Positions 1 through 64,000 of a DNA stretch of 64,000 nt are shown piece by piece. Origin of the DNA: Tubiluchus corallicola (Eukaryota; Priapulida; Priapulimorpha; Priapulimorphida; Tubiluchidae). The translations under genes and the position numbers were made by a program. The stretch lies in assembly GCA_030141605.1 (NCBI GenBank), contig JAQGDQ010000053.1, forward strand, positions 62,001-126,000, read 5' to 3'. Each line of letters opens with the position of its first letter. The stretch's first letter is position 1. Under the pieces are notes generated by a model that saw only the letters and a list, made by a program, of their open reading frames with translations, was not told the DNA's origin and did no database searches.

Positions 1-243
1 AATTTTGATAACACTCATAAATTTCAATTCGGAGAGAGTCTCAGCATTGCTATTAGAAAGTAGTTATTCTTATTTGTATAGTTTTGAAACAAAACCACAG
101 ACATCCAATGAATAATGAAATTTCAAAATTCAGTTTCTTGGGTGCCATTTCAATTGTCACATCTGACAAAATGACTTGCGTTTGATTACAGAAACCTTTA
201 AAAATAAGTAAGTGTTTCAAATTTAAAGCAACCAGTATTTTTG

Positions 244-361
244 GAACATCTACTTTTTCTCATCTAGTTCTGTTTACATCTACTTTTGCATCATCTACAT
301 GTATTACAATCTACTTTTTTCAGCATCTACAAAAATCTACATCTACTTTGTGTAGCATCTA
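244..361. repeat. Degenerate CATCTAC repeat
   Basis: The motif CATCTAC, usually followed by a run of T, recurs about eight times in 118 bp with irregular spacing (for example ACATCTACTTTTGCATCATC). It is an imperfect direct repeat of low complexity. No inverted ends or coding potential are seen. Confidence 0.6.
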
Positions 362-1356
362 TGTTGAAAAATGAAATTAAAATCTTCCTTGTAAGTCACG
401 CTTGCCAATATTAAGGTCATGTTAGTCATATAAACAAAAGTAGGCTGCTCATTGCTATGGTTTAAGTGGCCGTTTCTTGCTATGATTAATTACAATTGTT
501 TGTTAAATATACTTGTTGTTGTTCTTAAAGATAGCTACATTGGGTTTTTTATTTTTGTAAAAAGAATATCAAATAATAGTTAGCAAATTAACATTTGTCA
601 TAATTATCTTTTTAGGAAAAATATTTTAATTGTTTTAACACTACTAATGCCTATTTAGGCCTAATACTCTTTTACTTATTGAGTAATTGACGTCTAACAT
701 AATGTCAATCATTTTCATTGACTGCTCAATCAGCGTACAAGTTATTTCTCATACCCCTGCGCTGGTATGCTCGGGATATTTAGCTACAGCTGCGTCTAAT
801 GCTGTTATGAAAAATGCTCAACTTTTCATAATTAGTGGGAGAAATATTGGCCTTGTTCTAGATTTTATTATTGTCAATTGAAATTGCAAGTGAATTAGTG
901 GAAAAATACAAGCTAGTTTTGTTTATAGGAAGAAATACACAATGCTTACGTCTATGAGTTGCTGATTAAACTATTTTGCAATCAAGAAAATACACAGTTT
1001 AGTTTAGTTTATAGCTTTGCAAGTTAGATAAAAACTACTATTTGATTAACTTGAAATAAGGACAAAACAAAATGTTTTCTTTTCTGGCCAGTTTTTATAA
1101 ACCTCAATGAGATCTTCACAGTCAAAATTAATTCAAATGTAGTCAAAACTTATATTATACATCAATGTAATATTAGTTAATTTTAAGCTATAGGTTATAA
1201 TCATGGTTAAAAGATGCCATTGGGACTTATGTAACTCGGGCATTCAATATAAAGGTCGTCTATGGAATGGAACAATCAAATTTATTCCATTTCTGTAGCC
1301 TGACAAACGGAAAAATACAAAAACTGAATAAATCTTGCAGACGAGCACATGATGAG

Positions 1357-1357
<1 letters not shown>

Positions 1358-1404
<47 letters not shown>
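1358..1404. repeat. (TA)n microsatellite
   Basis: An uninterrupted alternating TA run of about 47 bp. Confidence 0.95.
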
Positions 1405-1408
<4 letters not shown>

Positions 1409-1708
1409 AGAAAAATACATCGCAGGCATGATGTCCGCATGTTCAAATGCAAGAAAGACTCAATATTTTTGTTGCTCATTTATTGTAAAGCAAGGCTAAC
1501 TGCCTTAGTTCTTTATTATACTTATGTCTCTGAATTTCGTAGCAATTTGAAACTTCGTCTCTACATTCTGTTTAAATTGAAAAGTCATTTTTTGGCTACT
1601 TAAAGTGTTAATTCCGTGTAAAAATAGCTGTTGCTCTGCAAATTCGTGTTTATGAAAAAGTGCAATCAGTTTAATTGCTGATTAGACATTAGTTGTGACT
1701 GTCAAGAT

Positions 1709-1734
1709 GTTTAGTTTAGTTTAGTTTAGTTTAG
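1709..1734. repeat. (TTTAG)n short tandem repeat
   Basis: About five copies of the pentamer TTTAG. A shorter run of the same unit lies near 998-1012. It is not the animal telomere unit TTAGGG. Confidence 0.85.
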
Positions 1735-1928
1735 CTTAGACAGTTGTTGTCCTGCATGGGCTGTTGTCCCGAATGCTGCTGAGCATGCTTGCGTTACGGT
1801 GGGGGCGGAGCGACAGACTAATATGTTTGATGTCAATTGGCTTAACAAATGCCTAGCAAGCAGAATCATAAAGGCTGGATGTCAGTACATGGTTTGGTGA
1901 TTTTTCCTTTAAAATTATTGCATTAGCA

Positions 1929-1934
1929 TTTATT
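1929..1934 (-). promoter_or_regulatory. Candidate poly(A) signal of Kazal gene
   Basis: TTTATT on the plus strand reads AATAAA on the minus strand, about 190 nt past the proposed stop codon of the Kazal gene. Position and strand fit a cleavage and polyadenylation signal, but no transcript end can be seen. Confidence 0.4.
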
Positions 1935-2124
1935 AAAGAAAAGCTTGTTTTTAGAGTCTTATTTTTTAACTATTACATCCTGCTTGTGAACTTTTTGCAA
2001 TGTCTGGCTCCCGGACAATGACACATTTCCGCTAGTGTGTCATACCATCTTACAGTTGGTGGTGTCAGTAGACAATAATGTAATTTTAATCATTATAAAA
2101 TTCGTTCATTTTGTTCCTGTAATA

Positions 2125-3763
2125 TTACAAATGCCTAAAATTTTGTTGGTCCCATTCATGTACTGAACAACAATCGTTCTTGAATTTCATTCGTGTGCAA
2201 GTATCATGTAACAAACACTGGCAATAACCTTGCAAAACTTACGTTTGACACATTCTCCTATGTGGTCTACAGTTAAGTTACCATAACCGGGAAATGATGC
2301 TGTGCATTGGAGATCACAAAGGTTACCATAAGTGTACCCGTCACTACCACATATTGGATCAAATTCATCTGGACAATCACATGGATCTGGTCCTTCTACA
2401 AAAAATATGGTGTGATTCCAACTGCTAATTAAGTACAATGAATAAATGCAGGTATCTCAATCTATATCTAATTAAATAAAAAAGTTAGATTATAGTTTAT
2501 ATAGTAAGTCTGGACAATTATCATAACACTTGGAAGTAATAATTAATCATAATTCTTATGGGCAGTAGGAATGTAAAATTAACACCTGTAGAATTAAAAA
2601 ATAATACACTGTTTACCTGGATGTGTGTCATCACATTCACCTTCATGGGCAACTAAGAGGTTTGTGTTGTCTGAAAATTAAAATAAAACTATAAGATAAA
2701 ACAGACTATTTGCCTTATAGACAATACAAATAGGACAGATACTTAGCTATTTTTAAGCTTAACTGCCTAGCTGTATGAATGAAAAAAAACAGATGGTATA
2801 AATTGCAGACCTTCACTTATTATAAATAACATCTGTTGGTGACAATCTACTGCACACACCTAGGTCAGATATACGTTCATAAATCAGGAAATATGTGTAT
2901 AATGAAAAGGTTGTAAATCATGTAAGTTTGCTACTATTAATAGAACTAGGCAAGGTAGCATGCTGTCGGGTATCCTGTTCACAATTTATGATCTTTAATC
3001 GAGCTTCAAAAATTTAAGTATGTTAAATGTATTTACTGGGGCACTAGATTACGCTGAGGATGCAGCAATTCTCTCTCCATATCTGTCTTTCTGTATAACT
3101 GAAGTTAATAAATTCTAATTGAGTTTGACACACTATAATAAATAACTGGAAAATGGTACAAAACGTAATGGGACAGGTGACCATCACTGTTCAAAGTTCC
3201 CAAGTTTATGAAAGAAAGGAAACCTTGATCTACAAACACAGAAAAATTGCCAGTGTGCTGCACAGACAGAGAACATAACATGTTACCAAGTCTAGCACAT
3301 TCGAGCTTGCACGGGTTTTTGTAAGTGACACCATCTGATCCACACAGAGGATGATTATCATTGTCTTCATCATTATCGCAGTCACAACCTAGAAGAATAT
3401 GGCTCGCTCCAGTTAGAGATATAAGACTGATAAATAAATTACCAGTTCAAACTTGCAACAAAAACCAGGAAAGAAAAGAATTATATAAACTTATTATGGA
3501 AAAATAATTATTTAAAAAAATCTAAGGACAAACTGACTAACAGCAAAGAAAAACAACTAAACCAAATAACAAAATGTTGTGTAATCTGCTCACCATCAGC
3601 ATCTGGACTGACACATTCTCCATAATAATCTACTGTAACATTTTCCTTGTCTGAAATTTTTAATGAAAGAATATCAAATGTTATACTAAAATGCATTACT
3701 AAAAGTAGGCATTTTGGCATTTTAATTCTTCTTGGTAACTCTATACAGCCTTTTGCGTATTAC

Positions 3764-3809
<46 letters not shown>

Positions 3810-6800
3810 CCAATGATACTTGCACTAAAAATTATATTTAAAAATAAATCTTCCAATGAAGCCTTAACAATTTTAATAAGATCAATAACAATACTGAACA
3901 AGTGGTTCATCGTGTAGATTGATGTACACTTTAAACTTACATGACTTTTGAAGACTAGATGATCATTAAGCCATTGAACTTGCTTCCTTCCCCATTATGA
4001 AGCTATTCACAAAAATCCAAAAAATCATCTCCACTGCAAGTCTACTTCCAAGAGTAGATTAGCTCGGAAAGTAAGCTTGCACTAGTTTGTGTACAAAGGA
4101 CTAAGCTCACATCTCCTAATAATGCCATTTCACTAAACCGTTTGCAAAAAATCCCAGCCACCTCACTCTACATTAATGGCACAATGGCAGAAATTAGACT
4201 TGTCAATTCTGTCCCGCAAATGACAAAGTTTCAAGTTTGAAAGAAATACAAACCCATTCATTCCCCAAAACCATTTCCAAAAGGAATTTACTGGGTAGCT
4301 CAACTAGCCTGGTTTCAAGTCTTTCTGGCATGCTGTATGAAAATTCCACTCTCCCCGACCCCAGTTTTTGCCTCATGCAGGTTGCTATGAAAGTTGCACT
4401 TAGACTAGTTCTTACCAAACCTCAACTAATCAAATTTCAAGTCTCTGCATTCCATCATTTGGCTGCAATTATTTATGTTCACAAATTAACCATTTACAAA
4501 TTTAAAAAAATCAGTGTCATAGTCTTTTGTAACTGTTGATGCTAGGCACCAGCTACCAGTTATGTTGACACCAAACATGAAAGACAGAATATGTAAAAAT
4601 GTTACGACACATTCTACTTACCTTGGACTACTCGATCACTGTACGTCAAGGAGTCTAAATTTCATCAGTAAATGCTGGTATAACGAACTGGGCATTAGGA
4701 ATGTTAGATCACTCACACTTAATTTGTTAATTATATTTTTGATTCATTTTGAGCCTGGAGTTTCCATGACCATAATTAATTAATTATTATAATCTTAATG
4801 TCAAGATTATAATTAATGATGAAACAAACCCATAGTAGATTGGAGTTCCGTTCCATCATTAATAATGAACTTGACATCAAGATTATAATAATTAGGTAAC
4901 TTACAAGTCTATTTCAGAAAATGAATAAGCTAATTATTTCACATTAAACTGTTTACCTGGCTTCTGAATTTCACACTGAAATTCACACATATTAGGATAG
5001 GTTACTCTGTCTGTGCCACACACTGGATCGGTATATTTTTGACAACCACATGGAGTCAAATCATCAGGATCTGTCTCCTTATCCCCATCACATGCACCCA
5101 CATGAGCCAAACTCCAGTTACCATCTGAATTACATTAAAATAGAAGGACTTCTAAATTGGATAACACAATTTGCTCTAGGGCAAGGAAATGGAAATAAAG
5201 TAATAGTGAGACTTGAATGGATGATGGTGTGTCAAACATTTCATTTCTTTGCATATAACAAAGTGCATTTGAAGAAAAAAGCTCCCACAGTTCTGCAACT
5301 GAATATGCCTTACCATGTGAAATTAATATTGTGCAAGATATTTTTCTATAAGAACTCATTAAAATATTTTTGAATCACATTAATATTGTTTAAATTATAA
5401 AAACTTACTTTGATAATAAGCAAAGCATTCTAGTTCACAAATATTACTGTAAGTGACACCATCATCTCCACAAACTTCCTGGAATTCAAAATCGCAGTAA
5501 AGACAGTTCTCTCTTATATCCTCATCTGTAACAGAATATGCTAGAGTTAGTGGTGGAATCTTTCAAATACTTTCTTAGACATAATTATTTAGACTACAAT
5601 ATATCAAGTGCTTAACTAACGCAATTTGCAAAACAACAATAATTGCAAATATTAAAAAATAAAGCTCTCCCACCTATGTCACATGGTCCTATAATTTCAA
5701 GGCTTGCCACACCTAAAAAGTACAAACAAACAAACTGAACAAAATTTGTCAAACATATAAACAAACAGAATTATGAACACTCACTTTGATGTCCTTTTGC
5801 ACCTCAATCATAACAGGTGCTTAGCAACATAAGTTAAGCAATGTCTCGTCCGGTGGTATCAGTATGGTTTCTGAATGGCTCCATCTACCACACTGCCCCA
5901 GCTATTTATTCCACCACAATATCATAAGACAGATTATAGAGTCGAAAACAGCTAAGATCCGCATTTACTGCCAGTTTGGCCAGTTTAATGTACAAATGGT
6001 TATGATAGGCCCAGAACCTATCGTATTATCAAGGACAACCGAGATCGTGCATTAATAGATGAGATGCTTGCTTACTTTTCACCAGTCTAATATTAGAATT
6101 TGTCTGCCAAGTGGCTAGAGCTGTAATGGCATTTGGCAATGACACTTAATGTCACGTTTCAACTAGAAAACAATGAATTCTTCAATCTCTGTGTTATGTA
6201 AAAAACATTTTACACAGTTTTGTATTCTGCATAAAATAACTTTCAAAAGTTAAATTAGTACATAATCTGCATACTATTTATCTGAATTGCATTAATAAAT
6301 ATTATGTTGCAATATATACCAGATTTTATACGAGATATACACACTGTCATAAAAAAATGGATAAACTACGAACAGCGCCTAATTTGTGCTGATGTTTACA
6401 AGACTTGATGATCAGTGTCCAAAAATAACAAATAACACACCACTGACTCAGAACGACATCACCTACTCAATGCCATAAAAGTATAGATACACGTAGCAGT
6501 ACGTATTGACAAACATCATTCCGAGAATGTATATACACATGCAGTAGATTAATGATGATCATTACTAAAATTTCGTAAAAAAATATCTAACCATTAAAAA
6601 ACGTGTAAAATTCAAATAATTATTTTCACATGTATTCAGATTTTAGTATATAAGGAGGTCAGTAAGGAACTGTCAGTAAGGACAAACATCCTGATAACCT
6701 GCACACTGAGATAATGCAGCTTACTCTAAGGAAGTAGGATAGGAGTGAAAAAGGAAGCATACATACAGACCTTTAATTGCAAGGTCCTTATCCTATGAAT

Positions 6801-9489
6801 GAGAAAGTATCCTATAGAGTGTGGATAGTAAATAGGGATGGTGACTGCCAAGAAAACTGTTTCTGAGCAACTTCATCAATCATATTGTGCCAGAATAGTA
6901 TTTCTCTCACTAAAATCTATAGATACATTTTAAAATGGCTAAAACACATTTGTTGGTATACTGCCTCATCTCAGAGTATTATCCTTGACAGTCTCCAAGG
7001 CTCAATCATTAGCATCACTCAGTACTACTCAATATCGACTTGTACTGTGCCAAAATACGTAAAAAATGTTAAAAATGATTTCAAAGAGACTAAAAATAGC
7101 TACGGAATGTGTGACTAATGATATAGTGCAGTTTAATTGTCTTTTTGCATATAGTACTTTATTCAGAATGTTATAGGATAGAGACCACACACGAACTTTT
7201 GCTAAAAAGGGACAACAAACATTCTTCACAGTTACAAGAACAAAAACCGACTGAGACATTTGCACTCAAATTGCAAAAAGTTAAAGCTTGCATTTCCTAT
7301 CTGCCATTATTTGTGAATTAGGTACATTTTTGTTTGATAGCTAGAGAAAGACAAATAGCCTGTTCGTACAGTTATAAAAACTGAAATCATACCTAGAACT
7401 TCAGTCTAGGGTTTAGAACAGCTCATTTAGGCCTTTAGTCTAGACTAAAAAACAGTTAGTCCAGACTGAGACTAGATCAGGCTAAATCAGGTGTAAGTTC
7501 ATTTTAATGCTGAAAAGACTATGCATTATTATACAATACAGATGATTTGTTCATGTCAAATTATTTAAACTATGACTTACAAATGACCAAAGCAAGTTAA
7601 TTAACTAGATAAACCACACACCTGTACAAGAGCAACACTGCATTGCCGGAAATACAGCATAACCGAAAAAGTTTCTCACCTCGATTTCTGTCAACAGCAC
7701 AATTTAATAAACAAATGTTGTCAAATGTTTCACCATTGTTTGCACAAACTGGAGAATACTTCTCCTCGCAGTCATCCTTGCATTTGCCACCATCATCATC
7801 ATTGTCATCGTCGTCATCATCGTCGTCGTCTTGACAGTAAACAGTAGCTAAAATAATGAAGTACTTTTGAATGAAGTTAAGAGTAAAACAGTAACTTCAT
7901 TAAAAACAGTATAGAGTAAAGACAACAGTACACAAAACTTTAGACTGAAAAATACAAATATTCCACAAAATCTAAATTTTATAATTGGTAATGTCAACAG
8001 CGAAATAGTAAAAGAAATAAAATTTTTGGAGATAATTTTACAAGAGCATCTAAACTGGACTTCTCATATTAAATACATTGGCAAAAAAATATCAAAAAGT
8101 CTAGGAATCATTACTTATATCTGACAGTATCTTGCAAAATCACACATAATTACTTTGTATAATAGCTTAATTCTTCCTTATCTTAATTACTGTTCCATTC
8201 TTTGGGGAAAAACATATTTCAAAATTATCTAATCTAAAAGTAGCCCAAAGAAAATTTTTGCATATTCTTTATAAACAAAATAGAAGGGCACATTTAGATA
8301 ACACTCATTTTACAGAATGTAAAATATTATTAGTTGATGATTTAGTTAATTATAACCTAGGTATATCTGCATATATATTTGTGCATAAAACAGTTAAAAA
8401 ACTACATCCAATCTTTTTTAATAATCCAGTTCAATTAAATGTTAAATTTCATAGTACTAGGTCAAATGAATTTAACATTCACGGGGCCTTTACCATGGAA
8501 TAAACTTTGCATAGAAATAAAAAGTGCTAAATCAGAACATATATTCAAAGGCAAATTTAAGAAATCAAGCTTGAGTCCTATGGCCCTAATTAGTCAATTT
8601 CTGTAATTGAAAATAACACACCTTTATATCTCTTTATAAAGTTCAATATTTTAACACAATCTTCGTAACACTGCAAACATGGCTAACTTGGTTTGTATCA
8701 TTGAACCTGGCGCATTATCACCATTAGCATCAATTCATTAACATTGTCATCACCATCACCATTGTCATCAGCATTAATATCACCATCATTCTCATCATTA
8801 TAATCATCATCAACATCGTCATTATCGTTTTCTTGCATCTGTTTGCTTCACTTCATTTAATGTTTTTTTTTTTGTTGTTGTTTATGTCATTAATTTAGTC
8901 TTATCCATGTTGAGCATAGCTCATTAATTAATTTCTTCTGCTGCACTCATAGCACTATAATGCACTGTTTATTTGTAATTCTATAACTTTTATTTTTGTA
9001 TTGTGCTAACTGGGTGAATAAATACATCTAAAAAATCTAAACCTTTAATGACGTAGTTTTTGAGTTTAGTTTGCTGGGATATAATGTACTGTATTTCTAT
9101 CAACTTGATCAAAATCAACAAGGCAAAAAGAGCAAGAACAACAAGAATTTAGCAAGATCCATGATTTACTCAAACTGAAGTAAAGAAAAAACTTTCCAGT
9201 TTCTATGAACTATCCGTAAGAGAGGTCTTTCCTTAAATGGAAATACACGTGTACTTTCAAAAACTGTTAAATGAATAAACTATTGTAAATTATTTTAAAA
9301 GCTGTTTCACAAATCTGACAAGTATTGCAAGGCTACATTTAAAATAATAAACTACTGCGAAAAACTATACACAAATTGCTACTAAGAGGAAATGATCGAT
9401 TTTTTCAATTATCAAGAATAAAGCTGAAAACTCTTACCAGTTATTAATAACAACAGCATAAATCGTACCAAAACTGATGAACGACCCAT
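2125..9489 (-). CDS. Secreted five-Kazal-domain protein
   Basis: Probable secreted serine-protease inhibitor of about 315 residues. Minus-strand exons in coding order: 9489-9438, 7847-7680, 5712-5674, 5525-5409, 5124-4957, 3650-3594, 3388-3287, 2670-2617, 2395-2243 and a tentative last exon 2162-2125. Residues 1-22 form a signal peptide (MGRSSVLVRFMLLLLITATV). An Asp run follows at 24-36. Five Kazal domains with all six cysteines lie at about 40-84, 94-137, 151-194, 202-247 and 258-301; several carry the typical CGSDGxTYxNxC core. Second residues after Cys2 (P1 by family rule) are Glu, Phe, Lys, Asn and Asp, so domain 3 looks trypsin-directed and domain 2 chymotrypsin- or elastase-like. Every intron is phase 1. 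The last exon is the weakest part; the rest joins cleanly. It lies downstream of TCP11L1 on the same strand, with no sign of a functional link. Confidence 0.88.
3769..3806. repeat. (TA)n microsatellite in Kazal gene intron
   Basis: An alternating TA run of about 38 bp inside the intron between exons 5 and 6 of the Kazal gene. Confidence 0.95.
4782..4893. repeat. Inverted-repeat element (small MITE-like)
   Basis: Arms 4782-4805 and 4870-4893 are 24 bp long and are inverted copies with one mismatch; the inner end of each arm reads CTTGACAT or its complement. The whole unit is 112 bp, AT-rich, non-coding, and lies in the intron just 3' of Kazal exon 5. It could be a very short MITE or a simple hairpin. 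No clear target duplication was found. Confidence 0.65.
5713..7679. other. Large Kazal-gene intron 2, nothing clear
   Basis: A 1,967-bp intron between the exon for the main part of Kazal domain 1 and its 39-nt tail exon. Only a 16-bp perfect palindrome at 7434-7449 (core TTAGTCTAGACTAA) stands out. No further Kazal exon is needed by phase or by cysteine count. Confidence 0.55.
7791..7830. repeat. Trinucleotide run coding for Asp stretch
   Basis: An imperfect ATC/GTC triplet run on the plus strand. On the minus strand it reads GAY codons for nine Asp, one Asn and three more Asp between the signal peptide and Kazal domain 1. It is both a coding acidic linker and a short-repeat tract that may vary in length. 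Confidence 0.85.
7920..9040 (+). mobile_element. Degenerate LINE, C-terminal RT part
   Basis: In plus-strand frames with stops and shifts one reads the region after the catalytic core of a non-LTR reverse transcriptase: a piece like LNWTSHIKYIGKKISKSLGI, then LYNSLILPYLNYCSILWGK, then a long open piece at 8258-8503. This is the common C-terminal pattern of CR1/L2/Jockey-like LINEs. It sits in Kazal-gene intron 1 in the opposite orientation. The 3' part holds an imperfect ATC-rich tract and ends near 9030 in GGGTGAATAAATACATC, like a LINE tail. The 5' part is missing. It is not functional. Confidence 0.75.
8707..8830. repeat. Imperfect (ATC)n tract
   Basis: A run of CATCAC, CATTGTCATC and similar triplets over about 120 bp within the 3' part of the LINE remnant. 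Confidence 0.7.
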
Positions 9490-11912
9490 CTTGCACAGGA
9501 AGCAAAACTGATAACCTTGTACCAGGTGAATTCAATACGTATGATAAGCTTCTCGTAGGCTGGTCCATGACAACAGGAAACTCTTATGAAACTCTTAATC
9601 CTACGACAAACAAACCCTGTAAATCAATATAGGAAAATCAATGTACCAAATGAATGTTGAAATGGTGAAAGAAATCTGATCGCAAACATAAGAAATATGA
9701 TCCCAATTAAATCTTGAAAAGCTTCAGGTAAAATGTGCACCATGTAATTCTGAATTCTACACATGAAAACAAAAGCCATTCAAACAATTGTTAAACACCT
9801 AAGCAACAAGTGAACCCAGTTGCTTTTACTGTATTAGAGAGTAGTCACAGTCTTTGGCTATGTGAGTCACACAGCATCGAAGCTCGTTGGCAAACAGATG
9901 AATAATTATATAGGAAAAATTGCTTCTAAATGGTTCCATCCGCAATTGTGCCTTAGGCCATTTCTCTATTTCATTTGGAATATATACATGTAAAAATGGG
10001 TTAGATTACTGCCTATAAACTAAGAAGATGATGCTGTATAAGTAACAAGGTTTCAGTGCTGCCAGAGCAATTAAACATTAGCAGTAGGCTGGCTAATATA
10101 TGCTCGATTCTCACTTGCAGTGTGTAGTGTGCACAAGTGCAAAATAGCACAAAGCAAACATGAAATTTACCTTCACTAAGCGACAACTGTGATAATTGCT
10201 GCAAGTACTAATCAATATTACATTCACTATTACTTACCCATTTAATATCTACAAGATATTTCCCATAGGAAATTTATGTCAGGTATTGCATTTATGTCAA
10301 TTATTTCATTTAAACATCAATAAACAAACTATTTAAAAGGTTGTCAAATGTCAACATTATAGCTTGACAAATATTACAAAAAACACCATTCTAACCAATT
10401 ACAAACCATAAGCAATGAAAAGCAAAAAATTTTCTAAATTAGAAAATGACAATTCATATTATTATTTTCAAATTTACAAGCAAAAATGCATACACAATGC
10501 AGAAATTCACGCTAACAATCAATATAGAAAACAAGCATATCCAGTTGTTTAACATGCACTGGATCACCATCAGAAATCTGAACAAAAGAGTAACACATCA
10601 ATGTAGGGCAAAATATCAACTCAAAAACATAAATTACTGTTGTCTAATAATACTGTACAAAATATTTACAAAACGTCAAAAATACTGACAGAAAAGTTGA
10701 CTCACAAATTGACAAAAGACTATTATAGTTAAATAATTTGTACATCTACAAGCAAATTCATTATAATTTATCCATATGTTGGAAAAACAAAAAAAATGAT
10801 TCATCAGTGAATTTATGCACTGTTCTCAAACTTACCATTTTTATTTGTAAATTTCAACACTTACTTATCAAATAAACTAAAAAAAGAGAACGAAAACTAA
10901 AAAAAAGAGAATGAGACTAATACAGTAAAAAGTTACGAATAAACAATTTATCAGGTCAGAAACATTTCAATTTCATCACTGAACATGTTCTTAATTTTTT
11001 AGACATATAAGGAATTACTTTATATTATACAGAGTTCAGATTACAAGTGTTGAAAGCTAAATCTGAAAACTATAAAAAATATGGCTACCTATAATGAGTA
11101 AGGTTAGTGACAGGGAAATATCTAGTTCTGACAGATAGTTTACATGTTGTCACTTGTTATTACGATTGCCATACATTCAACTTATTTGATTCCCAGTTGA
11201 ACACATATTATTTTATAAGTGCAAAAGTAAATAAAACTAAGTTTATGTTTATCTTTTTCTTCAACTTTTTTGACATTACTACTAGAATGACACACAACTG
11301 ACATAGAACATTTATTTTCTCCAATTAGTGGGTGCAAACAATACAATCAAAGTTCTCATGAAACAGTTATGTGAATGACAAACTTATACAATCAGTAATA
11401 TGCTATACAAAAATTTACAAGAAATTCTTACTATTTCAACAGTGACACTTTGCATTAATCAGTGAATGTAATTTTAGAATTTATGTACCATAAAAATTTA
11501 ATTACAATGCTTTAAGCCAAACAGAGAAGGCTTTGCGAAAAGGAAGAAAAATTTAGCCAGAAGAGCAAAAAATTACCCTAATTTCATATTAATAAAATAT
11601 GCATGTATCAAAATTATAAACTAAAGCATTACGGAGCTCCACTTTTGCATCCACTGCTACATTCTGCACATGTCCTGAGGTGGCTTTTGCCAAAATTCTT
11701 TAAAAGCTTAAAAGACAGCTAAACCCTTGTTACTAAAGAGTTAAATATTTGCAGCCTAATTAGCAAATTTTGGCTGTAAAACTGATAATATCTTATTGTG
11801 TATGTTTAGAAACGTAAAACACGCAGAATACCAGCAAAACTAAACATTGCTTGGATTACTATAAGCAAAAAACTTTTTGTTTCGCCTAAAAATTCCCTAG
11901 TAGAAGGCATCA
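9490..11912. other. Intergenic, Kazal gene to TCP11L1
   Basis: A 2.4-kb AT-rich stretch that should hold the 5' flank of the Kazal gene and the 3' UTR of TCP11L1, both on the minus strand. A TTTATT at 11311-11316 reads AATAAA on the minus strand and could be the TCP11L1 poly(A) signal about 600 nt past the stop, but this is weak. No other coding or RNA gene was recognised. Confidence 0.5.
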
Positions 11913-14900
11913 TTATTGGACAGTGCTTTCGTTCTCAGGTTTACTTATTGAGCCTGACATGTCGGTTAATCCTAGGAAATTCCTAATTATATCTGCATAA
12001 TATTGACCAAATACAGCTCGATTATGATCGACAAGCCTCAAGAATTGTCCACACACTTGCATCAACTCTTTGTCCATTGTAGCCAATCCTGCTGGGACTT
12101 TGACTGGACTGGCTGTCGTTGACATTGCAACACTCCGAATAAAGTCAGTCACTCGAGAAGCTGTGCCATATAAATAAAAATTTAAAGATACTTATAACTA
12201 ATCAGAAATGGGATAAAATAACTTATTTCATTACAAAACATAAGCAAAGAACTTACAAAACATAAGCCATTGTACGTAGCTTTAGGGTATTGACTGATTT
12301 TTGAGCTGTTATGATCACATGCCACTCAGCTATTTCTTTTGTCTTATACATATTTTAGTAATCACAGTTGCAAGCCTGTTTATGGCAGTTTGACAACACA
12401 GAATTTAGTTAGTCAATGGATCAATGAGTGTTAGGAAAATTACTTCAGGATAGATTTGCCTGACATACTGCTGCCAACTATTTCTCTCACTGACAGAGAA
12501 TGTACATGTCCACCAGTTCAGTCCAGTATCTCATCTCAAAACACCTTATAGCAAGTAAGATTCCCAGTCCTATCTAGGCCATTCAACATTGGTAAACCTT
12601 GCAGCTGATTCCTTGGGCTCGATTTTTCATAGAGTTCGTACACAAAAACTTACGAAGCTCATAAAAACATTCATAAGTGCCATTTTACAAACTTTCTAGT
12701 GAAATTATGCAAAAGTTCGTAGTTATGAAGCTTGAAAAATCTCACTCAAGCTTCAGATCTTTCGTAAAAACGAACTTGTGAAAAAAGCATTCATAAGATT
12801 GTTGGCAATCTTGTCCTTACACTTTTGCTTACTGTGTGATAAACTTTACAATAAAACTTGTTATTTATCTACACATTTATTTACACATAAAAAAGTCTGG
12901 CTAAAAATAGTGTGCAGCAGCTTCTGCATTCACCAGATGTTTAATAAATCGCATGCTGCACATAACTGACATGTCTATGCTGTGAGAGTGAGTAAAGTGT
13001 GAGAAAATTGCAGCAACTTATTCATGACTCACTTGCCTTGTATAAGAAATGAATTGAAATGACTTACAAATAACTTTGTAGACTGGATGTTCGTCTGAGC
13101 CAAGTTCACTTATTTGACCTTTTAATGCAGTTTCTTGTTCTTCTGATAAACTTTTGTATCCGTGTTCATTCAGGCATTTATTAACTTCTTTTGCAATTAG
13201 ACTCGACAGACCCAGCAGCGTGCTTGACTTTTCACTGTTTCAAAAATAAGTAAAAGATTTTTAACATACATCAATTTCACTACCCCGGTACACAACAAGT
13301 GTAAATACAAGCCAAAAACTATTGCTCAAAAACAAATGCTAAGAGAACATGTACAGTATTTTAATACACATAGCACAACTGATGGCAAAGCCAATAAACA
13401 CTATATTAAAATGTTGTAACTGTCTTTAATAACACATATTAAGAATGGTGCACCACAAAAGGTAAATAATTAATCAGGACGTATTCATATTTCACAAATC
13501 TTAACTTTGATTTACCATTTCTATGTAGAGAAGAGGCCAAATGCTTTTCTGTCCTGTTATAAAATTATTTATACGGTTAACAAAGCAAGTGACGCAATAT
13601 ATTTTAAGTTTGCTGTACTGCAAACACTACAAGGCCATCTTAACAGGATCTGTATTGTCTCTGAAGGCTCAGCTTCTCTTTAATTTTCCACACTTGAAAT
13701 TGCTGAAACAACTTTTTGAATTTTGCTGGCCTATCTGCCTAGGTGCAAAATTTAAACACATTTCACTGTAAAATGATGATAATTAATAAAAACTGACAAA
13801 CACAACAGACAAGCGATGCTGTATCGCTTGATTGTTAAGCGTCTTGCAACAATGTGGGAACTTATTGCTATACACTCTACAGTCTTAATGCGCGTTCTAC
13901 TCGTGTTAAATTTTTTACTTATGATACATTATGTGAAACTAGGCATAGAATTACATTTATTTTTTTAAACAATATATACACTTTATATGCCCAATTCAAG
14001 TGCTGTTTACACCATAAGAAATAGCAGCAAAAGGACTAAGAATTTTACACAAAGGGTTTATTGGATAAGTTCGGCTTTATGTACTTAATGCCTACTTGGC
14101 ACTGCATGTTGCTGTAATAAATTACCATTAAAGCATGTACTCATTGTTAAGCAAGGACTTAACTCTATCTCAATGTTAAAAGATTATTTTACCTTTCTGG
14201 GGTATCTGTCAGCACAATAGTAATTTTGTCCTTCAGTTTTTCCTTAAAGGAAGATATACCTGAAATGGCTCCACCCACTGTATTATAAGTAACCAATAAA
14301 ACTGAAGCCACTAACTTAATGTGACTTGTTTTATCTCGCAAGCCCATAAACCGGCCTTGATCCATAAGCAATGTCTGAAAAAGCATTACTTAAAAATTTA
14401 GAACAGCTATCTAAATGAAAAAAGAAAATGCAACCAGATAACAAGGTGCTCATAAAATGGTTAACTGCTACACTTAAACAGCTAACATTTTTTTCAACAA
14501 CTCTGATCCCTGCTAACAAAAGGCTATTAATTTTTATCCCAATGTGAGTTCAAACATTGTCATTGTCTATTTTACTACAGAGTTAAAAATTAGTACAACT
14601 ATCACAGTTCATGCTTAACAACTTGGTTACCTCGGGAAAGAAATGTTTTATGTCCCATACAAGCAAATCCAAATAGCATTGGTTTAATATGCTTGCTGGA
14701 CTAATAGTAGTGGTTATTTCTGCTGCAGTAGCTCCCTCTACTTCAGACTCTAATGTTTTTAGTTTCTCAAATCCACGTTGTAGCCACATTCGAGTGTACT
14801 GAAGCCCATCTGAAATATAAACATAAAAAATACATGTACAGCATATGAAACAATTATTATTAGCTAATAACTATATCCATCACAATAGCACTGTTGATGT

Positions 14901-17900
14901 TCATAAAAAATAATATAATAAACACTAAAATGAAAAATATATTTTTTGAATAAACATTAACATACTAAAGAAGTATTTCTACCCAATAACGAGTTATTAA
15001 AGAATCATTATTCACATAATGTACTCTGTTATAACCTGTAGTTGAATAAAATGGGATGAACGATTTTTTCATTGTTTGGGAAAATATAAAGCACCTAACT
15101 CACCAAATGCATAACTGTCATACCACTTGCTGCTTATAATGGCAATACCACTAAAAACCACGTAATGCATAAAAGTCAGAAGAAAAACAAAAATGTGACG
15201 AATCTGTGAGTCTATTTGTAAAAATAAGTAATAGATAACTACAATGTCATGTTAATTAAAAGGTAAATTAAGTTGCAACAAAGGCTAATTTACAAAAAAA
15301 ACTGCACGGTAAAAATATCTAAATTTACAATTAGTGCAATACCGAAATATAGTTTTACATTTGACTACCTGTTTGAGTTTCCAAAAATTCCTTAAATTTT
15401 TGCTTTTCATACTCGACGCCATGCAGTTGAATTTGAGGTCGTACCTGCTGCAATGTGAAATTAGCCATGTCCAATTTCATCTTGTCAATTAACTCAAAAA
15501 TTCCTCTGCAAAAATATAAGTAAACAAATAAGCCTTCAAAAGTTAAAATTTAAAATAATGCAAAATTCTTCCCCGAGCTGATACTCTAACATTATTGCTT
15601 TACCTTTGGTTAGAACTTAAAGAACGTGCAAAAAAATTTGTTTGTATAATTTTAAATTAGCAAAAAGTGCATTGTATAGAAGCGTGGTAAATATAAAAAA
15701 CTACAGTAGGGATGCATTAGAAAGCATCCAATAATCATTTTTAATAAGGAACTGAATCATAATAATGTTTATTGATCAAGGACCACAACCACTCATTAAT
15801 GTCTTTTCACTCATCAATAATTTGTCTAATTTGCATACTAATCATACAAAATAATAATAATAAAAAAACCATCGATTCTCCAATCTGCAACTAATGATCA
15901 ACTACTAAAAACAACAAGATTTCAATCTACATTAATAAAGCACTTGTCAAAGTTACTGTAATAACGTACACTACATAAGTATACATAACACTCATTTCAT
16001 GCTTACTTGTACAAAGCAACAACATCTCGAGTTTGTTTTAAAGCAAGTATTTGTTCATCTCGTATAGGTGCACATAGCTTAGACATAACAGTCAGCACAA
16101 ACTGTGCATAATGGTCAATGTCTATGGCATTATTAATAGCTTTTTGTTGTATTAATTCCATATCTAAAGCTTCCTCGATTAAATTCTGAAGAGTGACATG
16201 CTGGGGTAGCAGCAAATCCAGTAGAACCTATAACAAAAAATTATATTATTTTGAATCCATTTTGTGCAGGATTTAGTCAAACTTTTAGTTTCAAAGACAT
16301 CCTGAAAGAAAGACCATTATCTCAATATATTTAGATTAATGTTCTGCAAAAATGCAGAATATTCTTGATTATTGTTCTTGCCTTGGTAGGGAAATTTCTA
16401 TTTTAAGAATTGGAAATAATTCAAAAACTTATTAGATTTAAAAACTTAAAATTTGCTGGGTGGATACCAGCTGATTAAACAATTTCTGCCTGCATCTTAG
16501 TTTTACAACTTAAGTCAAAGTATTGTTTCATAAAAAAAATTTGCATCTGTTGCATCCTACACAGATTATTTTTGTGCCAAGAATTTTTTCTGGAAAACAT
16601 CTACAGTGTGTCAGTGAATGTAGCCTACAACAAACAACAGGTTTCACCAGAAGAATTTCCAAAAACTGAAAAAAGCAGACTGGCACAATCCATAAAAGTT
16701 AAAAATACATCGAAATGTACACTAGCTTTTCGTAGTCAAAATGCGAAGATATGAAATGCATGAATGATAATTAAAACTCAAAGCACATTCAGTGTTATCA
16801 AGAAATTGTTTTCTACTTTCTTGCATACCACTCCCAGGGCAAAATCTGTAAACTAATTAACTGCTAATGAGCTAACTGAAACCGGGTAGCAGCAAAATAG
16901 TTAAAAGAAAACAGAAGCTTGGAAAATTTGAAGATGACTTATTTCCTCAATATCCTTATAGCATGGGAAAGATGATCTGTAAGCAAAACAGAGGAGTGCT
17001 CAGAGCATTATTGGACTCTGGACATTCACATGGTGCACAATCAGTTTGAAGGTGCACTGAACAGAAAGCATGATACAAAGAAAATTCAGCGGCTGGTCCT
17101 GAAACCATGTAATGTAACAACACCATGCACATGTTGAGTTGTGCCACCAGCTCTACATAATACCAAATGCCACAAGAAGGAGCAAGACTTTTAGTTTGTT
17201 ATCAGGGTGCTTAATCTTAATATTCTTACATACAGTGAAATATCAGCATGTAACCAGATTATCCACTAGCAATAGTTAACGTCAAAATATTTTGTAAGCT
17301 TTGTAAAGACACAAATGTAATATGGTTGGAACATAGTAAAGGAAAAACCAGTTCTTTGGGGAAGATGAGCTTATTTTAATATCTGAGAAAATGTTAAGAA
17401 GTTTCACAAATAAAACTGTGATAAGCACCTTTTGTAATTAGTAAAATCAGTTTAAAGTCGCTATCACTTCACGATTGAGCGGGGCGCTCATTTTGAACGA
17501 AAAATGGCATTACCCAGTTACAATACAGCATATCTAGTAAACTCTTATCCAGGCTCACTGAGAGCAGGGGTCAGCCGGGGTGGCGCTTGAGGGCCCACAA
17601 ACCAAACGAGGGTGTACCCTTGCTTAATTGTGCACAGCAAACAAAAGAAAATGTGTGCTTTGGTTAAAATTTAAAAAACTGTCCATAAGTCAGCATAATT
17701 AAAACTGTAGGTTATTCTGCTTAAAGTAAAATGTATCATAAATTCTAAAAACAAATGCTAAGTATCATTTAAATCGTCTGTAAAATGTTCAAGAAATACT
17801 GAAAATTTAATTCTATAAGCCCTCGCCTACTTCTCTGCCGAAAAAGTGGTACTGCAATTGTGGACTTAGTTTGAGTATCATTATTTGGAAAATTGGAGGA

Positions 17901-20732
17901 GAGGGGCCAAGTTTCCTCTTGCCCAGGGACCCAAAGATTCTCTTGGCAGCCCTGCTCTTATCAAATAAATGCTAATCCCTGCCTGGTGCCTAAACAAAAT
18001 TTTTTACACCTGCAGTTACAATTATCAATCCAAAATGTTAAACTAGAGATTATCTAATACTATATTTCTTTAATTTCTATATATCTCTAATACTTTTTGA
18101 TAAATCCTGTTGTCCAGTATTTAATCAAAATCAGTTATAATCTCGACAAAATAACAGAATAATTATTTTAACAAGCTAAAATTGAACTCCATGAGCTAAT
18201 TAGCCTGCCCGACACCTACTATATCTCACAAAATTGCATGCTTGTCTGGAAATCAAAAAAAATCTGTACATTAGTTATGTACATGTTGTACAGCACTTGC
18301 ACATTTTAAAGTATAATCACATGGATTAAAGCTATGTAAGCATTTTAAAAGGTTGCTAATTAATATAATGACTAATTTTTGCATAAACACAGTTAAGCAC
18401 AACACTAGAATAGTGGAATTTCTGAGTGAACTGCAGAAGATTTGTTACACGTACCTTCACAGCATTTATGCTGTCCACCAGCTTATGTAGTTTTTTTCAA
18501 ATATCCCCGCAGCGAGGTTCGTTTGGTTGGTGATAAGAATGACTTAAATTTCTTTTGCATTTTTAAGCATGGCCTTTTATGCGCATGTAGTAATTTCAAT
18601 ATTTTTAATTGTATACTAAAATTCAGTGAATGTTGTCTGAAGGTTTGTTTTGCCCGTAATAATATACATTCTTCGAATATAAATTGTCCCAAGAGAAACT
18701 ATTGTATCTGGTAGTGAGGATTTTTGAATGGATAACTAGGTATGAAGAAAACATCAGTCTGGGTTTTTGAGAGAAATTTGCATTAGCTCTGACAATATCA
18801 TAATTTTTCACAAGCTGAAAGCTGGGCACACACATAAAATAAAACCACAGAGCCCCAAAGCAATAAAACTCTCAACAAACTAAATAGCAAGATCTTGAAT
18901 TTTTGGAAACTGTAGGTCATTTATCAAAAAGTGACACCAGAAACTGTAAGTATACTAACTAAACTTGGTACCCAGATTGCAACATATGCCCTCACAGGTC
19001 TTATTCCTTCCATGCCAATTTAAATTAAAACAAAATTCAGACCTCTCAACTCTTACTGTTCTACTGTTAATTTCACAATTTTGACTCATACATTTCCTTA
19101 TGATCTCATGACATACCTTTGCTTTCTTGCCGTAAATAAAAAAAACCAATAAATTTTGATAAGTCTAAAGAAGTATGAAAGTACTTTTAAGCAAAATTAG
19201 TTTAGAATGCTGCCACATCCAAGTAGCCTCTTTAATAACTCATTTTGCATCAAAAACGACTGTGATCAACAACCAATGTGTGATGTTATTTTACTGTTTT
19301 GAACTAGAAAAGTTATTAAAAAACTGTTTTAACCTTTAATTATATCAGTTCAACTTTTTTTGAGACAAAAATTCAGTGCCATAGCGAATATAACCTGGCT
19401 TTACATTCGCGATTTTCCAGGATGTATAAATTTTTTAACTTTTTGAAAAATCTACAGTTTTGCTTTCTCTTAGGGCGTTGAGAGGTCCGGAATTTAAACA
19501 TTTTTACGGCTACATGGTAAGCACGGCATAGTACTTTTCAATCGTACTACATTCTTTATGGTTCCATGCCTTTTCTTTTATTTGCTTTTTTATACAGAAT
19601 AATTTATCAAGTGATTAGGCATATTTAACATTATGGAGATCTTAAAACTACTTTACAAATTCATTGTTTTGTTTAGCTACCAATGGTTGATTATTATTGC
19701 ACCTGATCATAGTTTATGCATGCAGTAACTAGGTAAAAAATATTCTGGAATACTTTACAAATAATAAAGAAAATTAAAATCTGTCCAGGTCACCTGTTTT
19801 ATCTCATGAAGCAACTTAATAGCATGCTCATAATTTGGTGGTTCCTCTGCAAGTTGCTCCTTTAATACATCCCAAAAAGCTTTATGCATGACTTCTTTAA
19901 CTTGTTTCTGAAAACTGAATTAAATCACTTACATGTCAATTAATGAAAATAGAGTTGGACTCAAAGTAAATTATTTGCAGATTTAATGGCACACGTGGTA
20001 AAAAATTATCTGTAAAGATATTAAACTATTTGAAAAATAGTGAATAGATAAAACCAATTTCATTTAATGTTTCAACTTCTTTACAGTCGTGAGAAAACAC
20101 GCAATTTTAGCTATTCTTTTAAATTTAGGTTTACAGTCAAAAGATCAACTGCCTCAAATGGCTTTGTCTTTGAAAAACAAAGGAAAAATCATAGCTGCAT
20201 TTTACTTTTTATTTACCTGTTTTCTGGTGGTTGTAGGCTTTCCAATTTGAAATCATTGTCTAGAGCAATCTCATGAGCTAAAGCCATGTTTGTTACTCCG
20301 TTTGCAACTTGCATCAATTCTTCAAAACTGATAAACTTCGGTGGGGAAGCTATAAATTTCATAACAATTTAAATTTCAATTGCAAATTCATAACAAATTA
20401 ACAGAAATGAATAAATAAAAATAATTTGCTACTAAAACAAACACACTCTAATTCAATGATAAACATAAAAATAGAAAAAAGATACCTGCTAGTGTATAAG
20501 GTGGTGCAGTAGGAGGAGTATTTAACCTTTGGCGCTTTGTCAAAGAGGATGAAGAAGAACTGTTTGGCTGAATGTCACTTCCAGCATGCTTTTTTACCAG
20601 CCTATTACTATTCGCTTGTGATCCACTGCTGTTACCTTCAGATTGAGGGTGGTCAGTCTTGCTACTTTTATTGAGTTTTTCCTCTTTTGATTCACTGTCT
20701 TTCCCTTTGGCACTGACATCTGATGGATCCAT
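11913..20732 (-). CDS. TCP11L1: TCP11-family protein, TCP11L1-like
   Basis: Complete minus-strand gene of nine coding exons: 20732-20486, 20349-20217, 19914-19794, 16227-16007, 15505-15369, 14809-14631, 14374-14193, 13234-13068 and 12160-11913. They total 1,635 nt, a 544-residue protein; human TCP11L1 is about 509. Residues 1-82 are Ser/Lys-rich and likely disordered. The TCP11 domain fills the rest. Diagnostic pieces are [47 protein letters not shown], a conserved LxMDQxRF segment at the exon 6/7 junction, and [20 protein letters not shown] near the C-terminus. Exon 3 is taken from the upstream AG (19914) because only that choice keeps phase. Family role is poorly known; TCP11 itself is linked to sperm function. 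Intron 3 (16228-19793) carries a transposon with a nested second one. The start is close to a LINE fragment. Head-to-head neighbour is DEPDC7. Confidence 0.93.
12619..12745. repeat. Imperfect inverted repeat in TCP11L1 intron
   Basis: Arms of about 33 bp (12619-12651 and 12713-12745) share GATTTTTCA at the outer ends and AACTT at the inner ends, with roughly three quarters identity by eye, around a 61-bp centre. It could be a decayed MITE in the last intron of TCP11L1. Confidence 0.4.
17337..18659. mobile_element. DNA transposon family X, copy A (interrupted)
   Basis: This segment aligns over its whole length with 45161-46030. Shared blocks include TTTAAAGTCGC, CCAAAATGTTAAAC, GAACAGAATAATTATTTTA-type text, TTTCTGAGTGAACT and TTGCATTTTTAAGC. 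The left end TAAAGGAAAAACCA matches the perfect 15-bp terminal repeat of the other copy; the right end is decayed (AGGTTTGTTTTGCCCGTA). Without the nested element at 17550-17954 and one target copy it is about 910 bp. No open frame long enough for a transposase remains, so it is non-autonomous or a decayed relic. Confidence 0.8.
17550..17954. mobile_element. hAT-like element nested in copy A
   Basis: A 405-bp unit bounded by perfect 8-bp direct repeats CTCTTATC at 17542-17549 and 17955-17962. Its ends read CAGGCTCAC on the left and, inverted, CAGGGCTGCC on the right, fitting short hAT-type terminal repeats. An internal CAGGGGTCAGC near the left end also looks hAT-like. Copy B has a single CACTTATC at the matching place and no insert, so B shows the empty site. 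The unit is clearly more G+C-rich than its surroundings and has no transposase. Confidence 0.8.
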
Positions 20733-20789
20733 TTTAACCTGTGCTAAACAACACCTAATAACAGGTCACTTGTAAGTCAAGCTGCTAAA

Positions 20790-21300
20790 TAACTAACAGT
20801 TTACTACACAACAGCATTAATATGGTCGAAGTAAAAGCAAATGCTAAGAATTCATTTATAAGAAATTTAATATGTCCCATGTGCAATAGCGAATTAATAG
20901 CAACAACAGAACATTTATTTACTTGTAGCAAATATAAAAGGATTAGAGAAAATCTAGGTAAAGTCTCAACAGAGGATGTTAAAAGCTGTTGTAGTGAAAA
21001 TTTTTTGAAAGCATCCAAATATGTAAATGATTGTTTGTTTTATAGGGAAAGCATTTTGAAAGAACTTGGTGAAATAAATTTTGAAGAAGACAAAAGCATA
21101 AAGGTGCTACAGTGTTAAGAACCCCTTGAATCGATTTTATCGTTAGCCCATACAAGTGGAGAGGGCTGAGAGAAACCACAGCGCTGCTGGCTTTGGTATG
21201 CCTTGAATGGGCGATAGTGGTCAACTAATTAAAGTACCGGTCATAAGTAAGAACTTAAAAAAAAGACTTAAAGAAGGGGGATCGGACTAAGGTCCTAACT
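20790..21300 (+). mobile_element. LINE 3' fragment with CCHC-like motif
   Basis: The open frame 20822-21116 contains CPMCNSELIATTEHLFTCSK, a Cys-x2-Cys, His, Cys pattern typical of the C-terminal end of some LINE ORF2 proteins. It is followed by about 180 bp of richer G+C non-coding sequence like a LINE 3' UTR. The 5' part is absent. It lies only 58-90 bp upstream of the TCP11L1 start codon, on the opposite strand. An ordinary host exon is less likely because no partner exons were found. Confidence 0.5.
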
Positions 21301-23527
21301 AGATAGTAACTATTATACGACTAGTTTAGTAAAGTAGTATTATTTTTCTTATTACTATTAGTATTACTAGTACTACCGAAACTGTGAACAAATGTACTAC
21401 GTAATATCTAATGGAAAATATAGTAAAAGTAATCATAAAAACAACATACGAAACCCGTAATTCAACAAAACACTTAAAACAGCTGCACAAGCAGGCATCA
21501 GTGTTTGTATTTATTATTTAGAAAACGAACGCAAAATATGCAGTAACTTAATGTAGTAGACCACTCCTCGTCTTCAAAGCCTTCTCTGCGCCCACGCGGT
21601 TAGCCCAGCAGACGGGCCAAACAGTAGGGGTGAGTATTCTCTATCACAGAGCGAAATCGAATGAAATCGAATTTGTGATTTATGAATTCGAATTGAACCG
21701 AATTTCAGTATTTCGAATTAGAATCGAATTCGAGTTGAGTTTGAAAGATAAACAAGTTTTCGAACCACCAATTCAATTCAGTTTTGTTTGCACAAATACA
21801 TACAATGTACATTGGCAAAACAATACATGTCAAATACTACGTAAACCGAAAAAAATACAATAGGCTGTGTGTAAGGGTATTTTCATAGCCAAATGTTAAG
21901 ATATGGTATACTGATACAAAAATCACAATTGCATAAAAATTGTATAATTTAGCAATGAAAAAAGAAAAATGACTTAAAAGTAGTAGGTATCTGTGCCAGC
22001 TTTTTAAATGAAAGATTATAAAAATAACGTAATGATAGTTGAAAATAATTTGGTTAGAGTCTGCTGCGAAAGTGCTGATTTCTTCTTTCCAAGGAATCAG
22101 AGATGTGCCAAAAGTTTCTTGCACTGATGTCATAGATTGTAACCAGAAAGCCTACAAAAACAAAGAAACAGTATTAAAACAATTAAAAACAATAAACACC
22201 AGTAAAAATTGATTATACAAAGATCATGGATACTTGCTCGGTAAAACCACTGATAATTTAAACACTTCAGCACTGATCCTTTGAGATAAATGCACTTGGA
22301 GCATTGCAGCGAGTAGGGAGTCCTGGCATGGGAAGGTGAACAGAATCATGTTCCTGAATGTATGATTCATGGATGATGATGCTGAAAACTACTTATTATT
22401 TGTTTAAAAAGTGTGCACAGAAATTATGTTAAACTGTGCTAACTGCATGATGTTTCAAACGTTTTAATGATAAAGAATGTATGTGGTTGAAGTGCTGAAT
22501 CAATCGAAATCGAACTAAAAAATTTTGTTCAAACATTGAAAAACCCTTGTTTTTGGACAAGTTTCTCGTTTGTTCATTAATTTTTTTTTGTTAATTGTTA
22601 ATGAATTTATTATTGTCATTATTATTTATTCTAGTTAAAGCTTTGCTTGAAAATGAAACTTTGTAAGTATGTAGGCCTGGATCGGGGAACGACTTTGATT
22701 GGATACTCGTTGACCTTGTATGAGTGGCTCAAGGTCTAAGGCCATTTTTCTCAAAAGCTTCGAAAGCTATCTCTTCCTACAGTTGTAACAGCATCATACT
22801 GAAATTCAAGTGGGTGCAGAGTTCTGGTATATGGGGCTAAATTTGTTTTGTGGGTGCATAGGGCTGAAGAGGAACAAGCCTCTATAGGCGAAGGTCTACA
22901 AAATGTGATATTTCTTAAAAAAAAGTGTTCAACTACCTAATGTAGTATACATTGAAAATCTATCATGAAACAAACTAAACTGTGGTAATCAAATAAAATG
23001 ATGGACATTAGAGTAAACATTTACTATTATAATGTAAGAAAGTAATAGGAAGGATGAACATGCAAGTATCACATTAATATTCAGTTATATAAATACACAA
23101 AAATTCATTAACAAGAATTTCAACATGTTGGTCTGAATGTATAAGTACATAATGTTTTATTGACCTGTACGTGCTTGAGATCTGCATAGCAGTTACAAAT
23201 GACATAATTATAATGACCAAAATAATTTGCTGCCAGGCTTCTGGGTTGTTAACCAACTTAATTGCCTTTAGATTGTGTTCTCTTTATATGTTTAATAAGA
23301 TCATGAATCTAACACCATTATGTTCTCGTTGAACGTATGTATTTTACAAACAAATTGTCACATAAAACTGTGTCTTGCAATTACAGCTATTTTTTTTTTA
23401 AAAAATCTCTATGTTGGATAACTGTTCAAATGTTGCTTTTTTGTACACAGTTTGGAATTTTATATTGTAGTATCAGATGATAATTATTTGTCACCTTATT
23501 TGTCACATAGACTATCTACGTTTGCAG
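21301..23527. other. Intergenic, TCP11L1 to DEPDC7
   Basis: The central part of the divergent interval between the two head-to-head genes. A G+C-rich, CpG-containing block lies at 21558-21624. A segment rich in AATCGAAT-type words lies at 21650-21740, with a similar word at 22500-22515; this looks like decayed transposon end sequence. No gene was recognised. Confidence 0.5.
21558..21624. promoter_or_regulatory. CpG-containing block, possible promoter
   Basis: A short G+C-rich island (includes CTGCGCCCACGCGG and CAGACGGGCC) in otherwise AT-rich intergenic DNA, about 0.83-0.89 kb upstream of the TCP11L1 start codon. It could be a promoter or untranslated first exon of TCP11L1, or transposon sequence. 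There is no direct proof. Confidence 0.22.
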
Positions 23528-24318
23528 ATGAAACGTGAGTAACTTTATCGCATGATTAATACATGCAACTCAACTATTTAAAAAAGAAAGGCTTGTGAAC
23601 CGACATTTATAAACAGCATACACCCTGCTGTATGCACGAGAGTCGTTGAGTTAAGTGGCACAACTGCATTACTGGGCTTAATCTTAATTCTGAAAGTTAC
23701 ATACCATGCTGAACAAAGGGTAAAGATACAGGAAAATTATCATGGATTTGTGTCATTTTCAGTCAACAGATATAGCCACGGTTTTCTAAAAAATCAAGGT
23801 ATGGCCTTAGGTCGCCAAATTTCTATTGGTTTAAGTTATGAAACTTAAAACTTACTGTTCTAGTTTGAATTAACATCATCGTTTTACATGTGTGCCATTT
23901 TGCTTTAATGTACTTGTTTTATTCTGGAACATCCTGTCTTAACATTTTATCTGTAATTTTCAGCTGATGATCCCCGCCATGGTGAAAGCTTCTGAATCAA
24001 TCATTGTACAATCACTGGTAAAGGGCATTATGTTTTATATGTTAAAGTGCATGTACTTCAAAACAAAGGGCTTACACAAAACCTTTCAAGTTGACTGTTT
24101 GTACGTTTTGTTCAGAAACTAAACTTTTAATTCAGAGTGTTTTTAATTATAAACGCACTATAACTCACAGTTTCACACAATAACCTTAATTGTTTCAGAG
24201 AAAGAGAGAATTCCTCAAAAAAGGGGCTCTCCTTCTTTGGCACTTGGAAAAATTACAAATACTGAAAGCATGCTTGGTGTTATCGATTGCCATTTATATG
24301 AACCATTTGAATTTACAG
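23528..24318 (+). other. Candidate alternative 5' exons of DEPDC7
   Basis: Two possible coding pieces: 23528-23534 (ATG AAA C, followed by GTGAGT) and 24199-24318 (after TTGTTTCAG, ending before GTGCGT). Joined, they give a 42-residue open frame ending in phase 1, exactly the phase of DEPDC7 exon 2 at 28296. The peptide starts MKQKERIPQKRGSPSLALG and ends with LYEPFEFTG before PFKATRIW. Both introns have GT-AG ends. This would give a longer, different N-terminus than exon 24810-24879. Chance open frame remains possible, since 120 nt is short and I recognise no homologue for the peptide. Confidence 0.4.
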
Positions 24319-24433
24319 GTGCGTGAATCATGTGCCAGTTATGAATACTAACAAGGTTGAGCTAAAACTGCAGAATTTCTTTGTAGATGTCTTATCTTCA
24401 TTTACTTATAATTATATTTATGGTTTGGAGTCA

Positions 24434-24568
24434 TTAACCCCAGTCCCGAACATTTCTTCCTGATCCAAACCCCAGTCTTGACCTAAAACTCAATTAGCAT
24501 CCCGAACCCTCATCTTGAACGAAGTACTGATCCAGACCCGAACCTCAATCTCATCCCGAACCTCAAAC
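24434..24568. repeat. Degenerate CCCGAACC minisatellite
   Basis: About six imperfect copies of a unit like ATCCCGAACCTCAATCT, with variants CAGTCCCGAAC, CCAGACCCGAACC and CATCCCGAACCCTC. Unit length varies around 17-25 bp. It lies between the two candidate first exons of DEPDC7. Confidence 0.6.
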
Positions 24569-24809
24569 ACATCTAATACAAAGTTTACAAACCTGGAAAG
24601 AAATTCGTGAACATTTGCAATTGTTTCCATTTTTTAATTGATATTAGAATAATCAAAAATTTAATACAGTATTAACTGTCTTGTAGCTTTCGTTATAGGT
24701 CAAGTCGCGCTGTTGCTTTGAAATCAGCTACGAAATGTGATAAACCACTTCGTAACTGCAATTTTATCAATTATCCGCAAGGAGTTCTGGGATATGATAT
24801 TTAAATTCA

Positions 24810-27800
24810 ATGGCGGCTACGGTAAAGTTGATTAGAATTGATTCTGGAAGAAAATTTGAGGACTCGAAGCGTTATTCAGGTAATTAAACCTATTGTCAGT
24901 GAAAAACATTAGGTAATTCTGACAAAACTACATTCTTATGAGAAATTCTAACAGAAGAAACCATACTCATTGGGTAGATTGCAATGTAAGATTCTTATTC
25001 CTAGAAAACCTGGTACCTTTATTTAACAAGTGATTAATTATGGCCTATATTTCCGTCATGTATGTTTCTAAGTGTCTTGAATCTCTCTTGTGGGATGACG
25101 TATTGAATTTCCTGTTACACTGTGGCAGTTTATTGATAATCAGCACGTTTCATTACCACAGCTTTCCACTGTAGCAAATCTTGAATGCCTAAATAATTGG
25201 TCCCCATTTTTTATGAACCTTCCCTCCGCTCTATTGATTTTGGAAACAGCATTTTTAAATGGTGTAACTACTTCCTGGAGAAATAGTATCCAGTAATCAG
25301 TATTCTGCCACTCTCCGTTACACGTTTTTCTATTAATATTATAAATCTACAGTAATTGTATTTTGTGGATGAAAATAAATAAATTGAATTGAATTAACCA
25401 GTGGTATTCCCCAAGGAACTTTGTCGGGACCTTATGGTTTTCTCATTTTCATCAATGACATTACTGATTTTGCATCCCCTGACACAGACACATTCACACA
25501 CATATATATATAAATACCACTATTTGTTGAGGATATTAAACCTTATCATCCAATTAGAGATACCTCTGGTCGAGGGACATTATTACAAACAGACTTGTCT
25601 GAAATTGAACGATGGTGTGACAACTGGTCAATGTCCCTCAAATGCAATAAATGCAGCAGCAGCGCACTTTTATTCATTCTAATTAAACAAGGCCTTATTA
25701 CCTGAGAGATGGTATTATTGAAGAAGAATCAGTTGTATGTGATTTGGGAGTATTAGTCTCAAATAAGCCGAAGTAGAGCTCTCATATCAGGGGATATAAT
25801 TGAGCATAGTAGAACTTTCTCAAGCTAGTAGATCCACTGGAATGATAAAAGGCTACATTTCATCATGTAGTGGAAATGTTATTGTACCAATGTACAAAGC
25901 TGTAGTTGGACTAATATGTAAGTATTTATGCGTTGCTTGGTTGTGTCTTTATGTTACTCTAAAGAATGCTTTAATAGAAAGAATGCACTTGAGATGTATT
26001 AGTCTGGCCTCTAACATTCAACCAGACTGTATCTTCACTTGAACAATGTCGTCACCTATATAGATCTTATTAATTGCTATGAAGTCATCAATGGTAGTTC
26101 AAACTTACATAGTGATAATTTTTTTCTTTACCACGATGTGATTTGCGTGGACATAACTCTAAATTATTTGTACTTGTATACTCTTGCACTAATATTAGAG
26201 CCCACTTCTTCTCTCCTCGCGTTATGGAATTCATTTAATGATGAAATGTTGAAGCATCAAATCTGACTCAGTTTCGAAAATCACTGAGAAGACGCCGTCA
26301 AAAACCATATTTATGGTTTGGTCTCTTAGACTTCACCAGCAAGTATAAACTACTTTTCAAAAAACTTGTTGTTGGTGCCATTCATATAGATATACAGCGT
26401 GTACTTTGGCTGTTAAAATACCACAGTGTTCAATAGAAAGTTGAGTTAATGGTAAAAAGATGGGGTACATTACCTGTGTCAAGGTTTGATATTCGATATT
26501 CAATATTGAACCACATTCTGAAGTTGGTATGGTAATAAATTTCCTATTTTGACCAAAGCCGGCTTCATATGTTCAAACCATTCAGTGTTCGTAATAGACT
26601 CGAATGCAGTACTCAATATCGAACCAGAAGCTGGTTTCATAGTTAAACTGTTGAAGATACGAAGAAGCTTCAATCATGCTTCCTCTTACAAGTAACTCTC
26701 ATTTCCGCATTTCCCCATAGTTTATATATTCGACACAAGCACTTCAAGTTTAAGGAACTAGCTGGTGTAAACCAAACAAAAGTTTGATACATTTCAGCAA
26801 AAACACGTGTTATTCATTAGCTCATTAGCTATTTAACGAGTAGAGATACGGGAATCTGCAGTTACAAATCTTCCCATTTCTGTATTCCCAAATTTTTATC
26901 CGAGTTTCACATTTGGCTGTTATTTCATGTTTAAAGTGCCAGTGTAACCAAAGAAAAGTTTGTAATGCCTCAGTAAAAACACATAATTATTCTCCAGCTC
27001 ATTGATTATTTTACGATATAGGTACCTGGTAGTTACAACTTTCCTGTTCCCGCATTCTCACACTTTTTGCAAGTTTCACAGTAGCACAAGCATTTCATAT
27101 TTAAGGTGCTGGTGTAACCAAAGAAAAAATTCTAATGCCTCATCTAACATAAATGTTGTTCACTGGCTCATGAGCTATGTAATGATATTTTTACATGCCC
27201 ATTACGAACTTCCCCATTCCCATATTCCCGCACTCGACATGTGGTGTTCGAAACTAAATGTGCAGAGACTATGTCTTAGATATGTTACTCATGTTAATTG
27301 GGATAATGTGTCTATGCCAAGGACAACGCCAAGACACAATTACTTTGGTTAGCATCCGCAAGTTGTAATGTACTCATTTGGCTTTTTAATTTTAAGCATG
27401 CACGGCTACACTTGTATGTACATGTGGCTCAACACTTAGGCAGTTTTCATAGCACTCAGATAGTAAGTGTTAGTCCACTTAGAAAAAACACTTTTGTTTC
27501 ATAATAATAATTATTATTTGCTTGTAAGGAGTTATAACAAATCAGGATGCAGGATCATTGAAATGTGTAACATTTTTGCAGTGGAAATTACAGTGCAAAT
27601 ATCATTGTTTGTTCATGTTTGAGAAAGTCCAGTCAATTTGTAAATTTTGCAACATCAACTATAACTAGTTTTTATCTACAACTGCATCTGCAGTTTAAAT
27701 AAACACTGTGAAAGAAAACACCCAAAAACGTTGGGATATTTTTGTATAAAAAAGACATTGATTTTTGTATAAAAAGACATCAGGAGTGTATGGTTGCCTG

Positions 27801-30800
27801 TCGATTTTTTTTATCAAAGAACATACTGTGTGCAAAATAGAACAAATTGCAGTGCAATTCGTCTGGTTATGTTCACGCTGAAAATACAATATTTAGAGAG
27901 GGCTTTTTAAGAGCTTTTCTGGACCATTACATAATACAATATATCTAAATATGCTGTTGCAACAGCTATACACTAATCCTGTGTTACAACCTAATTTTAG
28001 TTCTACCCTTGAAAATAATAAAATGCCAACATATTCAGCTAATCCATAACCCATACATATACTGTGAACCATAACTGAAAATTAGTACCAATCGGTTACT
28101 GTGTTTGTCTTTGCCAAAAGGTCTTTTGTTACCTTTTGATTGGCCCTACCCATGCATTTTCCTAAATTACCTAATGATCTTTTAGTACTACTTTATGCTG
28201 TCATTTTGCTCGAGCTCATTGGTGTCGTTAAGCGAGGCCGTAAAACGCTAAATTACCTTCGTGAAAGTCTCTAATAACTTACTTCGTGTTCGCAGGTCCG
28301 TTTAAAGCTACTCGCATTTGGAACGATATTATTGATCACTTGAAAGAAGGTGTAGAAGTAAAACGAAGATGGCACAAAATTAGAAAATATGACAACTGCT
28401 TTACAGGTATAATACATTTGGCACTTTGAATGGTGTTCCTGCTTTACAAATTACATGTATGTATAGATGTCATTATTAATAAGTAGTGCTAGTCTGGTAA
28501 TTTTGTTGCAACAGCATAATTTGGCATTAAATTTGTTTTTCATTATTTTTTTTTAATTTGTTTAACTTGCTTATTAGTTGATTTGCTCATATTCCTATTC
28601 TGAAAATTAAAAGTTTTTTTTATAAACTTTACAGGACAGGATGCTGTTAATGTAATATTGCAGTATCTGCAGGAGGACTCTGCAAATTTTGGGTGTAATG
28701 TGTCAAGAGATAATGCAGTGAAGGTATGAAAATAACGTAAAAATAGAAAGTCATGAAGACAGTCCTTGTTAAATTCCATTCTCTAAAGAAATCATCGAGC
28801 TGAGGCACAGAGCATTAAAAATTAAAAGAACTGCATTGTGTACCTATCAACATACATGCATATCTGGTAAAAGGAGCACGACACATTTTTAAGTTATACC
28901 CTAAAATAATCTAACGTATAAAATATTGAAAAAGAACATAATTATTTTTAAAGAATGACATACATGAAATAATTATTGCCACGGTAGTTTAATTTTACAG
29001 CTGCTCCTTGTTACATGCATTTGGGCATGCACTAGTTCTAGCTGCACAAAGATGCACTGTACTTCCCAGTTCAATTATGATGTGGCACACACACACACAC
29101 ACACTTATGGTGAATTTGCATGATGCCATAGTGGTAAACTTGGAATTTAAATTTTTAATCTGAAATTTGCCCAGTTCTTGTGTATCACAATGTTGTGCAG
29201 TAGTACTGTATTTCAGTTTTCACTTGCAAACACGTACAACACACTAGTGGAAAGTTTGTGCTATTACAAAATTATGTTCAATTCTGATATCATCACTTGC
29301 AGTACCCACTGGCAGTTTATTAAGTTTTTAAGCTATTATTTAATTATCAGAAACACTGTGGTATTACTGTAGACATTAATATGTATCCTTTTTACCGCAC
29401 TTCAAAATAGAGCAGGATATGGAAAATCCACTTGCTTTCCTTTAACACCAGTTTCTATGTATGTGACTGGGTAACAGGCAAATGTGTGCATGGTGCAATA
29501 TAATTTTGAAGAAACCTCATTAAGAATAACTCATTGCATGTGCATTTGTTTTTTTAGCTGTGTCAGGCATTTATGGATTACTCTGTGTTTGAACCAATTT
29601 GCAACGCTGACTCACCGAAGAAGTTTCATGATGCCGGAACAAAATTCTATAGGTTTATCAACATAGAAGAAGAGGAAAATCGTATTTATCACCCAGGAGA
29701 AAAATTAAGGCATGTCAATCTTTTAAATTTCATTTGTCTAAAATAAATTTATAATATTTAAATATTTATGAATATTTTCAGATTTTATCTCATTAGACGA
29801 AAGGTTTTTAGTTTTTAGTTTACATTTTTGTCTAAGTTGTCTTGAACTGAGCGTACAAGTTTCATTCACCTTAGTTAGTTAATTTGTGTTTCACTTGCAG
29901 TTTTTTACCGAAAATTCAATAAATGTGTTATGTGTTAGGATGAGAACATCTACAGGCATGGAATTTGATGATGAAAACAGTGGCACATATAAATCAAGAA
30001 CTATTCATCCAAATGATAGGCTGCTTTGCAGTATTAATGAAAAGTCTGAAGAACGGCTACCATCTATTCCTCTTCATCAGCAATCCAACTACAATGTTTG
30101 GCTCTCCAAACAAACTGACCAGAAACACTATAGTCGGACTTCTGACACTCAGACGATTGCAGATACACATTGTAACAACAACATTGCGAATTTACGTGTC
30201 CTGAATGAAAGAGAGATGGGTTTTTTACGCAAATCAATTAGACGGTTGACTCATCCTGAGACATATACTGACCAAAGCAAGAAAACTATGGTGAAACACA
30301 TCTCCTTGCCAACATTTCTGCCTAATGATGTGCAGTATAGTCTTCCCTTAAATGGTATGTATGTTTGCCTGTCTTTTTCTTTTCATGTCAGCTTGTTCGT
30401 AAGTCTGTAAATGTGTATGTATAAGTGAATGATATGTACTGAACATCCAGCAGCACCTTTGTAAATCTTTGTAAACATTTTCTGTGCTGCTGCACTTGAC
30501 ATTATAAAAGTCTAATTCACTTATGTAAAGAATGCAGACTATACAACTTATTGTAGCTACAATACTATATTTTGCTGTAATTTTGGATTAACTGTTGCAG
30601 TTATATGTGATGTATGGCGGGAAGTGGCTCTCCTGCGATTGCTGCTTATTGTAGAAATTCCAATTCTTGAAGGCATCATGAGTGACAATATCTTTAGCAC
30701 AGAGTCTTCTAGCATGCCGTCTGATGCTTCCAGTGCAGTGCTTCGGAAGCACAACAGTTGTTCGGCCGTCTCTTCAAGTGGGTATGTTCAAAATCAGTTT

Positions 30801-33393
30801 ATGTACTCTTTTGTAGTATTGCAATGTTATGTATAGCAGAACAGTTTTAACCAATTAACTGATTTGTAGGTGAAACTTAGTGAAAATTCGGCTAAACAAC
30901 CTGTCAAAATCCAATTCTTTCTGACCTATCAAAACCATATTTTGTTTGACTTGATATACCATTGTACTTTTATCTATTTAAAGCATTTCAGCTGTAGAGT
31001 ATATACTAAAAGTTGCACATATTTCATAGAATTTATCTATTTACATTTAAAAGTCAAAACATAGACAGTATTGCATAGACAATCAGACACAGGTGAATAA
31101 TGCAGACAGACAATTGCACTTAATGCAGAAAAAATATCAGGTTTTGTGAACAATTGTGTTATGAATGCCACTAATGATAATAAGTTAACTGATGACTTGA
31201 TGTTTTTTTTTTATTTGTTTGCAGCTATATTGACTTGTGGACACGAGCTGCAGTAACTTGCCTAGACAACATTGACTGTATGTATTTGCTTCCTAAAACA
31301 TACAGTATAAATGATAGTACAAACTATAAATTGAAACTGTTCAAGCTCATATCTGACGGTTACAGTAGACAAAAAGAGCCACTGATAAATGGCCGCATGT
31401 TCGATGTCTTTCTTGTAATATATACTTCTCTTCTTGAAAAGCATAAGGAAAGTGCTGCCATTGATGCCATACAGCTGGCTGTTCTGTTGTTGCCTAGTCA
31501 CCAAAGGGAGCAACTGAAACATCTTATGGATTTCCTTGGTGTGGTCATCAGAGACAAATGGACTCAGTTGAGTAAAAACGTGTGTATATTAATAATTTGT
31601 TTAACATCTTTAAATGCTAATATCTTGAAAAACGAATACTTTAGAGCTAGTTATTTGTTACAACTCATGTTAACTCAGGGCTGGCTTTTCTATGTTCGAT
31701 ACTGATGCATTCGTTTGGTATATGAATGATAAGAGTATCCATTGTTACCTTCGGTTTAGTAAATTCTGCAGGGTACGTTTCTTCTACTAACGAAGTTTGT
31801 AAATTGTGACCACTTATTTTTCTTATTAAAGTTAAAATCTGTTATATTTGTTTTAACATTTTTCTGTTTACAACATTTGTTTACAACTAATAACTATTAA
31901 TTTTTTAGTTCTCAAATGAAGAACTTGCCATTAAGGAATTTGCTGACGCGGTCATATGTAATCCTGTTTTGTCAAAGAAGCAAGCAGTCAGATACTTTGG
32001 TAAGCTGTGAACCACTAACAAAAAAATTGACTGATCCACTTTCTTATGCAGTTTACATTCTGCAATGTAAAAATTCCACATTTTTTAAAAATTTGTTTTT
32101 ACTTTTCGTGGTCTGTAAATTTGCATTGTGGTAATCTTATTTTTAGGTTTTATAGCTGCACATGCGGAAGCTATTTTCACCATTCCTCCTGAAGTAGAAG
32201 CACAAGTCCATAAGCAGCTGCTAAAATTATCCAAAGGCAATGATGATGCTGTGCTAGGTAAATTTTCTGTCACAAAATTCTTCTAGATTTTGCAGCTGTT
32301 GGAAATAATAATGACTGCTGCTGCTGAATAAGCTTGGTTTTGTCTGTTTTTGAAAATAACATAAAATCCACTGTTCTGTTTAATGAACAACTTTCTAGTT
32401 TGCACATTTAGTCTTTATGCCTTGTGGTACAAAAATTAACTTAGAGTATGGCAAAATATCGAGACTTGCTTGTCTGAAATAAGATCACTTTTTTTGAAAA
32501 ACATCTGATTCCTTAATTAATATCAGTAATATCAATAGTGTTAAGGAACAGTTTTGATATCAGCTGTACATTCTGTGCCAGGTACGTTGCTAGTCCTGGA
32601 ATTCATTGTTGTTATTCTATTGTTATCACGCCCACTTTAGAGCATATTTTACCAATTTTCTAGTACAATATGTATATACTTGTATTTGTATACTTTCCTG
32701 CATGTAACTAGTCTCAAAAGTGGCGAGTTGTTTCAGCTTATATTTTTTCCCTAATCAATTTTTTGGCGAAAATGTGTGATGAGGTGTGACAGCAGCTTTT
32801 GGGCAAATTATAATTTCCAAAAATAATTTTACTATCGTGTTTTGTATTTTGCAGTCAGTTTTAAAGGCAGCCGATGATCACCCATGATACAGGTTCGAAA
32901 TGAGCTGGAATTTGTGTGGACGTTTTTTAAATGAATTCGTTTATGCCTAAATGGCCAATTTTGTCGTTCGTAAATTTAAAAGTTAAAATCATTTTGAGTT
33001 GTCAGACTGGCCTTCTGAGCTGTGGAAATGCACCTTCATTGCTTTTGGTCTTCTCATTTGCGCTTTGCATTTTCTAAAATCGGCTGTCTCTGTCATAATG
33101 ATGCAAGGTAATTAAGGTGATGTATCAACAAAACTGCAATTATGGCTAGCCACATAAGGAACTACCAAGTACTATAAAAATTATTTATTACAGAAATGGT
33201 TTATTGTGAGCAAATTACAGAGCTGGAATTCGAACATCAACGTGAAGACGCAACTGAAACTGCACTCATTGAACTGATGAATTCCATTATTGACAATACC
33301 AGCATTCCACTGAAAGATAAAAAACAGTGGTTGAAGAAACTGCAGAGGTGTCACCCAGATGTGTTCAGTCGGAACTTCTGTGATATGCTGTAA
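24810..33393 (+). CDS. DEPDC7: DEP-domain protein, DEPDC7 orthologue
   Basis: Complete plus-strand gene. Exons: 24810-24879, 28296-28406, 28635-28723, 29558-29709, 29939-30354, 30601-30781, 31225-31579, 31909-31999, 32147-32257, 33194-33393; 1,776 nt, 591 residues (human about 511). DEP domain at about 25-120: PFKATRIWNDIIDHLKEGVE, then KLCQAFMDYSVFEP and FYRF. A variable linker follows, then VWREVALLRLLLIVEIPILE (about 284-303), a helical RhoGAP-like part, and the end CHPDVFSRNFCDML. The CQAxMDYxVFE and terminal CHPDxF motifs fit DEPDC7 better than DEPDC1A/B. DEP domains bind membranes or GPCR-linked partners; human DEPDC7 is reported to bind CARMA2/3 in NF-kB signalling. Intron 4 begins with GC if the reading AAG/GCATGT is right. 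The stop overlaps a perfect donor word GTAAGT. A poly(A) signal may be at 34467. Intron 1 (3.4 kb) holds LINE and tandem repeats. Confidence 0.92.
25395..26330 (+). mobile_element. Degenerate LINE RT fragment in DEPDC7 intron
   Basis: Plus-strand frames read a reverse-transcriptase core, SGIPQGTLSGPYGFLIFIND, then (shifted) TDLSEIERWCDNWSMSLKC, DLGVLVSNK and a tail LWNSFNDEMLK. This order is the CR1/L2/Jockey-type pattern. Several frameshifts and stops make it dead. Directly upstream, 25365-25394, AATAAATAAATTGAATTGAA looks like the tail of another LINE copy, so this fragment may have landed next to an older one. Same orientation as the host gene. Confidence 0.8.
26680..27240. repeat. Tandem array, unit about 170-177 bp
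   Basis: The word GTGTAACCAAAGAAAA or a near copy starts at 26765 (as GTGTAAACCAAACAAAA), 26942 and 27112, giving periods of 177 and 170. Between these, the same blocks recur in order: AGCTCATT, ACGAT or ACGAGTA, TAGTTACAA, CCCATTCC or TTCCCGCATT, AAGTTTCACA and TTTAAGGTGC. A partial copy precedes the first unit and a shortened one follows. It is satellite-like, diverged, and lies in DEPDC7 intron 1. Confidence 0.8.
29086..29104. repeat. (CA)n microsatellite
   Basis: About ten CA units in DEPDC7 intron 3. Confidence 0.9.
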
Positions 33394-34574
33394 GTTTGCA
33401 AAACATGCCTGCATTTCATCACCTTCGAATGTGTACTGTGCAAAGTTATGTCATCATTTCTGAATTACTTGGTAGAGAAGTGATTTCGTTACAGAAGGCA
33501 AGTTACATTATTCAGTTACCAATAACACTATTAAAGTAATTAAAAAAATGTTAAATTATGAGTAGTAGCTCCTCACAGGTCAACAATATTTAATTATTTT
33601 TGAGTGGTTTTGATTGGGTAATTTTTTTCTAACAGCTATTAGAGTTAATAGAGTTAATAAGTATCCATCCTAATATTACACAATTTAAAAGCATTGGTAT
33701 TAATGTATTAGTTGCATTATATAAAAGAATTGCTAAAATGATATCAGCATTTAAAACTGAATTTTAGAGTTGTCGGACATCTTAGTTGTTTAATTGGAGA
33801 TAGATTAACAATAATAATTGTATTTTTAATTATTTTAAGCATTACATTATCTTGTGCATGTACTAATTAAGCACAACTGATGATGATTATTTGCATCCGT
33901 CCTCCAGTACAGGTAGTCGATTGATAAATTATTATGTGATATAAATGTACTATTTTAGTTTAGTAGTTGTACTATACGTCAAATTGTATTTTTGTATCGT
34001 GGCAGCTTAAAAGAGATTATGCAATAGTTGGTTTATTAATAGTAATTAGAAAATAAGTCTTAGTTAATAACGTAGTCACACGGATAGATTATAACATTAT
34101 GCATTGTCTTGCCTTTAATATTTTATTAAATGAAATTTTTAACTGTTTATGTTGGTGTAGGGTTTACATTACTAGATTTTATATCATTAATGTTTATATG
34201 TAAAAAGTATTAAAAATACATTGGATTTGAAGGAGAAATACTCTCTTTATTTTTACTTCCAGTTATCTCTTATATTATACACATACTATTACTGCAGAAC
34301 AGCCTGGTGGAGAAGTAAAGGAAACATATACAAAAACTGCAATATCAGTGATACAAATTTCGCTTTGCAATGTTTTGAAAAAGTACATTGTGAAAGTTAA
34401 ATGTAATGTCAATACCAATGGATATTTTGAATCTAGATATTTTGCAGGCGGTGTGTAACATACCTCAATAAAATTATAGAAATAAGAGTATTTTAGTAAT
34501 AATTGTTGCCAAAAATAGTTGGGAAAATTATATGATTATAATAAATGCTACAATATCTTCAGATTGAAAATGTA
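33394..34574. other. DEPDC7 3' flank
   Basis: AT-rich sequence after the DEPDC7 stop. AATAAA at 34467-34472 and again at 34542 are possible poly(A) signals, which would make a 3' UTR of about 1.1 kb. A good acceptor (TTATTTTTACTTCCAG ending 34261) followed by an 18-codon open piece could be a spliced alternative end. No separate gene seen. Confidence 0.45.
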
Positions 34575-35273
34575 GGTAAAAATGGCAAAAATGGAAAAGT
34601 AGGTAAAAGTGGCACCGGGGGAAAATGACACGTACAAAAACATTTCTTGGAGGCTTCAGAGGGAGTGTTTAGTACTTCTTTTTTGTTATCTCCACCAGGG
34701 CAAATAAGTACGAGTTAGTTCCATGTTCATTTTGAGAAATTCTTGCTTGGAAAACTGTATCGATGTCTATATAACCTTTGCCTGTTAATGTGTATAGAGA
34801 TGAGATGTGAGATAAATTATCTCAGTCTATAGCCATCGCCATTACAATCTATTACCATTAAAGAAAAGTAGACAAACATTATGTGGAATATATTCTGGCA
34901 TTCACTATCATAATCTAATTAAAAACTATGCAGAATATTCACGAATTATTGACTAATTCTATTTAATGAACCAAATATTTTGCGTGGCTTTTGTTAATTT
35001 ATATAACACCAATACAGGTATATTTTTTGTATATTTGCTTGTTTATCTTTGTTTTATGTTTTTCATCAAAAGAAAATGATGCAATAGTATTATTCGGATA
35101 TGGCGGAGATCTATTTCCCAATGATCGTATTCTGGTTCTCTTATAGAAATTAACTGCATTAAAACAACATAATTGTGTGTCACTTTTTCCTACTTTTCTA
35201 TTTGTGCCATTTTCCCTACTTTTCTATTCCTGCCTTTTTTCCTGTGCCATTTTTTACTGTGCCATTTTTACTG
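34575..35273. mobile_element. TA-flanked MITE with repeated TGGCAC ends
   Basis: A 699-bp element between TA dinucleotides at 34573-34574 and 35274-35275. The left end GGTAAAAATGGCAAAAATGG and the inverted right end CAGTAAAAATGGCACAG are near identical. Each terminal region repeats the motif GTAGGTAAAAGTGGCAC or GTAGGGAAAATGGCAC several times over 60-100 bp. CAGT ends with a TA target site fit the Tc1/mariner/pogo superfamily. The inside has no transposase. Confidence 0.75.
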
Positions 35274-35275
35274 TA

Positions 35276-36200
35276 AGTAAGTAAATAATTTATTTGTCTC
35301 TGAGTGTTACAAAATAAACATAAACAAAAGCAAAAAAACTAAAATAAAGATGGAAAAGAAAGGGGGTGGCGAAAAGACCAAGTCAACCACCCCTTTTCAA
35401 ATTGAAGAAAATTAAGTGACCTGTCAAGTAAGGTATGTACAAATGACAATAATCAACTTAACAAAAAATGAGGCAAGTGCAAATGAGTTTACATTTAGAA
35501 ATAAATTTGGCAATGAGAAGAGGCAAAATTTAAATGGGCAAGCAAAACAGAAAATTTAAATTAAAATCAAGAGACAAAATCCAACTCAACAAAAACAACT
35601 AAAAATTACATATAAATCAAGAAACTCAATCCATCATAAGAAGCAAAAAAATGAAGCAATGTCAAGCCATGAGTAAATCATTTAAATTGAAATCAAGAGA
35701 CTAAGTCCAACTCAGCAAAAACAACTAAAAATTACATATAAATCAAGACTCAATCCAGCATAAGAAGCAACGTCAAGCCATGAGTAAATCATCACCAGGT
35801 CAAGCACCTCTATCCAAATTTAAAGGAAATTATATAACCTGACAAGTACAGACAAGGAAAATTATAATAATCAACATTTAAAAATGAAAAGAAAAATAAA
35901 GATGAATAACTAGGGAGATATTAGGATAATGAATTCAGATGAGTTTATAATTAAGTGACAACATAAATCAATGAATATGGCAAATGGTATGAAACAATAT
36001 TTAAATTAGCAAAAACAAAAATTTGGATTTAACTCAAGAAACAGAATTCGTAGGAATAATCAAAAAGAAAAAACTAAAGCAATAAAGTACGTCAATTATA
36101 GATTCATTGAAGAAAATATAGCACCAGTAAAAATAATGAAAATGGATCAGCGATAAACAATAAGAATAATGCTCAATTTTTTTTCCAGAGCATGTGAAGA
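35276..36200. repeat. Nested tandem duplications, A-rich
   Basis: Copies 35555-35680 and 35681-35791 are adjacent direct repeats (126 and 111 bp), both with AATCAAGAGAC, CAACTCA or CAACTCAG and GTCAAGCCATGAGTAAATCA. A larger, more diverged repeat with period near 430 bp links 35395-35640 to 35818-36080; shared text includes GACAAGTA, AATAATCAAC and AACTCAAGAAAC-like words. At the left end, read on the minus strand, AATAAATTATTTACTTACTT looks like the tail of a minus-strand LINE. Confidence 0.7.
35358..35398. other. Stem-loop, 12-bp stem
   Basis: GAAAGGGGGTGG (35358-35369) pairs with CCACCCCTTTTC (35387-35398) with one mismatch around a 17-nt loop. It is G+C-rich compared with its surroundings and sits near the proposed minus-strand LINE tail, so it may be a 3' UTR hairpin of that element. 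Confidence 0.5.
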
Positions 36201-36799
36201 TTCAGTGAAATAGGTGTCAAACCGAAAGATAACTAAGAGATAAATTCGAAACTACGAATACAAATTTCTTACTAAATTGAATAGTTGCCGATTAAATAGA
36301 GGCGAAATTTTTTAACTGCAGTGTGCAATGTTTGGCAAACCAAGATTTCAGACGGGAGACTATTTAAAAGCTGACACCATTATGGTGTAAAGAGTTCAAG
36401 CCATATTAAGTTTTGAACCTATTTTGAAAGTAGAAGCCTTTTTTGAGGATATTGTGGAGTATGAATGGACATCGTGTATTTTTAAAAAGTAGTTCTTATA
36501 TATATATGGTAAAGTGCTTGTTTTGTACCTGTACATAAATTAAAGAGTTCCAAACTATATATATCACAAACTTTTAGTATATTTAACTGGTTATACGAAG
36601 GTGTAGCATGTGCTGTGTAATGAGAGAATGTAATTAATTTAACAATTTTGTTTTTGTAAGGTGGTAAGTGGTTGTAGTATATATTGCTTAGTTTTTCCCC
36701 AGCACAGCACGCAGTACTGTAAGTAGGTATACACTAAAGCGTAATATATCATTTTGAGGATAGGCATATTAATAAAGTAACGTTGTTTATTATTTATAA

Positions 36800-37735
36800 A
36801 TGTATTTCGTCAAACCGTAGACAACGAGTAGTAATCAACGGAACGTCTTCTAGATGGTGCTCTGTTTCTAGTAGCGTTCCGCAATGGTCTATACTGGGTC
36901 CCATTTTATTCATACTCTTTGCCAATGATTTGCCAGATTTAGTTATTTTAGAAATTAGTATGTTTGCTCACGACACAAAAATCTATTGTCGAGTTGTGAC
37001 AATAGAAGATTCAGTACATTTACAACAACGTTTATTTGATCTGGAAGCCTGGTCTGAAAAATTGTTATTACAGTTTAATGCTGATAAGTGTGTAGTGTTC
37101 CAGCTTAAAGCTCAAGTTTCATCACATTATTATTTGTCTCTCAGTGAGTTAGCACATGTCTCAGAACATAAAGACCTAAGTGAAATTATACCTAATGATC
37201 TGGAGCTTGCTGCGCATATCACCAACATTAATTTTGCCAGAAGGCAAATCGGATGATTGGATTGATTAAAAGATGTTTTGTTAACCGGGATCCTAAGCAG
37301 GTGTTAACTCTCTACAAAGCTTATGTGCGACCATTATTAGAATATTGTAGTGTAGTATGGTCACCATCATTACAATTTGACATCAAAAGATTCCAGAAAG
37401 TTGAAGATAGATGCCTATGATTATGTTATGCAGCCTGTTTGCGTCCTGAGATTTGTTCACTCCAACAGAGAACAGAAACAGCTGACTTGTATGAGGTATT
37501 GAAGTACATAAATGGAGACAACCGTGTTAGTTGTGATACACTATTTAAGATTGCACCTCTGCTGTCCACTCGTAGTCATTCTAAGAAATTGCATAAACTG
37601 TATGCAAGAACTAATTGTAAAAGTTCATTTTTTTCACACCCCGTAGTGAACAAATGGAATAGTTTGCCAGAAAGAGTGGTTGGTGCACCGAATTTAAACC
37701 TTTTTAAGGAGAGATTGGGGGCTTCACCATAGTCA
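36800..37735 (+). mobile_element. Degenerate LINE RT, CR1/L2/Jockey-like
   Basis: Reads NRRQRVVINGTSS, then SVPQWSILGPILFILFANDL, FAHDTKIY (normally FADDTK; the first catalytic Asp is His), WSEKLLLQFNADKC, LYKAYVRPLLEYCSVVWSP, and the end FFSHPVVNKWNSLPERVV. Frames change once near 37250 and a stop lies near 37420. The 5' half is lost. It is the best preserved LINE remnant of the window and lies in intergenic DNA. Confidence 0.85.
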
Positions 37736-37739
37736 TGCT

Positions 37740-40700
37740 TTAAGAAGCCAAAATTATTATGAAAGATTTTATAAACGTAGTTTATACCGTGCTATTTTTT
37801 CTGCACCGTTTTTACCGCGCACCCTTCATATTGCTTTAGTATATTTCATTTAAACAGTAAGGTTGTCTTCGCAAATACTTTTTGCGCAAATTAGCAAAAC
37901 ATGAATCAAATGAACAGACTAGTGTAATGCACGGGTATATCTGGACAAAAAAGTAAATCGAAAATATGTATTACAGCTTTCGATGAAGTCGGCGGCTCAG
38001 TTTACTATACAGTACAGTGTAATCTGTCTCGTTCAATTACTTTTCTGATTTTGGTTTCCGCCTTGTTCTGCAAATTTTTTGTAAAATTTCGTAAAAAGAC
38101 GGTTACTCAATTAAGCATGTAAAATTGACAGGTTCAATTAAATGCGGAAATAAATTTAGTCTGTTGTATAGACCGCCGTGTCGTCTGTGTGGGGTAGGTT
38201 TTAATAATTCCTACTGTATTCACTGTTTAGTATCTCATTATTCAATTAAGATGAGTTGTTTTACTCGTATCGTGCTATGATCTAACTTACCGAAATAAGC
38301 AGACTGCACTGCGCTTGTTTTATGAACTACGATTTTTCTGTTTGGGGTATAAGAAGATTACAAGATAAAATAAGCCAAAACTGGCAAAAGTTGATGATGA
38401 TTGATGACTTTACGGAAATAATGCTACAACTACTGTAGTTTTTGTTGGCCGGCCCTTGTGAAAGCATTTGTGGTAATTCTCGCAAAAGTGAGTACATGTA
38501 TACATTTTAAGTTATATGTGACTAACTAATTATAATGTGTTTTATACATCCTTGCATGTTTTTGTCCTCAGTGGGTGTTACTTAACGTAAGTGAACAACA
38601 CCTGCTCATCATATCTTTTTAAGTAACTGTAACAAACTCCTTGCAATTTCCATTGTATTTGCATGTTGTTATCGTTACTACTTAGTAGTGTTAAGATAGT
38701 TTTTTGTTGGATTACTGCTCTGCTTGCCTGTCTTGAGGCAGATTCATTTTAGAATTTGCCTGCTCAGTGTCTACAATAGACCTAATACTATAGACATACG
38801 ATGATGATGATGATGATCCTCAGCAGGTGCTGCAGGCGTTGCACAATAGAACCGAGTGGAATAGCTAAGTTAGCATGATCAGCCGGAATGTGTTTGCATT
38901 GTTGCCTCTCTATATTGTAGTGCAGTGCTGGGCATTCTTAATAAATTGATATAATAGACATAGGCATTTTTTGTTTATCTCCTAATTAACACCAGAATTA
39001 CAAGATAAACCATATGTGTTATTGTTAAATAACAATTGTGATAAAGGAAAAATATATATAAAAGAAAGTGTCAGTGGGTACAGGAAAAAAAGTAACGAAG
39101 GACTAATTGGTTGTCAAAGTCAGCTAACCTTCTCAGATTAATGTAAATTATAAAAATCTTTCATAGCACTGCTATATTATTATTATAATTGCTAGAGTAG
39201 ACGAAAAATCACTGTTACTGAAAAATCTAGGGGAACGAATTATATATGAAACACAAGGTAACTACATAGACTGTATGTTAAGGAAACAATGTAATAAAAT
39301 GAAAATATGCAATGGTACTCAAAAAATCTGTAAATTGTGTAAATAACTGATTGAACTATAAAACAAAGAAACCAAATCAGATCAAACCAGAGAAGAAAAT
39401 AAATTGTAATTGAAAAATCAATAATGGAAAACAAAATATAATGGAAAGAATATTTGCGATGATTTTCTGCCAAAAATTTCAATGCTGAATAAACTATGGA
39501 ACAAGAGGATTTATGTAAAGAAACAGAGATAGAATAAATATAATATGCAAAGAAAATTGTATGACCAAATACACTATAAATCAAAGAACATAATAAAAAA
39601 TTAATATAAAAATTAAGGATAACTTGAAACAGTGAGGAAATAATATAAGAAGATGAAGATATGTAATGATAAAAATAGAACATGAAAACAAAATCAAAGT
39701 GGAGCACAAAATATAATTTTTATAATGAAGGAATTTGTATAATAAAGGTGGTGTAACTACTAGAGTCAATTAAAAATTATTTAAGTAAACTCATATTCAT
39801 GTACATTGGTTACAGATTTATAGTAATTCTGAAAAATTTCGGTAAGCATGTTATGGGTGAATCTATACAAAAATTTGGCCAACTCCAGTTTATAAAGGTC
39901 CTGAAATTTTGAGAATTTTTGTTGCTAATATAAAGGTGTAACGGGATATAATATTATGTAATATCACAGCCAATCTGCAAGCGTGAAGTGGATACTATAT
40001 ATATATATATGTTATGTGTCCACTACTACACATGACGTTGATAAGCTTTATAGCTTCTTCCATATGAAAACAAAATGAATTTATGTTAATATTCAATTTC
40101 AGCATTTGAACTAAGCATAACGGGTTGCAACTAGAATTTAGGATCACCAGTATGTTTCAGTTTGCCTAGAAACCTAGACAAAAAATTCTAGCTAGCCAGT
40201 AAGCAGAGAGTCCACCAACACTCATTGTCTTTAGCATGTCTGCCCGAAATGTTTTAACAATGCCTTGATTCTTTGAATGGAACATTCATCTGCTGCAATA
40301 ACAAACTAGTAGCTACATTATGCCTGGATACTAAATGTACAGTGCATTACTCTGAATTATTAAGACACATATTGAGTGTGGTTTGTACCAGATAAATGAG
40401 TATACCTGTGTAGAATGTCACTGGCATTCTGTTACATTAAATTCATATTTCGATTAACGGTGCTTCTCATATATCCACGCAGGTTCTACCATGTGACAAG
40501 CAACGAAGGTACACTGTACTTAAATATATATATATATTTATATATGTATATATATATCGTTTTTTTTACTAAAACTGTTTAATAGCAAATAAGCTGTCAT
40601 CTATTTTAAATATGGAGAAGCTGTCAATTTACATCAGGCAAATTCTAATTGACAGTCCATGCTTACTGAGCCAGCTAGTGCACGGAGTGCACAATATTAT

Positions 40701-43700
40701 TTTGTCATCTACTAGTTCACTTTTGGGACATTGTTTGCATGGTGATTTTTTAGCTAAAAGAATCCTTAGTATAGTCCTTCTCTACACCCAGTACTAAACC
40801 CATCTTCAGAAAACCCTTATTTTTAACTTATATTTACATATAAACTATATACCTTTGTTGGACTTATCATTGGCTTGATTGGTAAAATTAGAAAAAGAAC
40901 ATTGTCAGAATGTATTATTAAGAGTGTTTATTCTGAAGTTTTAAGGCCACCACTGTCATATCAACAGGTAGAAAGATGCCTAAAGCATCTCTCTGATTAA
41001 TTCTAAACATACCAGTAGCTGATACAGTGTACATTTTTTTGGGTGTAGACTTACTGATTAGTGTGCTATGTGGATGTATAGGTTTTGAGCACCAGAAGTA
41101 TGCATATTTGCCTGTTGCATCTTTTAGGTTATTAGTAAAGAACTAGTGGCCACAGCTTAGTAAATATAATTTTTTATACACTTATGTTTGTGGTACACTT
41201 CCTGGTCATACATGGTACTTCAAATCTTTATACTGAGGATTTACAAATCTTGAATATTCATTTATTCAAGTAACTCTAAGTGTTGCAGATGTTGAATCAA
41301 ATGTATATATAGATTGACACTGGATTGCTGTTTACTGGTACTGCAGTTACGTGGCTTTGCTTGGCACCAGAATTGGAATGCTTTTAGAGAAATTTAGTTT
41401 ACTGTAGTGGACCTCATTAATGGTCTTCTTGACCTCTACCAGACTATTACTATTCTACTTACAATAGGCAGTTTCGCTATAGCAATCACATGTGTCCTCA
41501 CTGGGTCGGTGGGTGATATGTTGCACATGAAGCATGAGCCATTATAAAGCAATTTCTGATGCATAGTTATTCATTCACGTTCCTGTATATTGTTTATTAC
41601 GATATATATATGTTTATGTAATATTGCGTTTATTGTATCTTGAATCGGTTTTTTTAGGTTGTGTTTCCAGTATACTTGTCGCATACTTATTGCTGTGTAC
41701 TTGTTGCCCTTGACTGTTGGTTATAACGTCGGACTTCATTTCACCCCAAATGGTCCCCAGTTCATCTGTTATGAGGGTTTGCTCTATTTTAAGTCTTCGG
41801 CTTTAAGAAAACGGTAAATTTACAACATGTTAAGCCCACAAAAAATAGTCACAGGGTGGTACTAGATTTTCTTGAATTAACATATAACTCACAGCTGCCG
41901 TGAAACAGATTAAATTGAATTGCTTTTTTACTGAAACATTGACCAAAGAAGAAAGTTTATGCATGAGTCACTTCTTAAATTCTAAACAATAGTAAGTGGT
42001 ATAGTAAGAAATCTGGAGGTGTTGTGTGTTTACCGTATAGGCTAACTGTAAGTGACACCATGTTTGGACAACTGTAAGCTATCGTTCATTTGTAGCTTGC
42101 AATGTGACAATAGTAAAAAATTATCTGTTAGATATTTACTCATTTTGAAAATTTTATTCTTGGCTTTTAAATGTAGTTGCAGTTTGATAAAGCAGCATGT
42201 TTGTTCTTTCTGGCTTTAAACAGTTTAAATGCACCTAGAGTCCTAGACATTCACCGAGGTCCTGGCAACGACATTGGAATTATGTTGTTAATACAAGCTA
42301 GGTTTGAGTGATGACACAAGATTGCTCCTGTTCTTTAAAATTCATCACCTTAAGTTTTGGTATTAAAGATTAAACCTTTTCTTTTTTTATTAACTTTTAG
42401 AAGCTACAGTGATGCGACTATTAGTCCTGTGCTAATTTAGAAAGAAAAAAAAACAAACAAAGCCAGCAAGCGTATAGCAATAGCAAACGTGTGAATTTTA
42501 TGGACTAAGATGAGGATTCACGCTTTTGTGATTTCTGGAACTACTAGGCGCTTTCAATTGCAAAATTATAAGTAGAGCTGAAAAGTGCAGCAACTTAAAC
42601 TACAAATGGAGACATTCATGAAAATGAGTTTTGAAACTTTGAACTTGTCTAGAAATTTGTATGGGTCGTTTGAAACTTTATTATACACTGTAATTAGAAC
42701 TTTTATTATTACATGTGCCGATTCATACTATTGCCGAGACAGCATTTCATATTGCTATAGCAATATAGTTGTTATAGTTTCTGTGTTTTTGTAGTGAAAT
42801 GGTTTCATATACATATACCTTTATATTATTTTATGTTACTTTCACCAGTAAAATTGTTTGAACAGGGTGTGACACACTTTGTTCGGTGTGCATCTTCACT
42901 CATGCTTCTCTTACTAAATGCATTATCCTTGATAACGTTAGCATTCCAGGCTCACGTTGCTTGCCTCCCTGCATTGAGCCAATGGATCAATGATTCAAAG
43001 CGTGTATCAGTGATGCGTATGTCTGCCTTTGCGTTGGATATAAATAGCTTTCCTGGGCTCGCTCGTTTACTAGCAGCTAAGCATTGATATGATACACGTT
43101 AATTTAGCTGTATTTGTAGCATTTGGTTGCCATTTGCGTTTATGCTGGCTGACTTGTGGGATCACAACCGAAATTAGGGAATTTAGATTGCCTGGTTGAA
43201 CGGTATTCATTACTGCGGTTTGTGTTCGCTGTATAACTACAGCTCAATGAGCAGCGGACCACCACTTACCAGCGTTTGGACTCCATTAATTTTTTATTTT
43301 TCCATTTCTTGGATGTTTCGAGCAATTTAGTTTCTAAGTTTTGCTTTTTAACAACAGACTAATATTTGCAAACCAAAAACATTTTTTGTTTTTTAGGGGG
43401 ACTTGTGTAACATGCAAATCAACAAGTGGGTAAAACAGGTCTCATAGAGCATGTTTCAGTTGTAGCGTATTGCAGCTCAGCAGTGCAATTATTATACAAT
43501 TATAATATTTTTTCACAACTAGCTACTGATTAAGATTTATTTTATGCTACTATTGGACTTAAAAATAAACGATCCTTGGTAAATCATTTAAAATTGTTCT
43601 AACCAATTATGAATGATTTTTAATTTGTTTTACTACTATTATATTTATTTGTAGTTTCGCTTAATCTGGAGTATTTGCTTATTTGTAGTGTAGTTGTAGT

Positions 43701-45160
43701 ATTACTTATTGCTAAACTATAATATTTTATTTGCTTTATTGTCCATTTAATACACAATTCGCAGATGGCACTAAGCCACGCCTCCCTGAATAGTACTGGA
43801 TAAACCTCATAAACTGTAGCTGGCTGACAACCACTTCCGAACAGAATAACTATAAACATACCAGAAAGCACGAAAAATGAAAGGACGTTTTGCAATGATT
43901 TGTTACTTATTCCAGAAAATGTATCTCTGTTATACTTACTTTACATTTAATAATTTCGGTCATGGATATGTGGCTGTTATGCAAGTTTTATGTGAAAGAT
44001 TAAACATTGTTACCTGACGGTTAGAATGCTGGTCTTTGATGAAAAAGTCTACCGCCGCGCAAACTTGTTGTAAAAGAAAAATTACAAATACGGTTTTGAG
44101 ATCAAAGTCCAGAATGAAAATTAAAAGTTTGTTATGCAACTTGAACTCTTCAATCAAAATCTTGCTTAATGGTAAAACAAATCTGAATCTTTGTTACTGA
44201 GACGGGTAGAAACAAAGTACATTTAAAGACTTATGCGTAACTTATGTCCGATAACATCTGATTATAAACAACATAAGTTCCCCAGGCTAAAGTTTGTGAA
44301 TACAATAATTAAAAGGGCCTACTAACTATAGATCTTAATACTATTTGGCAACCTCTTGTTGTGCATGTATAGTGTTGAAGTTGGCATATTATATTCTTAC
44401 GTTATAGAACACGGTCAAGTTTCAAATTTGAAAAATAGAAAACTAACTACCTTGAAAAAGACGGTACGGTTTTTATTAATATTTGAAGAATTCGGTTTTT
44501 CTCATGTATGAGCAATCGGCAACATCTGTCTGTCCTTTTTGCCTAAATAAAAATAATTTAATCATGTATACACTCACTTTCGTAGTATGTTCTGCATGCG
44601 CGTTTATCGTGCTGTTTGCGAGTAAACGTCTGACGTGTGTGGCAGCTTGCCACTTAAAGGGCCTGATTGTAAGGTGGGCAGTGGACTCCTGTTGGTTGAT
44701 TGACGCATCGTGATCCCTCTGTTGTAGCCCGTGATGCTTTAAGTTCCTTTTTTGTTACAATAAATGTGGAAAAATAAATTTACACCGACCTCAAATGATT
44801 AACTGGTAGAATTACATCTTTATTTTCAGAACATTTTTAGCGGGTATCACAAACACACTTTGTTGTTTGTATTTTGAAACATTTTGTTTACAGCAAGCAG
44901 TGTTAGTAGCTGTTGAGTTCTTACTTTACTGTTTCTGGTGTAAACATAAGCTTCTATTCCTACGCCTGCTTGTAGTGGAGCCTATTACTGGCTATTAGGT
45001 TAGCAGTGTAAACACTCATCAAGTATCTAAGTTGTCTAGCTTTCAATATCTAGCTACAATGTGAGCACATGCAAGTTATGATATAGGAGATAAACTAGAT
45101 TTAAGATGATAGCCTGCCGTTATGCCCTTTATCACAACCATTTAAGAAATTTACAAGAAT
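37740..45160. other. Gene-poor interval
   Basis: No exon with a recognisable product was found. The longest open stretches (for example 39240-39707 minus and 42794-43087 plus) have no family motif. Short (TA)n runs lie at about 39994-40011 and 40523-40558. A short GATGAT run lies near 38800. This span should include distal regulatory DNA, but nothing specific can be called. Confidence 0.5.
40523..40558. repeat. Imperfect (TA)n microsatellite
   Basis: A TA-rich alternating run with a few interruptions (TTTATATATG). Confidence 0.85.
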
Positions 45161-46030
45161 TAAAGGAAAAACCAAGTCTCTCCTTTTAGAGAAAGTTTCA
45201 GCAATAAAATTGTGTGATATATGATAAACTCCTCATGTAATTTGTAAAATCAATTTAAAGTCGCAATTATTTCACTCTTGAGTGAGCTTGTTTTGAACGG
45301 AAAATTGCATCATCTGATTATGTGCAATGTAAACACTTATCCAACTAGGTGCTTGAGCAAACTTTTTGCAACTATTATCAACTACAGACAGTCCAAAATG
45401 TTAAACGAGAGATTATTGGTACTGTTTTCTTGTATTTTGATGAATCTATGTAACGAAAATTAGCTACTGATGATAAAATAATAACCTCCAACTCGGCTAG
45501 TTAAGGCCGACAAAGGAACAGAATAATTATTTTAGTAAACTAAAACTATAAGTCTATAGGCTAAGTAATCCGCCCCGAGCCTACTGTATGGTCGCAGGCT
45601 TGCAGAATTCCATGCGTGTCTATAATTATATCATATGTAGTATGTACATATTTTGAGTTATAATCCTGTAAGCATTTTAAACCTGTTGTTAATTATAATC
45701 CAGTGACTAATTTTCACAAAATTCAGTTAAACACAAAAATTTAATCAGCTGGAACAGCGAAATTTCTGAGTGAACTACAGAAGTTTGTGTTACACCTGCC
45801 TACGTGCTGTCAGGCATCTTACGTCCTTTTTTCACATATGCCCACAGTGAGGTTAATTTTTTTAAATATGCCTGCAGTGAGGTTCACTTGGTGGGAGATA
45901 CGAATGATTTAAATTGTTTTTGCATTTTTAAGCGAAGCATTTTATGTGCGTATATTATGCTATAATTTCAATATTTCTAAGTGTATATTAAATTACAATG
46001 AATGTTGTTCAAGTGTTGGTTTTTCCTTTA
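45161..46030. mobile_element. DNA transposon family X, copy B (full ends)
   Basis: An 870-bp element with perfect 15-bp terminal inverted repeats: TAAAGGAAAAACCAA at 45161-45175 and its reverse complement at 46016-46030. If the outer TA is a target duplication, the element is TA-flanked, as in Tc1/mariner types. It is homologous along its length to 17337-18659. Near 45845-45890 it has an internal duplication (TGCCCACAGTGAGGTT / TGCCTGCAGTGAGGTT) that copy A lacks. No transposase frame remains, so it is a non-autonomous element. Confidence 0.82.
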
Positions 46031-49000
46031 GTCTAAAACATACATCATAAGGCCCTTAATTTCAAAATTAAACTGCAGAATTTCCTATATTTACTAATTA
46101 TACGTATATTATGACTGTGCATTGTAACTAACTAGGGAGGACTCTGACCGGTGTTAACTAGGCTAGAGAACCAGCAGTGAGCTATAAAAATATTTCGACT
46201 AAGAAAGACAGTCTTTTTGCTTGTGATATTATTCTAATTTTAATCCTGCTGGTACTGCTGTGTGAACTCATCTTGTTCACAGTAACTTGATCATATAGCT
46301 AACTAGATCACAAAAATCACGAAATTCTGAAAGTCTGAATCTTCTAAAGCCCAAAGTCACGAATTCTTCATAGATTGGGCTTCAGACTGATCTCAATTAA
46401 GATAAAGATATGCCACCCTGCTGTGACCTTAGTGTTTTCCAATTCTTAATATCATTTTTTAATTAAAAAATGCACCGTTTCTGCTGTTCTTAAGGTAGTA
46501 ATATCAAAATGTGTTTCATCTGATCTAGTGAAACAGAGTACTGTTATGCCAGTGACTTGTCACCACCTCTTCTGAAAAGAAATTTCAGGTTTGGTTTCTT
46601 TTACTCTTGAGACAGCACCTGGTAGGGGCAATGGGCTAATCCTTTCATGGACGTTTGAGGTCATGGCAGTGAAATTATCACGGCAGTACGAAAACATGTT
46701 CTTGTTTGCTCAACCCGTAAATGAAACATCTGTGGGCATTATGGAAATATCTGCAGCCTATGAGGCTATACAGCTTTTGCCATCTGGTCTCAACCGAATT
46801 ACCATTAAACTCTCTTGAATTCCTATCAGAGAGAAAGTTTTTGACTTGATGAGAACAAGGTATATTTTTTTTAGTCAAAACATTCTTGTGTGACTTTATC
46901 TCATTAACTGTTGCCTGTCAATACCTGATAATGCTTTGAAAAGGTTTAATGTAACAGCTTGTTTCTTTAGGTTTCTTATGTAATTGACCAGTTCAAAGTC
47001 ATAACCTAAGTGCAGTGGTAAGGTTTACAAAGACTGTAATTAGCACGTTGCTCCTTACCTAGATGTTTTTTATTTTTTATATAAAACATACATATTGCAT
47101 TGATAAAGTAAATCATAATAATGTAAATCAGTAAGTTATAGAAGATATATTGGTAATGATGTGAATCGGTCATAGTCTGAGCCCCAGTATGTGACATAAT
47201 AATCTGCTCTAAACATCAGTTAATAAACTCATGTGCACATTTAAACAGGTCTTAGAGTACTTACTTGATCATCTTAGCTACTTAACAAAACGAGTACCTT
47301 ATTATAACATCTCAGTGTCATTGTTGTTTCCCAATTGAGAACATTTATTTCGGTGGCTGTTTAACAGTATATTGGCTGCTGATCACATAAAAATAGGATG
47401 ATCACTACTGACCAGTCACGTTTTCCAATAATTGGTAATTTGTTCAAAGATCGGTTTCTTTAGGATAAAATATCGACAATCAGATCGGAATCGATGAATT
47501 TATTATTAGGACTACAGTTCCATTTATATTGTTTATTTATGAGTGCAAAATGCAGCTGTGTTTGTAGAAAAAGATTTAAAATGCTAAAAAAATCATTAAT
47601 TTTAGTGCTTAACATTTACCTTATGGATTAATGTATAATAAATTAACATCTTTTTAATTTTAATCATGTGCAAAGCATATGCGTAAGAAAAAATACCATT
47701 TGCATGATACATAATCGGCAGGTGATCGGGTTTTTGAAAGAATTTGATGAGCGAACAAGTCTGAAATCGGGTTTAAAAAACTGTGATTAACGATTGATCG
47801 TAGATTAGTTTTTGGGAAAAAAAATCGCCAATCGGATTGGAATCAGAAAACTTGAGATCGGAGCAACATTGGTTGATCTTTTATAACTTTTTATTAATTG
47901 CCTATTCCAGGTTTTGCAAATAAAAAGTGTAATCATTCTTTCATGTACTTTGTACAAAGCAGAAAAAATAATGTGCATTTTTTTACGTTTTCTACTTTTC
48001 AGCTAGACTCGACTACTTTACGTTCTTCAAGACCCTTACTTTGTAGGCTGAACTGAATGCACTTGTTTTTTGCATTACTAATGTTCATTCTTCATGTTCC
48101 TTAAATAAACAAGCAATGATCTGTAAATAATATTAGCTGCTTCCCTTGGCTTCCTTATAACCATGTTAGTAGGTAATAATGTTTGTAGTTTGTTACAAGT
48201 AAAAGTTTATTTACAGTAGCTTGTTTAATAACATCAAACGATATATTTTTAATGCTAAACTGACAGTTGCTTTCTATAAATTTGTCCAGTAATGCTGGTG
48301 TAATTGTTAATCATTTATGCTACTGAATAACTTGGAATGCTACGTTCCAAGTTATATTCGCATAAATTTTCATTTGATTTAATGAACATTGTAATAGATT
48401 CCCTGAGAAATGTCAGCTGTTAGAATCAGGACTACAAGTAGTCTACGTAATATCTTACTTATTCATAAAGTGCTCAAAATTGCTTGTAAATTTTAAACCA
48501 CACTTGACAATATAAAGTTGCTAATTTTATGTAGAAACATTGACAGGCTAAGTTGTGAAGGCTTTGTGTGATTACATTGATATAAAGGAGTTAATTGTTT
48601 TTCATCCAGATGTGGTGAATGCGTTTTACTGTAGTGCATGCATAATCCATATGGTTTTTCTTTCTATTAAGATCGATTAAGCAGTCAAGTAAAGTGATGC
48701 TTGAGCAAGAAAAAGCTTTTAGTTTGAAATGAATACTTATCCCACAAAATCCACCAGTAATTACTTTTCATGTGAATACTAAAATTTAGGCCTGGATTAC
48801 TGTAATCACATTAATTTTACAAAAATTCATTCCTTGTGAAAATTTTCAGAGAATGAAGAAATTTATCTTTGTTGGAAACTATGTCCAAATTCTTTATAGA
48901 AAAGGGGTTCTGAAGGTGAAAAATTTTTGTGTGATAGTGTGATCTTGTCACTCTTGTGTATTTTTGCTGTATCAAAAAGTTTGATAGAAGTCATATTTTC

Positions 49001-49314
49001 CTAGAATTTCAAAGCAGGAAAATTTATGACTTTTTCACTTGACTTTTAATATTTTTGTAGTATGAAGTATGCACATCTTTACCTAGTCTTACTGTAGTGC
49101 CTGAATAGGAAACACGTACAGAAATTTCAGAATCTTAGAAAAACTAACAGCATTTCCTCTGAATTTTTATGAAATTCGTAAATTTAAGCTACCAGTTACG
49201 ATTAACTTTGTTTTTCAGTTATGACAGCAGCTGCAAATATTCAATTATCGTAGAACAAGGCTGCTGAATTTGATTGTGCAAAACTAGTGTCAGGAGCAAA
49301 GCAATAAAACGTAA
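46031..49314. other. Intergenic, 5' flank of USP6NL
   Basis: No gene recognised. A slightly more G+C-rich open stretch at 46591-46818 has no family match. The part 47380-47870 has many ATCGG/GATCG words. The last few hundred bases should hold the USP6NL promoter, but no core element is convincing. Confidence 0.45.
47430..47870. repeat. ATCGG-rich segment with direct repeats
   Basis: Two related blocks, near 47466-47497 (TATCGACAATCAGATCGGAA) and 47821-47845 (AATCGCCAATCGGATTGGAA), are direct imperfect copies about 355 bp apart, with further GATCGG words between. Subterminal repeats of this kind occur in hAT transposons, but no ends were found. Confidence 0.4.
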
Positions 49315-49328
49315 ATGAGATGACGTGA
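49315..49328 (+). promoter_or_regulatory. Two minimal upstream ORFs of USP6NL
   Basis: ATG AGA TGA (49315-49323) and ATG ACG TGA (49320-49328) overlap in different frames just before the proposed start codon at 49334. If transcribed, each is a two-codon ORF ending 5-10 nt before the main ATG and could lower initiation or favour reinitiation. Confidence 0.35.
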
Positions 49329-49333
49329 GCGGA

Positions 49334-52300
49334 ATGGGTGAGTGGTTTACTGTACTAGAATGTGTTATTGCATCTAGCAGTTTTGTCAATGAAGAATCAC
49401 AGGAAAAACATTAGTGATGATTGATCTAATGCAAATGTGAGTTTATGTAATAGCCTGAAGCTGAAAATACTGTTTGCTTAATATCTCAGTTCCTCCTTGA
49501 TAATTGTGTGTTCTGCCTAATGCATCAAAATATTTTTCAGATGAAGAAGAAAGAAAGCTACTAGAACAAGCAGACAGAGAGAGAGCCGACATAGTCCTAC
49601 GCTACGAAAAGGTGCGAAGTCACTAAACCTACTGTTTAATCGCTAAACCTAATGCAATGCATTTCGTAGAAATTGTGTAGATTAGTACTTCTAATCATAT
49701 TGTTGGTGCATTAGCTGTTTTTCTACAGTTGTCTCCTCAAGCTGATTAAAGGTGCTGTGAGACGTAGCCTAGACCGCTAACTATTTGCTCTAAGTAATTT
49801 CACTGCCCATTTCCTGGCAATTCTTTTATTACTTTATTTTATGTTCTAATCAATACTTTGCAGTTTTTTACTCGATTACTGTTGCAAACAGCAGAAATGC
49901 AGTAATGCTATTGTACTGTAGAGTGTTGATATTCATTCATGCAAACTCATTGAAATTGAATTAAAACGATTTATTGTTATGGCTACATTTATAGTCCTGT
50001 CCTTGGACAGAGGCCTGCAAAAATTTTGGGAGTGATGTACTAAGCCACTTGAAACTTTTAGTGTAGTCACTTGAGATTAAAAAAAACTTGGGTAGCTTTT
50101 CCATAAGTGTGGTGCAAAATGTTTTAACTATGGCAGGATTTTTTCAGTCATAGTTCAGTAGAATTTGTAAAAAAACTCGCATATTTTGCTTTGAAAGATT
50201 GAAAGTTTGTAGAATGCTTGAGCCCATTAATATGATTATTGATTCCAATCAAAAATCATCCAATATAACCTCTATTGTCAAGATAACCGACAAAATATGG
50301 CTGCGCTAGCTTATGAAGACCATATTTTAGCTATTAGAGCAGGCAAGATGGTGATTTTAATCTCTAAATGTAGATTTAAGTTTTTTCAAGGACAAGGAAT
50401 TTATATTTAACATTTAAAAGCTCCTTCAGTATTATCCCATTTAGGATTTCAAGGTGGCTGCCAAATTGGCCACATGGCTGCTCTGGTAATATATTAGCTT
50501 TACTGAACGTTCTGTTCCACATGATGATTTTAGTCTTCAGATATAGGTTATAATAGTCAGGGAATTCATTTCTAGTAAGTAGAATTTTCCAACTTCATTT
50601 CACTGGAAAATCTAAGATGGCAGCCACAATGGCCACTAACGGCCCTGCTCATAAAATAAAGTATGTTCTAGTGAAATAAAACAACAATTTTGTTGTCCTA
50701 TCATTTCTGATGTTTATAATATACCAAAAATTCAACAGTTGTATGTGAATGTTATGGGGGTATAGTTGGCCTCACCGAGAATTCAGTTGAGCTGCTCAGA
50801 TGAACGTATTCTGGACTTGAGGTAGCATGAACAATCAGTGAGCTTGAAACAACTAGAAAAATTAAAAGAAAACAAAAGCAAAGGACCATACAAGTGCTGT
50901 CAGTTTAAATCGACAAAAGAAGTTAAACCATTAACTGAAGTTCTAGTGTTAATTATAAATCCGGTACTATGCTGCGTGCAACACAGACCAAGAGAATGCG
51001 TCATCTGCTTTATCCTCACGCTGTCACCAAGAGATAGCCTCTCATCTTCTTTTCCATATATTGGCATTCAAGGCTGTAAACACATCATGATCATGTCTCG
51101 ATACTGTTGGCAAAACACATAAAGACTTGCTGTAAGGAAAGGACACTTAGTGGAAGTGTTTTCTCCATTACTGTTGAAGTACACCAAACATGTGGTATAT
51201 CAGACAATAATGTTGAACAGTTGGACCCTAGCTTCACCATCACAATTTGACTGTGATTCTATTGAATGAACATGTCAACCACAATAGACATTGTGTCATT
51301 ATAGCCTGACAAAGCAAAAGCATGTCAACTAATTATTTAAGCCTGCTAAAATATGTCTTGGCAGATATAAATATATCCAGGCAAGTCTTATTTGTATACA
51401 TCAGACACGATTCTTTTTAATATTCAATACGTATGACATGACAACAAATTATCATTTTATTTATACTTGAATATATTTGTGCCAACTTAGCAGCCATTTT
51501 AGATTTCTTAATGAAATGATGCCTATGAAAAATTTTACTTAGTAAGAATTAATTCCTTTTTTAAACCTACTTTTGGACTCTAAAAAATCATGTCTGCAAT
51601 AGAATGTGCGATAAGGCTAGTATTATACAAGAACTGCCATATGTGCAGCCATCTTGGAATTCCAATTGGGATGATATTACAGGAGCTTTTAAGTATCAAA
51701 TATGGATTTCTTGACCTAGCAAACATATATTTAGACAACAAAATCACCAACCATAGCCAATATATGGCTTTTATAAGTTAATAGGTTGGGTTTATTGAAA
51801 ATAGTGGCCATTCTGGATGATTTTAAATTGGTATAAATAAAAAGAGAAAGTCTATTTCCGTGAATTATATTACAATATTATGTTGCTGTCATAGGGTAGA
51901 GAAGGACAGGTTATTGAACCATGGGAGGATCCAGCTTTTGAAGTCTACCATCTGACAGACAGATTTGGTTTTATGCAGTATGTACAGTATTTCTTATTGT
52001 TAGTACTACTTTGTCTAGTAACTTCACTGTGAGGAAATGCAAAGTCAAATTTTGTTTGGATTTGTTTGATTATTCTTCTACCAGTGCCTACAAAAACAAA
52101 AAGAAAATACATTAAATTGTTAACAGTAAGTTGCAGTAACACCTTATAACTTTACAAAATGAAATGACTGTGGGCTCTACCACAGTCAAATAACGTCTCA
52201 AAAGTCTACTTTTCTATTAGGTTTACTTTATGGATTTATAAAAAAATTTGTTTTCTTAGCAGATTATAAAATTGCATGTATTTATATGTGCTTAATCTTA

Positions 52301-55088
52301 TATTTCATAGTCTAAGTTATATGGTAAGTATTTATTTGTTAACGTACAGTTTTTATCTGTTGTTTCTGTTTTAGTGAAAAAGAGCTGCCAAAGTGGGATG
52401 CAGTTGAAGAAAAAGTATGACATATATTTTCATTAATATCTCCAATTTGTAACTTTACAAGATAGAAAAAATAGCTGTTTCTGTTGCTATTGGCTTCTGT
52501 CAGGTTTGAGAAATAATGAAGAAACAATGAGTGAGATGTGTCATTTGATACATTTCACAGGCAAATGCTGTAAAAAGAAACAGCTAAAAGTATTTCTGTA
52601 TACATTATCAGCACATTCAAAGCAGTAATCTGATTCCCACTGTTATTAGCTGTGGTTACTTTTAGCAATAGATTCATAACTTAGCAAATAGCTCAAGGTT
52701 TGAGTCGAAGTCGTACACTTTTTATGAGTCTGACTATGGCCTAAATACCTCAAAATCCATGACAATTGTTGTTACAGAAAAACTTGTGTTTTTCGACACT
52801 TAATCATGCAAAATTGTCTTTTCTTTTAAAGCTACACTTTTAAAGTTGCAAAATAACTTGTTTTTAATCACTACTGCCGTCACTTCAAAAGGCCTACGCA
52901 CAAAAATGGAAAAATCATTTGGACAAAGTTCATCTTCTGCATGTATCTTGTATATAGCAGAGGTCGCCTTCATTGAAAGTTTGAGGAAAATAGCTAAATA
53001 TAACAGCTTACCAACCAGTTGCATTAACTATAAGCTAAAAATCATATCCATGATAAGCAAGTATATTTAGAAAGAAATTTAGAAATTTAGTATATTTAGA
53101 AATTGTAGCAACGGGGCTTTGGTTGGTCGACAAAATCACTGTACTTGTTATTTTGTGCACATCGTGAAACTACTGCAATAATGTTACAATAAGCACTTAC
53201 ATCTGTGTGTGCGTGTGTGTCTGTACCTTCTCTGTACATACAAGATATAAACATCCAGGATCTGAGAATCAACATGGCATGGCAAGTGAAATCGCCCGGA
53301 GCGAGTATCAAACACAGGTAGTCGAGAGCCATTCACGAGAAGCTTGGGCTTGAGACTGGCACTCAAGGCCATTTTAGATGTGCAAGTTGTTGTTTCATTG
53401 TCACATTGATAGCTTTCTAAAGCATTTCTTGTATTTTTAGCAAAAAAATGTAGAAATAGAGAGAACTACTAAATGGGTAAAGATGACTAAAAACTGGGAC
53501 AAGTATTTTCCAGGCGAAAAGGTAGATCTTCAATTTTTTTCTTGAAGCTGATTTTGCAATCTTTAACTTCAGAAGAGTAAACCCAATTACTCCAGGCATA
53601 AAAATATTTCCATGATTAATCTGTGTAACCATCTGTTGCTGTCCCATTTCTTTCTGTTTTATTTGTTATGGCTGAAATTGTGTGGACATTGTTTCCTAGG
53701 TAACTCGTCGTATATACAAAGGCATTCCTCACGCTCTCCGTGGAGAGATATGGTCACGATTATTGCATCTTGAACGGGTAAAGAATGAACAGAAAGGCAT
53801 TTTTGATGTAAGTAATTGATAAGAAGATGATGAAATGTGTCTTTCTCTACATGAATAGTTTTACGTAGTCAAGTGGTTAATGACTAGTGCGAATATGAAT
53901 TGTTTGTTTTGAATTAATTCTTTAAGTGCGAGTCAATTTTTAGGGCTTTATCCATCCTTACCTGCTGTCACTGCCACCTTGCCCCACCTTGAGTCATCAA
54001 TTCCTCAATTGATGTCATTACTGGTCGCAGTACAATATGATAATCATTGCGTTAGTAACGACTTTTTAGTAGGCATTATTTTGACATGTTTATGCTTTTG
54101 CAGAAAATGTGGGACCGTGCAAAAAAACTTTCTCCAGACATAAAACAAATAGATTTGGATGTAAACAGGACATATAGAAATCATATAATGTTTCGAGAAA
54201 GATATGGCGTAAAGTAAGTGTTACTTTCACATTCGATAGGTTACCAATCCGTAGTAAATTTCAGTACACATTACTGCAAAACATGAATTTAAAAAAATAC
54301 CTATAAATCAATTTTGCCTCTTGACTGCTGTGTTAGTTATTAGCACCTGTGATGAATGCTGGACTTGCTATCAACAAAGCAAGTACCTGTTTCTTTTTGT
54401 TATCAAGTTATGATCAATTTCAATATTTACACATCACCTTTACTAGAAAAATCATTGGGAAAGTGATTGGAAGTCTTGGTTTTCGAAATGTATGTTATTT
54501 ATAAGCCAGCAAAATTTTATTATTCCTGTTCACTGAGAATAGCAAAACCAATCTGCCTTTGTATTAGTGCTCATTAGATAACCAGAGAATTTGAGAATTT
54601 GTACATTTGGTGTGCATCTGCTTGTATTTTGAAGTTGATTCCATGTGCGCTTGGGTAAAAATATCTTAAATACATTGTTAGAACAGTTGACCTAACTGTG
54701 GATCAGCATTTAATACAGTAAATCCTTACTCATTTTTACTATTGATATTCCGTTTATCAATGATTCATTTATCAATAGTGAACTATTTTTCCTTTTGCAG
54801 CCTTTTTGCCTTAGTTTAAGCTGCATAATTTTTTGTTGAGTTGGTGCTCTGTAGTAAAGAATCCATTTCCGATTGCTGAAGTGGTTTATAGGCTGTTAGG
54901 CTATATTACAAACTATCATACTGGCTATAGTGCATAAGCTATAATATGTACACTTTCCTTGTGGAAGCAACAATGCTATAAGGTATATAAGGTAGTAACT
55001 GAACAATTCCGGAGTCCAAACTGCGAAACAGGAAATAAAGTTGATAAAACTGGAAATGAAAAGTAAACTAATTTTAGTTAGTTTAATC

Positions 55089-55139
<51 letters not shown>

Positions 55140-58100
55140 AGGGAGGGAGGGAGGTAGGGAGGCAACTTATTTTTGTTAACTGTAAATTGTAGCAACGGGG
55201 CTTTGGTTGGTCAACAAAATCACTGTACTTGTTATTTTATGCACATCGTGAAAAAGAGAGAGAGAGACAGAGAGAGAGAGAGAGCACCGTAAAAGCCATC
55301 ATGGCTCTTAACTTATTTTTGTTAACTGTAAATTGTAGCAACATCGTGAAACTAGTGCAATAACGTTACGATAAACACTTACATCTTATATTTTAATAAA
55401 TAAATAGCGTATACTTTTAAACAGTAAATTAGTGAAACATTTGTATGAGCTAAGTTTTACTAATTTTCCCCTGGAATGCATCTAAATGCTCTTACATTGT
55501 TTTCTGTGAAAGTCTGGAAGGCATAATTTTATTCAACGAAAATTTGGCTAAAGTCATGTTTGCTTGAATGCATTACCGTTGTTAAAATAAGACTTAGTGA
55601 ACTACATTTTTTAATAGTAAGTTGACTCTTTATGCTGACTCGTTTAATTTTATTGCAGTGTGACTCAAAACTTAAGTATTAGATTTTGTCAGACTTCTTC
55701 AACATGACACACATTTATAATTCTTACTTGTCTTGTTTGCAGGCAACAAGCATTATTTCACGTACTAGCTGCTTACTCCATGTATAATACTGAGGTGGGA
55801 TACTGTCAAGGCATGAGTCAGATTGCAGCTCTATTGCTTATGTATTTGAATGAGGAGGTGAGTTTTCTATGCCATATAAGTAACTGCGTTCAGGTCAGAA
55901 AATCATATTGCAGGTATATGTATTATGTTCAGTATGAGAATTCACAAATAAAATGTTGTTAATCCCACTTTCATGGAAATATATTTTATAAAAATAATTT
56001 TCTATCTAAGAATGCAAACACTTAGGAAGCTTTTCATGAATTTGCACTTTTTTTTACTTTTCAACAGGATGCATTCTGGGCCTTATCTGTGCTGCTAACG
56101 GATAGACGACATGCCATGCATGGTTTTTTTATTCCTGGATTTCCAAAGCTGCTTCGGTTCCAAGAACATCACGACTTAGTATTGAAAAAGCTTCTTCCTA
56201 AACTGAGGAAACATTTTGTAAGGCTTTTAATCACTTTGGAAGTTGTATTTCTGTTTGTTGGCCACAACTACAACTGAGCAAGTCCCTCTATACTGTTTTT
56301 ATATTAGAAAAAAGGAAATGAGAAAAAGTCAGATCTGAATTTCGAATTGAACAAGTGAGCTTTGAATTACATCACATTGTCTCAGTCTTGTGATGACAGG
56401 TTGTGAATCAATGCTGACACCTCACCTGTCTTTACAGTGTTTATTCACTTAGAATGATTAATAACTAGGTTAATTTTTAATTATTCGTCTTAGTTAAATT
56501 CTGTGTTTAGTAAAAAGTGTTTTGTGATGTTACAAACCCACACTTAATGAAATTCTCATACTAAACCTGAAGAACAGGAAATGTGAAAAAATCGGGACAG
56601 AGCCTGGATTTGAATCAAGAATCTTCTGCTTACAAGGCGTATGTCTTGGACCACTAAGCCACTGTATTGCCCAATGATCAAGGCAGTCCAGAGTTCTGAT
56701 CTTATAGCTGGCAAACCTAGTTCAGCATTTCCAACCTTAAATACAATTATGAAGCTCATCAGGTTGAATCAGATCCTCTTCATCTCAAAGTCTGGGTGAT
56801 CTAAGATCATGAGTTTTTAATTCTAGGGACCCTGGTTCGAATTCAGGATCAGTTTCATTTTTTTCACATTTTTAATAATTTATTTTGGATTCATTAGTTA
56901 ATAAATTATAGGTTTAGTCTATTTTGCAGCTAAAATATGCATAAAAGAGCTACAGATCTTTCTAGGCTCAAAATTCATTGTGAAATTACAGTAAATTTAA
57001 TTATTTTTAATCACTTTGGTGTTTTTTTCAGTAGTCCTGAAATTAATGTTATAGCATACCATACCATATAATACAGTCATCTTTTGGGCATTACGCGTAA
57101 TTGATGGTATTATTTTGTAACTACAATTAACGGATAATAAGAATTATAAAAGCAGTACAATACAATTAATAAGAATTATAAAAGCAGTATAATACAATTA
57201 ACGTATGTTTTCAGGATAAACAAGAAGTGTACACGTCTCTTTATACAACAAAATGGTTTTTCCAGTGTTTTCTAGATAGGGTATGTATGATTATATAATA
57301 TTATATGTTTCTCGTACATTGATGTATGTTAGGTAATTGTTTCGGCTCATTTTATTGTTAAGTATATCTTTGTAAGTTGTGGTATTTCTTACAAAGACTA
57401 CATCCTATGTTTCTTATACGTGTTTTTGCCAGTTAATGTAAATGTTAGCTCAAACTAGCTAACAAAGAAAGCAGTTAAATAGAAAATAGATATTGAACAA
57501 TGGATTTTACTTCTTTAATTGAATTTTCTAAATTAGTTGCTCCTATTGCTCTTGTGAATACATAATAATTTTCCAACTTTTGATTTTTGTTTCCTTTGAT
57601 TTCATTTTTTACTGTTTTTGTTTCTTTCTACACTAATTAAAATATTGTTTTGACTTGTAGCGAAGACTCTTAAATTAGTAGTGCAACACACTGGTAAATA
57701 AAAAAATTATTGCAGTCTATTGAAACTCATATTTTAAGTTATCATGTTTTAATCCACATTATGTAGTTATTTTTTAATGGTTTGTGCAAGTGCAGTGACT
57801 GTCTAATTTAATTAGACATGTGCGCCCAATCGCTTATGTATAACATCACAACTTTGGCATGAAAATTTCACAGCTGCTGTACTTAAAGTAGCTCAAATGC
57901 CAAGATTACTGTGAAGTACACACTTTCATTTTCTAAACCTCCTCAATTTTTATTTTTTCTTGAGAAGAAAAACAACCTCAAGTTTTGTAACTCTAGCTCA
58001 AGGAGATCTTGTTTAGCGACAATTCATTCTACTAATGCATCGGTCTGCAAGTAAGGACATCTACATGTAGTTTCATGACCTCCAGTTGAAAACTATGCTT

Positions 58101-61100
58101 TTTTACTTTAGGCCTGCATACTTTGCCGTTATTTGTTTTCATTGATTGATAATGTATTTAAAGTGTTTATTTTACTGTGTGGGTGATCCTAGTATAAAGA
58201 AATAATGAAACAGGAAACAACACTGGCCTTTCTATCATGTATGATATTTAAATGAATTGATAAAAGCAAAACAAATACTTCTTATAATGAGTTACCATCA
58301 TTTTTTACCGACCTCAAGTACAAGTGTCAATACATTTTGTTTCTGTTTTTGCAGGCACCCTTCACACTAACCTTGAGGTTATGGGATATCTATATATTGG
58401 AGGGGGAACGACTTCTAGTGACGACAGCTTATTGCTTTCTTAAGCTACACAGGCGTAAGTATATTTACCGTTATATACTTGTGTACAAGTCGACCTTATG
58501 TACAAGTCGATGTGCATTTTAAGACCAGAAATTGCATCATTTTATATATTACCTGTGTATAAGTCGACCATGAAATATTAAGATCTTCCAGAGTAAATGA
58601 TGTCAACAATGGCCAAGTAATAAATTAACAGCCTACCTGGGCCGAGTATTTTATACCTACCCGATGTATATATATATGTATGTATTCATGTCGAGGGCCC
58701 TCACTCCATGATAATACAGCCTGGCCTTTCATCGCACATAATTGTTTGTAATGCCTTTAACTCTAGGATATCGCGGCCAGGATCTATCGTAACATTTCAG
58801 TCGCTGATTTCTCACTTAAAATTAAAAACCGATACCTGAAACGTCACAGTTTTATTCAGTGACATCATCGGCAATTTCCATATTCTGATCGAGTGCTCCG
58901 TCGCTAGTTTATTTATCGGTAATATATAAATTTTAACTTAATTTCACATACATTAAAATAAATTACAGTAATATTTGTTAATTTTGTGAAGTAATATCAA
59001 GATGCGGGCATTCTCTGATGTGAAATATCACAGTATGAGTGTTCATTCAGTCCAGCTTGTATTGAAGGATTATTTCTTTACATATTCATATTGTAGATGA
59101 CTCTTTAGCGACATCTCCCAAAAACATATCGTAAGTATAAGTCGACCCCAAAAATTTCACATTAAAATCGCCTCCCAAAAATTCGACTTGTACATAAGTA
59201 TATACGGTATTTTAATCTTTAACCATTTCGCATTTAGTTTTTATATAATAAAGACCTTTGTGCTAGATTTTATTTATACTGCAAAAAAAATTTATCGAGC
59301 CTCTCAGGTACTAGATAGGATGGAAAATTTTGGAACACTAAATAGGGTGGAAATGGAACTACAATAGGCGCTACTTAATAGACTAACTTTGGGACTGAAG
59401 TGTTTTGACCCATTTAACCGACTGAACCTAATAACTGATGGGTGTAGTATTACTGGTATAGAAGTATGTGTCACCAGCTTACTATGCACTGCAAAGGTTT
59501 TTATGAATTTTACAAACGAAGTAATGCCTAAATTCCTTTGTGCAGGAAAATTAGAAAAAATATTTTAAGATATTAATTTATATAAGTGAATTAGCAATAA
59601 ATTAAGAAGTATACTTTTCTAAATCACGCAAGTCTGTTTATTCACAAAAGTAATGGAAATACATCCAAGGTCGGCTGATTCATTTTTTGTGACAAGTTGG
59701 GTCAGAAGGTTCTCAAAATGATAAAAACGTTTAAAACTTGTTGCATGATGCACAAATACGTGCTTGAACTGTTGGTGGTCCGTATTTCCCCGCAATAGGC
59801 TTCATCTGTAAGCTCCCACTTGCTATCGTGATGTACTTATTGTACTATACCTGCATCCCTGGCATAATAGCAACAGCAAACTTATTAAACTTTATGGGAA
59901 CGACTGCCAGACTTCAAAAGGAAATCGCTAAGCAAGTGATTAAATGTTTAGGTTCCAGGAATTCTTCGGTAATGAGGTCAATTGCAGTTGCAGTGGACAG
60001 GCCGGTCAAATCAAACCATTAGCCTAGCATATTAGCGTATGATAAACGTTCCTGCTTACACACAAAATACTTAACATGATTGTTTCTATGTATATTATAG
60101 GACACAAGCGAACTAAAGTGACATAAAAGTCATAAAAGCTTATTAGTCACAGGAAAGTGTCTTATTGAAACATGTGAAGCAGAAATATTGAGTCAATTAT
60201 GCGGAGTTATTTGAGTCGATTACCGACAGTTTTTATGTACATTTGAATAGAAGTGGCCCATACCAGACGTTTTTGAGTCAATTAAGCGATTTAGTCTATT
60301 AACCCTGAGTCTGTTAAGCGGAGTCTACTGTATTTTTTTATTGCAAAACTAACAAGATGTTCATAAAGTGCTAACTTGTGTAGATGTAAATACCAACTGC
60401 AGTCATTGTATTTGTACATTTCAAATAAATAAATAGTAGTATTTTTTGGCCAAAACTTGTGCGATTACTGATTGTGTGTTGTAATTGGTGTGAGTTAGTA
60501 GGTTTAATAAGTCTATACATGGGAATAAGTTGCTATTTTCTACAGACTTGTAAGAATTTATTCTATTCTTAAGAACTCGTGCAACCATAAAGAAAATAAA
60601 AATAGAAATTTGTAATATTTATTAAGATATTTATATTTATCTTTTATGGTAGAAGTGTAAGTTCATACGCATCTTCAGTTTTTTGGATTCTAATGCCCTG
60701 AAATCATTTAAACCTGTGCACTAAAGTAATTTTCAAAATACAGCTGTTGTGACTGACCATGTTAAAAAGAAATTTAAATTTAACCAGCTTATAATGTTTC
60801 CTCTTTCTTGTTAATAGAGGTAGCAGCATTAATGCTGCATTATGTATATAATATATTTACCAGCACACTTCATAGTGCCTGAGCCGCCATGCATTGTGCT
60901 GAGTCTCCAATGGAAGCCAGTGTAGTTTTAACTTAAGGTATAGTAACTGGTTCATAAAATTGTCATAAGGAGTCTGAAATTTCACTTGTATTAACAGCAA
61001 AATTTAATAGAGACAGAAATAGGGCACAGTTACACGATATACCTATCCACCAGAAAAGTGTGCAAAACTTTCAGTGATATACTATCATACAAAGTCTTAA

Positions 61101-62748
61101 CAACTCTTTATTATCACTCGTGAAAACTGTTGTCTGGCTGCTGAAATTGTCTCACTAATAAATCCTGAAATTTCTTCCTATGATGTTACTCTCTTCCTGT
61201 GGCATTTTCGCAGCCACTAAAAAATTGGTAATGTGTGGATTAACTAGTGCCCTGATGAACATTATAACATGAGTGAGACATTCTTATAATTTATATTCCA
61301 GGAACACTACAGAAACAGCCGTTTGAGGGAATCATGGATTTTCTGAATAAAGATATTGAGAAAAGTTTTGGATTTGAAGACGACCATGTTATTACTCAAT
61401 TGGAGGTAAGCCGAAATCAAATTTAGTGACTAACTGAACATTTGGATACAATCTGGTTATTGATTTTAGCATTTGAAATGTCGTTATTTTGTTTTCTTTT
61501 CAAGCATATTGTGCCTACCATGTTAATTACTATCACTTATTATTTCTTGCAAATGATTAATAATTTTTTGACATTTACACAGTGTTACTTATATTATTTT
61601 AACGTCATTCTGTCTTTCACATTTATAAATTTGTAGCACGGAATGTTTCTGTAGCACTTTTGCTCATCAGAATGCAACTCCATGCATTTGTACTATTTTC
61701 TTGTAAAAGGCACAGCTTTTTCCTAGAATACTTTAGTGGCTTTACAGACCAATAATATTTCCTTTTTTTGTTTCAGGAATGCATGGCAGAGTTAAGAAGG
61801 AGCAAACTGTTACTACCTCCTCCAGGAAAAACTAATGAATTTCCTCAACGACCATTTGGAATACTGATTAAACAAACAGCCGACCGCATGATTGGTAGAC
61901 GGTCACAAGCTGAACCAAAACCAGTCGAAAAACCAAAAGAAATTATCACTGAAATAGAACGAGCTGTTGGTATTGAAAATGCTAACGAAATTCCATATGC
62001 TGATAATGTAAATGATTCATCCCCAACTTCCCCAAACAACTCTGTATCTCAGCCTAGCATGCCTATTTTACGAGTTAAGGAACCTAAAAGTGCTAAAAGA
62101 GACTCGCATAATTCTGTGAGCGAGGCTGAGTCACGGTACAGTTCAGCATCTAGTACTTATGCTGATGCTCAGTCGCGACACTCAATCGATGATATCACGT
62201 TAACTAAACGTATGTATTACGAAAATAGTGAAGTGATCCGCGAAGAGAAAGACTCGTCACCAACTCGCAGTGAATATGATAATGTTGATTCACATTATAA
62301 CGGAGGTTATTATGCTACTTCATTCCAATCTACACTGCAAGAAGAGGCTAAGTCTGGTAGATATGTTACAACTATAGAAATAAACAGTGACTTTTCTTCC
62401 CATCAATCGAGGTTCAATGCATCAGGTGGACACAATTCAAGTTCAAAACCTGTCACAAAGGCATGTCATTTTGCACAAAGTGATATGCAGAAACAATCCG
62501 ACATGCGTGAAGGTACACCCGATTTCTTTGATGCATTGCATGAATTCAATAATGAGTTTAATTCCTTGTCTGAACATAGTAACTCGCCAACAAAAGGAGC
62601 TAATGTAAGTGACAGTAAGCATCCTATAATGCCCATACACAGAACAAGAACGAATGCGCCGTACAGTAGCAAGCAAACAGCATCAACTGTTTATGGAAAT
62701 GACTATTCTTACCACGATGGTCCTAACATTAGGCAAACGACTTTATAA
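49334..62748 (+). CDS. USP6NL: TBC-domain Rab-GAP, RN-tre/USP6NL type
   Basis: Thirteen coding exons: 49334-49337, 49541-49611, 51895-51977, 52375-52414, 53441-53521, 53700-53807, 54104-54213, 55743-55857, 56068-56217, 57215-57280, 58355-58454, 61302-61405, 61777-62748; 2,004 nt, 667 residues (human about 828). N-terminal REG-x-IEPWED and VEIERTTKW match RN-tre. The TBC domain runs from about 98 ([14 protein letters not shown]) to 310. Both catalytic fingers are present: Arg151 in IDLDVNRT and Gln188 in GYCQGMSQ. Later motifs are FQEHH and [12 protein letters not shown]. The family activates GTP hydrolysis on Rab5 and related Rabs in endocytosis and Golgi traffic. Residues 345-667, one exon, are Ser-rich and probably disordered, ending RQTTL. 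The start is inferred: ATGG before GTGAGT supplies the one base exon 2 needs, and an in-frame TGA precedes it. Introns carry several transposons. Confidence 0.93.
50246..51830. mobile_element. Long-inverted-repeat element in USP6NL intron 2
   Basis: The left arm (about 50246-50645) and right arm (about 51475-51830) are inverted, diverged copies of 350-400 bp. Shared blocks in order are AAAATCATCCA, a GTGATTTT block, ATTTAAAAGCTCC against ACTTAAAAGCTCC, CAAGRTGGCTGC, and ATCTAAGATGGCAGCCAC against ATCTAAAATGGCTGCTAA. Identity is about two thirds by eye. The 0.8-kb centre has an open stretch of 94 codons (50838-51122) with no match I know. It fits a foldback or long-TIR DNA transposon, old and non-autonomous. 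Confidence 0.72.
53100..53204 (+). repeat. Short dispersed repeat Y, copy 1
   Basis: Begins AAATTGTAGCAACGGGGCTT and ends CACTTACATCT. Two more copies lie at 55184-55253 and 55330-55386. It is in USP6NL intron 4 and is followed by a GTGTGT tract. Confidence 0.8.
53270..53375 (-). mobile_element. Possible tRNA-derived SINE, decayed
   Basis: On the minus strand, TGGCCTTGAGTGCC (53371-53358) resembles a pol III A box and GTTTGATACTC (53313-53303) a B box, about 45 bp apart. The text after the B box (GCTCCGGGCGATTTCAC) resembles that of the SINE at 56.6 kb. It is weaker than that pair and may be unrelated. Confidence 0.3.
55090..55160. repeat. (GA)n/(GGGA)n microsatellite
   Basis: About 20 GA units followed by GGGA units, in USP6NL intron 7. 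A second GA tract lies at 55255-55285. Confidence 0.95.
55184..55253 (+). repeat. Short dispersed repeat Y, copy 2 (cut by GA tract)
   Basis: Nearly identical to the first 70 bp of copy 1, then breaks into a GA microsatellite. The 20 bp before it (TTATTTTTGTTAACTGT) recur before copy 3. Confidence 0.8.
55330..55386 (+). repeat. Short dispersed repeat Y, copy 3 (internal deletion)
   Basis: Begins AAATTGTAGCAAC, lacks about 50 bp of the middle of copy 1, and resumes ATCGTGAAACTAGTGC to the end ACATCT. Copies 2 and 3 look like one duplicated unit with its flank. Confidence 0.75.
56579..56672 (-). mobile_element. tRNA-derived SINE, minus copy
   Basis: On the minus strand a pol III A box TGGCTTAGTGG (56661-56651) is followed 34 bp later by a B box GATTCAAATCC (56616-56606), then AGGCTCTGTCCCGATTTTTT and CACATTTCC. 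Spacing matches a tRNA body, with a loop CTTGTAA where an anticodon TGT would sit, but the stems are broken, so this is a SINE or tRNA relic, not a working tRNA. It lies in USP6NL intron 9, opposite to the gene. Confidence 0.65.
56788..56876 (+). mobile_element. tRNA-derived SINE, plus copy
   Basis: A strong B box GGTTCGAATTC (56834-56844) is followed by AGGATCAGTTTCATTTTTTT and CACATTTTT, matching the tail of the minus copy 56579-56672 in order and spacing. The A-box region (TGGGTGATCTAAGATC) is poor. The two copies form an inverted pair about 115 bp apart. Confidence 0.6.
58468..59207. mobile_element. TA-flanked MITE beside a splice donor
   Basis: A 740-bp element with TA at 58466-58467 and 59208-59209. 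Terminal inverted repeats of about 25 bp: left begins CCGTTATATACTTGTG and right, inverted, CCGTATATACTTATG, both continuing TACAAGTCGA with two differences overall. Inside the left end the motif ACAAGTCGA recurs three times, and the right end has AAGTCGACCCC. CCGTATATAC-type ends with TA fit a mariner-like MITE. No transposase. It starts 13 bp past the end of USP6NL exon 11. Confidence 0.8.
59363..60330. mobile_element. Possible pogo/Tigger-like relic
   Basis: The left end CAATAGGCGCTACTTAATAG and the inverted right end CAGTAGACTCCGCTTAACAG are similar and both abut TA (59361-59362, 60331-60332). Further inward both arms repeat words like TTAATAGACT and GCTTAATTGACTC. CAGTAG..CGCTTAA ends with a TA target resemble pogo/Tigger elements. 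Identity of the arms is modest and no transposase is readable. It lies in USP6NL intron 11 just after the other MITE. Confidence 0.5.
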
Positions 62749-64000
62749 ATAGTAACTGTGATTGCTGTGACAGGCCATGCACATAATCATGGCAACAATT
62801 TAACATTGAACATTATTGCTAAAAAGCAATTAACTTAACCATTCCATTAGAGCTAGTGTATGTGAAACTGTCAGGCTAAGCTCTTGCTGCTAATTGTGCA
62901 AGTTGTATGATCTGTTGAGATTTTGTTTGATAAATTTGGTGCAAGCAACAATATGTTTTACAGTCCCACAGGCTATAGCAAATTGATATTAGGCAATCCA
63001 GAGCCAGATTAAGGCATATGTAATCTAGGGTTTAGCAAAAGAGCGAGTTTCATGTGATTAATGTATTTTTTAAGTAGTTCCATGAAAGTAATAACAGTAA
63101 TAACAGGTAATTACATAAATGGAAAACTTGTTGATTACACTGTCACAGTCTTACCTCTGGGTCTGAGAAATATTGTTTATAAACATTCGCGCATTTTTAA
63201 AAGCTTTGTACAGGCAAATATTACTGTGATTTTTTTATTTATGTATTGTAATTTTTTATTTGTTGCAGAACTGTTCATGCTATAGTAAAATTTATTTTTA
63301 CAGTTGCTGGTTTTTCATTTTGTTATAACCCGTGCTAGTTACCCGAGCGTTGCAGCATAAAGACATTTTCCAAGAGAAATAATTAGGCACATTAGTAAAT
63401 TGCTAGTACCCTATCTCTTTTTTCTGTTTATTTGCACTACTTTGAATGTAAGTAATAATACAGGTGTTGGTGCTTAGAAGTTGCTAATTTTGCAGCAAAA
63501 AGCTTAAATATTTGTAAATAATATTTAATTTTGTTCATACAGAAATCATTCAAGTTTTGTAAATGTTGCACTCTTTCTGATGTGTTAAGACATGGAGCTC
63601 TTACTCAGTTAAACCCAAGTAAAAATTTAATGGATTCATAAGAATTTTTTCTGTTCAGTTATGCTGAATCACTAATCAATAACTTGATAATAGATTTTAT
63701 GTTCACGAACTGATAGCCATAATTATGGTTGAAATGATTACATGTCACATTCACATAGCCATGTGCACTTCATTCTAAGGTGACTGCTTGATTTTCCTGT
63801 TGTAGCTCAATTCCCCTCTGAACTCTAATCTTAATTCCAATCATTATAAAAATGTGTAACGTTAAAAGTGTGAGGTAATTGTAAATAATTGTTGCTTGTT
63901 TCTCTAGATTATGATATTTAACAGCAATATATGTTTATCTGAAATTGAGTTATTTGTTTATTGTCCACACTACATAGTATAAGATTCCCTAGGCAACTTT
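62749..64000. other. USP6NL 3' UTR and downstream flank
   Basis: AT-rich sequence after the stop codon. No canonical AATAAA was noticed on the plus strand, so the transcript end cannot be placed. No other gene seen before the window ends. Confidence 0.5.

Follow-up and report, generated by a model that had tools for sequence, protein, structure and literature searches.

Two genes whose predicted products look unrelated, a TCP11-domain protein and a DEP-domain protein that also has a RhoGAP-like stretch, lie side by side in Tubiluchus corallicola. The locus raises the question of whether this adjacency was inherited from the ancestor shared with vertebrates, and whether regulation or chance could account for it. 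We analyzed a 64,000-nucleotide stretch of contig C4 (referred to as the window, which contains no Ns) and searched the genome of 343.5 Mb in 2,344 contigs; the comparison covers T. corallicola and two mammals, human and cattle.

Two divergent genes in the window

Splice sites and reading frame gave the following gene models:

11913-20732, minus strand: TCP11-like gene, 9 coding exons, 544 aa
20732-20486, 20349-20217, 19914-19794, 16227-16007, 15505-15369, minus strand: TCP11-like coding exons 1-5
14809-14631, 14374-14193, 13234-13068, 12160-11913, minus strand: TCP11-like coding exons 6-9
20733-24809, no strand: 4,077-bp interval separating the start codons, with repeat copies at about 20817-21181 and 21769-22208
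24810-33393, plus strand: DEPDC4/7-like gene, 10 coding exons, 591 aa
24810-24879, plus strand: putative coding exon 1 of the DEPDC4/7-like gene; its ATG frame joins exon 2 in phase, with GT/AG sites
24810-24879, 28296-28406, 28635-28723, 29558-29709, 29939-30354, plus strand: DEPDC4/7-like coding exons 1-5
30601-30781, 31225-31579, 31909-31999, 32147-32257, 33194-33393, plus strand: DEPDC4/7-like coding exons 6-10

The TCP11-like gene begins with an ATG at 20732, its stop codon ends at 11913, and all eight of its introns are GT-AG. An acceptor-like AG is present 6 nt 5′ of the ATG, so an untranslated exon may lie farther upstream. The protein belongs to the TCP11 family: its single match to Pfam Tcp11 (PF05794) is full-length (profile positions 1-435 of 436) and above the curated cut-off of 27 bits (E 2.4e-116, 389.8 bits). 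The genome-wide search with this family returned five matches, all of them exons of the same gene (five of its nine); no second TCP11 gene was found in that search, although a miss does not prove absence.

The start-codon exon of the DEP gene at 24810-24879 is predicted from frame and splice sites, and one of the nine introns, that after exon 4 (29709), would require a GC donor. The protein matches Pfam DEP (E 7.2e-15, 55.1 bits, cut-off 32.7). Residues 389-450 partially match RhoGAP (E 0.00028, 21.2 bits, below the cut-off of 24.5), spanning profile positions 67-124 of 148, which is the second half of the domain only. By eye this region is devoid of the catalytic arginine motif, which is likewise missing from DEPDC1 and DEPDC7. 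The DEPDC1/4/7 family is characterized by an N-terminal DEP domain, a degenerate RhoGAP-like region and a conserved C-terminal segment. The gene is a member of this family, and its C-terminal part matches both a gene on contig C403 and the provisional DEPDC1/4/7 sequences used below. CARMA2/3 are binding partners of human DEPDC7, which promotes the activation of NF-kappaB (PMC4277425).

The two genes are divergent, head-to-head neighbours with start codons 4,077 bp apart, and positions 11913 and 33393 coincide exactly with their stop-codon ends. The preliminary description of the two genes as adjacent and head to head was confirmed. No ncRNA or tRNA was detected in the window by Rfam (gathering thresholds) or ARAGORN.

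The pair is flanked by Kazal-domain exons on one side and a TBC-domain gene on the other. The Kazal-inhibitor exons form a long minus-strand array from C4:42001-62000 into window positions 1-8000, perhaps one very large gene; the motif count gave 14 domains in L009, 11 in L007 (C4:42001-62000) and one in the window, where two further frames match Pfam Kazal. At window 55708-62748, plus strand, PF00566 is matched by three frames of the TBC (Rab-GAP) domain gene, in one case with a score under the cut-off, and no Pfam match was seen for a long frame in the same region (61756-62745); we presume that this gene resembles USP6NL. Downstream of it, plus-strand exons at C4:126001-136000 (L008) were read by eye as cytosolic HSP90. 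A reverse transcriptase fragment at window 36738-37253 (PF00078, 8.9e-08) is a retroelement remnant.

The pair in mammals and the neighbouring genes

A list of genes in a human deletion reads EIF3M, CCDC73, PRRG4, QSER1, DEPDC7, TCP11L1, CSTF3, HIPK3 (PMC4876997), and a list for a cattle region reads RCN1, WT1, EIF3M, PRRG4, QSER1, DEPDC7, TCP11L1, CSTF3 (PMC12111605). Neither list is stated to be in map order or gives strands; the two lists agree with each other and are non-alphabetical. A third human list is alphabetical and thus uninformative on order (PMC11126393). The earlier statement that human DEPDC7 and TCP11L1 are neighbours agrees with the printed human and cattle lists, in which they are side by side. 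The same two gene families are therefore adjacent in human and cattle, according to these lists, and in T. corallicola, which makes them an ancient microsyntenic pair in the sense of adjacency in at least two distant lineages. The human genes are taken by us to have the same orientation, at 11p13. On that assumption the arrangements differ: in human and cattle the genes would point in one direction, flanked by QSER1 and CSTF3, while here they are head to head with Kazal and TBC flanks.

Among the papers listed that name DEPDC7 and TCP11L1 together, none is evolutionary by title, and among the papers listed on ancient microsynteny in general no title concerns this pair; the pair list of Irimia 2012 may include it. 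DEPDC4 and TCP11L2 are both, we assume, on human 12q23, and no confirmation was found among the papers listed for the 12q23 copies, one of which is an expression table. The neighbours at 6p21/12q23 are presumed to include UHRF1BP1 and ANKS1.

A larger conserved block around the pair was considered and rejected. CSTF3 is on another contig, all nine PF05843 matches being on C679. No VPS13_N match (for UHRF1BP1) is on C4 among at least 14 in the genome (35 of 2,314 candidates scored), and no PID match (for ANKS1) is on C4 among 11 in the genome; both are weak tests.

The gap between the start codons and the question of shared regulation

Repeats occupy about a fifth of the gap. The DNA search of the genome with the gap sequence found at least 44 matches outside the locus (at least 11 to the first repeat stretch, at least 28 to the second and at least 5 short ones), these counts being lower bounds from 40 of 3,334 candidates scored.

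Nothing in this gap points convincingly to a further coding gene. Codon usage was scored for gap frames of at least 40 codons, and the best value, 0.084, is below the means of the TCP11-like gene (0.101) and the DEP gene (0.090); the score is a weak one, as values for individual TCP11-like exons vary between 0.04 and 0.14 and one TBC-gene exon of the training set has 0.023. Two overlapping frames of 42 and 47 codons on opposite strands at 24482-24633 score 0.084 and 0.072, inside the range of the TCP11-like exons, and read by eye as imperfect simple repeats. Other candidate frames for such a gene were rejected. The stretches 23582-23845 and 24199-24320 look exon-like by eye but do not reach the Pfam cut-off (E 0.054 and 13.4 bits against 26 for one, no match for the other), and frames around them score low by codon usage. 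The frame at 20789-21115 reads by eye as a retroelement C-terminus, reaches no Pfam cut-off and lies mostly inside a repeat.

Shared regulation, raised in the preliminary description, would keep the genes together if an enhancer or promoter region in or beside one of them drives the other. There is precedent in sponge, where enhancer-like marks were reported in adults for 43 of 60 microsyntenic pairs (PMC5429095). In the gap, the start of the DEPDC4/7-like gene lies inside a CpG peak, with an observed/expected ratio of 1.18 at 24501-24900 compared with 0.50 across the window, and a second peak is present at 21251-21900 (1.02-1.35); the two peaks may represent two separate promoters. However, part of the second peak falls within a repeat, and values of 0.97-0.98 are also reached far from either start, at 19251-19650 and 28001-28400. 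Repeats have been inserted in the gap, and neither gene is, to our knowledge, an obvious developmental regulator. Head-to-head pairs are defined by 1 kb between transcription starts (PMC7817982). Pairs with bidirectional promoters have the divergent orientation seen here, but their transcription starts are less than 1 kb apart, whereas the start codons here are separated by 4.1 kb and the orientation is unlike that assumed for human. We consider such regulatory constraint unlikely. With the orientation differing from that taken for human, with repeats in the gap and with CSTF3 elsewhere, positive evidence for shared regulation was not obtained, and to propose it for this pair would be a guess. 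Somewhat less probable still is the fuller version, in which shared cis-regulation would have held the TCP11L and DEPDC4/7 genes together since before the protostome-deuterostome split and vertebrate genome duplication would have copied the pair (DEPDC7-TCP11L1 at 11p13 and DEPDC4/TCP11L2 at 12q23, locations that we assume).

Inheritance or chance

The reading that we prefer, with a probability of roughly 0.75, is that the adjacency was inherited from the common ancestor with vertebrates, with one inversion. A TCP11-family gene and a DEPDC4/7-type gene would have been neighbours in that ancestor, neither lineage would have separated them since, and a single inversion would have turned a tandem arrangement into a head-to-head one or the reverse, given the human strands as we assume them. 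For the pair to survive, nothing more than slow, random breakage under weak or absent constraint would be needed.

Local gene order is scrambled over such distances, and vertebrates are reported to have lost 84% of the microsyntenic blocks gained in the bilaterian ancestor; that ancestor gained 256 new blocks, against 45, 48 or 56 in shuffled genomes (PMC8851819). The blocks in that study need at least three genes, and a pair therefore falls outside the definition. Unrelated genes that are adjacent across distant animals, as here, are known from Isl-Scaper (PMC5429095) and from the bilaterian blocks (PMC8851819). Those cases draw on many genomes and in part on enhancer marks; the TCP11-DEPDC pair is known here from one invertebrate and two mammals.

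The main rival is that the two genes met again by chance in a conserved chromosome: they would have remained on the same ancestral chromosome while its gene order was scrambled, and would happen to be neighbours in both lineages. In 200 simulation runs with complete shuffling of 6,000 orthologues in 29 groups (29 and the gene numbers being assumptions), a mean of 57 conserved adjacencies (range 41-78) was left genome-wide. The orientation, not conserved if the human genes are as assumed, and the location of CSTF3, the tested flank, also fit this explanation. On the other hand, for one named pair the chance of adjacency is about 0.003 within 29 linkage groups and about 1e-4 when the whole genome is shuffled without linkage, and a 64-kb window has room for only a small number of genes, which means that few pairs were on offer. 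A chance re-meeting is on balance improbable, and we retain descent from a common ancestor.

Identity of the DEP gene

Inheritance of the pair depends on which member of its family the DEP gene is. When the genome was searched with the window protein, its own 10 exons and two places on C403 made up the 12 matches, and no better DEPDC4/7 candidate was found in this search. The search with the DEP family gave eight matches elsewhere and missed both the window gene and the C403 gene because introns split their DEP domains; further relatives could therefore be missed as well. The DEP region of the C403 gene (90 aa, two exon pieces joined by eye) scored 91.2 bits against PDB 2ysr (DEPDC1), compared with 45.5 bits for the window protein. 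Judged by its sequence, this one other DEPDC1/4/7-family gene found is DEPDC1.

For the remaining comparisons the human DEPDC1, DEPDC4 and DEPDC7 sequences were provisional versions rather than database records, and the C403 gene was entered only as exon pieces totalling 296 aa, which reduces its summed bits. The DEP domain of the window gene scored 96 bits against DEPDC4, 94 against DEPDC7 and 65 against DEPDC1; its identity was 37.0% to C403 and 35.8% to DEPDC7. DEPDC7 gave 112 + 94 bits (206) with the window gene and 53 + 49 (102) with the shortened C403 entry, and DEPDC4 gave 121 + 97 (218) and 65 + 47 (112), respectively. DEPDC1 gave 177 and 99 bits with C403 and also 120 + 65 with the window gene. 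The best single match of the window gene was its C-terminal part to DEPDC1, with 105 bits against 102 for DEPDC4 and 100 for DEPDC7, and this part fails to separate the three. In an unrooted tree of five rows (the human ones provisional) C403 paired with DEPDC1 (100/100) and DEPDC4 with DEPDC7 (100/99). The window gene was attached between these two groups through a long branch (1.21); measured along the tree, it is closest to DEPDC4 (2.38, others 3.01-3.19).

These sequences are most simply read as making the DEP gene co-orthologous to DEPDC4 and DEPDC7. That it might instead be a third DEPDC1/4/7 branch lost in vertebrates, which would make the shared neighbour a paralogue and not an orthologue, is suggested by its mid-tree position on a long branch and by the nearly equal C-terminal scores, but is quite improbable in view of the DEP-domain scores, the path to DEPDC4 and the want of a better DEPDC4/7 candidate in the genome search. 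With co-orthology the simplest reading and a third branch possible, the name DEPDC7 alone, as first given, is too narrow. It holds in so far as the DEP domain fits DEPDC4/7 over DEPDC1 and the true DEPDC1 is elsewhere; it does not hold in that adjacency fails to single out DEPDC7 over DEPDC4.

Age of the pair

Taking co-orthology and descent as the preferred reading, the age of the pair depends on the position of the animal. Homeodomain matches numbered at least 118 in the genome (150 of 186 candidates scored). Twenty of these places were translated (ranks 1-19 and 21), and nine of them are Hox-type by their motifs: labial/Hox1, proboscipedia/Hox2, Hox3, Hox4/5-like, three central, one posterior and one posterior-like. 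There were also 66 zf-C4 matches, counted exon by exon with some repeated copies. A Hox set together with many nuclear-receptor exons indicates a bilaterian, and the comparison consequently traces the pair back no further than the divergence of this lineage and vertebrates. Taken by themselves, the central and posterior Hox types might hint at a spiralian, whereas the species is a priapulid. The original proposal, that the genes have been linked from an early stage of animal evolution, is not supported; at best the shared pair dates to the bilaterian ancestor.

Other homeobox genes were seen in the same search. Two near-identical homeodomains are located on opposite strands of C2085, 25 kb apart at about 95.8 kb and 70.9 kb (L025, L026); we take the genes to be Msx-type, and they reflect either a recent duplication or an artefact of assembly. 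At C1789:791256-794063 and C1925:306718-309168, open frames 2118 and 1933 codons long have four homeodomain matches each and may be ZFHX-type genes.

Significance of the pair

The TCP11-DEPDC pair can plausibly be read as a remnant of very old gene order, though an ordinary one; it is a new example of a well-known kind and leaves the understanding of such conserved pairs unchanged. If the adjacency was inherited, it would add a marker for gene order in the bilaterian ancestor and would offer a specific locus at which to look for ancient regulatory links between these genes, both of which are poorly understood.
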